Shown here: piece by piece, positions 1 to 64,000 of the stretch | Numbering within the stretch: position 1 is the stretch's first letter | Layout of the letters: the number at the start of each line of letters is the position of its first letter | Source of the DNA: Acidobacteria bacterium Mor1 | Lineage (GTDB): Bacteria; Acidobacteriota; Polarisedimenticolia; Polarisedimenticolales; Polarisedimenticolaceae | Assembly: GCA_001664505.1 (NCBI GenBank) | Contig: CP011806.1 | Location: forward strand, 3,473,385-3,537,384 | Reading direction: 5' to 3' | Length of the DNA stretch: 64,000 nucleotides | The notes under the pieces: generated by a model | What the model saw: only the letters and a program-made list of their open reading frames with translations | Database searches by the model: none | Told to the model about the DNA's origin: nothing | Program-made: the position numbers and the translations under genes

Positions 1-1323
1 CGCCGAGGTCTCTCCGACCTGGTGCCCGGCGCGGCCGACCCGCTGCAGGCCCCGGGCAACCGAACCCGGCGACTCCACCAGGATCACCCGGTCGACGGCG
101 CCCATGTCGATCCCCAGCTCCAACGAACTGGTGGCGACGATACCCTTGAGCCGTCCCGCCTTGAGCGCCTCCTCGATCTCCCGGCGCTCTTCGTGGGAGA
201 TGCTGCCGTGATGCGAGCGCACCAGGTTCTCTTCGGCCAGGTCGTTGAGCCTTTGGGCCAGCCGCTCACAGAGGCCGCGGCTGTTGACGAAGATGATCGT
301 CGACCGATTGGCGCGGATCTCGTCGACCAGTTCCGGGTAGATCGCCGACCACAATCCACGTTCGGCGTCGTTGCCGCCGGCGTGGGGGCCGAGACTCATC
401 CCGGTACGGCCGGCGGGATCCAGCTTCTGAACCTTGCCGCGCGAAGCCGGCTCTCCGTCGATGTCACCGTGACCGGCACCCGATTCGTTGTCGTCATCCT
501 CGGCGCGATCCAGCTCCGCCGCATCGGTCAGCCCTTGCGACCGATACAACTCCGCGAGGATCGATCCACCCTGAGGTTCGTCCGGTTGAGGCGGCGCCGG
601 CACGTTCTCCATGTCCGGCACCGGCACGATCACCCGCAGGTCGACCTTCGGCGCCGTCGACGTGTCGACGATCTTGACCGGACGGTCTCCGCCGAGGAAC
701 CGCGCCACATCTTCCGGCGGTCGCACCGTGGCCGACAGGCCAACCCGCTGGGGATCCTTCTCCGCCGCCTCGCTCAACCGCTCCAACGACAGCGCCAGAT
801 GCACCCCCCGCTTGGTCGGCGCCAGGGCGTGGACCTCGTCGACGATCACCGTGTGCACCGTGCGGAAGTTCTCCCGGGTGCGGCTGCTCAACATCAGGTA
901 GAGCGACTCCGGTGTCGTCACCAGGATGTCGGCGGGATGCTTCAGTTGTCGCTGGCGATCCTTCTGGGGCGTATCCCCGGTGCGCACGTCGACCTCGACG
1001 TTGCGCACCGCAGCGCCGGCCAGTTCCGCCGTGCGGCGCACCCCGACCAGCGGCGAGCGGAGGTTGCGGTCGACGTCGTAGACAAGCGCCTTGAGCGGCG
1101 AGACGTAGACCACCCGCACACCCTTGGGTTCATCGACCGGAGTGCGGATCAGCTGATCGATGCTGTAGAGAAAGGCGGCGAGGGTCTTGCCGCTCCCGGT
1201 GGGGGCGAGCAACAGGGCGTGCTCACCGGCCGCGATCCGCGGCCAGCCCTGTTCCTGCACCGGCGTGGGCCCGCCGAAGCTGGCCTCGAACCACCGCCGG
1301 GTGATCTCGCTCAGATAGTCCAT
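1..1323 (-). CDS. lhr: Lhr-type DEAD/DEAH-box ATP-dependent helicase, N-terminal part (runs off window)
   Basis: Superfamily 2 helicase core of the Lhr (large helicase-related) family, which unwinds RNA-DNA or DNA duplexes in repair. The frame is open from the ATG at 1323 through the window edge, so the C-terminal part is missing; about 440 residues are visible and full Lhr proteins are usually 800-1500. Seen in order: Walker A APTGSGKT (about residues 40-47), DEVH box (about 161-164), motif III SAT shortly after, and motif VI QRVGRAGH (about 426-433). Between motif III and the second RecA lobe is an acidic, Gly/Asp-rich stretch (about 210-275) that looks like an insertion. The large plus-strand open frame over the same bases is a shadow. 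The family assignment is firm; the exact Lhr subgroup is not. Confidence 0.9.
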   Translation of the reverse strand, partial: MDYLSEITRRWFEASFGGPTPVQEQGWPRIAAGEHALLLAPTGSGKTLAAFLYSIDQLIRTPVDEPKGVRVVYVSPLKALVYDVDRNLRSPLVGVRRTAELAGAAVRNVEVDVRTGDTPQKDRQRQLKHPADILVTTPESLYLMLSSRTRENFRTVHTVIVDEVHALAPTKRGVHLALSLERLSEAAEKDPQRVGLSATVRPPEDVARFLGGDRPVKIVDTSTAPKVDLRVIVPVPDMENVPAPPQPDEPQGGSILAELYRSQGLTDAAELDRAEDDDNESGAGHGDIDGEPASRGKVQKLDPAGRTGMSLGPHAGGNDAERGLWSAIYPELVDEIRANRSTIIFVNSRGLCERLAQRLNDLAEENLVRSHHGSISHEERREIEEALKAGRLKGIVATSSLELGIDMGAVDRVILVESPGSVARGLQRVGRAGHQVGETSA

Positions 1324-1429
1324 GCCCGTGGATAGATGATACCCGCGGGCGCCGGAATCCGGCGAAGCCCGAGCCTCAGTAGGCGGGCTTGTTGTCAGGA
1401 TATGTCAGCAGCCGGCGAACTCACGCGAT

Positions 1430-2260
1430 TCAGAGCTGCGGACCCAACGGCCAGGGCCACCAGATGCGCCCGCAGCCGTCGATGCCGTAGCTCACCGAGT
1501 CGCCCAGTCCGATCCAGGGAAACTCGTCATCGTCGACCGCGATCAACACGTCCCCCAACCGCACCCTGGGGTAGGCGCGCGGCCCCCGGAAGAATCTGCG
1601 CTCCGCGGCGTCGAGATCTGCTTCGTCACCGGCGCTCTCGGAATGGTCCTCCTGGAGCGGCTCGATTCTCTCCTCGACGACCCCATCCCGAGGCTCGACA
1701 AGCGTGACGGTGTATCGGCGATAGAGCGGAGCGGAGCATCCATCGCGCCCCTGGGTAAACTCGACGTTGTTCTCGCTGACGCTGGCGATGCCTCGTTCGA
1801 ACACGAGGGTTCGGTGAACCCGCCCTCCCATCACCTTTCCGGAATCGCAGTCGGCCAGCGGCCCGAGGCGCTCGGTCCAGCCGATCCGGTCGATCGTTTC
1901 CAGGATCACGTCCTCCGACCAACCCGGCGTGGACGATCCGTAGAACCGCATGTCGTCGTCGCTGTAGCCGTGTTTGAGGACGGAGCCGTCGATCCAGAAG
2001 GAGAGCATCGTCAACTCTCCGGCAACCTCGTAGGCGGTCACCCTGCGAACGTCGTCGGCGAACCAGGTGAGCATCCGATGCTTCGCAGGCGCCTCTGGAG
2101 CGCGCACCTGTCGATAGTCGTAGACCCCTAGTTCACAGCTGCTTGTCGTGCCCCGAGAAGCAGCACCGAACGACGACTCCAGCAGGTCCGACTCTTCGCT
2201 CACAGGGAAGAATGTGCCGGCAAGTCCGACCACGAGCAACGCGATGAGTGGATGGCCCAT
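1430..2260 (-). CDS. Exported protein of unknown function
   Basis: Not recognised. The chosen ATG at 2260 has an AGGAGT ribosome-binding site 7 bases upstream and gives an N-terminus MGHPLIALLVVGLAG that reads as a signal peptide or single membrane anchor; an in-frame ATG at 2293 would bury this hydrophobic stretch and has no comparable site. The mature part (about 255 residues) is acidic, has four or five Cys, and ends in a short Trp/Pro-rich tail (IWWPWPLGP). No catalytic motif is evident. It lies downstream of the repeat protein at 2375-4084 on the same strand with a gap of about 110 bases, so it may be co-transcribed. Probably a periplasmic or surface protein. Confidence 0.7.
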   Translation of the reverse strand: MGHPLIALLVVGLAGTFFPVSEESDLLESSFGAASRGTTSSCELGVYDYRQVRAPEAPAKHRMLTWFADDVRRVTAYEVAGELTMLSFWIDGSVLKHGYSDDDMRFYGSSTPGWSEDVILETIDRIGWTERLGPLADCDSGKVMGGRVHRTLVFERGIASVSENNVEFTQGRDGCSAPLYRRYTVTLVEPRDGVVEERIEPLQEDHSESAGDEADLDAAERRFFRGPRAYPRVRLGDVLIAVDDDEFPWIGLGDSVSYGIDGCGRIWWPWPLGPQL

Positions 2261-2374
2261 GTCTCGACTCCTTTGAGCCAAGACTACGCCCATCGTGGCG
2301 GGACACCTAGGACAACCAGGAGCCGTTGCGGAAAACGGACCGCAGTAGCGTCAACCTGCGCCTATTGCGCCTGC

Positions 2375-4084
2375 CTACTGCGCCCGGACGGTGATCCCCC
2401 AGGCCAGCGGATCGTCCGGCCCGCTGGCGTTCCACTCGCCGAAGGAGTGGGAGTCGTCGGTGACGTAGACCACCTCGTACTCACCGGGCTCCAGCATCAG
2501 GTCGCCGCGGTAGGACCGGTTCTTGTCGGCGCCGCCGGCGTGGCGGGTCTCGTCGTAGTCCATGCGCCAGACCCGGCGGCCGTCGCCGTCGACGATGTAG
2601 CCGTAGTCGTACATCTCGCCGTGGTCCCCCTCGCCGAGGGCGTAGATCATCACCCGGGTCGGCGCGTCGAGGCGGAAGCGGTCCCGCTCGCGGACATCGT
2701 CGGAGACTCGGACGATGCTGGCCAGCACGTTGTCGTCGGCCTCGACCTCGTCCAGGTCGAGCTTTTCGATCCGCGCACCTTCCATCGGCGCGATGGCCAT
2801 ACCCCACGCCTCGGGCAGGAAGGGCGCCGCGGCGTTCCAGTCGACGTAGCTGTGGGAGGAGTCGGTCATGTAGTAGGCCTGGTAGGTGCCTGCAGGCAGG
2901 GTCACCGGGCCGTCAAACATGCGGTTCTTCTCGGCGCCGCCGGCGCTGACGGTGTTGCGGCGGGTCATCTCCCAGGCAACTTCACCGGTGGAGGCGTCGA
3001 CGATCCAGCCGCGGTCAAAGAAGTCGCGGCTGCTGTACTCACCGACCGCACGCACGTGCAGGGTGCTCTTGCGATCGAGCCGGAACGCGGCTTCCAGCAC
3101 CTCACCGTCGCCGGCGCGGGTCATGTCGATGGAAGGGATCATCTCGGGGCGATCGATGGTGCGGAACGCGCTGCGGTCGAAGCCCTGGCCCGCCAGCATG
3201 GTGATGCCCCAGTTCAGCGGGTCCAGCGGCGCGGTGGCGTTGAACTCGGGGAAGGCGTGGGAATCGTCGGTGCCGAAACCGAGCACGTAACGGCCCGCGG
3301 GAAGCTGCACGTCATCCTTGACCATGCGGTTCTTGCGGGCGCCGCCGGCGTGACGGCCGAGGCGGTCGTCGGTGGTCCAGACCCGCTCCATGGTGTCGAG
3401 GTTGAGGATCCAGCCGTAGTCGCTGGCGTGGCGGCCGCTGCGTTCCTCGAAGGCGTAGAGCTCCACGGTCGCCGGTCGGGTCAGCTCGAAGGCCTCTTCG
3501 ATGAACTGTGAGTCGCCTGTTTCGTGAATGCGCACCAGCGTGTTCGGCATGGCGCCGTCGGGCTCGAAGCGTTGGGAACGCACCCGGTCGCGGGTGGTCA
3601 CTCGAATGAAACACTCGGGGAGGTCATCTTCGATGCGGCTGACCTTGCCCTTGAACATCCGCTCCAGCAGGCTGTCGTCGTCGTCCTGCTGACGCCAGTG
3701 GTGCTCGCGATGATGCGAGAAGAGATACACCTCGTAGCGGCCGGGCTCGAGGCGCATCTGTTCGCTTCCGCGGCGCAGGCTGCCCTTGAGCGAGCGGGAG
3801 TCGTCGTAGCTCAGCTCCCAGACCGGCTCGCGGGTATCGCTGCGCAGCACCCAGGCCGCTACCGACATCGCATTGTCGCGCCGGTCGGAGCTGAACCAGT
3901 TGCGCCCCATATCGTCGGATCGCCGGCCGACCGCCTCGATCTCCACATCGGCGGCCTCCATCAGTTCGAAGCCTCCGATCTGTAGTTCGCTTGCTTCGGG
4001 ACGGTCGAGTTCCATCAGCACGCCGGCGAACAAACCGGTAGCCGACAGCAGCATCGCGGCCGCGAGGACGATCAACTTGCGCAT
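2375..4084 (-). CDS. Secreted protein with four ~115-residue repeats
   Basis: A 569-residue exported protein with no recognised function. The ATG at 4084 is preceded by AGGAGG at good spacing and gives a clear signal peptide (MRKLIVLAAAMLLSATGLFAG); the longer upstream frame lacks this. The rest is four tandem copies of one domain. Each copy has a beta-rich half with WxxD or DYGWI, a central AGGAxKNR motif, then LxAGxYxxxxxTDDSHS, and ends WNAxxPxxPxxWGI. The first copy is the most diverged: it lacks the AGGAxKNR and WNA blocks and has a His/Arg/Asp-rich stretch instead. The domain pattern suggests a beta-sandwich surface or periplasmic protein, perhaps ligand-binding; this is inference. Upstream is the hairpin-rich gap 4085-4701. 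Confidence 0.8.
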   Translation of the reverse strand: MRKLIVLAAAMLLSATGLFAGVLMELDRPEASELQIGGFELMEAADVEIEAVGRRSDDMGRNWFSSDRRDNAMSVAAWVLRSDTREPVWELSYDDSRSLKGSLRRGSEQMRLEPGRYEVYLFSHHREHHWRQQDDDDSLLERMFKGKVSRIEDDLPECFIRVTTRDRVRSQRFEPDGAMPNTLVRIHETGDSQFIEEAFELTRPATVELYAFEERSGRHASDYGWILNLDTMERVWTTDDRLGRHAGGARKNRMVKDDVQLPAGRYVLGFGTDDSHAFPEFNATAPLDPLNWGITMLAGQGFDRSAFRTIDRPEMIPSIDMTRAGDGEVLEAAFRLDRKSTLHVRAVGEYSSRDFFDRGWIVDASTGEVAWEMTRRNTVSAGGAEKNRMFDGPVTLPAGTYQAYYMTDSSHSYVDWNAAAPFLPEAWGMAIAPMEGARIEKLDLDEVEADDNVLASIVRVSDDVRERDRFRLDAPTRVMIYALGEGDHGEMYDYGYIVDGDGRRVWRMDYDETRHAGGADKNRSYRGDLMLEPGEYEVVYVTDDSHSFGEWNASGPDDPLAWGITVRAQ

Positions 4085-4148
4085 GGGGTTCCCTCCTGGG
4101 TTTCGCCAGTAACAACGCATTAGCGCCCAGGGAGGTTTCGGGCTGATT

Positions 4149-4192
4149 CAGAAGAAACGGGCGGGGCGGCGCTCGACAGGCCGCCCCGCCCG
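4149..4192 (-). terminator. Rho-independent terminator-like hairpin (minus strand)
   Basis: Perfect 13-bp GC-rich stem (4158-4170 with 4180-4192) with a 9-base loop. Read on the minus strand it is followed by TTTCTTCTG. It lies upstream of the minus-strand gene starting at 4084, so if it terminates anything it must be a transcript starting in 4200-4700, or it insulates or attenuates the 4084 gene. Confidence 0.45.
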
Positions 4193-4421
4193 GAGTCGAG
4201 GGGTGGGCTTGCTGCCCGCCTTTCGCCGGCCCCCACGCTGCGCCCCACGGGCTAACGAGCGATACCGCGAGACCGCCAGGGGGAGGCAAGGCGGGCGCGG
4301 ACTCAGCGTGGAAGGTGCAGGCCGGGAAAGGCGGGACTTTTTCGATCTGTAAGGGTTCCGGATCCCCGCCTCCGGCGGACGGATGGGCGGGGCTGGGCGC
4401 GACTCCTCCTGGTTCCGGGCC

Positions 4422-4440
4422 ACCCTTACATAAGGGTTTT
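4422..4440 (+). terminator. Short hairpin with T-run, possible attenuator
   Basis: ACCCTTA and TAAGGGT form a 7-bp stem (6 bp with a 4-base loop) followed directly by TTTT on the plus strand. An upstream copy TGTAAGGGT at 4348-4356 can pair instead with ACCCTTACA at 4422-4430, giving a mutually exclusive pairing of attenuator type. Seen in sequence; function is inference. Confidence 0.3.
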
Positions 4441-4701
4441 GGCCGGATTCCGGCCCGGCGGCAACCGGCTATGGGGTAGCCCGGTTGCCGGACTGGGATT
4501 CTTGGCGGGGCGGCATGGAGACCACCCACCTTCGCCCTGGATTCGCCCCCGCCGGCAGGTCCCGCCCGGGCATCCCTCCCGCTCGGGCAGAAAAACCGCC
4601 GAAAAGCCGTTTACGATAGGCATTCGCCCCCTGGTTCGAACCTTCTCCGGTCCTTCCGCATTCATCTCAGCGGAACCGGAAGGGATTCCAGGGAGCACCG
4701 T

Positions 4702-5253
4702 ATGGGAGCGATCGCCATCGCCGGAGACCGAGCAGACCGGAACCTCGACGAGACGGTCGCCCGTGCGCGCTCCGGCGATATGTCCGCTTTCGAGACCCTC
4801 TACCGGGAAAACGCCGGCCGGGTCCACGCGATCTGCCTGCGGATGACCCAGAACAAGGCCAAGGCGGAAGAGCTGACCCAGGAAGCTTTCCTCCGGGCCT
4901 GGCGCAAACTCGACCTGTTCCGCGGTGGAAACTTCGGCGCCTGGATGGCCCGGGTCGCCGCCAACGTGGTGATCGCCGAGCGGCGGACCCACGGCCCCCG
5001 GGAAGCCCGGGAGGAATCGATCGACGAATCCGGACCCCGGCCGGCTCCGCGGCTCAGCGCCACGGGGAAGGGCATCGACCTGGAGCGGGCGATGGCGACC
5101 CTGCCGGAACGGGCGCGGCACGTCTTCGTGCTGCACGATATTGAGGGCTACCAACACGACGAGATCGGGCAGATGCTCGGAATCGCCGGTGGGACGTCCA
5201 AATCCCAGCTGCACCGCGCACGGCGGTTGCTGCGGGAGGCATTGCAGTCATGA
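4702..5253 (+). CDS. ECF-type RNA polymerase sigma factor
   Basis: Extracytoplasmic-function sigma factor that directs RNA polymerase to a small regulon. The 183 residues are the usual ECF size, with a sigma-2 region (about residues 20-92, including the ELTQEAFLRAWRKLDLF core helix) and a sigma-4 helix-turn-helix region (about 125-180, PERARHVFVLHDIEGYQHDE then SQLHRARRLLREAL). It overlaps the next gene, a membrane anti-sigma factor, by ATGA, the classic arrangement for a sigma/anti-sigma pair. The operon continues with a secreted DUF4097-type protein that may be its output or feedback component. The exact ECF group cannot be given from sequence reading alone. Confidence 0.92.
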   Translation: MGAIAIAGDRADRNLDETVARARSGDMSAFETLYRENAGRVHAICLRMTQNKAKAEELTQEAFLRAWRKLDLFRGGNFGAWMARVAANVVIAERRTHGPREAREESIDESGPRPAPRLSATGKGIDLERAMATLPERARHVFVLHDIEGYQHDEIGQMLGIAGGTSKSQLHRARRLLREALQS

Positions 5254-5933
5254 ACGAGAAAAAGAACCGCCTGGATGAAGCGCTGCTCAACGACTACGTC
5301 GACGGGCTCTTGGATGATGCCGAGCGGGAGCAGCTCGAACGGCAACTGGCCGACTGTGAATCCAGTCGCCAAGAGGTCGAGGCGCTGAAGGCGCTGCGAG
5401 CCGAAGCCGCCGCCCTGCCCAAGGAGGTGGCCCCCGGGCGTGACCTCTTTCCTGAGATCCGCCAGGCGCTGGATTCCGAGATGGCGGCGCGGCCCACGCC
5501 GCGTGCCGCCTGGATCGGGCTGGCGGCGGCGCTCCTGATCGTCGCCGGACTGAGCGGCTGGTTGCTCCGCGGCCAGTGGGCGCCGGGCGCCGACGGGGGC
5601 GCCACGGCAGCCAACGGCGGAGCCGCCGGACAGGACGGACCGCCCCAGATCAGCCTCGCGGCCGACGAGGGGATGGACTTCGCCGCCATCGAACAGGAAT
5701 ATGTGCGCGCAGCCGAGCTGTTGCTGGAGTCGATCGAGGCTCGTAGCGATCAGCTCGCGCCTGAGACCCAGGCGGCGCTGCGTGAGAATTTGGCCATCAT
5801 CGACCGTGCGATCGAAGAGATCCGCGCGGCGCTCGCGAAAGATCCCGGCGGGGAAGCGCAGACCGAGATGCTGACCGCCATGTACCGTCAGAAGCTGGAT
5901 CTCCTGTGGAGAGTTTCCAGGCTCTCCTCGTAA
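5250..5933 (+). CDS. Membrane anti-sigma factor
   Basis: Partner of the sigma factor at 4702-5253, to which it is translationally coupled by an ATGA overlap. The 227-residue protein has an N-terminal cytoplasmic anti-sigma-like helix bundle (LLNDYVDGLLDDAEREQLERQL), one membrane helix (about residues 89-107, AAWIGLAAALLIVAGLSGWLL), an Ala/Gly-rich linker and a C-terminal helical domain rich in Glu/Arg. The Zn-binding HxxxCxxC signature of typical ZAS anti-sigma factors is not present; only one Cys occurs near that place, so zinc-thiol redox control is unlikely. The C-terminal region presumably senses an envelope signal; this is inference. Confidence 0.8.
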   Translation: MNEKKNRLDEALLNDYVDGLLDDAEREQLERQLADCESSRQEVEALKALRAEAAALPKEVAPGRDLFPEIRQALDSEMAARPTPRAAWIGLAAALLIVAGLSGWLLRGQWAPGADGGATAANGGAAGQDGPPQISLAADEGMDFAAIEQEYVRAAELLLESIEARSDQLAPETQAALRENLAIIDRAIEEIRAALAKDPGGEAQTEMLTAMYRQKLDLLWRVSRLSS

Positions 5934-5948
5934 CGGGAGGAAGGAACG

Positions 5949-6809
5949 ATGATCAAGTCCTCGATTGCAGCCAAGAGTGCCCACGCCCGCAAGGCGACCC
6001 TCGCCCGCTTCCTCTTGATCGGCCTGGTGGCCGTGGCCCTGGCGCTGCCCGCCGCGGCCGGCCGGGACGACTCCCCCCGCAGCAAGGGTGGACGGGAAGT
6101 CGACCTGACCCACGACATGGCCCCCCGGGGCGAAGTCTCCCTGGAAGTGGTCTCCGGCGACATCACCGTGATCGGCTGGGACCGCAGCGAGATGCGCATC
6201 AGCGGCTGGGTCGGACCCGGCGTCGATGACATCGAGATCGACAAGAATGACGGCGACATCGACATCAGCGTCGACCTGCACAGCGGCTCCCACCGGAACA
6301 ACCGGGCCAACGTCGATCTGACCATCCACGTGCCGAACAATGCCGACCTGGATCTCGAGTGCGTCAGCGCCCGGATCGAGGTAGACGGCGTCGGCGGCGT
6401 GATCAACATCGAGAACGTCTCCGGCCGCATCGATGTCGGCGACTCCTTCCGCGAACTGAACGTGGAATCGGTCAGCGGCAAGGTGGTCGCTCGCAGCACC
6501 ACCGCCCCGCGGGATGTCTCCATCGAGGCGGTCTCGGGCACCATGGAGCTCGACCTGGCGCTCAACGACCGCTCGTCGATCACGCTGGAATCGGTCTCGG
6601 GCACCGTGACCCTGAGCCTCGACAAGAACGTCAGCGCCGACTTCGACATCGAGACCTTCAGCGGCAGCATCCGCAACGGCCTCGGCGGCCCCCAGGCCCG
6701 CCGCGAGAAGTTCGGTCCCGGCCAGAGCCTCGAGTTCAGCCACAACGGCGGCGGAGCCTCGGTCGAGATCGATGTCTTCAGCGGCTCGGTCCGGCTGGAG
6801 AAGCGCTAG
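5949..6809 (+). CDS. Secreted DUF4097-family beta-helix-like protein
   Basis: 286 residues with a signal peptide (about 1-37, ending LALPAAAG) and then a series of short repeats of the type VSGxIxVxxxxxxLxVESVSGxVxA, the hallmark of the DUF4097 (putative adhesin) family that folds as a stacked beta-ladder. Repeats include VSGDITV, VSARIEV, VSGRIDV, VSGKVVA, VSGTMEL, VSGTVTL and FSGSIRN. A GGGAGGAAGG ribosome-binding site precedes the ATG, 15 bases after the anti-sigma stop, so it is the third gene of the sigma operon. Members often sit next to ECF sigma/anti-sigma pairs; the molecular role is not known. Confidence 0.85.
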   Translation: MIKSSIAAKSAHARKATLARFLLIGLVAVALALPAAAGRDDSPRSKGGREVDLTHDMAPRGEVSLEVVSGDITVIGWDRSEMRISGWVGPGVDDIEIDKNDGDIDISVDLHSGSHRNNRANVDLTIHVPNNADLDLECVSARIEVDGVGGVINIENVSGRIDVGDSFRELNVESVSGKVVARSTTAPRDVSIEAVSGTMELDLALNDRSSITLESVSGTVTLSLDKNVSADFDIETFSGSIRNGLGGPQARREKFGPGQSLEFSHNGGGASVEIDVFSGSVRLEKR

Positions 6810-6817
6810 CCGCGATC

Positions 6818-6835
6818 GGCGGACATCTGTCCGCC
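6818..6835. terminator. Hairpin after the sigma operon
   Basis: GGCGGAC and GTCCGCC form a perfect 7-bp stem with a 4-base loop 8 bases after the stop of the DUF4097 gene. No T-run follows, so it may be a weak or Rho-assisted terminator or only an mRNA 3' stabiliser. Confidence 0.35.
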
Positions 6836-7083
6836 GTAGCCGACGACGACCGTTGCGCCGGTTGCGATCGCGGGAACCCGCACTCGCACGGCGCTCCATC
6901 GGACTCCGGTGCGACCTCGACGCTGCTTGCGGCGAGGGACGCCCCGTCGGAGTGACCTCCGACGAGTACAGTTCCGAACAAACGGCTCCAAAAAGAAAGG
7001 TGCGAGATGCGGCATTCCCCACGCGTCCCGTTTGTTGGTTACACTGGAGGGTCCCCGTCCTCGGCGCGGTAGGAGGCGTCGGC

Positions 7084-9312
7084 ATGCGGGACCTTGCGGT
7101 GGCACGAGTGTCTGACCCCCAGAAGCTCAAGCACTACGAGCTGGAGAATCCCCTCGGGGAAGGGGGCATGGGTGTGGTCTACCGCGCCAGGGATACTCGC
7201 CTGGGCCGCACCGTCGCGATCAAGATGCTGCCCCGGGCGCTGAGCGCCGACGAGGAGCGCAGCCGCCGCTTCGAACGGGAAGCCCGCATCGTCTCCGCCG
7301 TCAACCATCCCAACATCGCCACGCTCTACGACGTCGACCGGGACGGCGACACCGCCTTCCTGATCATGGAGCTGGTCGAGGGCCTCAACCTGCGCCAACT
7401 GATGCGCCGAGGCCCGGTGCCGATGGAGCAGGTGGTCGAAGGGGGCGTGCAGATCGCCGACGCGCTGTGGGCCGCCCACAAACAAGGGGTGGTGCACCGG
7501 GATCTCAAGCCCGAGAACGTGATGGCGTCGGAATCCGGCTACTTCAAGGTGCTCGACTTCGGCATCGCCCGTTTCGAAGACACCGCCGCTCCCGCCGACG
7601 ACCCGGCATCCAACACCACCCAGACGCCGACCCGCACCTGGGCCACCCGCGCCGGCGACCTGGTCGGCACCGTGGCCTACATGTCGCCGGAACAGGCCAT
7701 GGGCGAGGCGGTGGACGCCCGCTCGGACATCTTCTCGTTAGGCAGCCTGCTCTACGAGTTGGCCACCGGGAAGCCGGCGTTCAGCGGCAAGAATGAATTC
7801 GCCACGGTGCAGGCGATCAACCTGACCGACCCGGCGCCGATGCGCGAGATCCGTAGCGAGATCCCGGTCGAGCTCGAGATGATCGTGATGCGCTGTCTGG
7901 CCAAGCAGCCGGAGCAGCGCTACGGTTCGGCGGAAGAACTTGCTGCCGATCTGCGCGCGCTGCGTTCCGGTGAGCTCACCACCAGCCATCTGCGCCGGGC
8001 CCAGCGGGCTGCGGGTGCGGCCGCCGGCGGTTCGTCGACGCTGTGGCGCGGCGTTGCCGGCGTTGCGGCGTTGGCCTTGGTTGCCGTGGCGGCGGTCTGG
8101 GCGATCCCGCGGCTGCGCAGCAACCCGGCCACCGACATCGAACAGGCCGAGCCCATGCGGCTGCGCACCGAAGGCATCCAAACCCCGGGAGCGACCCCGC
8201 GGCCCCACACCCCGCCAGGGCTCGGACCGGCCGGCCGCTTCGGCGATACGAGCCTGGCGGTGCAGAACGGTGGGCTGCCCCGGGTCGTCGTCGCCTTCTT
8301 CGAAAACAACAGCGGTGATCAAGATGTCGACTGGTTGGCCCGGGGACTTCCCGAGATGCTGACCACCGACCTCAGCCGCTCGACCAAGCTGGACGTGATC
8401 GCGACCCAGCGGCTCTACGATCTGCTGTCAGCGGCAGGCAAGCCAACCGACCAACCGCTGGATCGTTCCGTCGCCGCGGAGCTCGCTCGCTGGGCCGGCG
8501 CCGATCTGGTGATCCACGGCTCACTTGTCAAAGCCGGCGACACCTATCGCATCGACGTGCAGGCCCAGGATGTGCGCACCGGTTCGGTCGCCGTGGCCCA
8601 CAAGGTGCAGGGCCAGGACATCTTCTCGATGGTGTCGGAACTGACCCAGGGCGTGCTTGACGGCCTGGACATGAGCGGCGAAACAACCGAATCGCCCACG
8701 CTCCTGGCCGGCGGCGGCCCCGGCCTGACCGCCTCCCCCGAAGCCTACCGGCTGTTCGTCAAGGGCAAGACCCTGTTCGACAAGCTCTACTTCGACGAAG
8801 CATCGGAAGCCTTCCAACAGTCGCTGACCCACGACCCCGAGTTCGCCCTGGCCAACCTGCACATGGGCATGCTGCGCCAACTCGAAGGCCAACCGGACTC
8901 GGCACGCCAGCATCTGGAACTGGCAGCCCGCCACGGCGAACGCCTACCCGAATCCAAGCGCCTGCTTGCCGAAGCCATGACCGCGATCTTCATCGAACAC
9001 GACATGGAACGCGCCGAGATGCTCAGCGCCAAGCTGAAGCAGGAACACCCCGGCAAGGAAGACACCCAGATCTGGATCGGCCAGGCCTGTCAGGCCGAAG
9101 GCAAACCGCTTGACGCGATTCGCAACCTGCGTGAGTCGTTGGCGCGGGATCCGAACAACCTGCTGGCTACGGCGACACTTGCCGATGTGTTGGCGCAGCT
9201 AGGCGAGGTCGAGTCGGCGGGCGGGATCCTGATGGATGCGATGAAGCGGCATCCCGAGTCGGAGCAGGCGATCAATAAGCGGATGGATCGGATGAAGGAG
9301 ACTGGGGGGTAG
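7084..9312 (+). CDS. Membrane-anchored Ser/Thr protein kinase with FlgO/TolB-like and TPR regions
   Basis: Hanks-type kinase of about 742 residues. Seen: glycine loop GEGGMG (about 25-31), VAIK lysine (44-47), HRDLKPEN catalytic loop (138-145), DFG (158-160), and an SPE activation-loop end. After the kinase domain comes one membrane helix (about 323-342). The periplasmic part starts with a FlgO/TolB-N-like domain (about 398-530, VVVAFFENNSGDQDVDWLARGLPEML) and ends with TPR-like helices (about 553-742). The start at 7084 is chosen for its AGGAGG site 7 bases upstream; the open frame extends 104 codons further but that part is Arg-rich and overlaps the preceding gene. Such kinases are abundant in Acidobacteriota and Myxococcota. 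Confidence 0.93.
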   Translation: MRDLAVARVSDPQKLKHYELENPLGEGGMGVVYRARDTRLGRTVAIKMLPRALSADEERSRRFEREARIVSAVNHPNIATLYDVDRDGDTAFLIMELVEGLNLRQLMRRGPVPMEQVVEGGVQIADALWAAHKQGVVHRDLKPENVMASESGYFKVLDFGIARFEDTAAPADDPASNTTQTPTRTWATRAGDLVGTVAYMSPEQAMGEAVDARSDIFSLGSLLYELATGKPAFSGKNEFATVQAINLTDPAPMREIRSEIPVELEMIVMRCLAKQPEQRYGSAEELAADLRALRSGELTTSHLRRAQRAAGAAAGGSSTLWRGVAGVAALALVAVAAVWAIPRLRSNPATDIEQAEPMRLRTEGIQTPGATPRPHTPPGLGPAGRFGDTSLAVQNGGLPRVVVAFFENNSGDQDVDWLARGLPEMLTTDLSRSTKLDVIATQRLYDLLSAAGKPTDQPLDRSVAAELARWAGADLVIHGSLVKAGDTYRIDVQAQDVRTGSVAVAHKVQGQDIFSMVSELTQGVLDGLDMSGETTESPTLLAGGGPGLTASPEAYRLFVKGKTLFDKLYFDEASEAFQQSLTHDPEFALANLHMGMLRQLEGQPDSARQHLELAARHGERLPESKRLLAEAMTAIFIEHDMERAEMLSAKLKQEHPGKEDTQIWIGQACQAEGKPLDAIRNLRESLARDPNNLLATATLADVLAQLGEVESAGGILMDAMKRHPESEQAINKRMDRMKETGG

Positions 9313-9314
9313 GG

Positions 9315-9649
9315 TGTAGTAACCGGAACGTGACCGGACAGATCACTCTCCCGCAACGTCCCAACCTCTATCACGCAGTGATGGTTTTCCTCTTGCGGTC
9401 TGCTTGGCCCTCATGAACGTCCTGCCGCCGCACCAGCCACTTGGTGAGGTGCCGGTTCTGATTGTATTCGCTCAGCCACGCGTCGAGGTCAGCATGTAGC
9501 TCTTCGATCGAAGAGTAGATCTTGTCGCGCAGGCGAACCCAGTAGAACTGCTCGGGAACAGTCGTGTGAAATCGCTCGCAGACTTCGCTGGTTTGTGTCT
9601 CTTGGTCTTCGTTCTCGTGTGGTCGATGCACGCAAGCGCAAGACAACAC
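9315..9649 (-). mobile_element. IS481-like insertion sequence remnant
   Basis: One end of an IS survives: transposase C-terminal coding sequence (9371-9649) and, beyond it, a terminal sequence beginning TGTAGTAACCGGAACGTGAC at 9315, which on the minus strand ends in CTACTACA as IS481/IS3-type ends do. It starts 3 bases after the stop codon of the kinase gene. The other end and the 5' two-thirds of the transposase are absent, so the element is dead. Confidence 0.6.
9371..9649 (-). pseudogene. IS481-family transposase, truncated C-terminal fragment with frameshift
   Basis: Residues SEVCERFHTTVPEQFYWVRL followed by IYSSIEELHADLDAWLSEYNQNR match the end of the DDE/integrase core of IS481-type transposases (family pattern NGICERFHxTVxxEFY ... 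SLEELQxDLDxWLxxYNxxR). The N-terminal DNA-binding part and the first catalytic Asp residues are missing. After YNQNR, near 9450, the correct family ending continues in the +1 frame (GGRTFMRAKQTARGK, compare GRTPxxTFxxGKxxAxEK), so there is also a frameshift. Not functional. Confidence 0.7.
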
Positions 9650-9650
9650 C

Positions 9651-10079
9651 CTAGCTCTCCCTCTCCTGACTACACCCCGAGATTCTGTTTCGTATGACTA
9701 TGCGTCGCAGGATCATGATGAAGTTGAAGGCATCCTTGAATCGCCCAGATGGCCCGTAGCTCCCAGCTACACGCACGAACCTCTCGCCTAATTTTGTTCG
9801 AAGGACGACTCCAGTACTGTCTTGCTTTGATTGGGGGCTCTCAAAGCCAAGTACGTCCTCGTACGCCACTCTCTCAACGTCAGAATGCTCTGCTATGTGA
9901 AAGGCTTGCCCGCCGAAGACGATGATCGAATCGGCCCATGGAGCGGGATTGCGATAGACTCCGACTACCTCATCGCCTCTACTCTCCGGCGGCACCTCCG
10001 GCGGCCATGATTCCTGCTCGGAGAAGAAAGGCGTCGACCCCATACTCTTGACAACTATATTTCTTGTCGATCGCGGCAT
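9651..10079 (-). CDS. Hypothetical protein of the accessory island
   Basis: Not recognised. The 142-residue soluble protein has no signal peptide or membrane helix. Its centre (GDEVVGVYRNPAPWADSIIVFGGQAF ... VAYEDVLGFESP) alternates beta strands in a way that recalls small PH-like or immunity-type domains, then ends with a basic helix. The ATG at 10079 has only a weak ribosome-binding site and follows the upstream stop by 3 bases, so it is probably translationally coupled; an ATG 12 codons later is an alternative. It is the last gene of the minus-strand island row and directly borders the transposase relic. Confidence 0.6.
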   Translation of the reverse strand: MPRSTRNIVVKSMGSTPFFSEQESWPPEVPPESRGDEVVGVYRNPAPWADSIIVFGGQAFHIAEHSDVERVAYEDVLGFESPQSKQDSTGVVLRTKLGERFVRVAGSYGPSGRFKDAFNFIMILRRIVIRNRISGCSQERES

Positions 10080-10082
10080 GGT

Positions 10083-10513
10083 CTACTCAAAGGTGAATGT
10101 TAATGCGTTGCTTCCATCTTTCGCGCTTGCGAGTACGCCCAGGAGTGCCCGATGAGCATTTGCTGAAGAAGCTGCAACCTCTCGCCGCCCCCCCAACACC
10201 ACTTCGGGGCGCTCGATTGCAGCCCGCAAGAGATCTCGCACGTGATCCTTGTAATCCGTCACGAGCATCATCCTCTTTCCGAGTTCCTTGAGCCGAGATG
10301 TTCGCGCGACCGCCCGTAGCTCAACTCTCCCTCATGAAACTTCTCGATACACCAACCATCCTGCTGGCATAGAATCCAAACATCTGATTCCGTACTGAGA
10401 ATCGCCTCCCCGCATTGGCTGAGCGTGAAATACGGCACCCTCACCATTGGCCGAAGCGCATTGGTCCATAGCAGGGACAGCGTCGCTTGCGAGTCCGGGT
10501 TTTCAGAGAGCAA
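10083..10513 (-). pseudogene. Hypothetical gene split by a one-base frameshift
   Basis: Two short frames, one ending at 10268 and one covering 10083-10271, appear to be halves of one protein. Reading the second frame upstream of its first ATG gives a natural sequence (VELRAVARTSRLKELGKRMM) that joins the first frame at about 10310-10325, after IEKFHEG. The span is one base short of a multiple of three, so a single deletion, or a sequencing error, would explain it. A likely start is the TTG at 10513, with GAGGAG 5 bases upstream, right after the stop of the preceding gene at 10524; an ATG at 10615 would overlap that gene by 92 bases. Function unknown. Confidence 0.5.
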
Positions 10514-10523
10514 TAGGCTCTCC

Positions 10524-11318
10524 TCAATCGAGTCCCATCTCGTCCCTTCGAGCACGGACTTCCCCAAGCCATTGTTCGATACGCGGGCGGATCTTCGCTT
10601 CATCGGGAACTCCATCGAATACCTGTTTGGCGTTGCCGAAGTAGTCGCGTAGGTAGCTTCTTGGGTAGCCGTCTCTCACCTTGGCCTGGACCGTCCAGCT
10701 GATACTGCTCGAGCCTTCCAGCTCGGCTGCGTACTGGACGATATTCTGCGAACACAGCGCCGCATCACGCACCAGCTCATCCTTGGGCTTGGAATTGGTC
10801 CTGACCTGGCAGGTTATCCCGTGTGCTTCGAAACGCTCCGAGATGCTCGATTCTGGCAGGTCTCGTAGGGGGTGATCGAGCCTCGGTGAGACCCCGTCAA
10901 ACTGCTCCGCCGATTCCTCGAGCCAGATCGCGGCCGCGATCGCTTCGACAAACTCGTCGTGGAATCGAAACAGGTAGTGAGAGAACTCGGCGAGCATCTC
11001 ATCAACGTCCCCGCCGAAGTTGTACTGGTTGCCATAGTGGGCCTTTTCGTAGGTGTACCTCTCCTTGAGCCAGGTCGAATTATCAACAGTGCATACCCAG
11101 GATGCCGGTTCGCCCGAATAAGGGCTGTACTCACCTCTGCAAATGCGTAGCGAATCGAGGCGTTCGAAGGTGACTTGACCCCACCCGCCTGATTCGGTGG
11201 GAAAGTTGATGACCGCGGGGCCATCTCCGAATTGCACGATCGGTCCATCCACCGAATCAGCTTCAACTGGAACGTGCAACCCCCGAGCGACCTGGCGTTT
11301 CTTTGAGAATATCTTCAT
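10524..11318 (-). CDS. Hypothetical protein of the accessory island
   Basis: Not recognised. 264 acidic, soluble residues without signal peptide or membrane helix. The ATG at 11318 has GGAGGG 6 bases upstream; a start 8 codons earlier lacks one. The middle part is aromatic-rich (GEYSPYSGEPASWVC, then WLKERYTYEKAHYGNQYNF) followed by a long helix (MLAEFSHYLFRFHDEFVEAI) and a C-terminal helical tail. Its position in a row of small unrelated genes is typical of immunity-gene arrays of polymorphic toxin systems, but no toxin is visible in the window, so this is only a suggestion. Confidence 0.65.
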   Translation of the reverse strand: MKIFSKKRQVARGLHVPVEADSVDGPIVQFGDGPAVINFPTESGGWGQVTFERLDSLRICRGEYSPYSGEPASWVCTVDNSTWLKERYTYEKAHYGNQYNFGGDVDEMLAEFSHYLFRFHDEFVEAIAAAIWLEESAEQFDGVSPRLDHPLRDLPESSISERFEAHGITCQVRTNSKPKDELVRDAALCSQNIVQYAAELEGSSSISWTVQAKVRDGYPRSYLRDYFGNAKQVFDGVPDEAKIRPRIEQWLGEVRARRDEMGLD

Positions 11319-11669
11319 CTTTCGCCCTCCGCTCGACCGCACTCGCTATCGAAGTGACTCGACATGTCTATCCAATAGGCCGGCGGCACCCCCGACGAGG
11401 CGTGTTCCGGCCGCGTTGTGTCCTCGTACCCTGCCCCCTGCCGAAGAGCCTGCTACCGGCGAAACCGGGATCCCATCGGGGATACGTCATCCAGGATCTC
11501 TTCCACGGTACCGCTCGCAGTCTGTCGAGCACCGCCGTGAAGTCGGAAAGACATCCCGACCTCTAGATGGTCTGAATAGACCCCGCCGTAGAGCAGGACG
11601 ATACGGACCTTGTAGGTACCCCCGCGCTACCATGGGTTCGCCTTCCGTAGCAGTAGATCAGGGTCACTC
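11319..11669. other. Gene-free stretch with a decayed copy of a neighbouring gene
   Basis: About 350 bases without an intact gene. The part 11556-11633 is a diverged copy of the 3' end of the small gene at 11908-12066 (see repeat entries). Beyond it, the minus-strand frame continues for ~30 codons (GGARQTASGTVEEILDDVSP) to a stop and shows no recognisable protein. It is probably the remnant of a gene pair duplicated from 11670-12066. Confidence 0.45.
11556..11633 (-). repeat. Diverged duplicate, copy B
   Basis: Minus-strand reading encodes RGGTYKVRIVLLYGGVYSDH then LEVG, matching RGGTYKVQIVLPYGKVYAEH then LEVG of copy A at 11919-11994. Nucleotide identity is high over about 76 bases. Copy B has one extra base near its start (ATGGTAGCGCGG against ATGGCGCGCGG), which breaks the frame. 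Confidence 0.65.
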
Positions 11670-11906
11670 CTACTGCAGAACTTCGTCCAGACTCTTCTTC
11701 AGTGCTCTCACACTCACTTCCGCACTCCCCAGGCCGGCCTCTTCCTCAAGTGCTTGCTGGAGCTTCCATCGCAGCCCCATCAGTATCTCGGTTGCCGTCG
11801 ATCCCCGCGCCTTGGCGTCTCGAAGGCCCTGAGCGAGGTCGGGTCGCCCGGATCTCTCCAAGTCCTGACAGACAACTTCCGCTTCTGCGTAGTAGTCGCG
11901 CGCCAA
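11670..11906 (-). CDS. Small hypothetical helical protein, TTG start
   Basis: Not recognised. 78 residues, predicted all-helical, acidic, soluble (YYAEAEVVCQDLERSGRPDL then RDAKARGSTATEILMGLRWK). The start is TTG at 11906, one base after the TAG of the gene at 11908-12066, with GGAGGG 7 bases upstream; the arrangement implies translational coupling. The pair of a ~50-residue beta-rich protein and a ~80-residue helical protein has the size and spacing of a toxin-antitoxin module, but neither matches a known family that I can name. Confidence 0.6.
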   Translation of the reverse strand: MARDYYAEAEVVCQDLERSGRPDLAQGLRDAKARGSTATEILMGLRWKLQQALEEEAGLGSAEVSVRALKKSLDEVLQ

Positions 11907-11907
11907 T

Positions 11908-12066
11908 CTACAACCCTCCGACCTCTAGGTGTTCAGCATAGACCTTGCCGTAGGGAAGGACGATCTGCACCTTGTAGGTGCCTCCGCGCGCCATGTCCTC
12001 CCCCTCAGCAAGGTTGTAGACCCTGGATGTAGTCAAGTCACTCGCGACCAAGAACGTTGGCCTCAT
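11908..12066 (-). CDS. Small hypothetical protein (52 residues)
   Basis: ATG at 12066, ending GGTYKVQIVLPYGKVYAEHL-EVGGL. Beta-rich, no membrane segment. The same frame continues upstream through a TGA codon at 12070-12072 into another ATG at 12153 with a GAGGG site (MGINETVELNAVVTWKAKAQ), so the original gene may have been 81 codons with a later in-frame stop. Copy A of the repeat lies within this gene. It is directly upstream of, and coupled to, the TTG-started gene at 11906. Confidence 0.45.
   Translation of the reverse strand: MRPTFLVASDLTTSRVYNLAEGEDMARGGTYKVQIVLPYGKVYAEHLEVGGL
11919..11994 (-). repeat. Duplicated gene segment, copy A
   Basis: Intact copy of the ~76-base segment also found at 11556-11633. 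It lies in the 3' half of the 52-codon gene. The two copies flank the 78-codon gene at 11670-11906, consistent with tandem duplication of a two-gene module followed by decay of the downstream copy. Confidence 0.65.
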
Positions 12067-12175
12067 ACCTCAAACGGCGGCTGAAAGTTCCCCTTGCGCC
12101 TTCGCTTTCCAAGTCACGACAGCGTTCAGTTCAACAGTTTCGTTGATACCCATGGTCAGAATCCCTCGATCAGCG

Positions 12176-12604
12176 TCACTGGCCTTGCAAAGTCCATCGC
12201 ACCGCCAAGGGCACCTGGCCACGGCCAGACCAATCCGGATCATCCCGTGGAAAGAACTCACCGGTGGCGCAACGCGCTGCCTCTCTACAAATCGCGAGGT
12301 GCGGTTCGAGCAACAATTTCAGCTCGGCGGCGCGAGCTCTCTCTTCCGGCAACGCGGGATGGCTATCCAACGTGGCTACTCCCTGGTGAAATGCGGTTTC
12401 CCAGCGCCTCCAGATCGCCCACGCTTCCAGCGCCAAGACCAGAGCGTCGTCGGTGATCGGAGACAGCCAATAGATTTCCGTGTAGTCATCGGCCGTGGCA
12501 TCCCATTCGCGCTCATAGGCAACGGGCTGCCCCCCAAGAGTTGCCACACCCTTGCACGGAACATCGTAATACTCATCGACTGTGTGAACCGTATCCGCGT
12601 TCAT
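12176..12604 (-). CDS. Hypothetical protein of the accessory island
   Basis: Not recognised. 142 residues from the ATG at 12604, which has GGAGAG 4 bases upstream; the open frame extends 15 codons further without a better site. Acidic and soluble. The N-terminal half is beta-rich (VATLGGQPVAYEREWDATAD), the C-terminal half helical and Trp-rich (ALEAWAIWRRWETAFHQG). It follows the gene at 12622-12930 by 17 bases and precedes the short gene(s) at 11908-12153 on the same strand, so it belongs to the island operon. Confidence 0.65.
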   Translation of the reverse strand: MNADTVHTVDEYYDVPCKGVATLGGQPVAYEREWDATADDYTEIYWLSPITDDALVLALEAWAIWRRWETAFHQGVATLDSHPALPEERARAAELKLLLEPHLAICREAARCATGEFFPRDDPDWSGRGQVPLAVRWTLQGQ

Positions 12605-12621
12605 TCGCTCTCCGAGATCGC

Positions 12622-12930
12622 TCAACCCCCATCGGGAACCAGATCCCACAGCTCGTTTCTTATGGCCATCCGATCCAACGCGGCTTCCATGTTCCGTCGT
12701 GTCACGGACGGAAGGACAATCAAGTTGCGCTCGAAAAAGATTGCGTCGGTGGATAGATCGTCCTCGATCGTTTGCCCTAGCCGTACCGGTTCGTAAAACG
12801 TAACCGTTGACCGGCGATCTCGAGCAACGACGACGACTCCGGTCAGCCAGCCCTTCGCCTCGATCGTCTGCCAGTCACACTCCTCGAAGAACACGGGGAA
12901 CTCGACTCGGAACTCTCGCGGCCCAGGCAT
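12622..12930 (-). CDS. Hypothetical protein, first gene of the island row
   Basis: Not recognised. 102 residues starting at an ATG (12930) just behind a strong GGAGGAGG site. The order is short beta strands, then an acidic Thr/Asp stretch and C-terminal helices (SVTRRNMEAALDRMAIRNEL). Small size, acidic character and lack of signal peptide resemble immunity or antitoxin-like proteins. It is the promoter-proximal gene of the minus-strand row 9651-12930; the terminator at 13032-13064 separates it from the secreted protein gene upstream. Confidence 0.65.
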   Translation of the reverse strand: MPGPREFRVEFPVFFEECDWQTIEAKGWLTGVVVVARDRRSTVTFYEPVRLGQTIEDDLSTDAIFFERNLIVLPSVTRRNMEAALDRMAIRNELWDLVPDGG

Positions 12931-13031
12931 CAAGCCTCCTCCACCTGGGTTGGAAGTATTCGGCCGTGAGCTCGACGCCGCCCAGGCTGTTGTCCATGGC
13001 CTTCAATAGGGATGAAGACGATTCTACAGCC

Positions 13032-13064
13032 AAAAAGAGCCCGCCGGATCGCTCCGGCGGGCTC
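13032..13064 (-). terminator. Rho-independent terminator of the matrixin/vWA operon
   Basis: Perfect 12-bp stem GAGCCCGCCGGA with TCCGGCGGGCTC around a 4-base loop, followed on the minus strand by TTTTT. It lies 29 bases beyond the stop of the gene ending at 13093. This is the clearest intrinsic terminator in the window. Confidence 0.9.
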
Positions 13065-13092
13065 ATCGGCAGACCTTCGAGTCGAACAGGGA

Positions 13093-15492
13093 CTACTGGC
13101 AGACCACGTTACCGAGTTCTTGGGGGCGGTCGCAGCCGGGGGTGCCCACATCCTCCGGCCGTTGGTTGCCTTGGCTGTCCAATCCGTAGGTGCCTTCGGC
13201 GTTGCCGTTCTCGCCGGCGACCAGGAAGAAGTGACTTCCGGGGCCGGGGTTGAAGCTGGCATTGCCGGCCAGGCCGAGGCCACAGAAAGCCTGGTCGTAG
13301 CCGTAGGTACCCACCTGACTCAAGGGGCCGCTATAGATCGTGTGGCTGGTGGCGTCGCAGGCGTTGCCGTAGCTGACCTGGATCTCACCGGTCGCCTTGT
13401 TGTAGCCGGTGACCACCATCGACTGGCTCTCGCCGGGCGTTCCGGCGTCGACCACGTCGCCCTGGTTGCGCGGCTTGAGCTCGTTCTGTCCGAGCCGCCG
13501 GGTTACCACCCCGGTGACGGTCAACAGCTCACCGGGGACGATGCCGGCGGTATCGATGCCGGTGTCGGGATCGATGAACACGGTCAGCGACTGAGACAAC
13601 GGCAACCCGAGGTCCGACACCAGGTTGAAGCGGAAGTTCGCCACCGGACCGGCGACGAAACCCTGAACCCGCATCAACGAACCGATCGTCTCGTAGATCA
13701 GCCCATCAGCAGGATCTTGAATCGGCAACCGCGGCAGGGACGAGACATCCCGCTGGGTGAACGACGACACCGGAGAGAGGCGGATCTCGCCGAGGATGTC
13801 GGACACGGTTCCGTTGACGACGACCTCATCGCCGAGGGCAGCCGGTGCGCCGCTGGCCAGCACCTGGATACCGCCGGAGCAGTCCTGCACGTAGCGGGTG
13901 TTGGCGTCGTAGGTCCCCGGCGCCACGGTCACGACACCGCGGATCTGGACCTGCTGACCGTCGAAGGGTGAGTTGGGGCTGCCGCCGACATCGTAGGCCT
14001 GGATATCGTCGATCAACACCGAGCCCTGGGACGGGCTGCACGTAACCGGGTTCTGCTGGCGCAGGCCGTCTTCGGCCATGCGACGCTGGATGAAACGGCG
14101 GGCCTGATCGAGATCCGCCCGGTTGAACGCGGCACAGTAGTAGCCGCCGCTGATCCGGGCGATTTCCGCCAGGTCCTGACTCTCCTGATCGACGATCTCG
14201 GTGTTGCAGAAGTCATCTTGGCCGTCCCCATCTCCCGAAGGACCGTCGCCGGAAAGGCCGTCGCCGGCTCCCAGGCTCGTCCCGCTGTAGTTACCCATGT
14301 CGATGATGAAGAAGGTCACGCCGTCGGCAGAAGCCTGCTCGGCCACCATGCCGGCGTCGGTGCAGGAATCGGCTCCGCCGCAGTAACCGGCGGGACAGTC
14401 GGCGCTACAGACATTGTCGCTCGCGTTCTCCAGCCGGTCGGTGATCATGAACACGTTGCTCGGTGCGATCTCCGCCGCCTTGCCGATGGCGCAGCACATC
14501 GACTCCCACATCGGCGTGCCGCCGCAGGGCGAGGTCGCGTTGACCGCGGCCTGCAGCGAGACCACGTCGTCGGTCCAGTCTTCCAGCAGCTCATAGCCGT
14601 CCCGGGCCGGCGCACATCCTGCGCTCTCGGCAAAGGCGGTCACGCTGATCACGTTGTCGGCAAAGTCGTCGATGTAGGCGTTGGCCGTCTCCTTGGCGTC
14701 GTCCATCCGGCTGTCGGCGTTCATCGAACCGGTCTGGTCGATCAGCAGCGTCGTCGGCTGCTCGGGGTAGAGGCACTGGGCCGCCGCCTGATCGTCGGGT
14801 TCGAGGGTGCGGCTCCCGGGCTGCCCAGCCGTACAGAAGTAGCCGCCGCACATGGTCGGCCGGGTCGCTGTCGAGCCGATGCACGAAGCCTCGGTGTGAT
14901 GGATCCCGATGCCGTGACCGACCTCGTGGGTCTGAGTCGATTGGAAGTCGAAGTTGGTGCAGTCGAGACTCAGCTCCCAGCTGTCTGCGGAGTCGAACAC
15001 GATGTCGGCGTCGATGATCTCCCCTTCGGGCAGGTTCTCGGTCAGGATCGTGACCGCCAGGGTTCCCCCGGCGGCGCCCAGGGAACCGGCGCACGCCGCG
15101 GTGTCCGGCACCGGATCGAAGAACAGGGTGGTGTTGATCCCATCGGCGGCGATCCGCGCCGTGGTCTCCCCCTGGTAGGCGAACTTGATGATGGCGAAGG
15201 GCACATCCTCCCAGGCCTGAAATGCGGCCTGGGTGCCGTTGATGATATCCGCCTGGGTAATCGGCGACGCCCCCGCATCGGCCGCGGCGTCTTCGTTGAC
15301 CCAGTAGGGAATGTTCGAGCTGCCCTTGAACCAGCGCAGCAGGGTGGCGTCTGCGCCACAGGCGACCAGGGCGCCGGCGCAGTAGGTGCCGTCCACCGCC
15401 TGGGCTTCGATCAACCGGGCCGTGTGGCCTGCGGTCGAGAGGACCAGCAGACAGAGAACGAGGGCGACGATGCGAACGGTGGTGCGATGCAT
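13093..15492 (-). CDS. Secreted matrixin-type metalloprotease with vWA and OB-fold-like regions
   Basis: About 799 residues. A signal peptide (MHRTTVRIVALVLCLLVLST) is followed by a matrixin-like metalloprotease domain with the zinc site HEVGHGIGIHH (about 187-197), then a von Willebrand A domain starting LLIDQTGSM (a variant DxTxS MIDAS, about 249) and running to about 470, an OB-fold-like region (about 500-680, IRGVVTVAPGTYD, VVVNGTVSDILGEI, VTGVVTRRLGQNEL), and a C-terminal Cys-rich module with FFLVAGENGNAEGTYGLDSQ that recurs in other secreted proteins here. ATG at 15492 has AGGAG 6 bases upstream; GTG directly before it is possible. It is second in an operon with 15503-16045. Probably cell-surface or extracellular; substrate unknown. 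Confidence 0.85.
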   Translation of the reverse strand: MHRTTVRIVALVLCLLVLSTAGHTARLIEAQAVDGTYCAGALVACGADATLLRWFKGSSNIPYWVNEDAAADAGASPITQADIINGTQAAFQAWEDVPFAIIKFAYQGETTARIAADGINTTLFFDPVPDTAACAGSLGAAGGTLAVTILTENLPEGEIIDADIVFDSADSWELSLDCTNFDFQSTQTHEVGHGIGIHHTEASCIGSTATRPTMCGGYFCTAGQPGSRTLEPDDQAAAQCLYPEQPTTLLIDQTGSMNADSRMDDAKETANAYIDDFADNVISVTAFAESAGCAPARDGYELLEDWTDDVVSLQAAVNATSPCGGTPMWESMCCAIGKAAEIAPSNVFMITDRLENASDNVCSADCPAGYCGGADSCTDAGMVAEQASADGVTFFIIDMGNYSGTSLGAGDGLSGDGPSGDGDGQDDFCNTEIVDQESQDLAEIARISGGYYCAAFNRADLDQARRFIQRRMAEDGLRQQNPVTCSPSQGSVLIDDIQAYDVGGSPNSPFDGQQVQIRGVVTVAPGTYDANTRYVQDCSGGIQVLASGAPAALGDEVVVNGTVSDILGEIRLSPVSSFTQRDVSSLPRLPIQDPADGLIYETIGSLMRVQGFVAGPVANFRFNLVSDLGLPLSQSLTVFIDPDTGIDTAGIVPGELLTVTGVVTRRLGQNELKPRNQGDVVDAGTPGESQSMVVTGYNKATGEIQVSYGNACDATSHTIYSGPLSQVGTYGYDQAFCGLGLAGNASFNPGPGSHFFLVAGENGNAEGTYGLDSQGNQRPEDVGTPGCDRPQELGNVVCQ

Positions 15493-15502
15493 CACGCTCT
15501 CC

Positions 15503-16045
15503 TTATCGCCGGGTCGAGGAACGCACGGCTTGCCGCAGTTCCTCGAGGGTCTGGGGGAAGGCGGTCAGATCGCCGGGCGCGAGATAGTGAATGCCGCTCA
15601 GGTCGCGGCGGACGCCGGGCTCGCCTCCGTCGCGCACGATCTCGAACTTGCCTTCGGCCAGGTTGACCACGTCGAAGGTGCCGACGCCGTTGGCCTTGAG
15701 GAACAGCAGCACTTCCTCGCCGGAGCCCATGCACGGCGCACCGAGCACGCGGGTGCGAATGCCCTCGTGAACGCCACCGTAGAGTTTCAGTGTGATCGCG
15801 TCACCGGCGGCGCCCTTGAGGCGGTCGCTGACGTCGACGTGGATGTAAGTAAAGATCCGGTCGTTCTCGCGCACCGACTCCATCGACTGCACGGTGCCTT
15901 CAACCACCAGATCCGAGCGATCCCGCAACTCGTCGACACTCAACGGACTGAGCGCCGACGTGGCCATCGCGGCGGGAACCAGAAACAGACAGAACAACAA
16001 CAGAGACAACATGGCGACAACGCGCCTTGAAAGACGCAAACCCAT
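15503..16045 (-). CDS. Exported protein partnered with the matrixin-like protease
   Basis: About 180 residues from ATG 16045, with AAGGAGT upstream; the longer open frame would hide the signal peptide (RRVVAMLSLLLFCLFLVPAAMA). The mature protein begins LSVDELRDRSDLVVEGTVQSMES and continues with beta strands (RIFTYIHVDVSDRLKG, then AITLKLYGG) that resemble small OB-like or beta-barrel domains. It ends 10 bases before the start of the 13093-15492 gene, so the two are co-transcribed; a role as accessory, chaperone or inhibitor of that protease is possible but unproven. I do not know a functional name for the family. Confidence 0.75.
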   Translation of the reverse strand: MGLRLSRRVVAMLSLLLFCLFLVPAAMATSALSPLSVDELRDRSDLVVEGTVQSMESVRENDRIFTYIHVDVSDRLKGAAGDAITLKLYGGVHEGIRTRVLGAPCMGSGEEVLLFLKANGVGTFDVVNLAEGKFEIVRDGGEPGVRRDLSGIHYLAPGDLTAFPQTLEELRQAVRSSTRR

Positions 16046-16296
16046 ACACGACTCCTTTTCTGGTCTTCGTATTCGCGCCCCTGGTCGAGCGCGTGCCTTC
16101 ACCGACGGGCCTGGATGACGGGCGGCCGTACTTGTCTAGTCGGGCGGCCCCCGGTTTTCTCGCGAACGTTTTTCAGAAAAGGAGAGCGGACGATTTGGTA
16201 AGAACGATTTACTGAAAACGAGATGTCCCTTCGCGTCACGCGGCGTCGTTATTCCAGGTAGGCCCCGAATGGACACCCGACTCCGGGAGGGCCGAT
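16046..16296. promoter_or_regulatory. Divergent promoter region between matrixin operon and sigma factor
   Basis: 251 bases between two divergently read genes; it must hold promoters for both. It is more AT-rich near 16165-16220 and contains TTTTCAG (16170-16176) and CTGAAAA (16212-16218) as an inverted pair, a possible regulator site. No confident -35/-10 pair was found by eye. Confidence 0.35.
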
Positions 16297-16893
16297 ATGC
16301 GCGTCTACCATCCCCCGCAGAGCCCCGCCGACCGGCGCGCCCAGGAGCTGCGCAACACCGTCCACTGCGTTGTGAGACGGTTGCTTCCCACGCGCTTTCT
16401 CAATGAAGTCGACGATCTCTCGCAACAGGTGTTGCTGGCAACGCTGCAGGCTTGCCGCGACGGCCGTGTGGCGAAACCGTTGAGTTACGCCATCGGTGTG
16501 GCGCGCAAGCGGGTGGCAAGCCTGTTGCGCCGCGGGGCTCGAGAGGAGTCACTGGATCGCGACGACACGCTGTCGTCGGACTCACTCGTTGCGAATGCGG
16601 AACGCACCCCTGCCCGGCAGTTGGAAGCTACGGAGCAAGCGGCGGAGTTGAAACAGGCTTTGGGGAGACTGAAACCGTTGGAACGCGCTCTGCTCGAATT
16701 GCGCTTCGTCGACGGGCTGAGCAACCGTCAAGCGGCGGCTCGCTTGTGCATCAGCCCGGTGACATCGAGCCGCGTCAAGTACGACGCTTTGCAGAAGTTG
16801 CGGCGTTTTCTGGTCCGGGCGGCGCGCGCGCCTGCGGTTCGCCCCTCGGTGCGGCGCCAAGCTCGATTCTCAGTTCACTCGCTCGGCCCCTGA
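16297..16893 (+). CDS. ECF-like sigma factor
   Basis: 198 residues, ECF-type sigma factor. A sigma-2-like region (about 15-80, EVDDLSQQVLLATLQACRDG, and YAIGVARKRVASLLRR) is followed by sigma-4 (about 118-170, LKPLERALLELRFVDGLSNR, AARLCISPVTSSRVKYDALQ). A GGGAGGG site 6 bases before the ATG fixes the start. No anti-sigma gene follows; the next genes are a VapBC pair on the other strand. The tail beyond 175 is basic and Pro/Arg-rich. It lies divergently from the matrixin operon and might regulate it; this is inference from position only. Confidence 0.82.
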   Translation: MRVYHPPQSPADRRAQELRNTVHCVVRRLLPTRFLNEVDDLSQQVLLATLQACRDGRVAKPLSYAIGVARKRVASLLRRGAREESLDRDDTLSSDSLVANAERTPARQLEATEQAAELKQALGRLKPLERALLELRFVDGLSNRQAAARLCISPVTSSRVKYDALQKLRRFLVRAARAPAVRPSVRRQARFSVHSLGP

Positions 16894-16915
16894 GAGCAGA
16901 GCAGCGCCTCTTGGT

Positions 16916-17296
16916 TCACAGACGATAGGGAACCACGACGAAATTGAAGCGGCGTTTCGAGAAATCCTTCTCGTTCCTCGTGGCCAACTTCAGTCCGTGA
17001 TGGACCGCTGCGGCCGCTTGAAGTGCGTCCGGCAGGCGCAGCCGCCCGGAGCGACGCAACTCCGCGGCCAGGTCAGCAACGGCGGCATCGATCGGGATCG
17101 TCAGGAAGCTGTCGAGTAGCTGGCGGGGTGCGTCGGCATCGGCCGGCTTGAAGCCGGTCATCACCTCGGCGCGGGTGATGGCCGAGATCCGCGCCTGCCC
17201 GGCTACGTCTCGAAGGTAGTCGGTCGCGGCTTGGATGCCGTTGAAGTGGTCGATCAGGATGACGGAGTCGAGCAGAACCCCGCTACCACTCTCCAC
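16916..17296 (-). CDS. vapC: VapC-type PIN-domain toxin
   Basis: Ribonuclease toxin of a type II toxin-antitoxin pair. 126 residues with the PIN acidic residues visible: D in LLDSVILIDHF (N-terminus), E in ITRAEVMTGF (about 44), D in LPDALQAAAAV (about 90) and N/D in LATRNEKDF (about 110). The GTG start at 17296 overlaps the antitoxin's 3' end by 14 bases and has AGGAG 7 bases upstream. Toxic activity would be cleavage of tRNA or rRNA; the specific target cannot be read from sequence. Confidence 0.9.
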   Translation of the reverse strand: MESGSGVLLDSVILIDHFNGIQAATDYLRDVAGQARISAITRAEVMTGFKPADADAPRQLLDSFLTIPIDAAVADLAAELRRSGRLRLPDALQAAAAVHHGLKLATRNEKDFSKRRFNFVVVPYRL

Positions 17297-17513
17297 GGAT
17301 CCGCTCCTGGTAGTCGAGGCCGTCCTCGTGCTTCCAGATTCCGGAGGTGCGCTTCAGAAGCTCGTCCCGCTCGGGACGAGAGAGCTTGTTGTGTTCGCGC
17401 AGCAAGCGGACAGCGCGGCGGATAAGTTCGGTCATGGGTACGCCTTCTTCGGAGGCACGGGCGTCGAGCCAGTCCTTGTCAGCCTGTTCAAGCGAGATGA
17501 CGGTTCGAACCAT
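17283..17513 (-). CDS. vapB: VapB-type ribbon-helix-helix antitoxin
   Basis: 76-residue partner of the VapC toxin. The N-terminus MVRTVISLEQADKDWLDARA followed by PMTELIRRAVRLLRE is a typical ribbon-helix-helix (CopG/MetJ-like) DNA-binding fold; the C-terminal third (SGIWKHEDGLDYQERIRGEW) would wrap around the toxin. It is first in the operon and overlaps the toxin gene. An 8-bp inverted repeat over the promoter (17523-17548) is the likely autoregulatory site. Confidence 0.88.
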   Translation of the reverse strand: MVRTVISLEQADKDWLDARASEEGVPMTELIRRAVRLLREHNKLSRPERDELLKRTSGIWKHEDGLDYQERIRGEW

Positions 17514-17522
17514 GGGGACCTC

Positions 17523-17565
17523 GATATCAATATACGCCGTTTGATATCAGTTGGCCAACTACCCT
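17523..17565 (-). promoter_or_regulatory. VapBC promoter and operator
   Basis: Inverted repeat GATATCAA (17523-17530) and TTGATATC (17541-17548), arms 8 bp, centres 18 bp apart. On the minus strand a TTGGCC / 18-bp spacer / TATATT promoter-like pair overlaps the repeat, and the antitoxin ATG follows about 16 bases later. The layout fits repression by VapB or VapBC bound over the promoter. Confidence 0.6.
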
Positions 17566-17617
17566 CCGCCTCGACTGACCGAGGCGCTGAGCCGGCGATA
17601 AGGCGACGGCAGTGACG

Positions 17618-17646
17618 GGGCCCGCCGGTCCGTCACCGACGGGCCC
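17618..17646 (-). terminator. GC-rich hairpin after the Trp-repeat protein gene
   Basis: GGGCCCGCCGG and CCGACGGGCCC pair with one mismatch around a 7-base loop, 20 bases after the stop at 17667 on the minus strand. No T-run follows, so termination is only probable. Confidence 0.35.
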
Positions 17647-17666
17647 TTCCGCTCACTCATCGCGGA

Positions 17667-18518
17667 TCAGTTCGCGCAGTCGTTCCCCGAAAGCAACACC
17701 TCGTCATCCCGGGTGCCCACCTGGCCTCCCCCGCTGACCGAGTACGACCCGCTGCCGCCGCAGTTCTGGCTCCGCACCAAAAAGAACTGCGACCCACCGG
17801 CGGGTGCCAGGGCGTCGAGGGTGGTCCGGTTGTCGTCGACGCAGCCACTGGTACAAGCGGCGAAATCGCCCCCGGATGTCCGCAGGCAGTCAAGATCACC
17901 GACGACGATGTCTGACCCCGTCGCCGGATCGACCCGGTCCCAGCTGAGCAGAGGCACCCCCGCCGCAAGGTCCACCATGAGCTCCGGCTCATCGGTCGGG
18001 GCTGCCGGCAGCGGATCGCAGCTCCACTTCGACCGCACCCGGTAGTCCACCGTGGCGCAGCTCCCGGTGTTCTCACAGCTGAAGCTGATCCAGCCCAGGT
18101 TCTCGGACCAGGCGTAGCCGGCAAGTTCGCCGGTGGTCAGGCTGACGGTCACGCCGGAGGTGGCGGGGCCGAAGTTGATCCAGCCGCTGTTCTCGGACCA
18201 GGCGAAGCCCGAGAGCGCTCCGTTGCCGTCGTGAGCCACGCCGTAGTCCACCGTGGCGCAACTGAGGGTGTTCTTACAGGAAAGGCTGACCCAGCCGGTG
18301 TTCTCACCCCAAATCCAGCCTGACAGTTCATCGTCGCCGACCTGCACCCCCGGGCCGCCGGGACCCGAGGGTTGAGCGTTGAACCAGCCGGCGTTCTCGC
18401 CGTAGGCGTACTGCTGGCCGGTGGCGTCCGGGTCGATGTTCTCGGCGAACGCTGTGCCCATCGTCACGGCGAGCAGTATCGCCGCGACCGCCGCGGCCCG
18501 TTGATAGGGCCGGCTCAT
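17667..18518 (-). CDS. Secreted GWI-repeat protein with Cys-ended C-terminal module
   Basis: 283 residues with a signal peptide (ending MGTAFA). Residues ~35-165 contain four copies of a short repeat around the motif (S/G)EN(S/T/A/L)GW(I/V/F) (YGENAGWFN, GENTGWVSLSC, WSENSGWINFGP, WSENLGWISFSC), two of them followed by CxNTxSCATVDY. The C-terminal half is an fn3-like region ending FFLVRSQNCGGSGSYSVSGG and a final Cys, the same module seen in the secreted proteins at 13093, 58063 and 59284. The start overlaps the stop of the upstream gene (18515-19345) by ATGA, so the two form an operon. Probably surface-attached; function unknown. Confidence 0.8.
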   Translation of the reverse strand: MSRPYQRAAAVAAILLAVTMGTAFAENIDPDATGQQYAYGENAGWFNAQPSGPGGPGVQVGDDELSGWIWGENTGWVSLSCKNTLSCATVDYGVAHDGNGALSGFAWSENSGWINFGPATSGVTVSLTTGELAGYAWSENLGWISFSCENTGSCATVDYRVRSKWSCDPLPAAPTDEPELMVDLAAGVPLLSWDRVDPATGSDIVVGDLDCLRTSGGDFAACTSGCVDDNRTTLDALAPAGGSQFFLVRSQNCGGSGSYSVSGGGQVGTRDDEVLLSGNDCAN

Positions 18519-19345
18519 GGTGCGTTGTTGTGGAAGAGCTGGGTGTCGGAACCGCCGACGATGTTCCCGCCGAGATTGCCGTGGAGGTTGCAGCCGATGA
18601 TCAGATGGCGGCCGGCGAGCCTCAGGCCGGCGCCGTTGTTCGAGATCGCGGTCAACCCGCGCACCGCTGAGTTGGAACCGCTGGCTTCGATGCCGTCACC
18701 GGTGTTGAAATCCGCGACGCAGCCGTCGTAGGAGGAGTCGGCGCCGCCGACGATGCCGTCTCCGGTGTTGTTCGAGGCGATGGTGCGATAGACCAGCGAC
18801 CCACGGCCGACGTTCACGCCACCGCCACCGTTTTCCGTCGCCGTGCACTCCAGAACCATCGAGCGCCGCTGGGGTGGAGTCACCGACGTCGACCCGAGGC
18901 GAATACCGAAGTCTCCGTTGTTTATCGCACGGATGTCCCGCACGGTACCGGCGTTGACCGTCTCGGCATCGATGCCGTCCTGACCCCAGTCGCGGACCAA
19001 CCCGTGCTGAATGGTGATGCCTTCCCGGTTTCCGGTGACCCGAATCCCGTCGAGGCTTCCCGCCACCCCGACCAGGGCGAACCCCTCGAGATCCAAGGTC
19101 ACGTAGTCGGCGTCGATGGTGATGCCGTTGGATCCCGAGGTGCCGGTCAACACCCCGGTCACGTAGTACGACCCCGAGCTGGTGATCGTGAACGGCAGAC
19201 TTCCGATCGGGGTGCGCGGCTCGACCCGGTCGAGCGGCTTCATCGTCGGCGCCGGTGCTCCGGAGGGTTCCAGATCACCGGCCACCACCGGCAGCAGACA
19301 GAAAGACAGAGTTGCGACAAGCGACAGCTTTCGCATGTTGAGCAT
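18515..19345 (-). CDS. Secreted right-handed beta-helix protein
   Basis: 276 residues from the ATG at 19345, which follows an AGGGGG site and gives a signal peptide (LSLVATLSFCLLPVVAG). After a short Pro-rich linker the protein enters a region of stacked short repeats (ITIDADYVTLDLEGFALVG, IRVTGNREGITIQHGLVRDW, IRAINNGDFGIRLGS, CTATENGGGGVNVG, TIASNNTGDGIVGG and so on), typical of the pectate-lyase-like parallel beta-helix (NosD/PbH1) fold. No lyase catalytic residues are identifiable. First gene of a two-gene operon with 17667-18518. The open frame extends upstream without a ribosome-binding site. Confidence 0.82.
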   Translation of the reverse strand: MLNMRKLSLVATLSFCLLPVVAGDLEPSGAPAPTMKPLDRVEPRTPIGSLPFTITSSGSYYVTGVLTGTSGSNGITIDADYVTLDLEGFALVGVAGSLDGIRVTGNREGITIQHGLVRDWGQDGIDAETVNAGTVRDIRAINNGDFGIRLGSTSVTPPQRRSMVLECTATENGGGGVNVGRGSLVYRTIASNNTGDGIVGGADSSYDGCVADFNTGDGIEASGSNSAVRGLTAISNNGAGLRLAGRHLIIGCNLHGNLGGNIVGGSDTQLFHNNAP

Positions 19346-19551
19346 GTGTGCCCCCTTGCGAGTCGCGAGAACGACCGTCTCGCGACGGTGAGAGTTGTGC
19401 TGACTTGAGAAGCGTCCGAATGGACTCAAAGTTGTGTGAGGCGAGGCTAACGGTGGCGAGAGTGCGGAGTCAATCGAATTGAGTTGCTGAATCGCCAAAC
19501 AAGAAGAAGCCGGCTTCGCTTTCCCAAGGTCGCAACAGGAGGCAGCTCAAC

Positions 19552-19569
19552 AGTCCGCGTTCGCGGACG
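19552..19569. repeat. 18-bp palindrome family, copy 1
   Basis: AGTCCGCGTTCGCGGACG, one base off the family consensus AGTCYGCGTTYGCRGACT. Intergenic, just beyond the stop of the acetyltransferase gene at 19605. Arms form an 8-bp stem. Confidence 0.5.
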
Positions 19570-19604
19570 CCGTCCCGTGCTTCCCGCTACCGCAGCGATC
19601 TCGC

Positions 19605-20396
19605 TCAGCCTCGAAGCTGGTAGGAGACCCACTCGCCGAAGGGCTTGAACCCCAACTTGGCGAAGAACGGCTCGGCGTCGCCGGTCTGCAGGATCACCCG
19701 CTCGAGGCCGAGTTCCCGGGCATCGAGCAGTGCCTGGCCGATGAGCGCCCGGGAAAGTCCGCGTTTGCGGACTGAGGGGATGGTCGCGACGTTGTAGAGC
19801 CCGCCGACCTTACCGGTCACCGTCAACTCGGCGGTGGCGACCGCTTCGTTGTCCAGATAGCCGACGTACAGCCGCACGGGACACTCCGGCTTGTAGAGCG
19901 CCGGGGTCACCGCCTGGTAGTAGCGCGGGAAGGTCACATCCGGCGGCTCGAACAAGCGTCCCAGTGTGCGGGAGTAGTTGACGATGTGCTCTGCCCCGCG
20001 GGCATGCATCACCTGGTAGTCGTCGGGCAGGGTGTCGGCGGCCTGGAAGCCCGAGGGGTCGTACTCCATCAGCACCAGCCGCTCATCCTCGACGAAGCCG
20101 GCATCGGTCAACGCCTCGGCCAGGCCGGCCGGCGTGTCCGCGGGGCCGATCCACCAGGTGAAAGGCTGCTTCTCCTTGGCGTAGTAGGCCTTGACCAGCT
20201 CGATGCGCGAGCTGAGCTTGTCGGGGGCGACGCGTGCCCGGCAGACCACGTTGAAGGCGTCGTTGGGCTGGCCGGAATCGACGATTGTCAGATCGTCGGT
20301 GGAGGCGACCCGCATGCCCCAGGTGCGCCGGGCCGCCCAGCCGGAGTGTTCGACGAAGTTGTCGCCGGCTGCAGCTTGAAGTGCTTCCTTGTTCAT
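19605..20396 (-). CDS. GNAT-family acetyltransferase
   Basis: 263 residues. The C-terminal half is a GNAT domain: VATAELTVTGKVGGLYNVAT, then the acetyl-CoA loop region PSVRKRGLSRALIGQALLD (Q/RxxGxG/A type) and FFAKLGFKPFGEWVSYQLRG at the end. The N-terminal half is a diverged second GNAT-like region (TWWIGPADTPAGLAEALTDA then LMEYDPSGF). Substrate cannot be told. It starts 10 bases after the hemF stop and is last in the run 23632-19605. Copy 2 of the 18-bp palindrome lies inside the gene, encoding part of VRKRGLS. Confidence 0.88.
   Translation of the reverse strand: MNKEALQAAAGDNFVEHSGWAARRTWGMRVASTDDLTIVDSGQPNDAFNVVCRARVAPDKLSSRIELVKAYYAKEKQPFTWWIGPADTPAGLAEALTDAGFVEDERLVLMEYDPSGFQAADTLPDDYQVMHARGAEHIVNYSRTLGRLFEPPDVTFPRYYQAVTPALYKPECPVRLYVGYLDNEAVATAELTVTGKVGGLYNVATIPSVRKRGLSRALIGQALLDARELGLERVILQTGDAEPFFAKLGFKPFGEWVSYQLRG
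19756..19773. repeat. 18-bp palindrome family, copy 2
   Basis: AGTCCGCGTTTGCGGACT, matching the family consensus, inside the acetyltransferase coding region. Confidence 0.45.
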
Positions 20397-20406
20397 CCCA
20401 TCGCCT

Positions 20407-21345
20407 TCATACCCACGCCACCGGCTCCCGCAGCACGGCGACCAGCTCCGCCTCGGGCGAACCCGGCTCCGGCTGGTGATCGTAGACCCAGCTCACATGC
20501 GGGGGCAGCGACATCAGGATCGACTCGATGCGCCCCTTGGTCTCGAGACCGAACAGCGTGCCCCGGTCGTAGACCAGGTTAAACTCCACGTAGCGGCCGC
20601 GGCGCACCAACTGCCACTGGCGTTGGGCGTCATCGTACGCGTCGTGCATCCGCCGCTCGACGATCGGCGGGTAGGCGGCGAGAAACGCGTTGCCCGCGTC
20701 CTGCACGAAGGGGAAGTCCCCTTCCAGGTTGCCCCGCAGGTAGTCGAAGAAGATGCCGCCGACACCCCGGGCTTCGCCCCGGTGTTTGACCACGAAGTAT
20801 TCGTCGCACCACTGCTTGAAGCGCGGATAGTGTTCGGGGTCATGGGCGTCGCAGGCCTGCTTCAACGCCTGGTGGAAATGTTTCGCGTCGTCCCGATTCA
20901 GGTAGTAGGGCGTGAGGTCGGCACCACCGCCGAACCAACCGTCGAGGGGCGAGCCGTCGTCGGGCTGCACCTCGAGGTAGCGCATGTTCATGTGCACGGT
21001 GGGCACGTGAGGGCTGCGCGGATGCAGCACCAGCGAGATGCCGCAGGCGAAGAAGTCCCCTTCCCCGACCTTCATCCGTTGCGCCATCTTCTCGGGCAGG
21101 CGGCCGGCCACCGCCGAGGTGTTGACGCCCCCCTTCTCGAACACGGCGCCCTCGGCGATCACCCGAGTGATGCCGCCACCGCCGCCGGAGCGAAGGGACG
21201 CTTCGCCGGAAGGCGCGTATTCCCAGCGATCCTCCCGGAACTTCTGCTTGCCGTCCAGCCGCTCGATCTCGGCGCAGATCCGGTCCTGAAGATCCTCGAA
21301 GAACGCCTTGGCCCGCTCCCGCATCGGTGCTTGATTCCCGCTCAT
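20407..21345 (-). CDS. hemF: Oxygen-dependent coproporphyrinogen III oxidase
   Basis: Converts coproporphyrinogen III to protoporphyrinogen IX using O2 in haem synthesis; cytosolic. The 312 residues match the family length (~300) and show its conserved blocks: GGVNTSAVAG, FACGISLVLHPRSPHVPTVH, MNMRYLEV, WFGGGADLTPYYL, WCDEYFVVKHRGEARGVGGI, FFDYLRG and FNLVYDRGTLFGLETKGRIE. It overlaps the preceding deacetylase-like gene by ATGA and is followed after 10 bases by the GNAT gene. Its presence indicates growth with oxygen. Confidence 0.97.
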   Translation of the reverse strand: MSGNQAPMRERAKAFFEDLQDRICAEIERLDGKQKFREDRWEYAPSGEASLRSGGGGGITRVIAEGAVFEKGGVNTSAVAGRLPEKMAQRMKVGEGDFFACGISLVLHPRSPHVPTVHMNMRYLEVQPDDGSPLDGWFGGGADLTPYYLNRDDAKHFHQALKQACDAHDPEHYPRFKQWCDEYFVVKHRGEARGVGGIFFDYLRGNLEGDFPFVQDAGNAFLAAYPPIVERRMHDAYDDAQRQWQLVRRGRYVEFNLVYDRGTLFGLETKGRIESILMSLPPHVSWVYDHQPEPGSPEAELVAVLREPVAWV

Positions 21346-22247
21346 GCTCCCACCGCCATCGACACCGCTCGCTCCACGGTCTGATAGTGAATGTCGACGA
21401 TATCCTCGACCACCGGTGCGTAGCCACCCGCCATGGTGATCGCCACCGGCACGCCCGCCTCGGCGCAGCGATCCAGCACCAGCCGGTCCCGGGCCGCCAG
21501 CCCCGCCTTGGTCAGACGCAGCCTACCCCAGCGGTCCCCGTGCCACGGGTCGGCCCCGGCGAGAAAGATCGCCAGATCCGGCCGGCCGGTGGAAAACACG
21601 CCATCGAGCCCCTCGCCCAGCGCCGCCAGGTAGGTCTCGTCCCCGGTGCCGTCGGGCAGGGCGATATCGAGATCGCTGACCTCCTTGCGGTAGGGGAAGT
21701 TCTTCTCGCCGTGAATCGAGAAGGTGAAGATCGACGGATCCCCGGCACAGATCGCCGCGGTGCCGTTCCCCTGGTGCACGTCGCAGTCCAGCACCGCCAC
21801 CTGCTTGACCTTGCCCTCGGCCTGGAGGGTGCGGGCGGCGATGGAGCTGTCGTTGAACACGCAGAAGCCCTCGCCCCGGTCGCGAAAGGCGTGGTGGGTG
21901 CCCCCGGCAAGGCTGACCGAGATGCCGTCCTCGAGGGCCGCCCGGCAGGCTTCGATGGTCGCCCCCGACGAACGCAGCGAGCGCTCGACCATGCCGGGGC
22001 TCCAAGGGAATCCGATGCGCCGCTGTTCGGCAGGCTCCAACTCCCCCGCCCGGACCTTGGCCACGTAGGTGTCGTCGTGCGAGGTCGCCAACTCCTCGGG
22101 GGTCGCGGCGTGGGGTAGCCGAAAGGCCTCGAGGGGCACCATTCCCGACTCGGCGATCCGCCGCCGCAGGCGGGAATACTTGGTCATCGGGAAGCGGTGT
22201 CCCGGCGGCAGCGGCAGAACGAAGGTGTCGGTATAGAAGATCCGCAT
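21342..22247 (-). CDS. Histone-deacetylase-family hydrolase
   Basis: Zn-dependent arginase/deacetylase-fold hydrolase of the class that includes acetoin-utilisation AcuC and acetylpolyamine amidohydrolases. 301 residues from the ATG at 22247 (GAGGGG site, TAATG overlap with the M23 gene). Motifs: catalytic GGTHHAF (about 118), zinc-binding DCDVHQGNGT (about 154), HGEKNFPYR, and GADPWHGDRWGRL with the third metal Asp. The open frame extends 24 codons upstream into the M23 gene, which is not needed. It overlaps hemF by ATGA. Substrate unknown; an acetylated metabolite or protein is expected. Confidence 0.92.
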   Translation of the reverse strand: MRIFYTDTFVLPLPPGHRFPMTKYSRLRRRIAESGMVPLEAFRLPHAATPEELATSHDDTYVAKVRAGELEPAEQRRIGFPWSPGMVERSLRSSGATIEACRAALEDGISVSLAGGTHHAFRDRGEGFCVFNDSSIAARTLQAEGKVKQVAVLDCDVHQGNGTAAICAGDPSIFTFSIHGEKNFPYRKEVSDLDIALPDGTGDETYLAALGEGLDGVFSTGRPDLAIFLAGADPWHGDRWGRLRLTKAGLAARDRLVLDRCAEAGVPVAITMAGGYAPVVEDIVDIHYQTVERAVSMAVGA

Positions 22248-23632
22248 TACCCCTCGTAGGGTAGCGAATCCCGCAATTTCAGCTTCAGCCGATCCCGGAT
22301 CCACTTGGGATCCCACCACTCCTTGGGGTTCACCGGCAGCCCGTGGAGCAGCATGGTGAAGTGCAGGTGATCCCCGCCGGCAAGGCCGGTCACGCCTGAA
22401 CGGCCGAGCTCCTGCCCCCGCTCGACGGTGTCCCCCTCGGCCACCGACAGGCTCGAAAGGTGGCCGTAGAGGCTGTGCAGGCCGTAGCCGTGATCGATCA
22501 CCACCGCGTAGCCGTAGATCCCGAAGTAGCGGGACAGCACCACAACGCCGTCGTTGGCCGCCTCGATCTTGTCCTGCTTGACCGACGCCAGGTCGTAGCC
22601 CAGATGATCCTGATGATCGACCACGGTGCCGTTGTAGACGTAGCTGCGGCGATCGGCGAAGGACGACGTGACCTTGGCGTTCCGCATCGGCAGGAACACC
22701 TCGTCCCAGAGGAACGCTTCTTCCGATTCGCGGCTCAACTCGATCAGGGTCTCGGCGTTCTGCGCCCGCAGCTTGCGGTTGATGTTGATGTAGTTGTCCA
22801 GCAGGTTGCCCTGGTCGGTCAGCTCCGGCGTCTGCGCCAGGATCGCCGGCACGACACGCCCCATGAAGCGGTCGTTCACCGGGATGGTGTCGGTGGTCAA
22901 TGGACGCGGGAAGAAGCGGTCGACGAAGTTCATCTGGGATTCGTTGTTCACGTCGTCCCGGGCGTAGAGCTTGACCTGGGTCGCGTCGGGCATGTCGTAG
23001 GGCACCGAGAACAACGCGAAGCGTTGCCCGGGCTGGCCGCCGGGTAGCGGGAAGCCGGGGAAGACCCAGTCGCCGGCGCGCACGCCGTCTTCCACCGAAC
23101 TCTCGCCGACCTGGTAGACCACGACCTCGCTGCCCCCCTGGGCGGCGAACACGTTGCGCGAGGAAATCGTCAGCGTCGGCGGCCGCAAACGTACCGGCAA
23201 CTCGAGTTCTTCCACCGCCGGGTCGGGGCGCATGATCCAGGCGGGAGCGCGGCCGGCGGTGACCCGCAGGCTGGCGGTACCCTCCTTCAACCAGTCCTGA
23301 TGCTGCCGCCCGACGGTCAGCTCGAACTGCTTCTCTTCGACCCGCGGTCCCCAGAACTTCCAGGGGGGAAGCTGAACGTGCTCTTCCTCGTGGAGCAGCT
23401 CGCTGCGCTCCCCCTGGACCAGCTCGACCTTGAGGGCGCCCAGCCCCCGGGTGGCTTCGTTGACCTTGACCGTCAGCGGCGTGCTCTTGCCGATAGCCGG
23501 CAGGGCGTGCTCGATGGCGATGGTCGCCGCCGGTCCGCTGCGAAAAGCGTTCACCCCGACGTAGGCCAGGCCCACCAGGATCGCCAGGAAAAACAGACGC
23601 TTCAGCTTGCTGCCGCTCTTACGACGGGCCAT
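22247..23632 (-). CDS. M23-family metallopeptidase, membrane-anchored
   Basis: 461 residues: short basic N-terminus, one membrane helix (about 12-29, FFLAILVGLAYVGVNAF), about 270 residues of beta-rich region (Ig-like, with LTVKVNEATRGLGALKVELV), and a C-terminal LytM/M23 peptidase domain. Zinc motifs are HLGYD (about 344) and HLHF (about 419) with the intervening HGYGLHSLYGHLSSL. Such enzymes cleave peptide cross-links in peptidoglycan, or act as inactive activators of amidases; here the zinc ligands are present. First gene of the run M23 - deacetylase - hemF - GNAT. Confidence 0.93.
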   Translation of the reverse strand: MARRKSGSKLKRLFFLAILVGLAYVGVNAFRSGPAATIAIEHALPAIGKSTPLTVKVNEATRGLGALKVELVQGERSELLHEEEHVQLPPWKFWGPRVEEKQFELTVGRQHQDWLKEGTASLRVTAGRAPAWIMRPDPAVEELELPVRLRPPTLTISSRNVFAAQGGSEVVVYQVGESSVEDGVRAGDWVFPGFPLPGGQPGQRFALFSVPYDMPDATQVKLYARDDVNNESQMNFVDRFFPRPLTTDTIPVNDRFMGRVVPAILAQTPELTDQGNLLDNYININRKLRAQNAETLIELSRESEEAFLWDEVFLPMRNAKVTSSFADRRSYVYNGTVVDHQDHLGYDLASVKQDKIEAANDGVVVLSRYFGIYGYAVVIDHGYGLHSLYGHLSSLSVAEGDTVERGQELGRSGVTGLAGGDHLHFTMLLHGLPVNPKEWWDPKWIRDRLKLKLRDSLPYEG

Positions 23633-23776
23633 GAGTTCCCCATGTCTTAAGGAGGGTCGCGAAAGACGACCATGTTAGCGCAGGAATGGGCGCGCTGCGC
23701 GGGTACGAAGGTGTCCGGCGCTGGACCGGATGCGATTGGGCGGGGCAGGACACCCGCAACGATAGGCCGGAGGCAG

Positions 23777-24919
23777 CTAACGGAGGTGCGGCGCGAGGAT
23801 GCGCTCCATCATCGGCACGTAAAAGGTCCAGTAGAACTCGTTTTCCGACGGCCCCATGCGCACCGATTCGGTCCAGCGCTTGACCGTCAGGTAGCCCGCC
23901 AGGGGCACCTTGCGGTCGGACATCGGATTGTCGGCGAAGTCGCCGGCGAAGTAATACGCCGTGCCGCCGCCGGGTCCCAGCTTGCGGGTCACCGCCGGGA
24001 AGGTCGCAGGCAGGCCCCGGGCCCGCAGCCGGGCGAAACCGGCCTCGGTCAGGTCCCAGGTGTAGGTCGCCAGCACTTCGACCCCGTTCTCCGGCGTTAC
24101 CACGTCGAACCAGTAGGGGTAGGCGATGTTGTCCCCGGCCTTCTGCAACAGCGGGTCGTGGGGCTCGGCACGGGACAACCGCAGGCTGACCCGTTTGGCC
24201 TCCTTGCCCACGGTCAGCACCTCGATGGCGTCGTCGTCGCGCACCAGCACGTAGCCCGGGCCGCGGAATTCCCATTCCCGTTTCCATTCGTTCCGGTAAT
24301 TTCTTCGCATCCACTCGGGAACTTCTTCCCGAGATTCCAGGCTGGCGAAGTAGCGGCCGATCCAGCGCGTCCAGCGCACGCCCACGGTTTCTTCCAGAAT
24401 TCGCCGCGGTCCCCCGCCTGTCGGGCTGGCCATGGAGTTGAATTCGGCGAGGATGGTCTTGCCCGACCTGAAAGCCTCTTGCACGACCCGTGCCTCGTCG
24501 AACTCCAGGCCGCCGTAAATCTTCGGGCTGCGCTCCAGCGCCGCCTTCATCTCTTCGCCCGACTCCAGATCTTCCCGGTAGACCCCGTAGGTGTCGGCCA
24601 GGTAGATCACGTCGTTGGCCTCGGTGTCCTCCCGGGTCAGCGACTCGGTGCGTTCGGGCGGGTCGCCGGGGGTCGGTCCGGGGAAGGCGCCCCGGTAGTC
24701 GACGTCCCGGTCGAAGCGGGTGCCGTCGGACTGGACCAGGCTCAGGTGGTTGAGCAGCCAGTACAGCGAGCGGTGCTCGATGCGGTTCTCGAAGGGGACG
24801 GTCTTGTCGACCACCACCATGCGCAGCTCCCGGTCCGGCTGCATGACGTGGCATCCCCACGAGGTGCCGAACAGCACCACCAGCAGCAGAATCGGCCAGG
24901 TCCAGCGCAGATGCCTCAC
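23777..24919 (-). CDS. Membrane-anchored protein of unknown function
   Basis: 380 residues from a GTG at 24919 with GAGGGGG upstream; the frame is open further upstream but that part is Arg-rich and lacks a site. The N-terminus WTWPILLLVVLFGTSWGC is one membrane helix or an atypical lipoprotein signal ending in Cys. The periplasmic part has a Rossmann-like beginning (ELRMVVVDKTVPFENRIEHR, then VIYLADTYGVY, TILAEFNSMASPTGGG) resembling class I glutamine amidotransferase-like folds without an evident Cys nucleophile, and a beta-rich C-terminus with AYYFAGDFADNP. Not recognised beyond this. It is followed by the M23 gene after about 140 bases. Confidence 0.7.
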   Translation of the reverse strand: MRHLRWTWPILLLVVLFGTSWGCHVMQPDRELRMVVVDKTVPFENRIEHRSLYWLLNHLSLVQSDGTRFDRDVDYRGAFPGPTPGDPPERTESLTREDTEANDVIYLADTYGVYREDLESGEEMKAALERSPKIYGGLEFDEARVVQEAFRSGKTILAEFNSMASPTGGGPRRILEETVGVRWTRWIGRYFASLESREEVPEWMRRNYRNEWKREWEFRGPGYVLVRDDDAIEVLTVGKEAKRVSLRLSRAEPHDPLLQKAGDNIAYPYWFDVVTPENGVEVLATYTWDLTEAGFARLRARGLPATFPAVTRKLGPGGGTAYYFAGDFADNPMSDRKVPLAGYLTVKRWTESVRMGPSENEFYWTFYVPMMERILAPHLR

Positions 24920-25022
24920 GGAGCCCCCTCGAAGAACGCTCGTCCGTCGTCGCCTCGCGGCCGATTGGCCGCGTCGCAGCGGTGATCCCCTCTCGGGCAA
25001 CGATCACGCCGTCGGAACCTCC

Positions 25023-26078
25023 TTATTGTAGGCGATCCTCCTGCCTTCCCGCAGGCTGGGGCAGTTCGATCACCCGGCCCTGGAAGGCCGTGGCGGCTTC
25101 CTGCCACAGCTCCGCCTCGCGGCCGGTGTAGCGGGGGGAGAAGTGGAAGGGGGCCAGGCGGCGGGCGCCGGCGGCCTGGGCGATTTCCCCGGCCTGGCGG
25201 GCGGTCAGGTGACCCCGCTCGGCGGCCAGAGCGGCGTCTTCGTGGAGGAAGGGCGCCTCGCAGACCAGTAGATCGGCATCCCGGGCCAGGGCGATCGCCT
25301 TCTCGATGTTCTCGGGCGTCGGCCTGATATCGGTGACGTAGGCCAGCCGCTGGCCGGGGCTGCGGCTGAGGATGTCGTCGATCAGCTCGGCGGCAGGGAG
25401 GCGGCGGGGCTCACCCTCGAGGGTTTCCGCATCGAGCAGCTCGTCGGCCGGACGGCAGCGGCGGGCGATCTGCTTGAGCTCTCGCAGCCAGGCGCCGGGG
25501 CGCAGGCCGCGACGGGTCAGCCGATCCTTGTTGACGGAGATGTGCTCGGTCTCCCGAAGCGCGATGGCCATCACCGGGATGCCGTGGTCCAGCAGATCCG
25601 CATGAAGGGTGAAGGCGCGCTCGGCGTGCAGCACCCCGACCCCGGCAGCGTCCCGGGTGAACGGCCGGTCGGGGAGCGGCGAGCGGGACAGGCTGCCGGC
25701 ACCGCTGAACTCGGCGGCCCGGATCCTGTCTCCGTCGATCTCCTCGGCGATGATCTTGACCGGGTAGTGTTCGATCAGGTTCCAGTCGTAGCCTCGAAGC
25801 TTGCCCTCGACCCGATCGATGAACCCCGGCGGGCCGCTGATGGTCAACGGTCGTTCCCGCCCGAGAATCTGACGCAGCAACACATCGAAACCGATGAAGT
25901 GATCCATGTGGGTATGAGTCACCATCGCTCGCTCGACCCGCATCAACTTGCGGGGCGCCAGTCGCGACAGGTCTCCCAGGTCGCAGAGCAGCGCCCGGCC
26001 CTCGTCCATCACGTCGACCCACAGCGCCGGATCGCCGCCGGCACCGTTGACCAGATAGGGAAGAAACACCGCACGCAT
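25023..26078 (-). CDS. MBL-fold hydrolase, ribonuclease Z-like
   Basis: 351 residues with the metallo-beta-lactamase zinc signature HTHMDH (55-60), GFDVLLRQILGRERPLTISG and a second metal region LAYVTDIRPTPEN ... APFLHED ... HLTARQAGEIA, ending with FHFSPRYTG. The layout matches RNase Z/ElaC-type enzymes, which trim 3' ends of tRNA precursors, though it is a diverged member and could act on another phosphodiester. The ATG at 26078 has no clear Shine-Dalgarno. The open frame continues far upstream through the TonB-receptor promoter and antisense to that gene; that extension is rejected as a shadow. Confidence 0.85.
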   Translation of the reverse strand: MRAVFLPYLVNGAGGDPALWVDVMDEGRALLCDLGDLSRLAPRKLMRVERAMVTHTHMDHFIGFDVLLRQILGRERPLTISGPPGFIDRVEGKLRGYDWNLIEHYPVKIIAEEIDGDRIRAAEFSGAGSLSRSPLPDRPFTRDAAGVGVLHAERAFTLHADLLDHGIPVMAIALRETEHISVNKDRLTRRGLRPGAWLRELKQIARRCRPADELLDAETLEGEPRRLPAAELIDDILSRSPGQRLAYVTDIRPTPENIEKAIALARDADLLVCEAPFLHEDAALAAERGHLTARQAGEIAQAAGARRLAPFHFSPRYTGREAELWQEAATAFQGRVIELPQPAGRQEDRLQ

Positions 26079-26252
26079 GTTGGCATTGTCGCACGCGGTG
26101 TCGGCGCCCCGGATACCCGCAGGGCCCGAAGGAGAGGTGCTTGTGTCGCGCTTCGAGAATGAGTGGTTCCGTGCGCGCATCGCGAGAGATGCCAAGCCCT
26201 GAACGCGCTGATATGATCCGCCGCTTCGACATCGAGAGCGGCGCGGATACAG

Positions 26253-26270
26253 AGTCTGCGTTCGCAGACT
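26253..26270. repeat. 18-bp palindrome family, copy 3
   Basis: AGTCTGCGTTCGCAGACT, a perfect palindrome-with-loop ending 15 bases before the TonB-receptor ATG and immediately before its GGGAGA ribosome-binding site. In the mRNA leader it would form a 7-8-bp hairpin next to the site. Confidence 0.55.
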
Positions 26271-26285
26271 CCTGGGAGAATTTGA

Positions 26286-28439
26286 ATGCTGCGCAGCTTG
26301 TGGGCACGGCGTGTTTTCGGGGACGCCGGAGTGAGTTCGTCGTGGTCGGTAGCGGCTAACCTGCTTTTGATCGCGGTGGTGATTCTGGTTCTGGGTTCGG
26401 TTCCTGCGCTCGCTGGGAAGAGCATGTCCGCGACATCGAAGAAATCGCCGACTGAGACCGAGGAAACGACCTGCACTGCGGCAGCGAAGACCTGCAGCGC
26501 TCCGAGTGAGGAGAACGGATCTGACACCGGCGGCCGCGGCGACAACGGGAGCCGAACTAACGGCGGTGGCAGCGGCGGCAGTGCCAACGGCAACGGCAAC
26601 AGCAACGGCAGCGACAAAGGCGGCAAGGACGACAAAGAGCCCCTGGACTCCACTCTCGTCGAGACCGTGGTGGTCGCCAGCGGCGCAGAGCTCCCCCGTA
26701 GCCGGGTGGGACGCCACGTCGAGGTCATCGACGGTGAGCGGCTGCGCCGTGAAGGCATTCGCACGTTGCCCGAAGCGCTGCAGCTGGTCCCCGGCGTCGA
26801 CGTGCGGCGCCGCGGGGTGTTCGGCATGCAGGCGGATGTTTCGATCCGCGGCGGATCCTTCGAACAGGTCAAGGTCGTGGTCGACGGCGTACCGCAGAAC
26901 GACCCGCAGACCGGCCACCACCACATGGACCTGCCGGTACCGGTGGAGGCGATCGAACGGATCGAGGTGCTATTCGGCGCCGGGGCAACGGTTTGGGGGG
27001 CCGACGCCCTCGGTGGCGTGATTCATATCGTGACCCGGAACGGCTCTCGTGACGCGGGAGGCGACGGCTCAGGCAACGGTCCCGGGGGCGCGAGCGCGTC
27101 CAGCGGCTCAGGCAAGCGCGGCGCCTTCGAACTCATCACCGGCGAGAACTCCCTCTCCGGTGCCGAGGGATCCTGGACACTGTCCGATACGCGTCTGGGC
27201 AACCACCGTGTCTCGGTGTCGCGGCTGGAATCCGGCCCCTACAGCGAGGGCAATGAGTTCGACCAGACCGTGGCCCGCTGGGACCTCGACCGCGGCCGGC
27301 TCTCGGCCTCGCTGGCCCACTCGAGCCGCGACTTCGGCGCCCAGAACTTCTATACCACCCGCTTCCCGAATCAGGCCGAGCAGACCGACACCTTTGCCGC
27401 GCGGGTCGGCGTGCGGGGTGAGAGCCGCGCCCTCGGCCAGTGGCGCGGCGACCTCTCCTATCGCCGTCACGACGACACCTTCGTGCTGGACCGCTTCGTG
27501 CCGTCGCTTCTGACCAACGTGCACCGCGCGGAAACCGGCCGTGTCGATCTGATGTCCTCTCGATCCATCGGCGGTCATCGGATCGACCTGGGCCTGGCGG
27601 TGATCGAGGAACGACTGGAGTCGACCAATCTCGGCGACCGGGATCGTTCCCGGGAGCGGCTGCGGGTCAGCTGGACGCGGGAATCCGGGGCTTGGGAGTG
27701 GGGGGTCGGTACCGCCTTCGACCATGTCGAAGATGAGTTCGAGACCAGCCCGACCGCGAGCATCCAGCGGCGCTGGGAGGGGGGTCACGGCTTCCGCGCG
27801 TCGGTCTCGCGTTCGTTTCGGGTGCCGTCGTACACCGAGCGCTTCTACAACGACCCGGCCACGGCGGGGAACCCCGACCTGGATCCCGAACGGGCCTGGT
27901 CCTACGAAGCGGGCTGGACCTTCGAGGGGGAGCGGGACGCGGTCTCCATCGACGGCTTCTTCCGCGATGCGTCCAACCTGATCGACTACGTGCAGGCGCC
28001 CGGCGACCTGCTGTTCCGCGCGACCAACCTGCGAGATGTGGAAACCTCCGGCATCGAGGCGGTCTGGCGGCGGGCGATCGCGTCGCCCGGCGGGCCGCTG
28101 CGCCTGGCGGTGCACGGTGCCTGGCTGGATGCCTCGGGCAGCGAGCCGCTCGGGATCTCGACCTACGTCTTCGACTACTTGAGCTGGCGTGCAGGGGTCT
28201 CGGTGCGGCCGGCGGAGGCGAGCCGTTTCGACTGGTCGTTCCAGACCTTCTGGAATGACCGCAACACCCAGGCAGACTACGTGAAGTCCGACCTGACCCT
28301 GTCCTACGCGCCGGGCGCCGGCGCCTGGAGGATCTGGGTGCGGGCGGACAACCTGTTCGACGAAGCCTACGTCGAGCGGGGAGCGGTGCAGATGCCCGGG
28401 CGCTGGGTCACCGGAGGCGTGCGCCTGGCCTGGGAGTAG
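26286..28439 (+). CDS. TonB-dependent outer-membrane receptor (BtuB-like)
   Basis: 717 residues. Signal/membrane sequence (about 20-44), then an unusually low-complexity Ser/Gly/Asn/Asp linker (about 45-115), a plug domain (ETVVVASGAELPRSRVGRHV, LPEALQLVPGVDVRRRG, DVSIRGGSFEQVKVVVDG, VWGADALGGVIHIVTRN), and a 22-strand barrel to the C-terminus, whose last strand ends in WVTGGVRLAWE. A second Gly/Ser/Asp-rich insert follows the plug (about 258-280). Plug and barrel order fit BtuB/cobalamin- or siderophore-type receptors; the ligand cannot be told and no cobalamin riboswitch motif was found upstream. GGGAGA 7 bases before ATG supports the start. Confidence 0.93.
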   Translation: MLRSLWARRVFGDAGVSSSWSVAANLLLIAVVILVLGSVPALAGKSMSATSKKSPTETEETTCTAAAKTCSAPSEENGSDTGGRGDNGSRTNGGGSGGSANGNGNSNGSDKGGKDDKEPLDSTLVETVVVASGAELPRSRVGRHVEVIDGERLRREGIRTLPEALQLVPGVDVRRRGVFGMQADVSIRGGSFEQVKVVVDGVPQNDPQTGHHHMDLPVPVEAIERIEVLFGAGATVWGADALGGVIHIVTRNGSRDAGGDGSGNGPGGASASSGSGKRGAFELITGENSLSGAEGSWTLSDTRLGNHRVSVSRLESGPYSEGNEFDQTVARWDLDRGRLSASLAHSSRDFGAQNFYTTRFPNQAEQTDTFAARVGVRGESRALGQWRGDLSYRRHDDTFVLDRFVPSLLTNVHRAETGRVDLMSSRSIGGHRIDLGLAVIEERLESTNLGDRDRSRERLRVSWTRESGAWEWGVGTAFDHVEDEFETSPTASIQRRWEGGHGFRASVSRSFRVPSYTERFYNDPATAGNPDLDPERAWSYEAGWTFEGERDAVSIDGFFRDASNLIDYVQAPGDLLFRATNLRDVETSGIEAVWRRAIASPGGPLRLAVHGAWLDASGSEPLGISTYVFDYLSWRAGVSVRPAEASRFDWSFQTFWNDRNTQADYVKSDLTLSYAPGAGAWRIWVRADNLFDEAYVERGAVQMPGRWVTGGVRLAWE

Positions 28440-28469
28440 CGGCAGGTCTCCCGAGTGCTGTGCCGGCTT

Positions 28470-28524
28470 GTTGGGCCGGTTGGGTCGGTTGGACCGCGTT
28501 GGGCCGGTTGGGCCGGTTGGGGTG
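28470..28524 (+). repeat. Six 9-bp tandem repeats (GTTGGGCCG)
   Basis: Six imperfect copies of GTTGGGCCG in the 214-base gap between the TonB receptor and the GFA-like gene, one copy with an extra base. The unit is noncoding. Origin by slippage is likely. Confidence 0.7.
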
Positions 28525-28653
28525 GCTTGCCGGAGCGGTCTGTTGAGCCGGATCGATGCGCCCCGGACCCGTTGCGCCCCGCTGGAGCGACGTTGGCTTC
28601 CGGGACGGAATCGGCCCATGATAGAAGCGGGCCGATTCCATCGGAGGCTGACC

Positions 28654-29052
28654 ATGCACGAGGGCGGATGCGCATGCGGTGCAGTGCGTTACGAAGCGGG
28701 CGAAGACACCGTACGGGTGACCCACTGCCACTGTCTCGATTGCCGTCGCAGCAGTGGCGCCCCGCTCCTGACCTGGGCCGAGTTCCCGGTCGGCGAGTTC
28801 CGCTTCATCAAGGGTGAACCGCGGGAGTACTCGCTGCGCGACGGAACGACCCGCACCTTCTGTCCCCAGTGCGGCAGCCAGCTGACCTTCGTCGACGATG
28901 ACCAGCCTGCGGTGGTCGATGTGAGCGTCGGCACCCTGGACTATCCCTCGGTTGTCGAGCCCGAGGATCACGTCTGGAACAGCCGACGGCTTCCCTGGTT
29001 GCCGGTCGCCGACGGCCTGCCGGTCTACGACAAGAGCCGGAGGCACGAATGA
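28654..29052 (+). CDS. GFA/CENP-V-fold zinc protein
   Basis: 132-residue member of the glutathione-dependent formaldehyde-activating (GFA) fold. Zinc-binding cysteines are visible: CACGAV near the N-terminus, CHCLDC (about 27-32) and CPQCGS (about 71-76). Most members bind two zinc ions; enzymatic formaldehyde activation is shown only for true Gfa, so the activity is uncertain. GGAGG 6 bases before the ATG fixes the start, while the open frame extends upstream through the 9-bp repeats. It overlaps the next gene by ATGA. Confidence 0.88.
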   Translation: MHEGGCACGAVRYEAGEDTVRVTHCHCLDCRRSSGAPLLTWAEFPVGEFRFIKGEPREYSLRDGTTRTFCPQCGSQLTFVDDDQPAVVDVSVGTLDYPSVVEPEDHVWNSRRLPWLPVADGLPVYDKSRRHE

Positions 29053-29309
29053 TCTTCCGGCTTCTGATCGCCGCCGCCCTGGTATTCCTCGTGCTCTTCT
29101 TGATCCGCACGCTGCGTGGACCGGCGGTACGGACCATGGAGCTTCCGCCGGAAGGTGGGCGCACCGAAGAGGACATCCACTGGCTGCTGTCGCGGGATCG
29201 CAAGATCGAGGCGATCAAGGTCTACCGGGAGATGCACGGCGTCGGCCTGCGTGAGGCCAAGGAAGCGGTGGACCGGATGGCGAAGGAATACCGCAGCCGC
29301 GAGCTGTAG
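29049..29309 (+). CDS. Membrane-anchored protein with L7/L12 C-terminal-like domain
   Basis: 86 residues: one N-terminal membrane helix (about 3-23, FRLLIAAALVFLVLFLIRTL), a short linker and a C-terminal helical domain IHWLLSRDRKIEAIKVYREM then GVGLREAKEAVDRMAKEY, which matches the ribosomal protein L7/L12 C-terminal fold (pattern KIxxIKxxRExTGLGLxEAKxxV). It is translationally coupled to the GFA-like gene by ATGA. It is not the ribosomal protein itself; small proteins of this kind are known but their role is not. Confidence 0.85.
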   Translation: MIFRLLIAAALVFLVLFLIRTLRGPAVRTMELPPEGGRTEEDIHWLLSRDRKIEAIKVYREMHGVGLREAKEAVDRMAKEYRSREL

Positions 29310-29786
29310 GCCCGACCGGCTTCAACACATCGGCTGCGGCGGCGTTCGGCAGGGCGGTCAGGCGCTGACGAGCCCATTGCTCTTTCTGCTCTGGGAAAGC
29401 CTGGCGTCGTGGGCCTTTCGTCGTGGGCAGCGTCTTGCGTCGTGGGAAGCGCCTTGCGTCGCGGGCAGCGTCTTGCGTCGTGGGAAGCGCCTTGCGTCGC
29501 GGGCAGCGCCTTGCGTCGTGGGCAGCGGCTTGCGTCGTGGGAAGCGCCTTGCGTCGTGGGCACAGCCTGCCGTCGCGGTAAGCGCATGTCGGTCTTGCGG
29601 TGTGATTCCGGGTTATGCATGCGCAACGCCGAAAGCCCTGTGTGCCGCGGCCCTTCTCGTTCGCGTTGCGTAGAATGACCTGCTAGTTCGGGTCGCGCCT
29701 CCCAACAGGTTTGCCACGTGGTTCGGGTTCGCCGGCCGCGCCCCCCTTTGGTGTCCCGCTGCGACGCGGGCCTGCCTGGAGGATCT
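29310..29786. other. 477-bp noncoding gap containing the tandem array
   Basis: Between the L7/L12-like gene and the HNH gene. It holds the 19-bp array; frames on both strands are open but repetitive and without ribosome-binding sites until the GGAGG at 29777-29781. The HNH promoter must lie in 29590-29775; no strong promoter match seen. Confidence 0.55.
29405..29588. repeat. 19-bp tandem repeat array (8 full units)
   Basis: Eight consecutive 19-bp units of the type CGTCGTGGGMAGCGYCTTG from 29419 to 29570, with partial units on both sides (29405-29418, 29571-29588). Units alternate between CGTCGTGGGAAGCGCCTTG and CGTCGCGGGCAGCGYCTTG. Because 19 is not a multiple of 3 the array is not coding in one frame, though all frames happen to be open. 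There are no spacers, so it is not a CRISPR array. Confidence 0.85.
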
Positions 29787-31200
<1,414 letters not shown>

Positions 31201-31208
<8 letters not shown>

Positions 31209-31995
31209 CCCGTTGCGCGGTGAGCAAGGCGTGGAAGTCCGGCCGGTTCTCCCGCAGCCACTCGATGGCGTCGCGACTCATCGACTCCTGGCTTGCACCG
31301 CTCTGGATCGAGGCCCGCTGGCCGATGTGGTGCACGTAGGCGCGGCTGACCAGATTCATGTAGCCCTTGCGTTTGAGGTCGAAGCACATCAGGTCGTCGC
31401 TGAACCAGTGGAGCGGCGGGAAGCCTCCGATCGCGTCGAGAGCAGACCGTTCCAGATAGGCGGCGATCGGTGAGATACGATCCGAGGCGATCACCCGGCC
31501 TTCGCTGTCGAAGCGCAACTGGTTGGGCTGAAGCGCACCCCCGTTGGCGGCGCGAACGTTCTGGGCGCCGGGAACGAAGTTCGAGCGGCAGCCCAGCAGG
31601 CCGATCTTCAGGTCGGGATGGGTCTCCCGCAACAGATCCCGGTCTTCGAGCAGCACGGACAGGGTGTCCGGTGTCAACACCGCGTCGTCGTTGAGCATGA
31701 TCAACTCATCGGCATCGGTGTGCTGGACGGCGAAAGCGTTGGCCTCGCCGAAGGTGCTGCAGCTGTCGGGCTGCCGCACCAATCGCAGCCGCGGATTGTC
31801 GAGGTACTCGGCGGGAGCAGCGTTCCCCTGCCAGGCGACGACCAGCTCCACCTCGGGCGCGTAGAGCGTGACCGAGTTCATCGCCATGATCGTGTCGTTC
31901 CAGACCTCTCGCGGACGGTCGGCGGGACCGTGGCGGCAGGTCGTCAGGATCACGGCGATCCTGGAGAGGTCCGGCGGTGACGAGGAGTCGGACAT
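31201..31995 (-). CDS. Glycosyltransferase, GT2-like
   Basis: 264 residues from ATG 31995. Shows a GT-A fold: N-terminal IAVILTTCRHGPADRPREVW, a nucleotide-sugar region LRLVRQPDSCSTFGEANAFA, and the metal-binding acidic motif MLNDDAVLTPD, followed by an acceptor region (GGFPPLHWFSDDLMCFDLKR). The gene starts 7 bases after the stop of 32003-33364 and is probably co-transcribed with it. Acceptor and sugar unknown; polysaccharide or glycoprotein decoration is likely. An upstream in-frame start in the previous gene is possible but unneeded; no clear ribosome-binding site. Confidence 0.8.
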
Positions 31996-32002
31996 CGACG
32001 AG

Positions 32003-33364
32003 TCAGGCACCGATCTTGTCCTGAGCACCGTCGGCCGCAAAGGCATGCATCCGCTGCACCTCGTTCCATCCCGGAGCCAGGCGCAGAGCGTTGCTCAGCG
32101 GTTCCAGCGCGTCGACGGGTTTGCCCGACATCAACAGCAGGGTACCCAGGTTGGCCCAGGCCCAGGGATCGATCGGATCGGCGCGAATGGCGCGCAGCGC
32201 CAGGTTGAGCGCTCCCTGCACGTTGGCCTCGGTGATCGCCACGGTGACCATCGCGTTCCACGCCGCAGCCCCCGCGCCGGACATACGCGCCGCTTCCTCG
32301 GCCAGCGCCCGGGCTTCCTCAACCCGATGGAGCCCCCCGAGAATCTCCGCTGCATGTGCCCGCGCAACCGGGCCGGATAGCGCCGGCTCGCTGAGCGGCC
32401 CGCGATCCCGGGTCTGCCGGTCGTAGCAGGCCGTCACCCGGGCCAGGGCGCGCTCCAGCACATCCTTGCGCCCGCTGGCGCTCATCATGTCCACATCGGA
32501 ACGGAGTAGATCGCAGGCCACACTGTCGTCGGCCCGGGCGGACAACACCGCCGCCGCCTCGCTCAGTCGCATCTCGCCGATCAAAGCCGCCGCATGCAGC
32601 CGCGCCGCGTCGGCGGCGAGTGCCGGCGTCAGCCCCTCACCATGAGAGGCGATCCACTCGAAGTGCTCCAGCGCCTCGCGCAGATGGGCGCCGGGAACGG
32701 CGCGGCCGTTGCGCATCGGCGTCAACTCCCGGCCGAGGAAGTAGTGCGCCGCCGGATCTTCCGGGTTGCGTTCGACCCAGGCGCGCAGGAGTGCGAGGTT
32801 TCGCTCAGGCTTCTGCTTGGCTTCCCGGCGCTCCCGCAGGTAGCCGTCGTGGCCCACCGCGAGACCGCTGACCTTCGGCATGATTTCCGACACGCCGGCG
32901 TGCTGGGCAATCGACGGAGTGATCTGTTCGTGGATGGCGCCGCGGTAGCGATACTCGGACCGGTTGCGGAACAGGCGCACCAGCGGATAGCGACGCTCGC
33001 CGCCACCGTCGAGATGGTCGATCAGCACCACCGAGAACGCATCCTCGTTGGCGGCTTCGAGGGTCTTCTTGAGGGTCCCCTCGTCGCAGCCGTGCTCGAT
33101 CCACTCGTCGGCGTCGAGCATCAGCACGTAGTCCCCGGTGCAGCGTTCAAGACCGGCGTTGCGCGCCGCGGCGAAGTCATCCCGCCACGGGAACTCGACG
33201 ACCTCGGCGCCCAGGGCCCGGGCCACCGCGACGGTGCCGTCGCTCGAGCCGGTATCGACCAGCAGAACCTGGTCGGCCAGATGCTCCGCCGATCGCAGGC
33301 AACGGGGCAGCACCGATTCCTCGTCTCGGGCGATCACACACAGACTGATCGTGGGCTTACTCAT
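32003..33364 (-). CDS. GT2 glycosyltransferase with TPR-like C-terminus
   Basis: 453 residues. N-terminal GT2 domain (TISLCVIARDEESVLPRCLR, LVDTGSSDGTVAVARALGAE, MLDADEWIEHG as DxD motif, YRGAIHEQITPSI) followed from about 205 by TPR-type helices (HYFLGRELTPM, AWVERNPEDPAAHYFLGREL, GALNLALRAIRADPIDPWAW, ANLGTLLLMSGKPVDALEPL). GT2 plus TPR is a known arrangement (SunS/WaaE-like), in which the TPR part binds the acceptor. It is first in a minus-strand pair and divergent to the glycosyltransferase at 33559. Confidence 0.88.
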   Translation of the reverse strand: MSKPTISLCVIARDEESVLPRCLRSAEHLADQVLLVDTGSSDGTVAVARALGAEVVEFPWRDDFAAARNAGLERCTGDYVLMLDADEWIEHGCDEGTLKKTLEAANEDAFSVVLIDHLDGGGERRYPLVRLFRNRSEYRYRGAIHEQITPSIAQHAGVSEIMPKVSGLAVGHDGYLRERREAKQKPERNLALLRAWVERNPEDPAAHYFLGRELTPMRNGRAVPGAHLREALEHFEWIASHGEGLTPALAADAARLHAAALIGEMRLSEAAAVLSARADDSVACDLLRSDVDMMSASGRKDVLERALARVTACYDRQTRDRGPLSEPALSGPVARAHAAEILGGLHRVEEARALAEEAARMSGAGAAAWNAMVTVAITEANVQGALNLALRAIRADPIDPWAWANLGTLLLMSGKPVDALEPLSNALRLAPGWNEVQRMHAFAADGAQDKIGA

Positions 33365-33558
33365 GCCCCTGGAAACAGCAAGGGGTGTGCCACGCAGATT
33401 TCGCTCGGATCAGGCGGATCCTGCGGGCATTCGTCGGTTTTCCGACGGCCGGCAGGGTCCGACCGGCCGGAAGCGACGGCCTTCCGTCAGCTCGTGGCCC
33501 GATTCCCAGGATTGACCTGTAAGTCGGCCGTGGCATCCGGCTTGCTGTTCAACCAGGT

Positions 33559-34782
33559 GTGTCCGTGCGCGACGAAACGAAAGTGCTGGGCCTGGTCGAC
33601 GACACACCGACCGGCGTGAGCTATGTCCGCTTCTTCCAACCCTTCCGCCATCTGCGAGACCTCGGCTACTCCCTGCGCACTCCGGGCAAGCGGCTGACCC
33701 TGACCCGCGCCCAAACAAACGCCCCCGATGGGACCCTCCGGACAGATGGGACCCTCCGGACAACCGGGACCCGCAGGACAACCGGAAGCTGGCAGCCGGA
33801 TCCGGCGCTGCTCGACGACGTCTCGCTGCTGATGTTCCCTCAACTGGTCGCCGCTCCGACCGGCCCTGACGGCAACCCGGTGGAACTGGTCCAGCCGCTG
33901 TGCGCACAGGCTCGCCGCCGGGGCATCCCGGTGGTCTACTCGGTGGACGACTGGATCGACGGCATCGACGCGGCCAACCCGGCCCACGAGACCATCCGCC
34001 AGGCTGAGCACAACATCAAGGCCCTGCTCGAAGGCTGCGACGCCGCGATCGTGACCACCGATCGGTTGAAGCAAGCGCTGGCAACGCGACCGGAGATGTC
34101 GGGAAAACCTGTTCACGTAATTCCGAACACCATCGACCCCGGCGACTGGGCGCCGCGCGCCACTGGCCAAGGGCTCCGCGTCGGCTGGGCCGGCTCGAGT
34201 TCCCACCTCGAGGATCTGCGGCTGGTGCTCCCGTCGATCCGGTCGCTACAGGCCAAACATGACTTCGAGTTCGTGTTGATGGGCCTGATCGACATGCCGA
34301 TCGTCGAGCAGATCCGCCGGATCCGCAGCGGTGCGGCGTCCTTCGGTCCGGCTCAGCGCCGGCGCGCGGCGGCCTTCATCGAACTGGTCCGGGAACTCGA
34401 AGGGATCCGCTTCCGCCACATTCCGTTCATGCCGGCGCTGGACTTCGTCCGTGAGCTGCCGCGGGTGGATCTGGCGATCGGGCTTTGCCCACTACAGGAC
34501 ACGGCGTTCAATCGCTGCAAATCGGCGCTGAAGTTCTACGAGTATGCCGCGAGCGGAACGCTGACCATCGCCAGCGACGTGGAGCCCTACAGAAGCGAGG
34601 TGTCGGTCCGCGCCTCGAACAACGAACAGGCCTGGACCGAGACCCTCGACCTCCACCTGTCGGACCCGGCAGCTCGCGAAGCGGCACTGAACGAACAGCG
34701 TGCCTACGTCATGGGTGAACGAACGATCGAGGTGGTGCTCCCCCTGTGGAGGGAAGCTCTGGCGAGCTATTCACTGGCGTAG
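33559..34782 (+). CDS. Glycosyltransferase, GT4-like
   Basis: 407 residues from a GTG at 33559 with a weak upstream site. Two Rossmann-like halves: N-terminal VLGLVDDTPTGVSYVRFFQP, IPVVYSVDDWIDGID, and a C-terminal half with VHVIPNTIDPGDW, LRVGWAGSSSHLEDLRLVLP and FYEYAASGTLTIASDVEPYR (GT4-type nucleotide-binding region with E). A Thr/Asp/Gly/Arg-rich tandem hexapeptide insert (DGTLRT DGTLRT TGTRRT) lies at about residues 57-74. Divergent from the two GT genes at 31201-33364; together they form a small glycan locus. Confidence 0.82.
   Translation: MSVRDETKVLGLVDDTPTGVSYVRFFQPFRHLRDLGYSLRTPGKRLTLTRAQTNAPDGTLRTDGTLRTTGTRRTTGSWQPDPALLDDVSLLMFPQLVAAPTGPDGNPVELVQPLCAQARRRGIPVVYSVDDWIDGIDAANPAHETIRQAEHNIKALLEGCDAAIVTTDRLKQALATRPEMSGKPVHVIPNTIDPGDWAPRATGQGLRVGWAGSSSHLEDLRLVLPSIRSLQAKHDFEFVLMGLIDMPIVEQIRRIRSGAASFGPAQRRRAAAFIELVRELEGIRFRHIPFMPALDFVRELPRVDLAIGLCPLQDTAFNRCKSALKFYEYAASGTLTIASDVEPYRSEVSVRASNNEQAWTETLDLHLSDPAAREAALNEQRAYVMGERTIEVVLPLWREALASYSLA
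33727..33780 (+). repeat. 18-bp in-frame tandem repeat (three units)
   Basis: Two identical 18-bp units GATGGGACCCTCCGGACA and a third diverged one, encoding DGTLRT, DGTLRT, TGTRRT inside the glycosyltransferase. Confidence 0.85.
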
Positions 34783-34800
34783 GCGAAACGCTACTGCCGG

Positions 34801-37104
34801 CTACTCGTTGGTGTAGACCAGCACCCGGTCGTGAATCAGCAGGACGATGTCCTGTTTGCCGTTGCCGGTCACGTCGGCGATCAACGCCTCACGGGGTTCC
34901 TGGGCGGCTCCCCGGCGACCCTCGAACATCACGTCCAGTTCGAAGATCGGGAAGTGCAGCCGGCTGACCCATCCGTCGCCGTCGCCGGCCTCGCCGCGCT
35001 GGAGAATCTCCATCACCCGGCTGTTGCGGGTATCGAGCGCCACCAGCTCATCGATCCCGTCGCCGTTGAGATCGCCGGGAGTCAGCAGGGTGTAGTCCAT
35101 GCCCTCCAGGTCGGTCTCGTAGCGCTCGACCTCGTCGACCCGCAGATCGGCGCCGCCGACGGGCACGGTCCAGAAGCGGTCCTCGCCGAGGAACAGCACA
35201 TCCTTGTTGCCGTCGCCGTCGAGATCCAGCACCCGGGTGTCGACCAGGCCGATCCGGCCCACGGGCACCGACGCGGTGTGGCGGTAGACCCCCAACTCAT
35301 CCCGCTTCAACACCTCGAGCTTCTCGCCGTCCTCCTCGGTGAGGAGGATCTCCGGAGTGCCGTCCTGCTCGACGTCGACGGTCACCGCCGCGGCGATCTC
35401 GGCCTGCTGGTCGGGTGCGTTGAACTGGTCCCGCACCTCCAGGTCACCGCCGGAGCCGAAGCTCAGCGCCCGGGCGAAACCGCGCCCGGACACGATCAGC
35501 TCGCTCTTGCCGTCACCGTCCAGATCGCCGGAACTCAGGGTCGAAGGCAGCAGGTTGTCGATCAATCCCTGACGGAAGCCCTCGGCAGCGGTCGCATCTT
35601 CGAACTCGCCACCGGCGACCTGGAGCAACAGCCTCATGGGGCTGCGCACGATGAACACCGCCAGGTCAGCCAGGCCGTCCTGGTTGGCGTCGATACTCTC
35701 CAGCGCCATCGGATCGGTACGCACTTCATCGAGTTCGACCCGTTTGCTCTCCTGCCAGCCGGCTTCGGCGTCGCCGCTGCGGGAGAGGATCGCCGTGCTG
35801 CGCACGCCGCCATCCTCGAACACATAGGCCAACTCGATGCGGCCGTCGCCGTCGGAATCGAACGCCGTCGCGGCCAGCGGCTTCCCTTCGACAGGCAGCG
35901 GGCGCGGGTAGCTCAGGCGGCCCTCGCCGGACAGCGCGGAGACCCCGAGAGACGCCTCGTCGGCGCTGACCACGAACAGTTCGTCCCGGCCGTCGCCATC
36001 GGCATCGCCGGCAGTCAGCGACCGCACCCCGGAGAACGACGGGAACGCCGTCGGTTCGGCGAAGGTGCCGTCTTCACGCTGAAGGTAGAGCCAGAGCTGC
36101 GCGCCCTTGCGCTCGCCCACCGCCAGATCGACTCGGCCGTCACCGTCGAAATCGCCCAGGGCGTAGTTGCCGGCCTCGTTGTCGCCGGTGGGCGTCGAGT
36201 AAACCCGGGGCGAGAACATGTCGCCCCCCTGCTTGCTCTTGCGCGCCGACGACCGGGAGAGCTGCAGCAGACGAATGTTGCCGCTACGTCCCTCGATGCC
36301 GGCGAACTGCTGCACCCGGCCACCGAGATCCAGCGGCCGCAGCGCACCCCGCGGGGTCTTCATCGGCAGGTTGCGTTCGGGGCCGAAGCCGCCGTCCTTG
36401 CGCTGCATGCGTCCGCGCCAGGCGTAGTCGCTCTTGGTCGCCAGGTACGACAGGTCGAGCCGGCCGTCGCCGTCGACATCCCGCACGTTGAGGCTGTAGC
36501 AGCCCTCGTCGGCCAACCGGTAGCGCCGCGGCGTCGCGAGCTCCCCGCTCCGCGCGGGGTCGAAGATCATCAGCTCTTCCTGGCCCAGCACGATCAACTC
36601 GTCGCGACCGTCCTCGTCGAGATCGGCGACCTCGATCGAACCGATCCACTGGGTCGGCTGCTCGACCTCGAAGACCTGCCCGCGCTCGAAGCTTCCGTCC
36701 CGCTGCTGCAGGAACACGGTGACGCCGTCGGGCTTGCCGGTTACCGCCAGATCCGCCCGGCCGTCGCCGTTGAGATCACCGGCGGCCATGGCGAACATCG
36801 AGATACCGGTCACCACGTTGCGGCGCTCGAAGCGGCCATCTTCCAGTTCCGGCTTCCAGTAGCGCTCGCGGGCGGCGCGGCGCGCGCCGTCCTTCTTTCC
36901 GGGCTCACGCTGGTAGAGCAGTTCGATCCGCGCCCGGTCGTTGTTCAGGAGCGCCAGGTCGGTCCGGCCGTCGCCGTCAAAGTCGTGAGCCACCAGGTTG
37001 CGGGTGTTCCAGTCGAGCAGCGACACCTCGGGGCCCGCCAGCCGGACATCCCAGTCGGCGGCACCGAGCGCCAGGGTCACGACCAACGCAGCGAAACCGA
37101 TCAT
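34801..37104 (-). CDS. Secreted FG-GAP/VCBS-repeat protein
   Basis: 767 residues with a short signal peptide (MIGFAALVVTLALGAA). The rest is a series of about a dozen repeats with the calcium motif DxDGDGxxDLxx (DFDGDGRTDLALL, DLNGDGRADLAV, DVDGDGRLDLSYL, DFDGDGRVDLAVGE, DADGDGRDELFV, DLDGDGKSELIVSG, DLDGDGNKDVLFLG, DLNGDGIDELVAL). This is the FG-GAP/VCBS pattern that builds an integrin-alpha-like beta-propeller binding Ca2+. Secreted or surface-bound. The start has only a weak AAGG upstream. Last of four minus-strand genes 41212-34801; its stop lies 18 bases from the convergent glycosyltransferase stop. Confidence 0.88.
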   Translation of the reverse strand: MIGFAALVVTLALGAADWDVRLAGPEVSLLDWNTRNLVAHDFDGDGRTDLALLNNDRARIELLYQREPGKKDGARRAARERYWKPELEDGRFERRNVVTGISMFAMAAGDLNGDGRADLAVTGKPDGVTVFLQQRDGSFERGQVFEVEQPTQWIGSIEVADLDEDGRDELIVLGQEELMIFDPARSGELATPRRYRLADEGCYSLNVRDVDGDGRLDLSYLATKSDYAWRGRMQRKDGGFGPERNLPMKTPRGALRPLDLGGRVQQFAGIEGRSGNIRLLQLSRSSARKSKQGGDMFSPRVYSTPTGDNEAGNYALGDFDGDGRVDLAVGERKGAQLWLYLQREDGTFAEPTAFPSFSGVRSLTAGDADGDGRDELFVVSADEASLGVSALSGEGRLSYPRPLPVEGKPLAATAFDSDGDGRIELAYVFEDGGVRSTAILSRSGDAEAGWQESKRVELDEVRTDPMALESIDANQDGLADLAVFIVRSPMRLLLQVAGGEFEDATAAEGFRQGLIDNLLPSTLSSGDLDGDGKSELIVSGRGFARALSFGSGGDLEVRDQFNAPDQQAEIAAAVTVDVEQDGTPEILLTEEDGEKLEVLKRDELGVYRHTASVPVGRIGLVDTRVLDLDGDGNKDVLFLGEDRFWTVPVGGADLRVDEVERYETDLEGMDYTLLTPGDLNGDGIDELVALDTRNSRVMEILQRGEAGDGDGWVSRLHFPIFELDVMFEGRRGAAQEPREALIADVTGNGKQDIVLLIHDRVLVYTNE

Positions 37105-37186
37105 GTGCGAGAGCCTTTCTACCGCGATACGCGCTTCAGCAATCCGAGCTACAGCGCTCCGCGTGCCATCAGAATCTGCGTGAACC

Positions 37187-39028
37187 CTAGCGGCTCGGCG
37201 GCATCAGCCGGTAAACCGAATGCAGGCCGCCGTCCTCGCGGTAGAGGCCGCTGACCGCGATCCCGAAGTGCTTCTCCAGTTCGTTCAGCGCCTCGATGCT
37301 CGACGCGTCGAACCCCTCGAGACTGTCGTCCTCCGAGGCGAACTCGCCCGCGGTCTGCATCGCGCTCACGAAGGTCTCGACGAAGGCGGCGACATCCTGG
37401 AAGCTCAGGGCGGCAGCCCCTCCGGGCATCTGCGCCAGCGCGGCCTTGACATCCTTCCGATCCCAGACCGACTTGCCGGGGCGCTGCATCGAGCTGAGCA
37501 CATTGCGCAGGCCGGCCGATCCGCCCATGCCGACGATGAACTGATCTTCGGTGAGAACATAGGCGAAGCTGTTGCCTTCGGGCTGCTCCGGATCCATCGA
37601 CGGCATCGCCATCTCGTAGATGGTGTAATCAAGGAACGGGCGCTGCTCGAACATCTCCGCGGTGGCCGCCCCGCCGAAGCTCTTGATGCCCTCGAGGGTC
37701 ATCTCCAGCGATTGACGGTCGGCGACGGACATGGCGAACACCTGCATCATTTGACCGCCGGCAAGCTCCTCGCCCGGCTGACCGGACTCGACCTTGAACT
37801 GAGCGCTGACCATGGTGGTCCCGAGGCTTTCCATCAGCCCCTGCTCGATGTCGATGCCTTCGCTCTTCTTCTGGGCCAGCATGCCGTCCATCATGCCGCC
37901 GACCATCGGGCTCATGCCGTAAAGGATCTCCTTGAGACCGGTCCAGAAGGTGCCCATGCTGAAGCTGGCCACGGTGGCTTCCACGGCGTCCTGAGGCACG
38001 AAGTCCGCCGACCCCAGGTCACCCACGCCGTAGGCGGTCAGCAACTTGGCCAGCCCGCTTTCTTCTTTGTAGTAGATGCCGAAGTTCAGCTCGGTCGCCT
38101 CTTCGGCCAGCCTGGCGCCGACATACAACGCCTCGAAGTTCTCGAAGCCCATGGCGTCGACCATGCCCTGGGTGGACATGCCCATGGCGGCCATCGGGTC
38201 CTCGGCACCCTCTTCGTCGGAAGCGGCAGCCTCCTCGGCGATCAATTCCTGCATCATCTCCGAGAAGAACGCCACGTCCAGGTAGAAGGTCATGTCGTTG
38301 TCCAGCTCGCGCTGCACCATCTTCGAGTATCCCGGCGCACTCGCCAGCGGGCGCTCGGCGCCCTCCTTCAAGGCAGCGATCGCTTCCTGGGCGCCCTCGC
38401 GGGTGCCGGCGATAAACGCGAACCCCTCAGTGATCGCCCAGAAATCGCTATCGACGCTGGCTTCCTTGCTCACCTGACGCACGTAGTTGAGCTTGACCCC
38501 CTGGAACTCCTCGACGACTTGCTCGAGCTCGACTCCGTCCTCGGAGTTTTTCTGCTCGTACTCGAAGTTCTTCGCCATCAGCTTCTCGACCGCTTTCCGG
38601 TTCTTTCCGATCTCGGCGAGGATGAGCACCGGCTCGTCACCGGTAGGCTCGCCTTCGTTGTCGAGGGCCTTCAGATCCGGAAGGACGATGGCCATCTGCC
38701 CGGTGAACAGCGCGAAGACCTCATCGGAGGTCATGCCGGTCTCTTCCAGGAAAGACTCCTCGAGCTCGTCCAGCCCCATGTCCTCGCGGAAGGGCTTGAA
38801 CAGCTCCTGCAGATCCGGGTCTTCGAAAATCCGCGCCAGCGGACTCCTCTCCCAGTTGCTTTGCATCCGGGGGAAGTCGTCGATCATCACGATCATGTCC
38901 GCATCGGCGGAGATCACGTTCTCGAGCGCAGGGGGCGCCGCGAGCACACCGCCCGAAAGCAGCGCAATGCTCAACGCGAGAGCGGTAGAGAACAACGTAT
39001 TGGAGAGCTTACTGCGTAGGTGGTGCAT
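37187..39028 (-). CDS. Exported DUF3352-like protein
   Basis: 613 residues with a signal peptide (ending ALLSGGVLA). The mature protein begins NVISADADMIVMIDDFPRMQ and continues as a large alpha/beta protein rich in Met, Glu and Gly (AMGMSTQGMVDAMGFENFEA, PMVGGMMDGMLAQKK); motifs such as FYLDVAFFSEMMQEL and QFIVGMGGSAGLRNVLSS suggest the DUF3352 family found in Cyanobacteria and Acidobacteriota, but I am not sure. No catalytic residues are evident. The start overlaps the preceding protease gene by 20 bases, so the two are coupled. Confidence 0.72.
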   Translation of the reverse strand: MHHLRSKLSNTLFSTALALSIALLSGGVLAAPPALENVISADADMIVMIDDFPRMQSNWERSPLARIFEDPDLQELFKPFREDMGLDELEESFLEETGMTSDEVFALFTGQMAIVLPDLKALDNEGEPTGDEPVLILAEIGKNRKAVEKLMAKNFEYEQKNSEDGVELEQVVEEFQGVKLNYVRQVSKEASVDSDFWAITEGFAFIAGTREGAQEAIAALKEGAERPLASAPGYSKMVQRELDNDMTFYLDVAFFSEMMQELIAEEAAASDEEGAEDPMAAMGMSTQGMVDAMGFENFEALYVGARLAEEATELNFGIYYKEESGLAKLLTAYGVGDLGSADFVPQDAVEATVASFSMGTFWTGLKEILYGMSPMVGGMMDGMLAQKKSEGIDIEQGLMESLGTTMVSAQFKVESGQPGEELAGGQMMQVFAMSVADRQSLEMTLEGIKSFGGAATAEMFEQRPFLDYTIYEMAMPSMDPEQPEGNSFAYVLTEDQFIVGMGGSAGLRNVLSSMQRPGKSVWDRKDVKAALAQMPGGAAALSFQDVAAFVETFVSAMQTAGEFASEDDSLEGFDASSIEALNELEKHFGIAVSGLYREDGGLHSVYRLMPPSR

Positions 39029-39971
39029 GGTATCGGAACCCCGAGTTCGGATTGCGCACGTTGAACGCGAAGGCGTCCCGGTTGCGCAGGAAATTCTTGA
39101 GCGTGCTGGAGGGGACGGCGAAGCTCATCCCCTCGACCCCGACGGCAGCCAGCTTCATGTTGTTCACGCCGACCACTTCGCCGCGGAGGTTGAACAACGG
39201 GCCACCGGAGTTGCCGGAGTTGATCTGAGTCGTGCTTTGAATGTAGAGCCGTCCGCCCATCGGGCGGTTCTTCAGGCTGACGATCCCCTCGGAGACCGTG
39301 CGATCGAGCCCCAACGGACTACCGATACTGAATACCGACTGCCCCTGGAGCAGGCCGTCGGAGTCGCCGAGAGGCACCACCGGCAGCGTGCGTCCGTCGA
39401 GATCTTCGATCTTCAACAGCGCCAGGTCCGCCTCGGGCTGGGTCGCGACGATGCGCACCTTTTCGAACTGCACCCGCTGCAGCTCCCGCTCATCGGCCTG
39501 GAACAGCGTCAGGGTGATCTTGTGCTCGCCGGCGATCACGTGATGGGCGGTCACGACGTAGCCGTCGTCGCTGATCACGAAGCCGGAGCCGAGTCCGATC
39601 GGCGTTTGCACCTGCAGCACCGATGCGCCGCAGCGATCGACGTTCTCCTTGACCGCCAGTTCATCCCGGCTACGGGCGACCTGATACAGGTCGGTCGCCT
39701 CGAGCACCTCGGGCTCGCCGCCGAGCGGTTCGATCCTTTGCACTTCTTCGGCGGGGATGGTCAACACGGTGAAGCCGACGTCGAGGACGACCCGGTCGGT
39801 GCGCTGCCGCAGGAGTTCGCCGGTGATCGAGGCGCCGCCGCGCAGGTGAACCACATGGCGCGTCGCCTCTTCAGAAGCCACGGCGACCGAAATCGGCGCC
39901 GGGACCCACGGCGACAGCACCGCGAGGGTGACGGCCGACAGTACGGCCAACTTCAGCTTTTGGATCGTCAA
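39009..39971 (-). CDS. Trypsin-like serine protease (HtrA-type, no PDZ)
   Basis: 320 residues with a TTG start at 39971 (GGGAGCC upstream) and a signal peptide (LAVLSAVTLAVLSPWVPA). A small SH3-like region (about 38-85, HVVHLRGGASITGELLRQRT) precedes a trypsin fold with the triad H144 in TAHHVIAG, D182 in ADLALLKI, and S255 in NSGNSGGPLF. There is no PDZ domain, unlike DegP/DegS. Periplasmic. It overlaps the DUF3352-like gene by 20 bases and is preceded by the ddl gene after about 89 bases. Confidence 0.9.
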   Translation of the reverse strand: MTIQKLKLAVLSAVTLAVLSPWVPAPISVAVASEEATRHVVHLRGGASITGELLRQRTDRVVLDVGFTVLTIPAEEVQRIEPLGGEPEVLEATDLYQVARSRDELAVKENVDRCGASVLQVQTPIGLGSGFVISDDGYVVTAHHVIAGEHKITLTLFQADERELQRVQFEKVRIVATQPEADLALLKIEDLDGRTLPVVPLGDSDGLLQGQSVFSIGSPLGLDRTVSEGIVSLKNRPMGGRLYIQSTTQINSGNSGGPLFNLRGEVVGVNNMKLAAVGVEGMSFAVPSSTLKNFLRNRDAFAFNVRNPNSGFRYHAPPTQ

Positions 39972-40060
39972 CGTGCCGGCTCCCGGATGGCGTGTCCTTC
40001 TAAAGACTAACGTCCGGGACCAGCACGGGCAAACGTGGCGGGCCGGGCGGGGCCGGGCGT

Positions 40061-41212
40061 CTAGTCGGGGGTGTAACGCACCGACAGGCCAGCTCGGTTC
40101 CGATGCCGCTCCAGCGCCAACCGGACGAGCCGGTCCAGGAGTTCCCCGTAGGATACCCCGCTTGCCTCCCAGAGTTTCGCGTACATGCTGATCGAGGTGA
40201 AGCCGGGAATGGTGTTGATCTCGTTGAGATCGATGCGGCCGCTCTGCCGGTCCAGCAGGAAGTCGACCCGGGCCATCCCGCTGCCCCCCACCGCCTTGAA
40301 GGCCTCGACCGCCAGGCTCTGGAGCTCGGCGGTTTGCCCGGGATCGAGCTCGGCGGGGATGACCAGCCGGGAGCTGTCCTCGAGGTACTTGGCCCGATAG
40401 TCGTAGAAGTCCCGCTCGGGAATGATCTCGCCGGGCACCGAGGCCTCGGGGATGTCGTTGCCCAGCACGCTGATCTCGATCTCCCGGGCGTCGACCCCCT
40501 TCTCCACCAGGACCAGGCGGTCGTAGCGCAGAGCCTCGTCGATCCCGGCCCGCAGCGATTCGGCATCGGTGGCCCGGGAGATGCCCACCGACGAGCCCAT
40601 GTTGGCCGGCTTGACGAAGACCTGGTTCCCCAGGGCTTCCAGCCGCTGCAGCACCGGCTCGGGGCCGGCCTCCCACTCCGCGGCCCGGACGACCATCCAG
40701 TCGACCACCGGCAGGCCGGCGCCCCGCAGCACCGTCTTGGTCAGGTGCTTGTCCATGCAGACCGCCGAGGCGGCCACGCCGCAGCCTACATAAGGAATGC
40801 CGAAGGTCTCGAGCATGCCTTGAAGGACGCCGTCTTCGCCGGTGGGGCCGTGAACCACCGGAAAGACCACGTCGAGCTGTTCGGGCACCCGGGGTTCGAG
40901 GGCCCCGGCGGCGGAGGTCAGGCCTCCGGCCTGGGCCGGGTCGGCGGACTGGGCCGCATCGGACTGGGCGGCCGCGGCCGCGGCCGCCGAGCCGTCGTCG
41001 GTCCCGGGCAGCCGGAAGGCCGCCGAGGCGTTGAGCAGATCCAGCGCGTCGGGACGGCAAATCCAGCGCCCCTCGGGCGAGATGCCAATCGGCAGCACCT
41101 CGTAGCCCTCGAGGCCGCGGAGCCCCTCGAGCACCGAAGCCGCCGAGGCCAGGGAGACTTCGTGCTCCCCCGACCGGCCGCCGAACATAACCCCGACCCG
41201 GATTTTCGTCAT
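40061..41212 (-). CDS. ddl: D-alanine--D-alanine ligase
   Basis: ATP-grasp enzyme joining two D-Ala residues for peptidoglycan; cytosolic. 383 residues, longer than the usual 300-370. Seen: N-terminal VGVMFGGRSGEHEVSLASA, HGPTGEDG (about 121-128), ATP-grasp core (QVFVKPANMGSSVGISRA, VLVEKGVDAREIEISVLG) and metal-binding GMARVDFLLDRQSGRIDLNE-INTIPGFTSISMYAKLWEA. An Ala-rich insertion (about 71-105, SAAAAAAAQSDAAQSADPAQ) is not part of the family core. The ATG at 41212 has no ribosome-binding site, but a TACTAT -10-like box lies 6 bases upstream, hinting at a leaderless mRNA. Confidence 0.95.
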   Translation of the reverse strand: MTKIRVGVMFGGRSGEHEVSLASAASVLEGLRGLEGYEVLPIGISPEGRWICRPDALDLLNASAAFRLPGTDDGSAAAAAAAQSDAAQSADPAQAGGLTSAAGALEPRVPEQLDVVFPVVHGPTGEDGVLQGMLETFGIPYVGCGVAASAVCMDKHLTKTVLRGAGLPVVDWMVVRAAEWEAGPEPVLQRLEALGNQVFVKPANMGSSVGISRATDAESLRAGIDEALRYDRLVLVEKGVDAREIEISVLGNDIPEASVPGEIIPERDFYDYRAKYLEDSSRLVIPAELDPGQTAELQSLAVEAFKAVGGSGMARVDFLLDRQSGRIDLNEINTIPGFTSISMYAKLWEASGVSYGELLDRLVRLALERHRNRAGLSVRYTPD

Positions 41213-41409
41213 GGAGGAATAGTACAGGACCCGGCGTGTAGGAGTAGCCGTGCCGGAAGCGAGATAGCAAGGGGCGGGAACCGAGGCCGCTCCGGCACCG
41301 TAAGCACTCATGGAGACCCCGTGAGAACCATCGAGACCGGCGGACAGACCACTCATTCGGCTGCCGGTGCCGTACGGCCGAAGCTCGAAACATCGCGGTG
41401 CTCCCCAGG

Positions 41410-41448
41410 TATAGTCCGATGACCGCTATCGGATACAGATAAGGAGGG
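41410..41448 (+). promoter_or_regulatory. Candidate -10 and ribosome-binding site of the transporter operon
   Basis: TATAGT at 41410-41415 is the best -10-like box in the 241-base gap before the ABC/RND operon; no matching -35 at 17 bases. AAGGAGGGGG directly before the ATG at 41454 is a very strong ribosome-binding site. Confidence 0.4.
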
Positions 41449-41453
41449 GGAAT

Positions 41454-42389
41454 ATGGCCACCGCCGTCGAATCACGGCCATCCGCATCCATTTCGATCAA
41501 GGGTCTGTCTCACCAATACAAGGGAGGCACCCGGGCCCTGGATCAGGTCGAACTGACGTTCGGCACCGGGCTGTTCGGGCTTCTGGGCCCCAACGGCGCC
41601 GGCAAGAGTACGTTGATGCGGATCATCTGCACGCTGCTCGTGCCCACCGCCGGCACCGTCACCGTGCGGGGCCACGACGTGGTCAAGGAGCGCAAGGCCG
41701 TCCGCGAGATCCTGGGCTACCTGCCCCAGGAGTTCGGCGGCTGGCGCCTGCACAAGGTCTCCGAGGTGCTCGACACCGTCGCTCGCCTGGCCGGCGACGG
41801 CAAGGACCGCAAGGCTCGCATCGCCAAGGTCCTCGAACAGGTCGGGCTCAGCGAGGTGGCCAACCGCAAGGTCAAGAAGCTCTCGGGCGGTATGCGCCGG
41901 CGGCTGGGCGTGGCCCAGGCGCTGATTCGCGACCCCGAAGTGCTGGTCGTCGACGAGCCGACCGTCGGCCTCGACCCCCAGGAGCGGCTGCGCTTCCGCC
42001 AGCTGATGGCAGACCTGGCCAAGGACCGCACGATCCTGCTCTCGACCCACATCGTCGCCGACCTCGGCTCCGCCTGCCGCGACATCGCGTTGATCGACGC
42101 CGGCAAGCTGGCCTTCCGCGGCAGCCCTGCGGATCTGGTGACGCAATCCAGGGGCAAGGTGTTCGAGGTATCGTTCCCCGCTGCCGCCCCCGAGGAGCTG
42201 GGCTCGGGAATCGAGATCGTCTCCCGCACACGTAACGCCGAAGGCACGTCGATCCGCGCCGTGACGACCAACCCGGACAAGCTGCCCGGCAGTCCCGTAG
42301 AGGTCGACAACCCCACACTGGAAGAAGCCTACCTGGCCTTCATGGCCGCCCGCGGCCGTGTTGACGCCGCCATCTCGGAGGAGCTCTAG
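41454..42389 (+). CDS. ABC transporter ATP-binding protein
   Basis: 311 residues. Walker A GPNGAGKST (about 45-53), Q-loop LPQEFGG, signature LSGGMRRRLGVAQ (about 144), Walker B VLVVDEP (about 164-170), D-loop GLDPQERLRFR and H-loop STHIV. It is the cytosolic motor for an ABC exporter; the partner is probably the next gene (abutting, TAG then ATG), a permease with extracellular domains. The C-terminal 80 residues (VFEVSFPAAAPEELGSGIEI) are the extra domain common in ABC-2-type exporters. First gene of the six-gene transporter operon. Confidence 0.95.
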   Translation: MATAVESRPSASISIKGLSHQYKGGTRALDQVELTFGTGLFGLLGPNGAGKSTLMRIICTLLVPTAGTVTVRGHDVVKERKAVREILGYLPQEFGGWRLHKVSEVLDTVARLAGDGKDRKARIAKVLEQVGLSEVANRKVKKLSGGMRRRLGVAQALIRDPEVLVVDEPTVGLDPQERLRFRQLMADLAKDRTILLSTHIVADLGSACRDIALIDAGKLAFRGSPADLVTQSRGKVFEVSFPAAAPEELGSGIEIVSRTRNAEGTSIRAVTTNPDKLPGSPVEVDNPTLEEAYLAFMAARGRVDAAISEEL

Positions 42390-45300
42390 ATGATTCGCCC
42401 CGGCATGGTGCTGGCCATCGCGGCCGCTGAATCACGCCTGACCCGACGCCTCGTGCGCTTCTGGATCTTCCAGGTCATCGCAATGCTCGCCGCGATCGCG
42501 TTCTCGGCCTACTACTCGGTGCTGCACCGGCAGTTCTCGTGGTTCTCGGGAACCATCGGCATGCTCAACCCCCGCTACCTGATCGGGTTCGTCGGGATCT
42601 ACTATCTCGTGCTCTTCCTCATCGGCCTGATTTTCCTCGGCTTCGACATACGTGCCCGGGATACACGCGAGCGGATGGACGAGGTGCTCGACTCATTGCC
42701 GATGACCAACGCCGAGCTGATGTGCGGCCGTTTTCTCGGCATTCTCTGGATGTCCTGGATTCCGGTCGTTCTCGCGGCCCTGATCATGTGGACCATCACC
42801 GCCATCGCCGGCAGCCCGGCGCAGCCGGTGTCCCTGATCAGCTTCGTCTTCATCCTCGCCATTCCGGCTTACACCCTGGCCCTCGGCCTGGTGTTCTTCC
42901 TGACCATGCTGGTCAAGCACCGGTTGGTCGCGGCGATCCTTTCGATCCTCATCGTCGGGGCCTTTGTCGTCAGCGGTTTCTACTTCGCGCCGATCTACGT
43001 GCTGCCGTTGCTGGACGTGACCGGCGGCTTCACCGTGCCCAACCCGTCGGACCTGGTGCCGACCCTGCTCGACGGGCGCACGATCGTGCAGCGGGTAGGC
43101 GCGATTCTCGCGGGCCTCGGCATGCTCTGGCTTGCCATCGGCCTGCATCCCCGGCGCGACGATTCGAACCGCGCGCTGACCTTCGGCCTCGGCGGCCTAA
43201 TGCTCGCCGTCGGCATCGGCCTCTGCGCGATGCAGGTCTGGCAGGCCAAAGGCATCATCGAGACCCGCAAGCAACTGGCCGATGTCCATCGTGCGCGGGC
43301 TGAAGAACCCGCGCCGGATGTGCAACGGATCACCGGGCGGGTCGACATCGGCAAGAGCGGTCTCGAGCTGAATCTCGCGATGACCGTGGCGGCGCCGGCC
43401 GAGTCCACACTGGACTCGGCACTCTTTTCGCTGAACCCGGGTATCGCCGTCGAGTCGATCTCTGCCGATGGGCAGAATCTAGGCTTCACCCACGACCAGG
43501 GGTTGCTCGAGGTCGAACTGCCCCGGAGCCTCTCCGGCGATGCGACATTGACCCTCGACATTGCGGCAGCCGGATATCCGCAGACCGAGTTCGCCTATCT
43601 CGACGGCGTGATCGAGCCGCTTGATGTCGACGTCAAGGATGCCAACCTGTTCCTGCTCGGATTCGAAACCCACTACCTGAACAAGTACTACGCGGCGCTG
43701 ATGCCCGGCGCGGTCTGGTTCCCGCGCAGCGGGCCCGCCACCGGTTCGCGGCAAGACTTCTTCGAGTTGGACCTCGAAGTCGGAGCCCCCGACGGCTGGT
43801 TGGTCGCCGGCCCCGGCAAGCGACAGGATGCGGGCAACGGTTTCCGCTTCGCGCCGCGCAGTCCGGTTCCCGAGTTCGCCCTGATGGCGGCGAAGTTCGC
43901 CGACCGCTCGATCGAGATCGACGGTGTGGAACTCGAACTTCTGGTGAGCCCCTCCCATGTGCGGAACCTCGATGTCTTCGAAGAGGCGGTCCCCCGCATC
44001 GAGGAGTGGGTCAGCAGCCGGCTGCAGGAAGCCGCCGACCACGGCGTCGCCTATCCCTACGACGGTTTGACCGTCGTCGAGGTCCCCAACGGCCTGCGCG
44101 GCTACGGAGGTGGCTGGCGGCACGAGTCGACGCTCGCCCAGCCGGGCATGATCCTGATGCGCGAGAGCGGATTCCCCACAGCCCGGTTCGACGTGGCCTT
44201 CGAGGAGGACCAAACCGAATCGATGGAAGACGATGACGGCGGTGTGCCCCAGGCACAGCTCGACGCGCTGCTGCGCTTCTTCGAGAACGACTTCAGTGGC
44301 GGCAACCCCTTCGTCGCGGCCTCCAAGAACTTCTTCTCCTACCAGACCGCAGGCACCGGCGAGTTCGGCCTCCCGATGAACTTCGTGCTGGACGACGTGT
44401 CGACCAAGCTCGTGACCGATCGGCAGGGCTACTTCTCGGTGCACCACTTCGGTGCCGAGATCGGACAGGTCGTGGGTGAGACGATTACCCGCGTCTTCGC
44501 CAATGACGAATCGGCGACCGACGCCATGATCGGAGCGGTCACCGCCCGCAGCGAGGTCTGGGACTCGACGTTGAACGTCAGCCTGGTCGACCTCGATCCC
44601 TGGGAGTCGCCGAAGCGCTCGCTGGACGTGCTGACCCTCAAGGGAGGCGCCATGGCGGACTCGCTGCTCGACGAACTCGGCCCGGCTCAGGTCGGGGAGC
44701 TGCTGGGTGCGCTACGCGAGCGCTATCCCGGCGACGTGTTCGAAGCGGACGACCTGGTCGCCGTTGGAGCGGAGATCGGCGTCGACATGCAGAGCTGGGT
44801 CGACGTCTGGCTCAACCAGACCCAGATCCCCGGCTTCACCCAGGGTACCGCGCGCTACATGCGGCTGGAAGATTCCGAGGACGGATCCCCCCGCTACCAG
44901 GTGCTCGTTCGCGTGCAAAACGACGAACCGATCGCGGGCCTGGTGAAGATCGACTATCGCATCGGCAAGGAGGACGACCAGGACCGCCCCCGTCAATCCT
45001 CGGATCCGGTCCGCATCGACGGCCTGGGAGCGGTCGAGATCGGCATCGTCGCCTCGGAGCCGATCCACAGCGTCCGGGTCGACCCCTACCTCTCACTCAA
45101 CCGGGAGCCGTTCCAGGTCAATCTCCCGTCCCTCGACGAGGAGAAGCTGGTAGACGCCGAGCCGGTGCTCGGGTTCCGGATCGTGGAACGGGACGCCGAT
45201 GACTCCGGCATCATCGTGGTGGACGACCTCGACGAAGGCTTCCGTGTGGTCGACGAACAGGGCACCAGCTTGCTGCGGGTCGGCGGCAAGCGTTCCACCG

Positions 45301-45746
45301 ACGTCGAGCTCGATCAGGGCTTGCCGGTTGCCCAGGCAGGTCAGACTCCGTCGGAATGGTCCCGCCGCGTATCCCGCACTTCGTGGGGCCGCTACCGGCA
45401 CACGACGGCACTGATCGGCAAGGGTTCAGGCAACAAGTTCGCCGTGTTCGAGGGGGATATCCCCAACGCCGGCCCGTGGGAGTTGCAAATCCACCTCCCC
45501 TCCGCACGCAATCCGAAGCGGCGCGGCGCATGGTCGCTGGTCGTCGAAGACAGTTCAGGAACGCGGGATGTCGATTTCGATGCCGCCGCAGGTGACGACG
45601 GCTGGAACTCCCTCGGCATCCACGAGCTCGCGGGCGGATCGGTGAAGGTGCGCCTGTCGAACGCCAATGAAGGTGGCCGCTATGTCGCCGCCGACGCAAT
45701 CCGCTGGATCCCCCAGACCAGCGGAGCCGGAAAGGACCGTAGCTGA
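42390..45746 (+). CDS. ABC-2-type permease fused to degenerate M1 peptidase and golvesin-like domain
   Basis: 1118 residues. Six or more membrane helices in the first ~290 residues (FWIFQVIAMLAAIAFSAYYS, YLIGFVGIYYLVLFLIGLIF, ILWMSWIPVVLAALIMWTIT, IPAYTLALGLVFFLTMLVKH, LVAAILSILIVGAFVVSGFY and others). Then a periplasmic region (about 320-850) related to M1 aminopeptidases (LDVFEEAVPRIEEWVSSRLQ, YPYDGLTVVEVPNGLRGYGG, STLAQPGMILMRESGFP) in which no HExxH zinc motif occurs (HHFGAEIG takes its place). A C-terminal golvesin/xly carbohydrate-binding-like domain (about 985-1110, ending YVAADAIRWIP) follows. M1-fused ABC permeases are known; this one is probably non-catalytic. Abuts the ATPase gene; its stop overlaps the adaptor ATG (TGATG). 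Confidence 0.85.
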   Translation: MIRPGMVLAIAAAESRLTRRLVRFWIFQVIAMLAAIAFSAYYSVLHRQFSWFSGTIGMLNPRYLIGFVGIYYLVLFLIGLIFLGFDIRARDTRERMDEVLDSLPMTNAELMCGRFLGILWMSWIPVVLAALIMWTITAIAGSPAQPVSLISFVFILAIPAYTLALGLVFFLTMLVKHRLVAAILSILIVGAFVVSGFYFAPIYVLPLLDVTGGFTVPNPSDLVPTLLDGRTIVQRVGAILAGLGMLWLAIGLHPRRDDSNRALTFGLGGLMLAVGIGLCAMQVWQAKGIIETRKQLADVHRARAEEPAPDVQRITGRVDIGKSGLELNLAMTVAAPAESTLDSALFSLNPGIAVESISADGQNLGFTHDQGLLEVELPRSLSGDATLTLDIAAAGYPQTEFAYLDGVIEPLDVDVKDANLFLLGFETHYLNKYYAALMPGAVWFPRSGPATGSRQDFFELDLEVGAPDGWLVAGPGKRQDAGNGFRFAPRSPVPEFALMAAKFADRSIEIDGVELELLVSPSHVRNLDVFEEAVPRIEEWVSSRLQEAADHGVAYPYDGLTVVEVPNGLRGYGGGWRHESTLAQPGMILMRESGFPTARFDVAFEEDQTESMEDDDGGVPQAQLDALLRFFENDFSGGNPFVAASKNFFSYQTAGTGEFGLPMNFVLDDVSTKLVTDRQGYFSVHHFGAEIGQVVGETITRVFANDESATDAMIGAVTARSEVWDSTLNVSLVDLDPWESPKRSLDVLTLKGGAMADSLLDELGPAQVGELLGALRERYPGDVFEADDLVAVGAEIGVDMQSWVDVWLNQTQIPGFTQGTARYMRLEDSEDGSPRYQVLVRVQNDEPIAGLVKIDYRIGKEDDQDRPRQSSDPVRIDGLGAVEIGIVASEPIHSVRVDPYLSLNREPFQVNLPSLDEEKLVDAEPVLGFRIVERDADDSGIIVVDDLDEGFRVVDEQGTSLLRVGGKRSTDVELDQGLPVAQAGQTPSEWSRRVSRTSWGRYRHTTALIGKGSGNKFAVFEGDIPNAGPWELQIHLPSARNPKRRGAWSLVVEDSSGTRDVDFDAAAGDDGWNSLGIHELAGGSVKVRLSNANEGGRYVAADAIRWIPQTSGAGKDRS

Positions 45747-46852
45747 TGCTCTGCTCTGTCAACGACCGCACTCGGCGGAGAACCTGGTTCGGGTGCGCGG
45801 CTCTGATCGCATTGGCTCTGGTCGGGGCCGGCTGTACGCCGCCCCCTGCCGAGGGGGAGATCGAGTTCAGCCCCGAGGTGTTCGTCGAGACCATCGGCAC
45901 CGGGGATGTCGAGGATCGGATCGTGTGCACCGGCACCCTCCGATCCCCCGAGACCTCCTCGCTTCGGGCCGATACGGCCGGCGCCCTGGCGATCGGTAGC
46001 GACTCGGCGGGCCGGCGCCTGGCCGAGGGATCGCGGGTTGAAGCCGGCCAGGTCATCGCCGAGATCACCGGCGAGGAGGTTCGGCTCGCGGCACGCACCG
46101 ACGCGACCCGGGAGCGCTACGAAACCTCCAAACGGGACTACGACTCGACCCGCAGCCTGCACGCCGACGGGTTGGTCAGTGATGCGGAACTGGCGTCCGC
46201 CGAGGCCAACGTCGCCGAGGCACGGGTCGAGTTGGAGCGTAGCCGTTTGACCGAAACCCGCTCGAAACTGACCACCCCGATCTCCGGCGTCATCATCTCG
46301 CTGGCTCGAGATGACCGGGGACGCCCGCTGCCCAACGGACAGCTGGTCGCCCAGGGCCAGGTCGTCGCGGAGATCGCACCGACCTCGCGCCTCATCGCCG
46401 ACGTCGACGTGGTCGGCCCCGACGTCGCCCGGATCACCCCGGGCCTGACAGCCCGCGTGCGGCATCACGCATGGGATGACGAGCGCTTCACCGGCCGCGT
46501 CAGCCGGCTGGCGCCGACCCTGGATCCGACCACGCGCACCCTGCGTGCCGAGGTCACGGTGAACAACGGGGGCGGCAAGCTTCGGCCCGGCATGTTCGTC
46601 GAAGCCACGGTGGTCGCCGAGAGACGCGAAGGGGTCGTCGTCGCGCCCCGACAAGCGGTGACCGAACGGCAGGGCCGCAAGGTGGTGTTCGTCATCCGCG
46701 GTCAGCGGGTCGAGAAGCGCGAGATCGCCCTCGGGCTCGGTGACGACGAGATCGTCGAGGTGCGCTCGGGTCTGGAAGCCGGAGAGCGGGTAGTGATTCG
46801 CGGCCTCGAGACCTTGACCGACAACAACAAAGTCAACGTGTCGGGAGACTGA
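45746..46852 (+). CDS. RND efflux adaptor lipoprotein (membrane-fusion protein)
   Basis: 368 residues. Lipoprotein signal ending LVGAGC (Cys30), then the adaptor architecture: beta-barrel strand IETIGTGDVEDRIVCTGTLR-like start, a biotinyl-lipoyl half (LAEGSRVEAGQVIAEITGEE), a coiled-coil hairpin (about 118-165, ESAEANVAEARVELERSR-type), second lipoyl half (LTTPISGVIISLARDDRG) and membrane-proximal domain (VVIRGLETLTDNNKVNV). It bridges an inner-membrane pump to an outer-membrane channel. It overlaps the permease gene (TGATG) and precedes the RND gene by 1 base. No outer-membrane TolC-type gene is in the window. Confidence 0.93.
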   Translation: MLCSVNDRTRRRTWFGCAALIALALVGAGCTPPPAEGEIEFSPEVFVETIGTGDVEDRIVCTGTLRSPETSSLRADTAGALAIGSDSAGRRLAEGSRVEAGQVIAEITGEEVRLAARTDATRERYETSKRDYDSTRSLHADGLVSDAELASAEANVAEARVELERSRLTETRSKLTTPISGVIISLARDDRGRPLPNGQLVAQGQVVAEIAPTSRLIADVDVVGPDVARITPGLTARVRHHAWDDERFTGRVSRLAPTLDPTTRTLRAEVTVNNGGGKLRPGMFVEATVVAERREGVVVAPRQAVTERQGRKVVFVIRGQRVEKREIALGLGDDEIVEVRSGLEAGERVVIRGLETLTDNNKVNVSGD

Positions 46853-46853
46853 G

Positions 46854-49800
46854 GTGGAATCGCTCGCGCGCCTGGCGACCCGCAGGCCGGTCGCCGTCGC
46901 GGTCATGGCCGCCACCCTGGTGATCCTCGGCTGGATCGCCTGGGGCAAGCTTCCGCTGGACATGCTCCCCGACCTGCAGTCGCCGACCGTCGTGGTCTCG
47001 GTGCGCTCGGGCGACCGCCCGCCCACGGAGATGGAACGGATCTACGGCGAGCAGATCGAACAACGGCTGTTCGCCGTCGGCGGCATTCGCGAGATTTCCC
47101 AGGTCGCGCGCACCGGACGCATCGTGGCCACGGTGGTGTTCTCCTGGGGCACCGACATGGATTTCGCGCTGGTCGAGGTGGAGAAGGCCGCCGGCCCGAT
47201 CCGCTCCGACCCCGACGTGGAAGACGTGTTGGTGCGGCGTTTCGACCCGCGTCAGGCGCCGGTACGAACCCTGGGACTGGTGGCCGAACCCGATGGACCC
47301 TCCCTCTCGGAGTTGCGGCGCGTGGCCGACCGTCAGGTCGCCACGGCCCTCGAACGTCTCGAAGGGGTAGCGGAAGCACGGGTCACCGGCGGCCGCGAGG
47401 AAGAGGTACGGGTCGAGGTCGACCCGTACAAACTCGAGTCCTTCGATCTCACCCTTTCGACCGTCGAGTCCCGCCTGTCCGCCGCGAACGTGGACATCAA
47501 CGCGGGCACCCTGGAAGACGGCGGCAAGGTCTACCTGGTCCGGGGTCTCGCACGCTACCGCACGCCCGAGGATATCGCCGACGTCGTGCTGCGCTACGGC
47601 GGCGATGGAGACGAGCGCTCGGCGATCCGGGTCGGCGACGTCGCCCGGGTGAGGCTGACCGACGCCGAGATCTCGCACCTGGTTCGTGTGGACGGCGGCG
47701 AGGGGGTCGGGCTCGCTGTCTACAAGGAGGCGGGGAGTAACACCGTGGCCGTGTCCCGGGCAGTCAGCGAAGCGCTGGAAGGCATCGCCGACGATCTACC
47801 CGGAATTCGCATCGTCGAGGTGGTCGACGACGCGGCGTTGGTCGAAGACTCCATCGCCGACGTCAAGGAAGCGGCGCTCATCGGCGTGGCTCTGGCCATG
47901 CTGGTCCTGGTGTTGTTCCTGCGTTCGCCCGGGCCCACCGCGATCGTCGCGACGGCGGTCCCGGTATCGCTGCTCACGACCCTGTTCCTGATGAACTTCG
48001 GCGATCGCAGCCTCAACATCATGACCCTCGGAGGGCTCGCCCTGGGCGCAGGCATGTTGGTGGACAACGCCATCGTCGTCGTCGAGAGTATCTTCCGCCG
48101 TCGGTCGGAGGGGTTGGACCTGGCCGAGGCGTCGGCCCGGGGAACCGCCGACGTGGCCGGCGCCATCGTCGCCAGCACCATGACCACCTGTGCCGTGTTC
48201 CTGCCGGTGGTCTTCGTCAAGGGCCTGGCGGCTCGGCTGATCGCCGGACTGTCCTTCACCGTGGTTGTCTCGCTCCTGGCGTCGCTGTTCGTCGCCATCT
48301 TCCTGATTCCGGCGTTGGCGAGTTGGCTCTTGCCCCGCGGACGCACCCGGGAGGCCGACCCGGGCGTCGGCAGAACCGAGAAACTCGTCGCCGTGCTCCT
48401 GAAGCAGCCGCTGCTGGTCAGCATCGCGGCGGTGTTGCTGGCAGGAAGCGCGGTCTGGTCCCTGTCGACCCTCGGTAGCGAACTGCTGCCCCCTTCGGAT
48501 CCCCGGCAGTTCTCGGTGAGAATGGTCGGTCCGGCAGGCCAGCGGGTCGAATCGACCGCCCAGGCGGTATCCACCGTCGAGCAGGTTCTGCGAGTCGCCG
48601 CGGGAGACCACCTCGAGGCGATGCTCTCGGAGGTGGGACGCATCCCGGAGGACGACCGCACGATCCGCGATGAGCAGACCGAGGAGAACACCGCGCGGAT
48701 CCTGGTGCGTCTGGCTGCCGGCGGACCGAGCGGGACCGCCATCGTCGAACGGGTGGCGCCGGTCGTCGCCGAGATGAGCGGTATCGAGGCCTCCTGGGAG
48801 GTCGGCGCGTCGGCGTTGTCCCAGGCGTTGGGCACCAGCGGCCCACCGATCGAGATCGAGATCGCCGGCCAGTCGCTGGAAAACCTCCGAAGCGGGGCGG
48901 CCGAGGTGCGGCAGGCACTGGCCGAGCGCGCTCAACTCTGGAACGTGCGTTCATCCTTCGAAGGCGGACCGCCGGAATTGCGGGTCCGCCTGGAGCAGAC
49001 CCTCGCCGACGGCCTCGGCATCGACATCGCGGCGGTCGGCGCCGCGATCGAGTCTTCGCTGGACGGACGCAAGGTCACCACCCTCGCGCTGGGCGACGAG
49101 GAGCGGGACGTGATGCTGCGCCTGCCGGGCGTTCGAATGGATGAGCTGCACCGGATTCCGATGACCACCAGCTCCGGCGCCCGTCTGGCCGTGGGCGACG
49201 TCGCGGTATTCGAGCACCACGAAGGCGCCCGGGAGGTCTTTCGGCGGGACCAACGCCGCATCGCCCTGGTGACGGCGCGCATTGCTCCCGGATACGAATA
49301 CCCCGAGGCCATGGCCGCGGCCCGGGAGGTACTCGCCGAGGTCGGCCTGCCGGGGATGCGCGCCGAGCTCACCGGTGAGGAAGAAGAACGGATCAAGACC
49401 TTCGGAGAACTGCAACTCGCCGGCATCCTGGCCATCGTCCTGTTGTTCATGGTGCTGGCCGGCACCTTCGAGTCGTTGATTCATCCGCTGACCGTGGTCA
49501 TGTCGGTTCCGCTGGCCTCGATCGGCGTCGCCGCCGTCCTCGTGCCCCGGGGATACCCCATCGGCGTGATGGAAGCGCTGGGCTTGATCGTGCTGGCCGG
49601 TGTCGCCGTCAACGACGCGATCCTGCTGGTCGGAACTGCCCGGCGATTGATGGGCGAGGGGCTCGAGCGGAATGCCGCCCTCGCCCGGGCCGCCGCGCTG
49701 CGGCTGCGCCCCATCCTGATGACCACGGCGACCACCGCGTTGGCCCTGATCCCCCTGGCCGTCGGCGCCAGTGAATCGGCACGGCTGCGTAGCCCGCTGG

Positions 49801-49907
49801 CGCTGACGATCATCGGCGGCATCGTCGCCTCCACCCTCGGCTGCCTGCTGGTGATTCCCTGCATCTACTCGGTGCTCGATCGCGTCGGGAGACTGGGTCG
49901 TCGATGA
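46854..49907 (+). CDS. RND efflux permease
   Basis: 1017 residues, AcrB/CusA-like proton-driven exporter. Shows the RND plan: TM1 (VAVAVMAATLVILGWIAWGK), porter half, TM block (ALIGVALAMLVLVLFLRSPG, NIMTLGGLALGAGMLVDNAI), second TM1-like segment (PLLVSIAAVLLAGSAVWSLS), second porter, second TM block ending IIGGIVASTLGCLLVIPCIY. The relay residues in TM4 are D404-N405 (LVDNAIVVVE) instead of the DD pair of AcrB; DN occurs in several RND groups. GTG start, 1 base after the adaptor stop. Overlaps the next RND-ABC gene by ATGA. Substrate cannot be told. Confidence 0.95.
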   Translation: MESLARLATRRPVAVAVMAATLVILGWIAWGKLPLDMLPDLQSPTVVVSVRSGDRPPTEMERIYGEQIEQRLFAVGGIREISQVARTGRIVATVVFSWGTDMDFALVEVEKAAGPIRSDPDVEDVLVRRFDPRQAPVRTLGLVAEPDGPSLSELRRVADRQVATALERLEGVAEARVTGGREEEVRVEVDPYKLESFDLTLSTVESRLSAANVDINAGTLEDGGKVYLVRGLARYRTPEDIADVVLRYGGDGDERSAIRVGDVARVRLTDAEISHLVRVDGGEGVGLAVYKEAGSNTVAVSRAVSEALEGIADDLPGIRIVEVVDDAALVEDSIADVKEAALIGVALAMLVLVLFLRSPGPTAIVATAVPVSLLTTLFLMNFGDRSLNIMTLGGLALGAGMLVDNAIVVVESIFRRRSEGLDLAEASARGTADVAGAIVASTMTTCAVFLPVVFVKGLAARLIAGLSFTVVVSLLASLFVAIFLIPALASWLLPRGRTREADPGVGRTEKLVAVLLKQPLLVSIAAVLLAGSAVWSLSTLGSELLPPSDPRQFSVRMVGPAGQRVESTAQAVSTVEQVLRVAAGDHLEAMLSEVGRIPEDDRTIRDEQTEENTARILVRLAAGGPSGTAIVERVAPVVAEMSGIEASWEVGASALSQALGTSGPPIEIEIAGQSLENLRSGAAEVRQALAERAQLWNVRSSFEGGPPELRVRLEQTLADGLGIDIAAVGAAIESSLDGRKVTTLALGDEERDVMLRLPGVRMDELHRIPMTTSSGARLAVGDVAVFEHHEGAREVFRRDQRRIALVTARIAPGYEYPEAMAAAREVLAEVGLPGMRAELTGEEEERIKTFGELQLAGILAIVLLFMVLAGTFESLIHPLTVVMSVPLASIGVAAVLVPRGYPIGVMEALGLIVLAGVAVNDAILLVGTARRLMGEGLERNAALARAAALRLRPILMTTATTALALIPLAVGASESARLRSPLALTIIGGIVASTLGCLLVIPCIYSVLDRVGRLGRR

Positions 49908-52900
49908 GCGGCGGGGTGCGGAACGACCTGTTTGCCATTCCGGTCCGGCGGCCGGTCGCGACGGCGATGTTCTTTCTGGGAATCGTGCTGCTGGGGCTGA
50001 TCGCCTGGCAGCGCATCCCGGTCAACCTGCTGCCCGACGTGGCGGGTGAACAGCTGTTCGTCACTTTTGCCCGGCCCGGTAGCGAACCGGAGGTCATCGA
50101 GCGGGAAATCCTGCTGCCGCTGGAGTCCCGGGCATCGCTGCTGGAAGGCCTGGACGAGACCCGGGCCACGATTCGAGGTTCCGGCGGCACTCTGACCCTC
50201 GAGTTCCGGCCGGGTACCGATCTGGCCGTACGCGAACTCGAGATGCGTCGGCTGGCGGCGGACCTGGTCCGCGAGCAACCTGCCGGCACGACGATCAACG
50301 TCAACAACTCCGACATCAGCCAGGCGGTCGGCTTCGCCATGTTCATCCAGGTCACCGGGATGGACGACCTGAACAGCCTGATGGACCTGGTCGACGATCA
50401 GGTCGTCCCTCGAATGGCGGCGGTCGACGGGGTCTCCCGGGTCAGCGCCGGAGGGGGAGCACCTCAGGAACTGACCGTGGAAATCGATCCCGACCGCTGC
50501 GCCGCTCTGGGCATCGAACCGGGGCAGGTCGTCTCATCGCTGTCACGTTCGGTCCAGCGCCTGGACTATCTGGGCGGCATCGAGGGCCGGGATCGCCGCA
50601 CTGCGGTCGTGCTTGACGGGCGGCCCCGGGGCATCGACACCCTCTCCCGAAGCCGCGTCGTCGCCGACCGGCCGGTGGAACTTCGCCACGTCGCCGATAT
50701 CGAGTTCGGCACGAGCGAGATGCAGACGCTGCTGCGGGTCAACGGGGAGCCGACGGTCGGCATCGTCGTCTTCCAGGACGAGGATGCGAACCTGATTCGC
50801 CTCGGCCGGGCGCTGCGCTCGCGACTCGACGAGCTCCGCGAAGAGTTCGCCCCCTACAACCTGGACTTCGTGATCAACTTCGATGCGGCGAAGGACCTGA
50901 TCGAGAAACAGCTGGACCGGCTCAAGGAGCTGGCGCTCACCGGGTTCGTCATCGCGCTGGTGGTGCTCTTCCTGTTCCTGCGCCAGTGGCGCGCCGTCGC
51001 GGTGGTTGCGGTAGCGGTGCCCACCAGCCTGCTGGCTGCCCTGGCCCTGCTCTATGTGGCCGGGCTCTCGCTCAATCTGATCACCCTGTTCGGGCTCGGC
51101 GTCGTGATCGGCGCCCTGGTCGACAACAGCATCGTCGTCTACGAGGCGGTGCAGCGCCAGCTGGAGCACGGCGCCCACGCCGACGATGCCGCCGCAGACG
51201 GCATCCGGCGCACGGTCCGGGCGATCCTCGCCGCCAGCGCGACCAACGCGGTGGTGTTCCTGCCGTTGATGTTCGCCGACTTCGCCGCCGCCGAACTTCG
51301 CGCCTATCTCGAGATCATGGCGCTGGCGATTCTGTTGCCGATGGTCGGATCGGTGTTGGTCGCCATCGGGCTCGTTCCGCTGCTGGCCCGTCGTCTCGCC
51401 GCCCCGGCTGCCCTTGCCCGGGTCAAGCGGGTGCGGGAGGAACGGCAACGCACCGGCGGGCTGAAACCGCCGGACCGGGCCGGTGAACTCTTCATCGGCA
51501 CGCTGATCGTGGCCCTCCGGCGACCGGGCATCTGGGTTACCGGCGTCGTCACGGCGCTGCTGATCACCGTCGTGTTCGTGCTACCGACCGTCGCGGTGAC
51601 CAGCTTGAATCAGGATCCTCCGCAGGAGGACACCGTGCGTCTGGCGGTGACCCTCGACTCGGCGGATTCCCTCGACCGTGCCTCGGAGCTTTTCGCGCTG
51701 CTGGAACAGGAAGTGATGAAGCTCGACGGCATCGAAGGGGTCGACAGCACCATCCAGGAAGAGAACGGGCAGCTGACGGTGCGGCTCCCCGACGCCGAGG
51801 ATCGCCCCGAGGGCCTGAACGCGGCCACGGTACGCGCCGCAGCCCGGCGGGTCGAGAGCCAGTCCAGAGGCGCCCTGGAACTGGATACGGTTCAGGATGG
51901 CTTCGGCGGTGGAGGTGGTCTGGCCGCCCTGACCGACACCAGTTCTACCGAGGTCTTGATCTCCGGACCGGAGACTCGCGGGCTCCTGTCGCTGGCAGGC
52001 GAGTTGGCCGGCCGGCTGGAGTCGATTGCCGAGATCGACACCGCACGGATCTCCTCCCGCTCGGCGCAAGACGAACTGCGTGTGGTCGCCGACGACATGG
52101 CGATGAACGCCTTCCGCCTGACCCCCGACCAGGTTCTCCCGGCGCTCAACACCGTGCGTCGTGAGGGAGTCGCCATGCAGGTCGGATTCACCCTGCCCGA
52201 CGGCCGGGAGATTCCGCTGACCGTACGCCGCCAGGCACCCCCACGCCGCGCGATCAAGGATCTCGAGCGTCTGCGGCTCAACACGAGTTCGGGAGTGCTG
52301 CCCCTGGAAGCGGTTGCCGACGTTCGACGAATGCCCCCGCCGCCGACGATCACCCATGAGAACGGCAGGCGCCAGGTCAAGGTCAGCTACACGCTGGGCC
52401 GCGAGGCGCCGACGACGGGGAACGCAAGACTCTCGCTGGACCGGCGGATCACCGACGCCGTCGGCGAGGTCTATCGCCCTGCGGGCTACACGATCGAGGT
52501 TCCCGACCCGGACGACTCCTACAGCTGGTTCCGCTCGCTGCTGATCCCGGTGCTGCTGCTGTTGTTCGCGGTGCTGGCCATCACCTTCGAATCGATGACC
52601 ATGCCGGTCCTGGTGCTCCTGTCCCTTCCCCTGACGGTGCTCGGTGCAACCTGGGCGCTACTGCTGGGGGACGTGCCAGGCCTGGACCCGATGGCGTTGA
52701 TGGGTGTGCTGGCCCTGATCGGCCTCACCGTCAATCCCGCGATCCTGCTGGTCGACCGGATGCAGGCACGGGTCCGGCTCAGCGGGTTCAGCGCCGGCGC
52801 TGCGGCCCTCGCGGCGGTGCGCGAGCGCACGCGTCCGGTCTTGATGACCACGGCGACGACCGTTGCCGGCCTGTGGCCGCTGGCCTTGAGCACCGGGCAG

Positions 52901-54691
52901 GCCAACGAACTGTGGCCTCCTTTCGCCACCGTGGTCATGGGCGGCCTGGTCACCTCTACCCTGCTGACCCTGCTCGTCATCCCGGTCGGCTTCGTCTTCC
53001 TTCATCGACTGGACGGCATCTTCGGCCGGCTGGGACCGTGGGTCGTCATTGGCTGGGCCGCGGCGGTCAGCCTGACGATGGTTCCGCTGATCCGCTACGA
53101 GATCATCCAGTCGACCACCTGGCAGATCATGACCACGTTGCTGGTCGGTTCCCTGTTCCTCGGGCTCGCAGCCCTCATCTTCCGGCGTGTGCCGTTGGTC
53201 GAACCGGCCACGGTGGGAGGAGCGCCGCCGACCCTCGAGGTGCGTTACCTGAACAAGGTCTACGGACGCCCCGGGCCGATCGGCCGGGCCTGGAGAGTTC
53301 AGGAGCGCTTCGCCAACGCGGTGCTGGCACGAGGCGGGCAGCCGTTCACTCCCGCCCGTGCCCGGGAACGATTGCTGCCGTTGCTGCTGTTGTTCCTCGG
53401 CGCCGGCTACCTGGCCTTCTCCGTCGGTGCCATCGGCTGGCGGCTTATCTTCGTTTTCGGCGCGGCCGCCCTTGCCGCCGGCTTCTGGCGCCAGGTCCGC
53501 TGTGCCCGGGGCCTGGCCGACGAACGCGGGCGGGTGCTCCCCGGCGGCGTGGAGAACCTGCTGGCGGTCGCCTGCCCCTGGATCGCACTGAGCCTGGTGC
53601 TGTTGCTCTGGACCCGGCTCGGATCCTTCGCCCAGGGCCTGCTGGAAAGCGCCGGCCGGAACGACCTTCGTCTCTGGGTCCCCGCCGTGATCGCGGTGAT
53701 CATCCTGATCGCTCAACTCGGACGGCGCACCGCCAAACGGCTGGCGCTGGGCACCCTGAGCGAATCGGTAACCGACGAGAGCTTCGCTGGTCTGCGCCGC
53801 AGCTGGCGCCGGCTCTCCCGCCGGGTCTTCGGGTTGGACTTGCCCCGCGAAGAGGTCCACGCCGTGCGCGGGGTGCACTTCACCGCCGAACGCGGAATGG
53901 TCGGCGTGCTGGGCCCCAACGGCGCCGGCAAGACGACGCTCTTGAGAACCATCGCCGGCATTTTGGATCCGACCGTCGGCGCCGTGCGCATCGGCGACGT
54001 GCCCCTCGATCATCTGCGCAAACGTCTCGCGCGCTACCAGGGCTACCTGCCGCAAGACTTCGGACTCCCCGGCGATCTGACCGCACGTGAGTACCTGGAG
54101 TACTACGCGCTGCTCTACGAGATCAAGCCGGCGGCCCACCGAGCCGAGCGCGTCGACCGACTGCTCAAGGAGGTCGGACTCGGCGAGAAGGCGGACTCCA
54201 AGATCGGCAGTTACTCGGGAGGTATGCGCCAGCGAGTCGCGGTAGCGCGCACCCTGCTGCGGCTGCCCCCGATCATCATCGTCGACGAACCGACCGTCGG
54301 ACTCGACCCCCGTGAACGGATTCGGTTCCGCAACCTGCTGTCCCGGCTGGCCGAAGGCCGGATCGTGTTGTTCTCGACCCACGTCGTCGAGGATGTGGCG
54401 GTCGCCTGTGAACGAGTGATCGTGATGGCCCGGGGCAAGATCGTGTTCGACGGAGTGCCCGACGACCTGCAGGACGAGGCGGTGGGCAAGGTCTGGGAGA
54501 TCACCCTGAACGAAGACATCCGCCCCGAGGTGCCCGAGGGAGCCATGGTCGTGGACGAGGTACCTGTAGGGGACGGACGGGTGCGCACCCGGGTGCTGCA
54601 CGACGTCCAACCTCACCCCGAAGCGGCCGCGGTCGATCCGGTGCTCGAAGACGGATACCTGTGGCTCGCCGGCGCGGGAGGTCCGCGATGA
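49904..54691 (+). CDS. RND permease fused to ABC ATPase (hybrid transporter)
   Basis: 1595 residues in one frame. Residues 1 to about 1050 are a complete RND permease: N-terminal TM1 (AMFFLGIVLLGLIAWQRIPV), relay D407-N408 (GALVDNSIVVYE), two porter halves and the final TM block (LTVNPAILLVDRM, VVMGGLVTSTLLTLLVIPVG). From about 1050 come two more helices, then PPTLEVRYLNKVYGRPGP (about 1109-1126), which resembles the first strand of an ABC nucleotide-binding domain, then about 190 residues with five or more membrane helices, and from about 1315 the rest of an ABC ATPase: Walker A GPNGAGKTT (1337-1344), Q-loop LPQDFG, signature YSGGMRQR (about 1437), Walker B IIIVDEP (about 1460), H-loop STHVV. 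All ABC motifs are intact. No frameshift or internal stop is seen, so the fusion is encoded as such. Overlaps by ATGA with both neighbours. Confidence 0.9.
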   Translation: MSGGVRNDLFAIPVRRPVATAMFFLGIVLLGLIAWQRIPVNLLPDVAGEQLFVTFARPGSEPEVIEREILLPLESRASLLEGLDETRATIRGSGGTLTLEFRPGTDLAVRELEMRRLAADLVREQPAGTTINVNNSDISQAVGFAMFIQVTGMDDLNSLMDLVDDQVVPRMAAVDGVSRVSAGGGAPQELTVEIDPDRCAALGIEPGQVVSSLSRSVQRLDYLGGIEGRDRRTAVVLDGRPRGIDTLSRSRVVADRPVELRHVADIEFGTSEMQTLLRVNGEPTVGIVVFQDEDANLIRLGRALRSRLDELREEFAPYNLDFVINFDAAKDLIEKQLDRLKELALTGFVIALVVLFLFLRQWRAVAVVAVAVPTSLLAALALLYVAGLSLNLITLFGLGVVIGALVDNSIVVYEAVQRQLEHGAHADDAAADGIRRTVRAILAASATNAVVFLPLMFADFAAAELRAYLEIMALAILLPMVGSVLVAIGLVPLLARRLAAPAALARVKRVREERQRTGGLKPPDRAGELFIGTLIVALRRPGIWVTGVVTALLITVVFVLPTVAVTSLNQDPPQEDTVRLAVTLDSADSLDRASELFALLEQEVMKLDGIEGVDSTIQEENGQLTVRLPDAEDRPEGLNAATVRAAARRVESQSRGALELDTVQDGFGGGGGLAALTDTSSTEVLISGPETRGLLSLAGELAGRLESIAEIDTARISSRSAQDELRVVADDMAMNAFRLTPDQVLPALNTVRREGVAMQVGFTLPDGREIPLTVRRQAPPRRAIKDLERLRLNTSSGVLPLEAVADVRRMPPPPTITHENGRRQVKVSYTLGREAPTTGNARLSLDRRITDAVGEVYRPAGYTIEVPDPDDSYSWFRSLLIPVLLLLFAVLAITFESMTMPVLVLLSLPLTVLGATWALLLGDVPGLDPMALMGVLALIGLTVNPAILLVDRMQARVRLSGFSAGAAALAAVRERTRPVLMTTATTVAGLWPLALSTGQANELWPPFATVVMGGLVTSTLLTLLVIPVGFVFLHRLDGIFGRLGPWVVIGWAAAVSLTMVPLIRYEIIQSTTWQIMTTLLVGSLFLGLAALIFRRVPLVEPATVGGAPPTLEVRYLNKVYGRPGPIGRAWRVQERFANAVLARGGQPFTPARARERLLPLLLLFLGAGYLAFSVGAIGWRLIFVFGAAALAAGFWRQVRCARGLADERGRVLPGGVENLLAVACPWIALSLVLLLWTRLGSFAQGLLESAGRNDLRLWVPAVIAVIILIAQLGRRTAKRLALGTLSESVTDESFAGLRRSWRRLSRRVFGLDLPREEVHAVRGVHFTAERGMVGVLGPNGAGKTTLLRTIAGILDPTVGAVRIGDVPLDHLRKRLARYQGYLPQDFGLPGDLTAREYLEYYALLYEIKPAAHRAERVDRLLKEVGLGEKADSKIGSYSGGMRQRVAVARTLLRLPPIIIVDEPTVGLDPRERIRFRNLLSRLAEGRIVLFSTHVVEDVAVACERVIVMARGKIVFDGVPDDLQDEAVGKVWEITLNEDIRPEVPEGAMVVDEVPVGDGRVRTRVLHDVQPHPEAAAVDPVLEDGYLWLAGAGGPR

Positions 54692-55395
54692 ACTTCGGAA
54701 CCCGGCTGCGCGACGGTATTCGGCTGATACACCTCTCGACGCGAATGGTCGCCGGACGCCGCTACTGGATCTGGCCGCTGGTGACGTTGATCTGGCCGCT
54801 GTTCCAGCTCTTCCGCGTCGTGATGGAGTGGCGCGAAGCGTTCGGCCCCGGCGATGCCCAGAACGCCCTGATCGGCATCCCGATGACCGTGCTCGGTCTG
54901 ATGCTCGGCATCCGGAGCATCGCCGGCGAGATCGATGCCCGTACCCTGGAGATTGCGTACACCGTTCCCGGTGGCGCCACTCGAGTCTGGACCGCCAAGT
55001 TGCTCGGCGGCCTCAGCCTCCTGCTCTTCTCGGAGTTCTTGTTGGCGGCCGTCAGCTACGTGTTCGCCACCTCTTTCCCGATCGGCGCGCTCTACGGCGC
55101 GCTACAGGGAGCCGTCGTCTACGCCGTGCTGGGAATGGGGCTCGCGACATTGCTGAAGAGCGAATCCGCGGGCGGCCTGATCGCCCTGGGCGTGCTGGCG
55201 TTCAACTTCCTGATCCAGGCCGGCAACGGACGGATCTCTCCGTTCTTCAACCCGACCCTCATGACCGACGCAGAGGTTCCCGAGGTTCTCGCCTGGACCG
55301 TACAGAACCGGATCGGGTTCGCCCTGATCGTCGCCGCGATAATCGCGCTGGCCTTCAGCCGCTCGGATCAGCGGGAGCGCATGCTCGGAACGTAG
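54688..55395 (+). CDS. ABC-2-type transporter permease
   Basis: 235 residues, six predicted helices: YWIWPLVTLIWPLFQLFRVV, IGIPMTVLGLMLGIRSIAGE, LGGLSLLLFSEFLLAAVSYV, AVVYAVLGMGLATLLKSESA, GLIALGVLAFNFLIQAGNG, IGFALIVAAIIALAFS. The cytoplasmic loop EIDARTLEIAYTVPGGATRV-WTAKL fits the ABC-2 coupling helix. ATG at 54688 overlaps the fused gene's stop (ATGA), with GGGAGG 6 bases upstream; an in-frame GTG at 54661 is less likely. Probably the membrane partner of the ATPase fused to the second RND pump. Confidence 0.88.
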   Translation: MNFGTRLRDGIRLIHLSTRMVAGRRYWIWPLVTLIWPLFQLFRVVMEWREAFGPGDAQNALIGIPMTVLGLMLGIRSIAGEIDARTLEIAYTVPGGATRVWTAKLLGGLSLLLFSEFLLAAVSYVFATSFPIGALYGALQGAVVYAVLGMGLATLLKSESAGGLIALGVLAFNFLIQAGNGRISPFFNPTLMTDAEVPEVLAWTVQNRIGFALIVAAIIALAFSRSDQRERMLGT

Positions 55396-55450
55396 TGGCC
55401 CCGGCCGCCTCCACGGCCGCCGTCGCGGCTTTCAACCCAACGACCGCCGC

Positions 55451-55822
55451 TCAGATCAACTGCACCAGCGTCAGCACGTTGTCGTCGGGGTCGTGGAAGT
55501 GAGCCAGGACGCCGCCCCAGGATTGCTCCACCGGCGAGCCGGTAAAGCGGACGCCGCGGCCGCGGAGTTCATCGTAGAACTCCTGCACGTTGCTGACCGA
55601 CAGGGATGCGCCCACGAAGCGGCCGACCAGATCCTCGGCCTCGGGGTTGTCGGGATTGACCGCCTCGACCACCAGCACCGCTTCGCCGACGGGGAAGACC
55701 GCGTATTGCTCTTCCATCTCGACCGCCGAGGGCCGCAGGCCGACCCGGGACGTGTAGAACGCCAGGGCTTTCTCGAAGTCTCGCGTGAATACGCGTACGG
55801 CTTGAAGCCGGTAGTCGGGCAC
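55451..55822 (-). CDS. VOC/glyoxalase-fold protein
   Basis: 123 residues of the vicinal-oxygen-chelate fold: YRLQAVRVFTRDFEKALAFY, VGLRPSAVEMEEQYAVFPVG, NVQEFYDELRGRGVRFTGSP and FHDPDDNVLTLVQLI. Members include glyoxalase I and dioxygenases; here the metal residues are not fully conserved (H in FHDP, E in VVVEAV), so function is open. GTG start at 55822 with AAGGAG upstream. Convergent with the transporter operon end; next upstream on this strand are the MBL and alcohol dehydrogenase genes. Confidence 0.88.
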   Translation of the reverse strand: MPDYRLQAVRVFTRDFEKALAFYTSRVGLRPSAVEMEEQYAVFPVGEAVLVVEAVNPDNPEAEDLVGRFVGASLSVSNVQEFYDELRGRGVRFTGSPVEQSWGGVLAHFHDPDDNVLTLVQLI

Positions 55823-55912
55823 GCCACCGCTCCTTCTTGCCTGGGGGCAGCTATATCGTAGCCTCCCCGCGCCAGCGGCGCCCTCCCGGGGCCGGGAGGA
55901 GGATTCGGGAGC

Positions 55913-56656
55913 CTAGGCGTCCTTGACCTGGGAGCCGGCGACGATGTCCAGCTTGTTGCCCTCGTCGAAGCGCACCCAGCACTTCGTGCCGCCGTCGTAG
56001 TCTCCCGCCCGCAACAGCAGGGTCGCCGGTTCGCCGAAGGCGGTGCAGCGCGTATCGGCAGTGGGATCGACGCCCCGCCAGACCCGGATGAAGGGGTTCT
56101 CCTCCCACTCCTCCTCGACGGTGGTCGGATCCATGTGCCCGGGATGGATGATCGTCTCCTTCTTGAACTTCATCAGCACTTCCATGATCGAGTGCTGGAT
56201 GTCCTCGAAGGTGGTGTGGCCGGGGCCGCGGGTGCCGCCGACGGTGCGGCGGAACAGGGTGTCGCCGGTGAACAGCCGCTCCTCGTTGATCAGGAAGGAG
56301 AGCTGGCCCAGGGTGTGCCCCGGACAGTGCACCGCGCGGATATGCAGGTCGCCGGCGCGGACCTCGTCGCCGTCCTTGAGTTCGACGTCGAGGCTCTGGA
56401 ACATCCCCGCCTCTTTGTGATGTCCGCAGATCGGGCAGCCGAACTTCGACTTGTACTCCTCGTTGTTGGAGACGTGGTCGATGTGATGATGGGTGCAGAG
56501 CACGTGGCTGACGGTCAGCCTGTGCTCCTCGATCGCCTCGACGATCGGCCCCATCGGCGCGCCGGTGTCGATGATCACCGCGTGGCCGCCCGGCTTGTCG
56601 CCGATCAGCCAGGTGTTCGACAGGTAGTCGTCGCTCATCGTCTTCTTGATGATCAT
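55913..56656 (-). CDS. MBL-fold hydrolase, glyoxalase II-like
   Basis: 247 residues with the metallo-beta-lactamase motif THHHIDH (about 54-60), VHCPGHTLGQLSFLI, FTGDTLFRR and IIHPGHMDPTT, the arrangement of hydroxyacylglutathione hydrolase and related thioesterases. A CPICGHH stretch (about 74-80) adds a CxxC-like element unusual for the family. It follows the alcohol dehydrogenase gene by about 96 bases on the same strand; with that gene it could form part of aldehyde/formaldehyde detoxification (hydrolysis of S-formyl or S-lactoyl thiols). This pairing is inference. Confidence 0.88.
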   Translation of the reverse strand: MIIKKTMSDDYLSNTWLIGDKPGGHAVIIDTGAPMGPIVEAIEEHRLTVSHVLCTHHHIDHVSNNEEYKSKFGCPICGHHKEAGMFQSLDVELKDGDEVRAGDLHIRAVHCPGHTLGQLSFLINEERLFTGDTLFRRTVGGTRGPGHTTFEDIQHSIMEVLMKFKKETIIHPGHMDPTTVEEEWEENPFIRVWRGVDPTADTRCTAFGEPATLLLRAGDYDGGTKCWVRFDEGNKLDIVAGSQVKDA

Positions 56657-56752
56657 TGCTGCGTATCCTCGTTCGGACTTGCTGAGCCCGTTCGTTGCTC
56701 TGATATCTCGCGTCGTCGTCGGGCGGTCGCGTATCGATCCGGCCCGGCGCCG

Positions 56753-57865
56753 CTAATCGAACTTGATGACCGAGCGGATGCCGTCCTGAGCTTCCATCAG
56801 GTCGAAACCCTTGTTGACCTCGTCGAGGGTCAACCGGTGGGAGATGAACCCGTCGAGATCGATTTTGCCCTCGAGGTACATGTCGACCAGTTGCGGGACG
56901 TGGGTCCGCCCCTTGGCCCCGCCGAAGCTGCCGCCCTGGACCTTGCGGCCGGTGATCAGGAAGCGCGGGATGATCTCGAGCTTCTCTCCCTTGCCGGCGA
57001 CGCCGAGGATCGTGCAGAGCCCCCAGCCCATCCGCGCGGCTTCCACCGCCTGCCCCATCACCGACACGAGGCCGGTGGCCTCGAAGGTGTAGTCGGCGCC
57101 GAAGCCGTCGGTCATGTCGACGATCTGAGCCACGGCGTCGACGCCGGGCCCGGCCTGGATCACGTCGGTGGCGCCGTACTGTTTCGCCATCTCCAACCGG
57201 TCGGCGGACATGTCGACGACGATGATCCGCGACGCCCCCTGCAGCTTGCAGCCGACGACGGCGCCGAGGCCGACCATGCCGGCGCCGAACACCGCGCAGG
57301 TGCTGTCGGGAGCGACCTCGGCCTTCCACATCGCGCCGGCAAGACCGGTGGTGGCCCCGCAGGCAAGGATGCAGACGCTCTCGAGGTTGGCGCTCTTGTC
57401 GATCTTGGCCAGTGCGACCTCGGGCATCACGGTGTACTCGGCGAAGGTGCTGGTGCCCATGAAGTGGCGGATCGGCTCTCCGTTGCGGGAGATGCGCGGC
57501 GTGCCGTCGGGCAGACAGCCCTTGCCCTGCTGTTCGCGAATCTTCAGGCAGATGTTGGTCTTGCCGCTCTTGCAGTGGATGCACCCGCCGCACTCGGGAG
57601 AGAAGAGCGTGATGACGTGATCCCCGGGCTTCAGCGAGGTCACCCCGGCGCCGACCTCCTCGACCACCCCGGCTCCCTCGTGACCCAGCACGCAGGGAAA
57701 GTAGCCGCTGGGGTCCGCGCCGCTCTGGGTATAGAGGTCGGTGTGGCACACGCCGCAGGCGTGGACCTTGACCAGCACCTCCCCTTCCCTGGGCGGAGCG
57801 ATATCGAGTTCCTGGACGACCAGCGGCTTGCCGAAGGCCTCCAACACGGCTGCACGCATCTTCAT
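56753..57865 (-). CDS. Zinc-dependent alcohol dehydrogenase, class III-like
   Basis: 370 residues, the size of S-(hydroxymethyl)glutathione/mycothiol dehydrogenases. Catalytic zinc: C40 in ACGVCHTD and H62-E63 in LGHEGAG; structural zinc C92, C95, C98, C106 (CGGCIHCKSGKTNIC); NAD-binding VFGAGMVGLGAV (about 192-203). The C-terminal half (GADYTFEATGLVSVMGQAVE, KVQGGSFGGAKGRTHVPQLV) matches class III ADH closely. Oxidises formaldehyde-thiol adducts or other alcohols with NAD+. ATG at 57865 with AAGGAAG upstream; the MBL hydrolase follows. Confidence 0.93.
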   Translation of the reverse strand: MKMRAAVLEAFGKPLVVQELDIAPPREGEVLVKVHACGVCHTDLYTQSGADPSGYFPCVLGHEGAGVVEEVGAGVTSLKPGDHVITLFSPECGGCIHCKSGKTNICLKIREQQGKGCLPDGTPRISRNGEPIRHFMGTSTFAEYTVMPEVALAKIDKSANLESVCILACGATTGLAGAMWKAEVAPDSTCAVFGAGMVGLGAVVGCKLQGASRIIVVDMSADRLEMAKQYGATDVIQAGPGVDAVAQIVDMTDGFGADYTFEATGLVSVMGQAVEAARMGWGLCTILGVAGKGEKLEIIPRFLITGRKVQGGSFGGAKGRTHVPQLVDMYLEGKIDLDGFISHRLTLDEVNKGFDLMEAQDGIRSVIKFD

Positions 57866-57989
57866 CGTTCGATCTTCCTTCGCGAAAGTTCCTACGCAAC
57901 TCCGGCGTTTTCACGGGGTCTGGCTGAGAGGGTCCCGCCGGCTCCAGGGCGGAAGTGTATCCTGATCCGCAAACAACAGGGCACATCGG

Positions 57990-58019
57990 TTGACAGCCCC
58001 CTCGATCGCGCAGTATTCA
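57990..58019 (+). promoter_or_regulatory. Sigma-70-like promoter for the TSP3 gene
   Basis: TTGACA at 57990-57995 and TATTCA at 58014-58019, spacer 18 bases, 44 bases before the ATG at 58063. Best promoter match in the window. Confidence 0.55.
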
Positions 58020-58062
58020 GCAGCCAAACGAGTCCACTGACGGACTCCATCGAGGGCTGACG

Positions 58063-59171
58063 ATGAGGCTTTCCGTCCTGCTCGCCATGATCGTTCTGTT
58101 GGCGTTCTCCCCGGCCACGCCCTGCGCCCCGCGACATCCGGAGGCCACCATGGGGCCGAATCCCGGCGAGGGCGCGGCCCATGATGCTCCTCCGGTCCGG
58201 ATCCGGAGCGCGGCAACCGATGCCGATCAGGACGGAGTCCCCGACGACATCGACAACTGCCCCGATACGTTCAACGCGGCCCAGCGGGATGTGGACGTCG
58301 ACAGCATCGGCGACCTTTGCGACAACTGCCCGTACGTGAGCAACGGAGGACAGATCGACCCGACGGAGACGGCGCCGGCAACCTGTGTGACTGCGACACG
58401 AACGACCCTGCGCTGCGGGAACCGGGGGCTGTCCCGGACCTGCTCGCCGAACGTATCGGCGTCACGGCACATCTGAGTTGGGGCGAAGCCCCCGGTTTCT
58501 CGAGCTATGGCGTCACTCGTGGACTCCTGTCCGCACTGTCGCCCGACAACTACGGCGATTGTCTGGCAGAGGATCTGACCGAACGCGCCCTGAGCGACAC
58601 CGACCTACCGCCAGTGGGCGACGCCTTCTTCTACCTGGCGGGAGCCGAGAACGCGGATTGCGGCCTGGGGCCGCTGGGCTTCGATTCCGACGAGGCGCCG
58701 CGAGTCAACGGGTCGCCCGGGGCTTGCGGACCGGAGACGGTGACCGACTACCGAGCTCAGTCCGAGAACTTCGTCTTTGGCTACGTGAACGGAACCTTCT
58801 CCTGGACCTGGAGTTCCGATGACATGTACCAGTCGATTCGAGAAGAGCGAGAAGGAAGCAACGCGCTCCTCGAGCACCAGTGGATCTTCCTCATCACCGG
58901 CGGTGACCGGGTCGAGCTTCATATCGAGGGGTACCGTTCCCCCGCGGAACGGATGGAGTGGTCCCTTTCCCGGACGAACGGCGCAACATGGGAGGCACTA
59001 CCCTTCCCCGACCTACCGCAAGAGGACGACGACATGGCTCAGGTACTGGAACTACCAGACGATCTCGACGGCAGCTTCCTGATCCGGGTAAAGGACGAGG
59101 GCCTACCCTCCGACGTCATTCGGCTGGACCGCGTCTGGGTCGATCAGATGTTCGTACGGGTGATCGACTGA
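58063..59171 (+). pseudogene. Secreted thrombospondin type-3 protein, disrupted by a frameshift
   Basis: Signal peptide (MRLSVLLAMIVLLAFSPATP), two TSP3 calcium repeats (DADQDGVPDDIDNCPDTFNA then DVDVDSIGDLCDNCPYVSNG), then after about 58360 the continuation DGDGAGNLCDCDTNDPALRE is in the next frame, running to 59171. Comparison with the neighbouring paralogue (CPDVSNPAQIDSDGDGAGDDCDC) shows that one base is missing near 58356-58364; the total span is one base short of a multiple of three. The rest aligns with the paralogue to the end (SSYGVTRG, YGDCLAED, FFYLAGAENADCGLGPLGFD, TGGDRVELHIEG). Either a pseudogene, an assembly error, or a phase-variable gene. Confidence 0.75.
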
Positions 59172-59283
59172 CTTTGCGGTGCCGCGCTCCGCGAGTTTGT
59201 CCCGGCTCGATACCTTGACATCTCGCCTGGTGCGGCGTAAGCAGCAGGGCGTAACACTTCGCAAAACGTCCTGGGGTCTGCCA

Positions 59284-62040
59284 ATGAGAACGTACTCGAT
59301 CGCTACGATCCTTATTCTCCTGCTGCTCACCGGCCTGGCCTGCAGCACGAAGCGCTCGCCCCAGACGACTCCCGGCGATGAGCTCCCCACCGAACCCGCC
59401 CAATGGGTTCACGGCCCCCACGACGCCCACGTGACCAAGGGCCCGCCACGGCCGATGGAGCGCCCGGCGGTGGATCTTGTGCCCGAACCCCAGGGGCGGC
59501 CGATGAGCCGCAGCCTGCCCGGCGCCGATGCCCGGGTCAACCAGGACACCTCTCTCCAGCCTCAGAACGAGACCGCCATCGCCGTCGATCCCAACAATCC
59601 GTTGAATCTGGTCGGCGGCTGGAACGACTACTTCACCGTCAACCCCGGGCAAAACACCGTGATCGGCTACGGCTGGAGCAGTGACGGCGGCCAGACCTGG
59701 CAGAGCGACCGGGTCGACTTCGCCTCGATCCCCGATGAGACCTCCACCGGCGACCCGGTCTTCGCCGCCGACAGCAACGGCGACTTCTACATGGGCATCC
59801 TGGCCTACTCCGGCGACGGCGCCGGCATCCTGGTGGCCAAGTCCACCGACGGCGGCGTCACCTGGGCGGAGCCGGTGCGGTTGGATAACGGCGGCGACAA
59901 GGAGTGGGTCTACGTCGATCCGGTGACCGACGAGATCTACGTCACCTGGGTCAACGACGGCAACACCGTCTACTTCTCCAAGAGCACCGATGCCGGCCTG
60001 ACCTATAGCCCCCGGGTCGCCATCTCCGGCGCCGGCACCAGCGGCAACGGTTCGGTGCCCCGCCGGGGCGCCGGCGGCGAGATCTACGTGGCCTGGTCCA
60101 ACTTCGGCGACACGGTCTGGCTCGATCGATCGCTCGACGGCGGCCTGAGCTGGCTGCCCGCGGAGCGGATCGTCAACAACCAGATCGTCGAACCGACCTC
60201 TCCGCTCAACGGCGGCTTCCGCAACTTCCAGATTCCGGCGATGTCCGTCGACCTGAGCGGCGGCCCGTTCGACGGCCGCATCTACGTGGTCTGGGCGGAT
60301 CAGCGGTTCGGTGATCCGGACATCCTGATGGCCTGGTCGGATAATCAAGGAGACACTTTCTCGGCACCGATCCGGGTCAACGATGACGCGGTCGGCAACG
60401 GCGCCGATCAGTTCCAGCCCTGGGTCGAGGTCGATCAGAACGGCCGGGTCCAGGTGACCTTCCTCGACCGGCGGGACGATTCCAACAACTTCCTGTTCGG
60501 CGCGTACCTCGCGACCTCCACCGACGGCGGCGTCAGCTTCGGCCCCAACGTGCGGGTCTCCGACGGAATCTACGGCCCCTCGAACTTCGGCTTCCTCGGC
60601 GACTACACCAACGTCGCCGCGTCGAGTGCCGACACCCTGCACCCGCTGTGGCCCGACGGACGCAACGGCGACACCGACATCTTCACCCGGCCGATCGACC
60701 TGACCGACTTCGACGAGGACGGCATCCTCAACGACGGCAGCGGCGACGGCCAGTACGCCAACGCCCGCTGCACCGGCGGCGCCACGTCGAGTTGCGACGA
60801 CAACTGCCCCGGAGATCCCAACGTCGATCAGCTCGACGGCGACGGCGACCTGGTCGGCGACGCCTGCGACAACTGCCTCAGCGACGGCAACACCGACCAG
60901 TTCGACCGGGACCGGGATGGCCAGGGAGATATCTGCGATCCCTGTCCCGATGAGGTCGGCGGCGACCTGGACGACAGTGACGCCGACGGCATCGCGGCCT
61001 GCATCGACAACTGCCTGCTCGACCCCAACCCGAGCCAGAGCGATCTCGATAGCGACGGCGCCGGCGATGCCTGCGATCTGTATCCCACCGACAACGACGA
61101 CGACGGCACCGAGCCGGCGTCGGATAACTGCCCGAATCTGTTCAACGCCGCCCAGCGGGATGCCGATGCCGACGGCCTGGGCGACTTCTGCGACAACTGT
61201 CCCGACGTCAGCAACCCGGCCCAGATCGACAGCGACGGCGACGGGGCAGGCGACGACTGCGACTGCGCCCCGAGCAACAGCGCCGCGCGAACGCCCAGCG
61301 ACGTGCCCGGGCTCCTGATCAACCGCAGCGGCGGCACCTCGGACCTGAGCTGGAGCGCCGGCGACGGTGTCTCGAGCTACGGCGTGACCCGAGGAAACCT
61401 CTCGGGATTGGCCCCCGGCGACTACGGCGACTGCCTCGCCGACGGGGTCACCGACCTGACCTTCACCGACGTCGACGTGCCGGCGGTGGGCGACGGGTTC
61501 TTCTACTTGATCGGCGCCGAGAACACCGATTGCGGCCTGGGACCCCTGGGCTTCGACTCCGACGAGGCGCCTCGCATCAACGCCGCTCCCGGCGCCTGCG
61601 CCCCGGCGGCATTCACCGACTATGTGGCCCAGAGCGACATCTTCGTCGACGGCACGGTGATCGGGACCTTCGTCAATACCCAGGCCTCGGACGACGTCTA
61701 CCAGGAGATCACCGAGGTGCGGGTCGGCAGCGATTCCTTCCTCGAGCACCAGTGGACCTTCAACATCACCGGCGGCAGCCGGGTCGAGCTCCACGTCGAG
61801 GGTTTCCGCTTCAACGAACGGATGGACTGGGCCTTCTCCCGGACCAACGGCGCCTCCTGGCAGCCGCTGCCCTTCCCCGATCTACCCCAGGCCGACGACG
61901 ACACGCCGCGGGTCCTGGAGCTCGCCGACGACCTCGAAGGTGACATCCTGATCCGGGTCCAGGACGAGGGCCTCGGTTTTGACATCTTCACCCTGGATTC
62001 GGTGACGGTGGACCATCTATTCTTGCGGGTATTCGACTGA
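59284..62040 (+). CDS. BNR/sialidase-type and thrombospondin type-3 surface lipoprotein
   Basis: 918 residues. Lipoprotein signal (ATILILLLLTGLACS). Residues ~100-480 contain at least five Asp-box-like motifs SxDxGxxW/F/Y (SSDGGQTW, STDGGVTW, STDAGLTY, SLDGGLSW, STDGGVSF) as in BNR/sialidase-like propellers, without clear sialidase catalytic Arg triad. Next (about 485-680) come TSP3-type repeats (DEDGILNDGSGDGQ, DDNCPGDPNVDQLDGDGDLV, DNDDDGTEPASDNCPNLFNA), then a C-terminal module with Cys residues and FFYLIGAENTDCGLGPLGFD and TGGSRVELHVEGFRF. ATG at 59284 is used because it starts the lipoprotein signal; the frame is open 35 codons upstream. Paralogue of the broken gene just upstream. Confidence 0.88.
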   Translation: MRTYSIATILILLLLTGLACSTKRSPQTTPGDELPTEPAQWVHGPHDAHVTKGPPRPMERPAVDLVPEPQGRPMSRSLPGADARVNQDTSLQPQNETAIAVDPNNPLNLVGGWNDYFTVNPGQNTVIGYGWSSDGGQTWQSDRVDFASIPDETSTGDPVFAADSNGDFYMGILAYSGDGAGILVAKSTDGGVTWAEPVRLDNGGDKEWVYVDPVTDEIYVTWVNDGNTVYFSKSTDAGLTYSPRVAISGAGTSGNGSVPRRGAGGEIYVAWSNFGDTVWLDRSLDGGLSWLPAERIVNNQIVEPTSPLNGGFRNFQIPAMSVDLSGGPFDGRIYVVWADQRFGDPDILMAWSDNQGDTFSAPIRVNDDAVGNGADQFQPWVEVDQNGRVQVTFLDRRDDSNNFLFGAYLATSTDGGVSFGPNVRVSDGIYGPSNFGFLGDYTNVAASSADTLHPLWPDGRNGDTDIFTRPIDLTDFDEDGILNDGSGDGQYANARCTGGATSSCDDNCPGDPNVDQLDGDGDLVGDACDNCLSDGNTDQFDRDRDGQGDICDPCPDEVGGDLDDSDADGIAACIDNCLLDPNPSQSDLDSDGAGDACDLYPTDNDDDGTEPASDNCPNLFNAAQRDADADGLGDFCDNCPDVSNPAQIDSDGDGAGDDCDCAPSNSAARTPSDVPGLLINRSGGTSDLSWSAGDGVSSYGVTRGNLSGLAPGDYGDCLADGVTDLTFTDVDVPAVGDGFFYLIGAENTDCGLGPLGFDSDEAPRINAAPGACAPAAFTDYVAQSDIFVDGTVIGTFVNTQASDDVYQEITEVRVGSDSFLEHQWTFNITGGSRVELHVEGFRFNERMDWAFSRTNGASWQPLPFPDLPQADDDTPRVLELADDLEGDILIRVQDEGLGFDIFTLDSVTVDHLFLRVFD

Positions 62041-62082
62041 TCCGAATCCCCGGTTCCCCGTGGGATTCACAGGGGAGCAAGC

Positions 62083-62679
62083 ATGCAGAACATCGCTTCG
62101 GCCTTGTATCAGGACCTCTACCTGATCAAGGAACACGTCGGCATGTTCAAGGCGGCCAACAACTACGACATCCACGACCCGCAATCGGGGCAGGTGATCC
62201 TCGAGTGCCGCGAGCCGAACCTTGGCCCGTTCACCAAGATGCTGCGCTTCACCGACTACAAGCGCATGACGCCGTTCGATCTGAACATCCAGACGCCGGG
62301 GGGCGAGACGGTGCTGAGCGTCCAACGGGGCGTCTCGCTGTTTCTCTCCAAGGTCGACGTGGTCGACGCCCAGGGCGCGCGCCTGGGCGGGTTCCAGCAG
62401 AAGTTGTTCTCCATCGGCGGGAAGTTCGACGTGCTGGATAGCGGCGACATGCCCCTGTGTACGCTTCAGGGCAAGTGGACCGGCTGGGAGTTCAAGTTCC
62501 AGAAGGACGGCGTGGAGATGGCAAAGGTCTCCAAGAAGTGGAGCGGCCTGGGGAAGGAGTTCTTCACCAGCGCCGACAACTACATCCTGCAGATCGCCCC
62601 GACCGTGGCCAAGGACGACCCGATGCGCCCGCTGATCATCGCCGCCGTGATGTGCATCGACATGGTGCTCAAGGAGTAG
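62083..62679 (+). CDS. LURP-one/scramblase-like protein
   Basis: 198 residues in the LURP-one-related/phospholipid-scramblase superfamily (tubby-like barrel): YLIKEHVGMFKAANNYDIHD, LNIQTPGGETVLSVQRGVSL, LSKVDVVDAQGARLGGFQQK, FDVLDSGDMPLCTLQGKWTG and a C-terminal hydrophobic helix (PLIIAAVMCIDMVL). Function in bacteria unknown; the fold binds lipid or nucleic acid in others. GGGGAG site before the ATG. Followed after 6 bases by the aminopeptidase gene, so probably one operon. Confidence 0.8.
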   Translation: MQNIASALYQDLYLIKEHVGMFKAANNYDIHDPQSGQVILECREPNLGPFTKMLRFTDYKRMTPFDLNIQTPGGETVLSVQRGVSLFLSKVDVVDAQGARLGGFQQKLFSIGGKFDVLDSGDMPLCTLQGKWTGWEFKFQKDGVEMAKVSKKWSGLGKEFFTSADNYILQIAPTVAKDDPMRPLIIAAVMCIDMVLKE

Positions 62680-62685
62680 CTTCGA

Positions 62686-63876
62686 ATGTCTGTCGAGATT
62701 TCCGAGAAAGACCTGGAGACCTGGGCCGAATACCTGCTGAGCTACTCGCTGGGCGGCATCGAACCCGACGACGTGGTGATGCTCAAGGGAGAGCCGGTCA
62801 CCTGGCCGCTGCTCTCCAAACTGCAGGACAAGGTCTTCGCCGCAGGGGCGATCGCCGATCTGAACCTGGTGGCGCCGGACAACGACCGGGGCAAGGTCTT
62901 CGGCGCCTCGATAGCCCGCCACGGCAGCGTCGAGCAGATCGCCCGGGTGCCCGGCTGGCACCGGGAACGCTACGAGTCGATGACCAAGTACGTCGAGGTG
63001 ATGGGTTCCGAACGGCCGGAGCTGTTCGACGGCCTGCCCGACGACACCGCCATGGCGCTGGCCAAGGCGGACGAGGAGTTCCGGCGCACCCGCGGACTGA
63101 AGCGCTGGGTGTTGACGCTGTTTCCGACCCAGGGCTTCGCCGACATCGAGGAGATGAGCCTCGCGGACTACGCCCGGGTGGTGGTCGCCGCCTCGACCCA
63201 GGATCCGCGCAAGCTGGAAACCATCGAGGAACCGATCCGTCAGCTGATGGATCGCAGCAAGCGGCTCCGTTTCGTTACCCGATGCCCCAAACACGACCGG
63301 GATCTCGAGCTGTCCATCGACATCTCTCCCGGCAAGGCGATCCCCTGCACCGGCATCCGCAACTTCCCCGACGGCGAGGTGTTCACCAGCCCCGATTCCC
63401 GCCACACCGAGGGAGAGATCTTCGTCGACATGCCGGTGTTCCAGGGGGGCGCGGTGATCGAGGGGGTCTACCTCAAGTTCGAGGGAGGCAACATCGTCGA
63501 CTACCGGGCGAACAAGGGGGGCGACGCCCTGGCCAAGATCATCGAAACCGACGCCGGCTCGAAACGGCTGGGCGAAGTGGCGCTGGGGATGAACGCCGGC
63601 ATCGAGGCGGTGCTGCGCCATCCACTGTTCGTCGAGAAGGTCGGCGGCACCGTGCACATCGCCATTGGCGCCAGCTACCCGATCTGCTTCACCGACGACC
63701 CCGCTTCCGAGGCGGGCCAGGCGCGGGTCGCCGCATTGGCCGAAGAGGGCGTGTTCAACAAGTCCGCCCAGCACGTGGACATCGTCACCGACTTCCGCGG
63801 CAACGGCGCCGGCAAGGCGGTGTTCTTCGACGACACGGAAGTGGTGGTGCGGGACGGAATCTGGGTGCTGCCGTAG
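62686..63876 (+). CDS. M29-type (AmpS/thermophilic) aminopeptidase
   Basis: 396 residues with features of the M29 family: EPVTWPLLSKLQDKVFAAGA, FPDGEVFTSPDSRHTEGEIF, VYLKFEGGNIVDYRANKGGD, GEVALGMNAGIEAVLRHPLF and the final metal block VEKVGGTVHIAIGASYPICF. M29 enzymes use two metal ions bound by Glu/His/Asp (here E in GEVALG, H in TVHIAIG and D in HVDIVTD). Cytosolic release of N-terminal residues. Ends 12 bases before a convergent stop on the other strand. Confidence 0.88.
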   Translation: MSVEISEKDLETWAEYLLSYSLGGIEPDDVVMLKGEPVTWPLLSKLQDKVFAAGAIADLNLVAPDNDRGKVFGASIARHGSVEQIARVPGWHRERYESMTKYVEVMGSERPELFDGLPDDTAMALAKADEEFRRTRGLKRWVLTLFPTQGFADIEEMSLADYARVVVAASTQDPRKLETIEEPIRQLMDRSKRLRFVTRCPKHDRDLELSIDISPGKAIPCTGIRNFPDGEVFTSPDSRHTEGEIFVDMPVFQGGAVIEGVYLKFEGGNIVDYRANKGGDALAKIIETDAGSKRLGEVALGMNAGIEAVLRHPLFVEKVGGTVHIAIGASYPICFTDDPASEAGQARVAALAEEGVFNKSAQHVDIVTDFRGNGAGKAVFFDDTEVVVRDGIWVLP

Positions 63877-63888
63877 TGGCTGACCGAA

Positions 63889-64000
63889 CTAGGGCTGCTG
63901 GAAATGCCGAGCGAGTAGAGCACTGAAGCGCGGCTCGTCATCAAGAGATTCGAAGACCGGATCGAGAGGGACCCAGACGAAGCCTCTCGCCCGACCCTCG
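63889..64000 (-). CDS. C-terminal end of a gene running off the window, TPR-protein-like
   Basis: Open on the minus strand from the window edge to a TAG at 63889. The visible 36 residues end PLDPVFESLDDEPRFSALLA followed by RHFQQP. The pattern DPxFxxLxxDPRFxxLLxR is typical of the last TPR-like helix of large kinase/adenylate cyclase-TPR proteins. Only the tail is visible, so identity is tentative. Confidence 0.55.
   Translation of the reverse strand, partial: EGRARGFVWVPLDPVFESLDDEPRFSALLARHFQQP

Follow-up and report, generated by a model that had tools for sequence, protein, structure and literature searches.

A golvesin-tailed ABC permease with a pseudo-M1 domain, and its candidate role beside an RND–ABC fusion, in Acidobacteria bacterium Mor1

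What use could an ABC transporter make of a peptidase fold that has lost its zinc motif? This question is raised by a single open reading frame with an ATG start (positions 42390–45746, 1118 aa) within the window, that is, the whole 64,000-nt stretch of DNA analysed here (Acidobacteria bacterium Mor1, contig CP011806.1, 3,473,385–3,537,384, forward strand). An earlier note on this DNA had described the product as an ABC permease with an M1 fold devoid of HExxH and a golvesin-like tail. Coordinates below are window positions, and all features given lie on the forward (+) strand.

Domain architecture of the permease

The protein was modelled with AlphaFold2 (mean pLDDT 91.1, pTM 0.87). Residues 1–302 (42390–43295) comprise eight hydrophobic stretches and form a membrane domain whose nearest fold is that of NosY (7o0y_E; Z 20.7, 228 residues, 2.8 Å). 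A NosY-type ABC-2 permease is expected to show an ABC-2 helix bundle and a cognate ATPase gene. Both are present, the ATPase gene adjoining the permease gene directly and having its motif patterns intact, and the model fold bears out the permease assignment. Pfam did not detect Peptidase_M1 in the 1118-aa sequence, so the M1 assignment needed other evidence; NCBIfam was likewise devoid of M1 matches, and a search of the PDB with the single sequence returned only 6f2p (E 0.19). That evidence was provided by a family profile built from 10 sequences, which matched the Deinococcus M1 enzyme 6iff/6a8z (E 1.2e-9), and by the model, in which residues 301–815 match the fold of 6koy (Z 22.5, 389 residues, 3.8 Å). 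We accordingly delimit a pseudo-M1 domain at residues 303–815 (43296–44834). It is followed by a β-rich domain (residues 816–927; 44835–45170) that, from the secondary structure of the model, we would call Ig-like.

The golvesin-like tail was confirmed by domain search: Golvesin_C (PF25275) matches residues 988–1105 (45351–45704) with an E value of 3.6e-12 and 46.9 bits, over the Pfam cut-off of 31.6. Among four other family members scanned, L017, L095 and L023 also scored over the cut-off and L079 slightly under it (31.2), and the family profile matched the C-terminus of the xanthan lyase 6f2p (E 1.4e-6). Passages of PMC9166713 name xanthan lyase and golvesin as characterised carriers of IPR033803 (CBM6-CBM35-CBM36_like_2), and report glycan binding on an array for two Bacteroides proteins with a domain of this type, Cbeg4 and Cbeg5. 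If PF25275 and IPR033803 denote the same domain, as we infer, glycan contact by the tail is plausible by homology; its target may instead be a protein.

Loss of the M1 catalytic site

Neither HExxH nor HxxxH occurs anywhere in the 1118-aa protein, which, together with the structure and profile matches, upholds the reading of an M1 fold without the zinc motif. This loss extends to the family. HExxH was absent from the catalytic place in all 50 rows of alignment A2, which holds the window protein and 49 of the 79 loci kept (the others being partial, frameshifted, of uncertain start, or dropped to limit near-duplicates or length), and in all 105 relative ORFs scanned 20–140 aa past the VExP strand. 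These ORFs were drawn from 78 of the 79 loci, L085 contributing none; L043 is absent from alignment A5 because of ambiguous bases in its DNA. Three of the 105 ORFs (L058, L067 and L084) carry HExxH elsewhere, a frequency that fits chance, as the motif appeared in 55 of 2100 shuffled ORFs, and we discarded these instances as real sites. On the other hand, all six active ABC/M1 fusions that we compared contain HExxH. Five of them have it 42 to 48 residues beyond the VExP strand; in the sixth (L114) the scripted search did not locate the strand, and the motif is present all the same. Since these related fusions retain the motif, the window family is, as judged from sequence, one of derived pseudo-peptidases. 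M1 genes of the organism's own genome yielded 11 matches, none of which was recognised as an ABC fusion, some loci being partial.

Residues 555–600 (44052–44189) include the VExP strand, a conserved GGGWR motif where M1 enzymes have GAMEN, and RES; the string PYDGLTVVEVPNGLRGYGGG quoted in the earlier note is indeed found there, starting at residue 556. Near variants of GGGWR occupy the GAMEN position in the other rows shown, and the six HExxH-bearing fusions are likewise without a literal GAMEN, which makes this criterion weak when taken alone. The segment is the best conserved of the stretches compared, with a mean pairwise identity of 59.5% versus 32–41% for whole domains. A helix near the lost HExxH can be placed approximately at residues 640–650 (44307–44339) from hhalign and the secondary structure of the model. 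The catalytic tyrosine (Y-x-K-G) is Y in 6/6 active fusions, whereas the window protein has T at residue 749 and only 5/50 rows have Y at that position. Family-wide loss of HExxH, loss of the tyrosine in most members and maximal conservation of the cleft-edge stretch together support the earlier suggestion of a domain that binds rather than cleaves.

Could the domain still hydrolyse, with a metal site built from other residues or by a metal-free mechanism? The strong conservation of residues 555–600 and the presence of E516, H523, E564 and E592 in 50/50 rows would fit such an enzyme. However, each of H523, E564, E592 and K751 (the last in 47/50 rows) seems to correspond to an invariant residue of the active fusions, and for the first three this match with HExxH-bearing proteins argues for a framework rather than a replacement site. 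Moreover, H523 is the only invariant histidine of the M1 part, the next being H685 (32/50 rows). Residue conservation across the 50 rows led us to reject any other zinc motif in place of HExxH, and we regard retained hydrolase activity as highly improbable.

Operon, split ATPase and candidate function

The pseudo-M1 permease is encoded by the second of six genes separated by 0, −1, +1, −4 and −4 bp. The first (41454–42389, 311 aa) specifies an ABC ATPase, NBD1 (PF00005, E 1.3e-31), with Walker A/B, signature and H-loop patterns. Downstream lie an HlyD/RND periplasmic adaptor (45746–46852, 368 aa; TIGR01730, E 2.2e-53, over its cut-off), RND permease 1 (46854–49907, 1017 aa; PF00873, E 1.4e-200), RND permease 2, which continues in the same chain into an ABC ATPase (RND2-ABC; 49904–54691, 1595 aa; PF00873 at residues 12–1034, PF00005 at residues 1323–1464) and a second ABC-2 permease (54688–55395, 235 aa; PF12679, 27.5 bits, cut-off 27.2). 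The adaptor and RND permease of a tripartite RND system are thus both found. None of the six genes encodes an outer-membrane channel; 14 OEP matches lie elsewhere in the genome. The PADLOC hits of the two ATPases were to generic ATPase models (mad3 scoring best, E 3.9e-27), with none for the pseudo-M1 permease, and we do not interpret them as a sign of a defence system.

An AlphaFold2 model shows the ATPase domain of RND2-ABC interrupted by four predicted membrane helices. This insertion (53264–53854), with four long predicted helices, follows the first NBD strand (53234–53263), and LptB residues 2–231 align across it to residues 70–547 of the fused-NBD model (226 aligned, 1.8 Å). At 32 of the 34 loci, one uninterrupted reading frame encodes the fusion. 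Gene order and fusion recur in MAGs of Acidobacteriota and Proteobacteria, and the split-NBD layout persists down to 31% identity (G041). A search of the open-access literature found no published description of an RND–ABC fusion or a golvesin-tailed permease, which is a weak negative.

Relatives of the pseudo-M1 permease (28–48% identity) occur in 15 of 60 genomes, its own included, and an alignment search of genome contigs, where the single sequence had retrieved no relative, confirmed 132, of which 79 loci were kept; the observation is therefore not due to chance. Among the 60 genomes, 13 carry both the permease and the RND2-ABC linker, two the permease alone, one a weak linker match alone and 44 neither; the corresponding figures for 149 genomes of the phylum are 12, three (including G041), zero and 134, the two samples sharing members and their genomes being related, so that Fisher values overstate independence. 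G041, one of the two permease-only genomes of the smaller sample, was wrongly scored as lacking the fusion, since the linker search overlooked a diverged full-length copy. Both genes are also present in G037, 1.7 Mb apart. The ten genomes reached through chosen named loci all carry the fusion, whatever their number of permease copies, as one gene each, or two in G067. Some Gammaproteobacteria hold 20–31 matches to the pseudo-M1 permease, partly in tandem, alongside one RND–ABC gene; these MAGs may be of sponge origin, which plays no part in the argument. The nearest relative of a copy is its neighbour in L073, L083 and L093, and lies at another locus (52–94% identity) for copies in L077, L079, L082, L086 and L091, so that recent duplication does not account for every tandem copy.

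ABC transporters, driven by ATP, and RND transporters, driven by the proton gradient, are usually treated as separate engines. The covalent link between the fused ATPase domain (NBD2) and one RND pump, and the presence of the adaptor and of the other RND pump in this operon, make it most likely that ABC and RND parts together form a single machine. We consider it fairly probable that the pseudo-M1 protein serves as membrane subunit and receptor in such a trans-envelope ABC–RND exporter. It would supply one membrane subunit of an ABC-2 type exporter, probably a heterodimer, with NBD1, the NBD2 fused to RND2, and the product of 54688–55395 as second membrane subunit. Its M1 part, deprived of zinc site and catalysis and with the cleft edge kept, would now bind cargo or a partner, and the Golvesin_C tail would add a contact of the carbohydrate-binding type. 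The ATP-driven part would extract cargo from the inner membrane or shift the periplasmic receptor; the receptor would pass the cargo on to the RND/adaptor conduit, and a gene outside the operon would provide the outer-membrane channel. From the M1 ancestry, our guess is that the cargo is a peptide or glycopeptide.

Gene order speaks on both sides of this proposal. Of the 54 loci covered over 9.5 kb or more, 30 show the downstream order MFP-RND1-RND2-ABC-TM. Counting against one machine, just 36/73 loci have an ATPase in the 600 bp upstream of the permease and 39/72 an adaptor in the 600 bp downstream, many of the remainder being extra permease copies outside the operon. Moreover, both G060 and G061 encode RND2-ABC and the small permease away from the other genes. 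Such dispersal, and the tens of permease copies alongside one fusion gene, would suit two independent transporters that share an operon, the fusion merely fixing stoichiometry. However, recurrence of the same split-NBD fusion in both phyla and at such low identity, and its co-occurrence with the permease, render this quite improbable.

In the NosDFY-style model of mechanotransmission or chaperoning, ATP drives movement of a periplasmic part. Here, ATP would move the pseudo-M1/Golvesin arm and aid maturation of envelope proteins or glycans; nothing would cross the membrane domain of the ABC part, and the RND pumps would have a different task within that pathway. The NosY-like membrane fold and the big, rigid periplasmic part with its conserved groove agree with this proposal, as does annotation of the related TC 3.A.1.145.3 fusion, in a passage of PMC3924187, as involved in multi-copper enzyme maturation. 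The covalent RND–ABC fusion that co-occurs with the permease points instead to direct transport coupling, and we deem the mechanotransmission model unlikely, less so than independent transporters.

Within the favoured ABC–RND exporter, we tentatively put forward, with rather less confidence, a two-engine arrangement in which the fusion, with the membrane-spanning insert in its ATPase part, physically joins the ABC exporter to the RND pumps and couples ATP hydrolysis to RND transport, and the dead-M1/Golvesin permeases are exchangeable receptors; some Gammaproteobacteria would then run some 30 divergent receptor permeases on one RND–ABC core, with several maintained between species as distinct lines. 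If so, this conserved operon would be a natural case of ATP and proton-gradient engines in one machine, with a pseudo-peptidase maintained on a transporter across phyla, likely as a receptor subject to strong lineage-specific expansion.

Comparison with known systems

The closest counterparts are the ABC-2/M1 fusions of TC 3.A.1.145, which share an ABC-2 membrane domain followed by a C-terminal M1 domain, as judged by fold and profile. Comparison of the window family with the six ABC/M1 fusions by hhalign gave a probability of 99.6 (E 2.1e-24, 814 columns). PMC3924187 describes the Myxococcus member Q1D520 as having 13 TM segments and an M1 domain that depends on zinc, whereas the window protein has its eight hydrophobic stretches, equivalent to one permease half. 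Indeed, the six fetched fusions contain two halves, and that of the window protein aligns from template residue 311, the second. The window family further differs from TC 3.A.1.145 in lacking the HExxH of a zinc-dependent M1 domain, and in its Golvesin_C tail and RND operon.

With the M1 metallopeptidases 6iff/6koy (Deinococcus radiodurans), LTA4H, ERAP1 and IRAP, residues 301–815 share the fold (Z 20 to 22.5), but not the zinc motif or GAMEN, nor, in most members, the catalytic tyrosine. The membrane domain resembles that of NosY in NosDFY (7o0y), to which the window protein adds a periplasmic part of ~800 residues. Among other proteins with the Golvesin_C domain, Cbeg4 and Cbeg5 carry a secretion signal and xanthan lyase is an enzyme, whereas here the domain terminates an ABC permease. 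Lastly, there are RND systems, such as MdtABC, that combine a single adaptor with two distinct RND permeases. The operon shares with systems of this type an adaptor and two RND permeases encoded together, and differs from them in that one RND permease is fused to a helix-interrupted ABC ATPase and that ABC-2 permeases are part of the same operon.

Architecture of the dead-M1 permease and its lost peptidase site

The single 1118-residue protein encoded at 42390-45746 (+) had been described, from the sequence alone, as an ABC permease with an M1 peptidase fold devoid of HExxH and a golvesin-like tail, and our searches bore out all of these elements. A Pfam scan placed Golvesin_C at residues 988-1105 (46.9 bits versus a cut-off of 31.6), left the ABC-2 membrane match below threshold and found no M1 domain, and NCBIfam returned no match. 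The M1 fold was nonetheless recovered by a ten-sequence family profile, which matched the Deinococcus M1 enzyme 6iff/6a8z (E 1.2e-9; it also reached xanthan lyase 6f2p, E 1.4e-6), and by a confident AlphaFold2 model built from 50 sequences (pLDDT 91.1, pTM 0.87). Structure comparison of this model aligned residues 301-815 with M1 enzymes (6koy, Z 22.5, 389 residues, 3.8 Å) and residues 5-256 with the permease NosY (7o0y_E, Z 20.7, 228 residues, 2.8 Å). Top Foldseek matches were likewise M1 enzymes (8cgp, E 8.5e-18), with TM-scores that are low (about 0.3) because the match covers one domain of a long chain.

The absence of HExxH proved family-wide: the motif was missing from the catalytic place in all 50 aligned rows and in all 105 ORFs drawn from 78 of the 79 loci of relatives, and its occurrence elsewhere in three of these ORFs is comparable to that in shuffled ones (55/2100). 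Five of the 50 rows have the tyrosine of Y-x-K-G. E516, H523, E564 and E592 are kept in every row and K751 in 47, and GGGWR or near variants stand in place of GAMEN, which in its literal form is also absent from the active ABC/M1 fusions. Residues 555-600, which include GGGWR, show a mean pairwise identity of 59.5%, versus 32-41% for whole domains. As judged from these alignments, the groove edge is conserved throughout the family despite lost catalysis, which argues for a domain that would bind rather than cleave, as the earlier note had proposed.

The operon and its RND2-ABC fusion

The permease lies in a six-gene operon (41454-55395; successive gaps of 0, -1, +1, -4 and -4 bp) that encodes, in order, an ABC ATPase, the dead-M1 permease, an adaptor, RND1, an RND2-ABC fusion (1595 aa) and an ABC-2 permease, which widens the earlier interpretation to a larger system. 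Walker A, Walker B, signature and H-loop patterns are present in both ATPases. The fusion, at 49904-54691, is an RND-ABC chain with four predicted membrane helices inside its ATPase domain (NBD), conserved in relatives. A model of its C-terminal part (pLDDT 83.8, pTM 0.71) placed the first NBD strand at model residues 72-81, followed by four long helices (111-134, 138-162, 177-208 and 215-243) and then the remaining NBD. LptB aligned on both sides of these helices, its match spanning model residues 70-547 but pairing only 226 of them (1.8 Å); together with the order of elements, this indicates that the fused NBD is interrupted, in the model, by a predicted membrane-helix insert, which is conserved among 25 aligned sequences. 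The fusion is perhaps more novel than the dead-M1 permease itself.

Relatives came, by record name, from Acidobacteriota, Gammaproteobacteria, Deltaproteobacteria and one Bacteroides MAG, MAG names being liable to err. In 36/73 loci the permease has an ATPase no more than 600 bp upstream, and in 39/72 an adaptor no more than 600 bp downstream. Of the 54 loci that extend at least 9.5 kb beyond the permease on the downstream side, 30 show the order adaptor-RND1-RND2-ABC-second ABC-2 permease; RND2-ABC is one open frame in 32/34. In a 60-genome sample, permease and insert co-occurred in 13 genomes, with the permease only in two, a weak insert match only in one and neither in 44 (Fisher 2.7e-10); a 149-genome phylum sample yielded 12, three, none (insert only) and 134 (neither), respectively. 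Given the overlap between the samples and the kinship of the genomes, these counts express association, not independent events. One genome counted as permease-only in both samples (G041) was ruled out as such, as it carries a full-length diverged fusion (31% identity, 1552 columns) near its permease, ATPase, adaptor and RND1. In G037 both genes are present, ~1.7 Mb apart. A distant phylum member (L117:2-11234) holds the same gene set, with adaptor, RND1 and RND2-ABC divergent from the ATPase and permease.

By eye, a divergent ORF resembling D-Ala-D-Ala ligase adjoins the operon (40061-41356, -). The adjacent ORFs 58317-59171 and 59179-62040, the larger with Asp-rich repeats, resemble each other over their last ~200 residues (SSYGVTRG... 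onwards); judging from the ORF list, a gene for a secreted protein seems to have been partially duplicated.

Copy number in selected genomes

Ten genomes, reached via chosen named loci partly picked for tandem copies and thus not a fair sample, contained 1 to 31 permease matches: G060 31, G061 29, G064 22, G062 20, G063 12, G069 11 (some being pieces of one gene), G068 4, G067 3, G065 2 and G066 1. The RND2-ABC gene was single in all of them but G067, which has two; the additional match in G063 is a fragment of 47 positions. At L077 and L079, from Gammaproteobacteria MAGs of ~2.6 Mb that each contain 29-31 matches, five to seven or more permease genes stand in tandem, and L079 has seven consecutive M1-domain ORFs. 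The copies at these two loci are 43-66% identical among themselves, their nearest relatives lying in other loci (52-94%); at L073, L083 and L093 the nearest relative is the neighbour copy. Between tandem copies, identity is 44-47% in the Golvesin and C-helical parts versus 77-78% for residues 555-600. L069 carries a permease copy and, where the contig ends, the beginning of a second one; at L085 an early stop truncates the copy (697 aa), which could reflect either a pseudogene or faulty assembly.

Proposed assembly and kinship with ABC/M1 fusions

The gene products probably form an ABC-2 exporter whose two halves differ, one of them carrying a putative receptor that is both pseudo-peptidase and lectin-like; the fusion and the co-occurrence suggest that this exporter would be coupled to the RND pumps via the fused NBD. 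By analogy, the Golvesin_C tail can be read as making a carbohydrate-type contact: glycan-array binding has been reported for domains annotated IPR033803, with a xanthan lyase and golvesin named as characterised carriers (PMC9166713). We infer that IPR033803 is equivalent to PF25275. The component parts are already known, and searches of an open-access library turned up neither a pseudo-M1/Golvesin ABC permease nor an RND pump joined in one chain to a split ABC ATPase, which is weak evidence that both combinations are new.

Six ABC/M1 fusions, obtained from long PF01433-bearing open frames of Alteromonadales genomes, all contain HExxH and have 11-13 hydrophobic stretches, mostly within the first ~600 residues; a Myxococcus fusion of this type is listed as Q1D520 (1200 aa, 13 TM segments, TC 3.A.1.145.1; PMC3924187). 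Profile comparison matched the dead-M1 family to these six (probability 99.6, E 2.1e-24, 814 columns), beginning at their second permease half. From this profile match, the family looks like a relative of the ABC/M1 fusions with a single permease half, an M1 domain that is dead and lacks HExxH, and an added Golvesin tail.

Follow-up and report, generated by a model that had tools for sequence, protein, structure and literature searches.

The 64,000 nt stretch of DNA analyzed here (referred to as the window) is part of a single 5.985-Mb contig of Acidobacteria bacterium Mor1, which lives in association with a cyanobacterium, Moorea producens JHB, and has a genome of 5.99 Mb and 66.8% GC (PMC5006271). 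The window carries an operon with the gene order ATPase A, permease A, membrane-fusion protein (MFP), RND1, RND2::ABC, and permease B, in which neighboring genes overlap or are separated by near-zero gaps:

41454..42389, + strand: ABC ATPase A, 311 aa, a free-standing nucleotide-binding domain (NBD) of the DrrA/GldA type (NCBIfam GldA/drrA matches)
42390..45746, + strand: permease A, 1118 aa, ABC-2-like membrane domain, periplasmic pseudo-M1-aminopeptidase, and Golvesin_C (Pfam, AlphaFold2, Foldseek)
45746..46852, + strand: membrane-fusion (periplasmic adaptor) lipoprotein-like protein, 368 aa (HlyD_D23; TIGR01730 RND_mfp)
46854..49907, + strand: RND1, a free-standing RND permease, 1017 aa, TM4 VDN and TM10 VND (ACR_tran, E=1e-200)
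49904..54691, + strand: RND2::ABC fusion, 1595 aa (ORF, Pfam, alignment of homologues)
54688..55395, + strand: permease B, ABC-2 type membrane protein, 235 aa from ATG (ABC2_membrane_2 at the cut-off)

The start of permease B overlaps the stop of the fusion by 4 bp. A scan of 40900-56200 yielded zero sigma-70 promoter sites and terminators at chance level. The operon is adjoined by a divergent gene with a trypsin-like protease domain (39009-41393, - strand), for which conservation together with the operon was not seen.

The ORF at 49904-54691 starts with ATG and has zero internal stops. The encoded protein consists of the following parts:

49937..53005, + strand: RND permease domain, residues 12-1034 (Pfam ACR_tran)
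53036..53179, + strand: extra helices 13 and 14, residues 1045-1092 (helices of the AlphaFold2 model; hydropathy of the family alignment)
53234..53266, + strand: NBD strand 1 with the putative A-loop Tyr1120 (LEVRYLNKVY), residues 1111-1121 (aligned to strand 1 of ATPase A)
53267..53854, + strand: four-helix membrane insert within the NBD, residues 1122-1317 (hydropathy, AlphaFold2, alignment with ATPase A)
53855..54688, + strand: remainder of the NBD with Walker A (GPNGAGKT, 1337-1344), Q1384, SGG (1438-1440), Walker B/E1462, and H1493 (Pfam, alignment, Foldseek)

The match to ACR_tran (E=7e-148) covers positions 4-1021 of the 1021 profile positions, and this profile together with hydropathy reveals two six-helix blocks and two porter domains, as in a full-length AcrB-type permease. 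ABC_tran matches residues 1323-1464 (E=1e-27). The ABC domain has an A-loop aromatic residue, Walker A, Q-loop, an LSGGQ-type signature, Walker B with the catalytic Glu, and H-loop. Our main set of homologues comprises 61 aligned full-length fusions (the window copy and 60 further ones), in all of which the catalytic motif positions that were checked are invariant, except for Thr/Ser at 1344. Overall, the ABC motifs are invariant or conservatively varied in the 61 sequences, and the same holds for distant members wherever these are covered. The Pfam domains and motifs thus bear out the initial description of this protein, made in a first-pass annotation from the sequence alone, as a complete RND permease and an intact ABC ATPase in a single chain.

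The first-pass annotation had also reported extra membrane helices between the two domains. Such helices are present, but the alignment and the AlphaFold2 model resolve them into two plus four, and the last four are located inside the ABC domain rather than before it. After RND helix 12, the order of elements is two helices, strand 1 with the A-loop Tyr, the four-helix insert, strand 2, and the remainder of the NBD. Alignment of homologues with ATPase A places an insert of 186-194 aa between strand 1/A-loop and strand 2. The AlphaFold2 model of residues 1040-1595 (60 sequences, pLDDT 87) agrees exactly with this order, and the modelled NBD has Foldseek matches to TM_1403, NosF, FtsE, and LptB. 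The GldA profile begins at profile position 16 in the fusion but at position 2 in ATPase A, as is expected if strand 1 has been displaced by the insert. L1116, K1118, and Y1120 are invariant in 61/61 full-length fusions; judged from the alignment, Tyr1120 is the A-loop aromatic residue, and strand 1 of the fused NBD would pair within its sheet. The fusion shows that an ABC nucleotide-binding domain can accommodate a membrane domain and still retain its catalytic motifs. We know of no described ABC protein with such an arrangement.

The insert has zero Pfam family matches, and comparison of its profile with permease B gave no meaningful match; the idea that the six extra helices represent a hidden ABC-2 half was rejected on these grounds. 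Unfused ABC ATPases with the same insert were found neither in 396 genomes of the phylum nor in 369 genomes of the gammaproteobacterial class, every insert match in these genomes lying either within a long fused frame or at the end of a contig. For close pairs where dN/dS was computable, it is well below 1 over the linker helices and the insert; by this measure, both are under purifying selection.

In a set of 60 related genomes, the full-length fusions have sequence identities of 46-60% within the same family and class and of ~33% for another family of the phylum; two further families have members at 30-34% identity with the same layout and intact NBD motifs. The insert-region profile matched 34 of the 396 phylum genomes, in open frames that measure at least about 1600 aa wherever the end of a contig does not truncate them. 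A scan of GTDB species genomes returned 78 loci, 60 of which contain the whole fused ORF. The hosts belong to Acidobacteriota, Gammaproteobacteria, Bacteroidota (Bacteroides-named), Deltaproteobacteria, Myxococcota, and Neomarinimicrobiota MAGs. In the gammaproteobacterial class the gene is rare (2/369 genomes, centre genome included) and is fused in both cases. The tree of the 61 fusion proteins mostly follows the phyla, with a degree of mixing; plasmids gave no match to the insert. Most carriers are uncultured lineages (many Acidobacteriota, gammaproteobacterial MAGs), which may explain why the fusion has been missed.

Homologues clearly encoded as two genes were found in no lineage. Short homologue frames are accounted for by contig ends, masked N, two apparent frameshifts, and one broken MAG copy. 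A stop or frameshift at the junction, or homologues invariably split into two genes, had been named in the first-pass annotation as what would undo the fusion; both are contradicted by the 60 other full-length fused ORFs, the fusions at 30-34% identity, and dN/dS below 1. A further record (L082; Moorena bouillonii PNG, NZ_MKZS01000001.1) carries at 6090-11037 a segment of 4,948 bp which is identical to 48600-53547 of the window. This segment has ~68% GC within a cyanobacterial record of ~45% GC and is flanked on one side by a run of 100 N; it is probably a contamination or a chimera in the public assembly. L082 is a separate assembly, and it reads through the RND-to-helix junction. Although only Illumina data went into the Mor1 assembly (PMC5006271), it is extremely improbable that RND2::ABC is an assembly or annotation artefact, given L082 and the occurrence of the other full-length fusions in independent genomes, chromosome-level records among them; conservation argues decisively against an artefact, and we consider the fusion to be real and conserved.

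The partner genes are conserved to a high degree as well. In loci with enough flanking sequence, adjacency is retained for permease B in 53/54 cases, for RND1 in 47/53, for the MFP in 45/51, and for permease A in 39/50. The proposal from the initial annotation that the downstream gene (54688-55395) is a partner of the fusion has thus gained support: permease B is likely the ABC-2 permease of the fusion, as indicated by its adjacency and by ABC2_membrane_2, a Pfam family which is also matched by 10/28 permease B homologues. The fused NBD is therefore genetically linked to an ABC-2 membrane subunit, as in ABC-2 exporters. A second permease B paralogue is encoded ~1.3-1.5 kb downstream of the fusion in several (six) Acidobacteriota clusters. 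ATPase A shares 39% sequence identity with the fused NBD; in relatives, it is encoded upstream of permease A or elsewhere near it.

Co-occurrence extends to permease A: its profile matches 35 of the 396 phylum genomes, and the fusion-insert profile matches 34 of the same 35. In the 35th genome, RND1 runs to the contig end. With respect to exceptions from adjacency, RND1 is encoded elsewhere in the genome in 3/3 exception genomes searched, while in other exception genomes permease A is located elsewhere or on the opposite strand. A gamma clade has the two parts of the cluster at separate loci of one genome (L196 and L199 versus L117 and L120), with the break exactly between RND1 and RND2::ABC, the halves being ATPase A-permease A-MFP-RND1 and RND2::ABC-permease B; all parts searched for are still in the genome.

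The MFP, which scores above the cut-off of TIGR01730, provides the operon with the adaptor of a tripartite efflux system. An outer-membrane factor (OEP, PF02321) is not encoded in or near the operons among the matches listed, but many are encoded elsewhere in each genome. A dedicated TolC was rejected on this basis. Cargo genes were sought in the neighborhoods and none was recognised, the sampled neighbors (including those of orphan permease A genes) being unrelated housekeeping or hypothetical genes.

Permease A matches Golvesin_C in Pfam, and ABC2_membrane_3 below the threshold. Its AlphaFold2 model has a pLDDT of 83, and Foldseek matches the ectodomain to IRAP/ERAP1. The HEXXH motif is absent from the M1-like domain in 33/33 permease A homologues, and GAMEN is replaced, mostly by GGGWR; the one chance HEXXH in the set is located in the membrane part, outside the M1-like domain. 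The M1 fold is a conserved pseudo-enzyme without a zinc site, possibly serving as a cargo receptor. Some genomes in which one fusion was found encode two to about five permease A paralogues. This suggests exchangeable cargo receptors, and a fixed 1:1 unit need not hold. Orphan permease A paralogues were seen at 12 loci in five genomes, with unrelated neighbors. The hhalign comparison of permease A with permease B is weak (29% probability).

As for energization of the RND half, Asp407/Asn408 had been taken for the relay pair. The two residues are indeed present and are invariant in 61/61 full-length fusions, but alignment to solved pumps reveals that they do not constitute the AcrB relay D407/D408/K940: Asn replaces the AcrB-type D408, and the TM10 residue Lys940 corresponds to Asn944. 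Asn944-Pro945 is invariant in the 61 main-clade fusions; distant members have Asn-Asn. Ordinary RND proteins from the same genome also have a VDN/VNN type relay. The D-N/N relay thus represents an RND sub-type and is not proof of inactivity. Because the TM10 Lys is absent, proton coupling of RND2 is uncertain. At the corresponding TM10 position, RND1 (46854-49907) carries Asn-Asp and main-clade RND2 carries Asn-Pro; such complementary changes could point to unequal roles of the two proteins in proton coupling.

Our proposal, with a probability of about 0.5, is a hybrid envelope exporter that has the product of this gene at its core: an ABC-2 pump would be tethered to a heteromeric RND pump, to which it would hand over cargo. 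The fused NBD would pair with the free ATPase A, and permease B with permease A, to form one ABC-2 exporter. RND2 and RND1 would form a heterotrimer in the manner of MdtB2C1, a heterotrimer having been described for MdtBC (PMC8277102). With one RND2 per trimer, each RND trimer would carry a single fused NBD and, accordingly, a single ABC exporter, which would explain why two RND proteins, two ATPases, and two permeases have been retained. The ABC part would use ATP to translocate cargo across the inner membrane or to extract it from there, the pseudo-peptidase domain would bind it in the periplasm, and the RND-adaptor part would export it via a shared outer-membrane channel whose gene lies elsewhere. 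The membrane insert may anchor the NBD beside the RND part. Counting against the proposal are the missing TM10 Lys of RND2, the permease A paralogues, the weak hhalign match between the two permeases, and the lack of a nearby outer-membrane factor among the matches listed and of a recognised cargo gene in the sampled neighborhoods. The first-pass annotation had envisaged either a dual-energised transporter or two pumps coupled in a fixed ratio. The former stays hypothetical, the RND half having Asp407 but a non-canonical relay. The latter is compatible with the data but incomplete, as it does not account for the additional RND protein, ABC ATPase, and ABC-2 permease, the last of which is fused to a pseudo-peptidase. 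With these extra components in the operon, we are probably dealing with a heteromeric machine of larger size.

The alternative which survives best is that two independent transporters have been joined just for equal expression or localisation, the link having no mechanistic role. In its favor, fused proteins often arise in operons, and the 4-bp overlaps already couple the translation of neighboring genes. We consider this explanation unlikely, since all lineages found retain the fusion, the linker helices, and the NBD insert with no clear split, even though the remainder of the cluster has come apart in one gamma clade, and since the linker is under purifying selection. Somewhat less likely still is a truly dual-energised pump, in which ATP hydrolysis by the NBD drives or gates RND cycling and a separate ABC substrate path does not exist. 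The NBD and the RND permease share one chain and could be coupled by the membrane insert, and the loss of the TM10 Lys together with the gain of Pro945 in the main clade would fit a reduced proton dependence. However, Asp407 is invariant, relays of the same type occur in ordinary RND proteins, and an ATP-driven RND would not need the two ABC-2 permease genes and the second ATPase, all of which are retained; it is mainly the retention of the permeases that makes an RND pump without ABC transport less likely. Slightly lower yet we rank an ABC half that acts as an ATP-driven mechanical device (mechanotransmission as in MacB, FtsEX, or LolCDE), the pseudo-M1/Golvesin part pushing or extracting a lipoprotein, a peptide, or similar cargo for the RND pump. 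Such a device would fit the large periplasmic binding-type ectodomain of permease A with its dead peptidase site and the resemblance of the NBD to exporters with R-domains such as NosF, but the membrane domains look ABC-2/NosY-like, not MacB/FtsX-like.

We thus prefer the hybrid envelope exporter. Its boldest form is more tentative than the proposal as such: an RND trimer powered by protons and an ABC-2 exporter powered by ATP may constitute one obligate machine, which shares a polypeptide, has an NBD-embedded membrane domain, uses its energy sources in series on one cargo, and would be a new transporter class. RND and ABC pumps are regarded as alternative ways of energizing export across the envelope. 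A conserved chain with both engines, accompanied by fixed RND and ABC partners across phyla, offers a natural system for testing their coupling.

When compared to known systems, the solved chains closest to RND2 are those of MdtABC-TolC and HAE-type RND pumps (MdtB, AcrB, MexB, AdeB). RND1 and RND2 are full ACR_tran proteins like these, and the operon combines two RND genes with an adaptor, as does mdtABC. In contrast to these pumps, RND2 carries C-terminal helices and an ABC NBD, has a D-N/N instead of a D-D/K relay, and has obligate ABC partners; a TolC gene is not nearby among the matches listed. ABC-2 exporters of the NosFY, DrrAB, or GldA type resemble the ABC part in NBD sequence and fold and in having a separate small ABC-2 permease next door, but here the NBD is fused to an RND permease, and a membrane insert of four helices interrupts it between A-loop and Walker A. 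MacAB-TolC likewise has an ATP-driven inner-membrane part working with an HlyD/RND-type adaptor; the present system lacks a MacB/FtsX fold and unites ABC and RND in a fusion. With ABC permeases that are annotated as carrying an M1 aminopeptidase, permease A shares a membrane domain followed by an M1-fold ectodomain; unlike these, it has lost the active site, has gained Golvesin_C, and is a near-obligate partner of the RND::ABC fusion. SecDF is a precedent for an RND protein that works with an ATP-driven export step (PMC8277102), but there the proteins are separate, SecA is not an ABC ATPase, and there is no tripartite adaptor. None of the best-matching solved structures has both RND and ABC domains. 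The initial statement that an RND-ABC fusion has not been described is consistent with the open-licence PMC literature, where we found no example, although absence there is not proof. Each part of the system belongs to a known family, whereas we know of no earlier case of the combination or of a membrane insert within the NBD, and there is a real chance that they define a new class.
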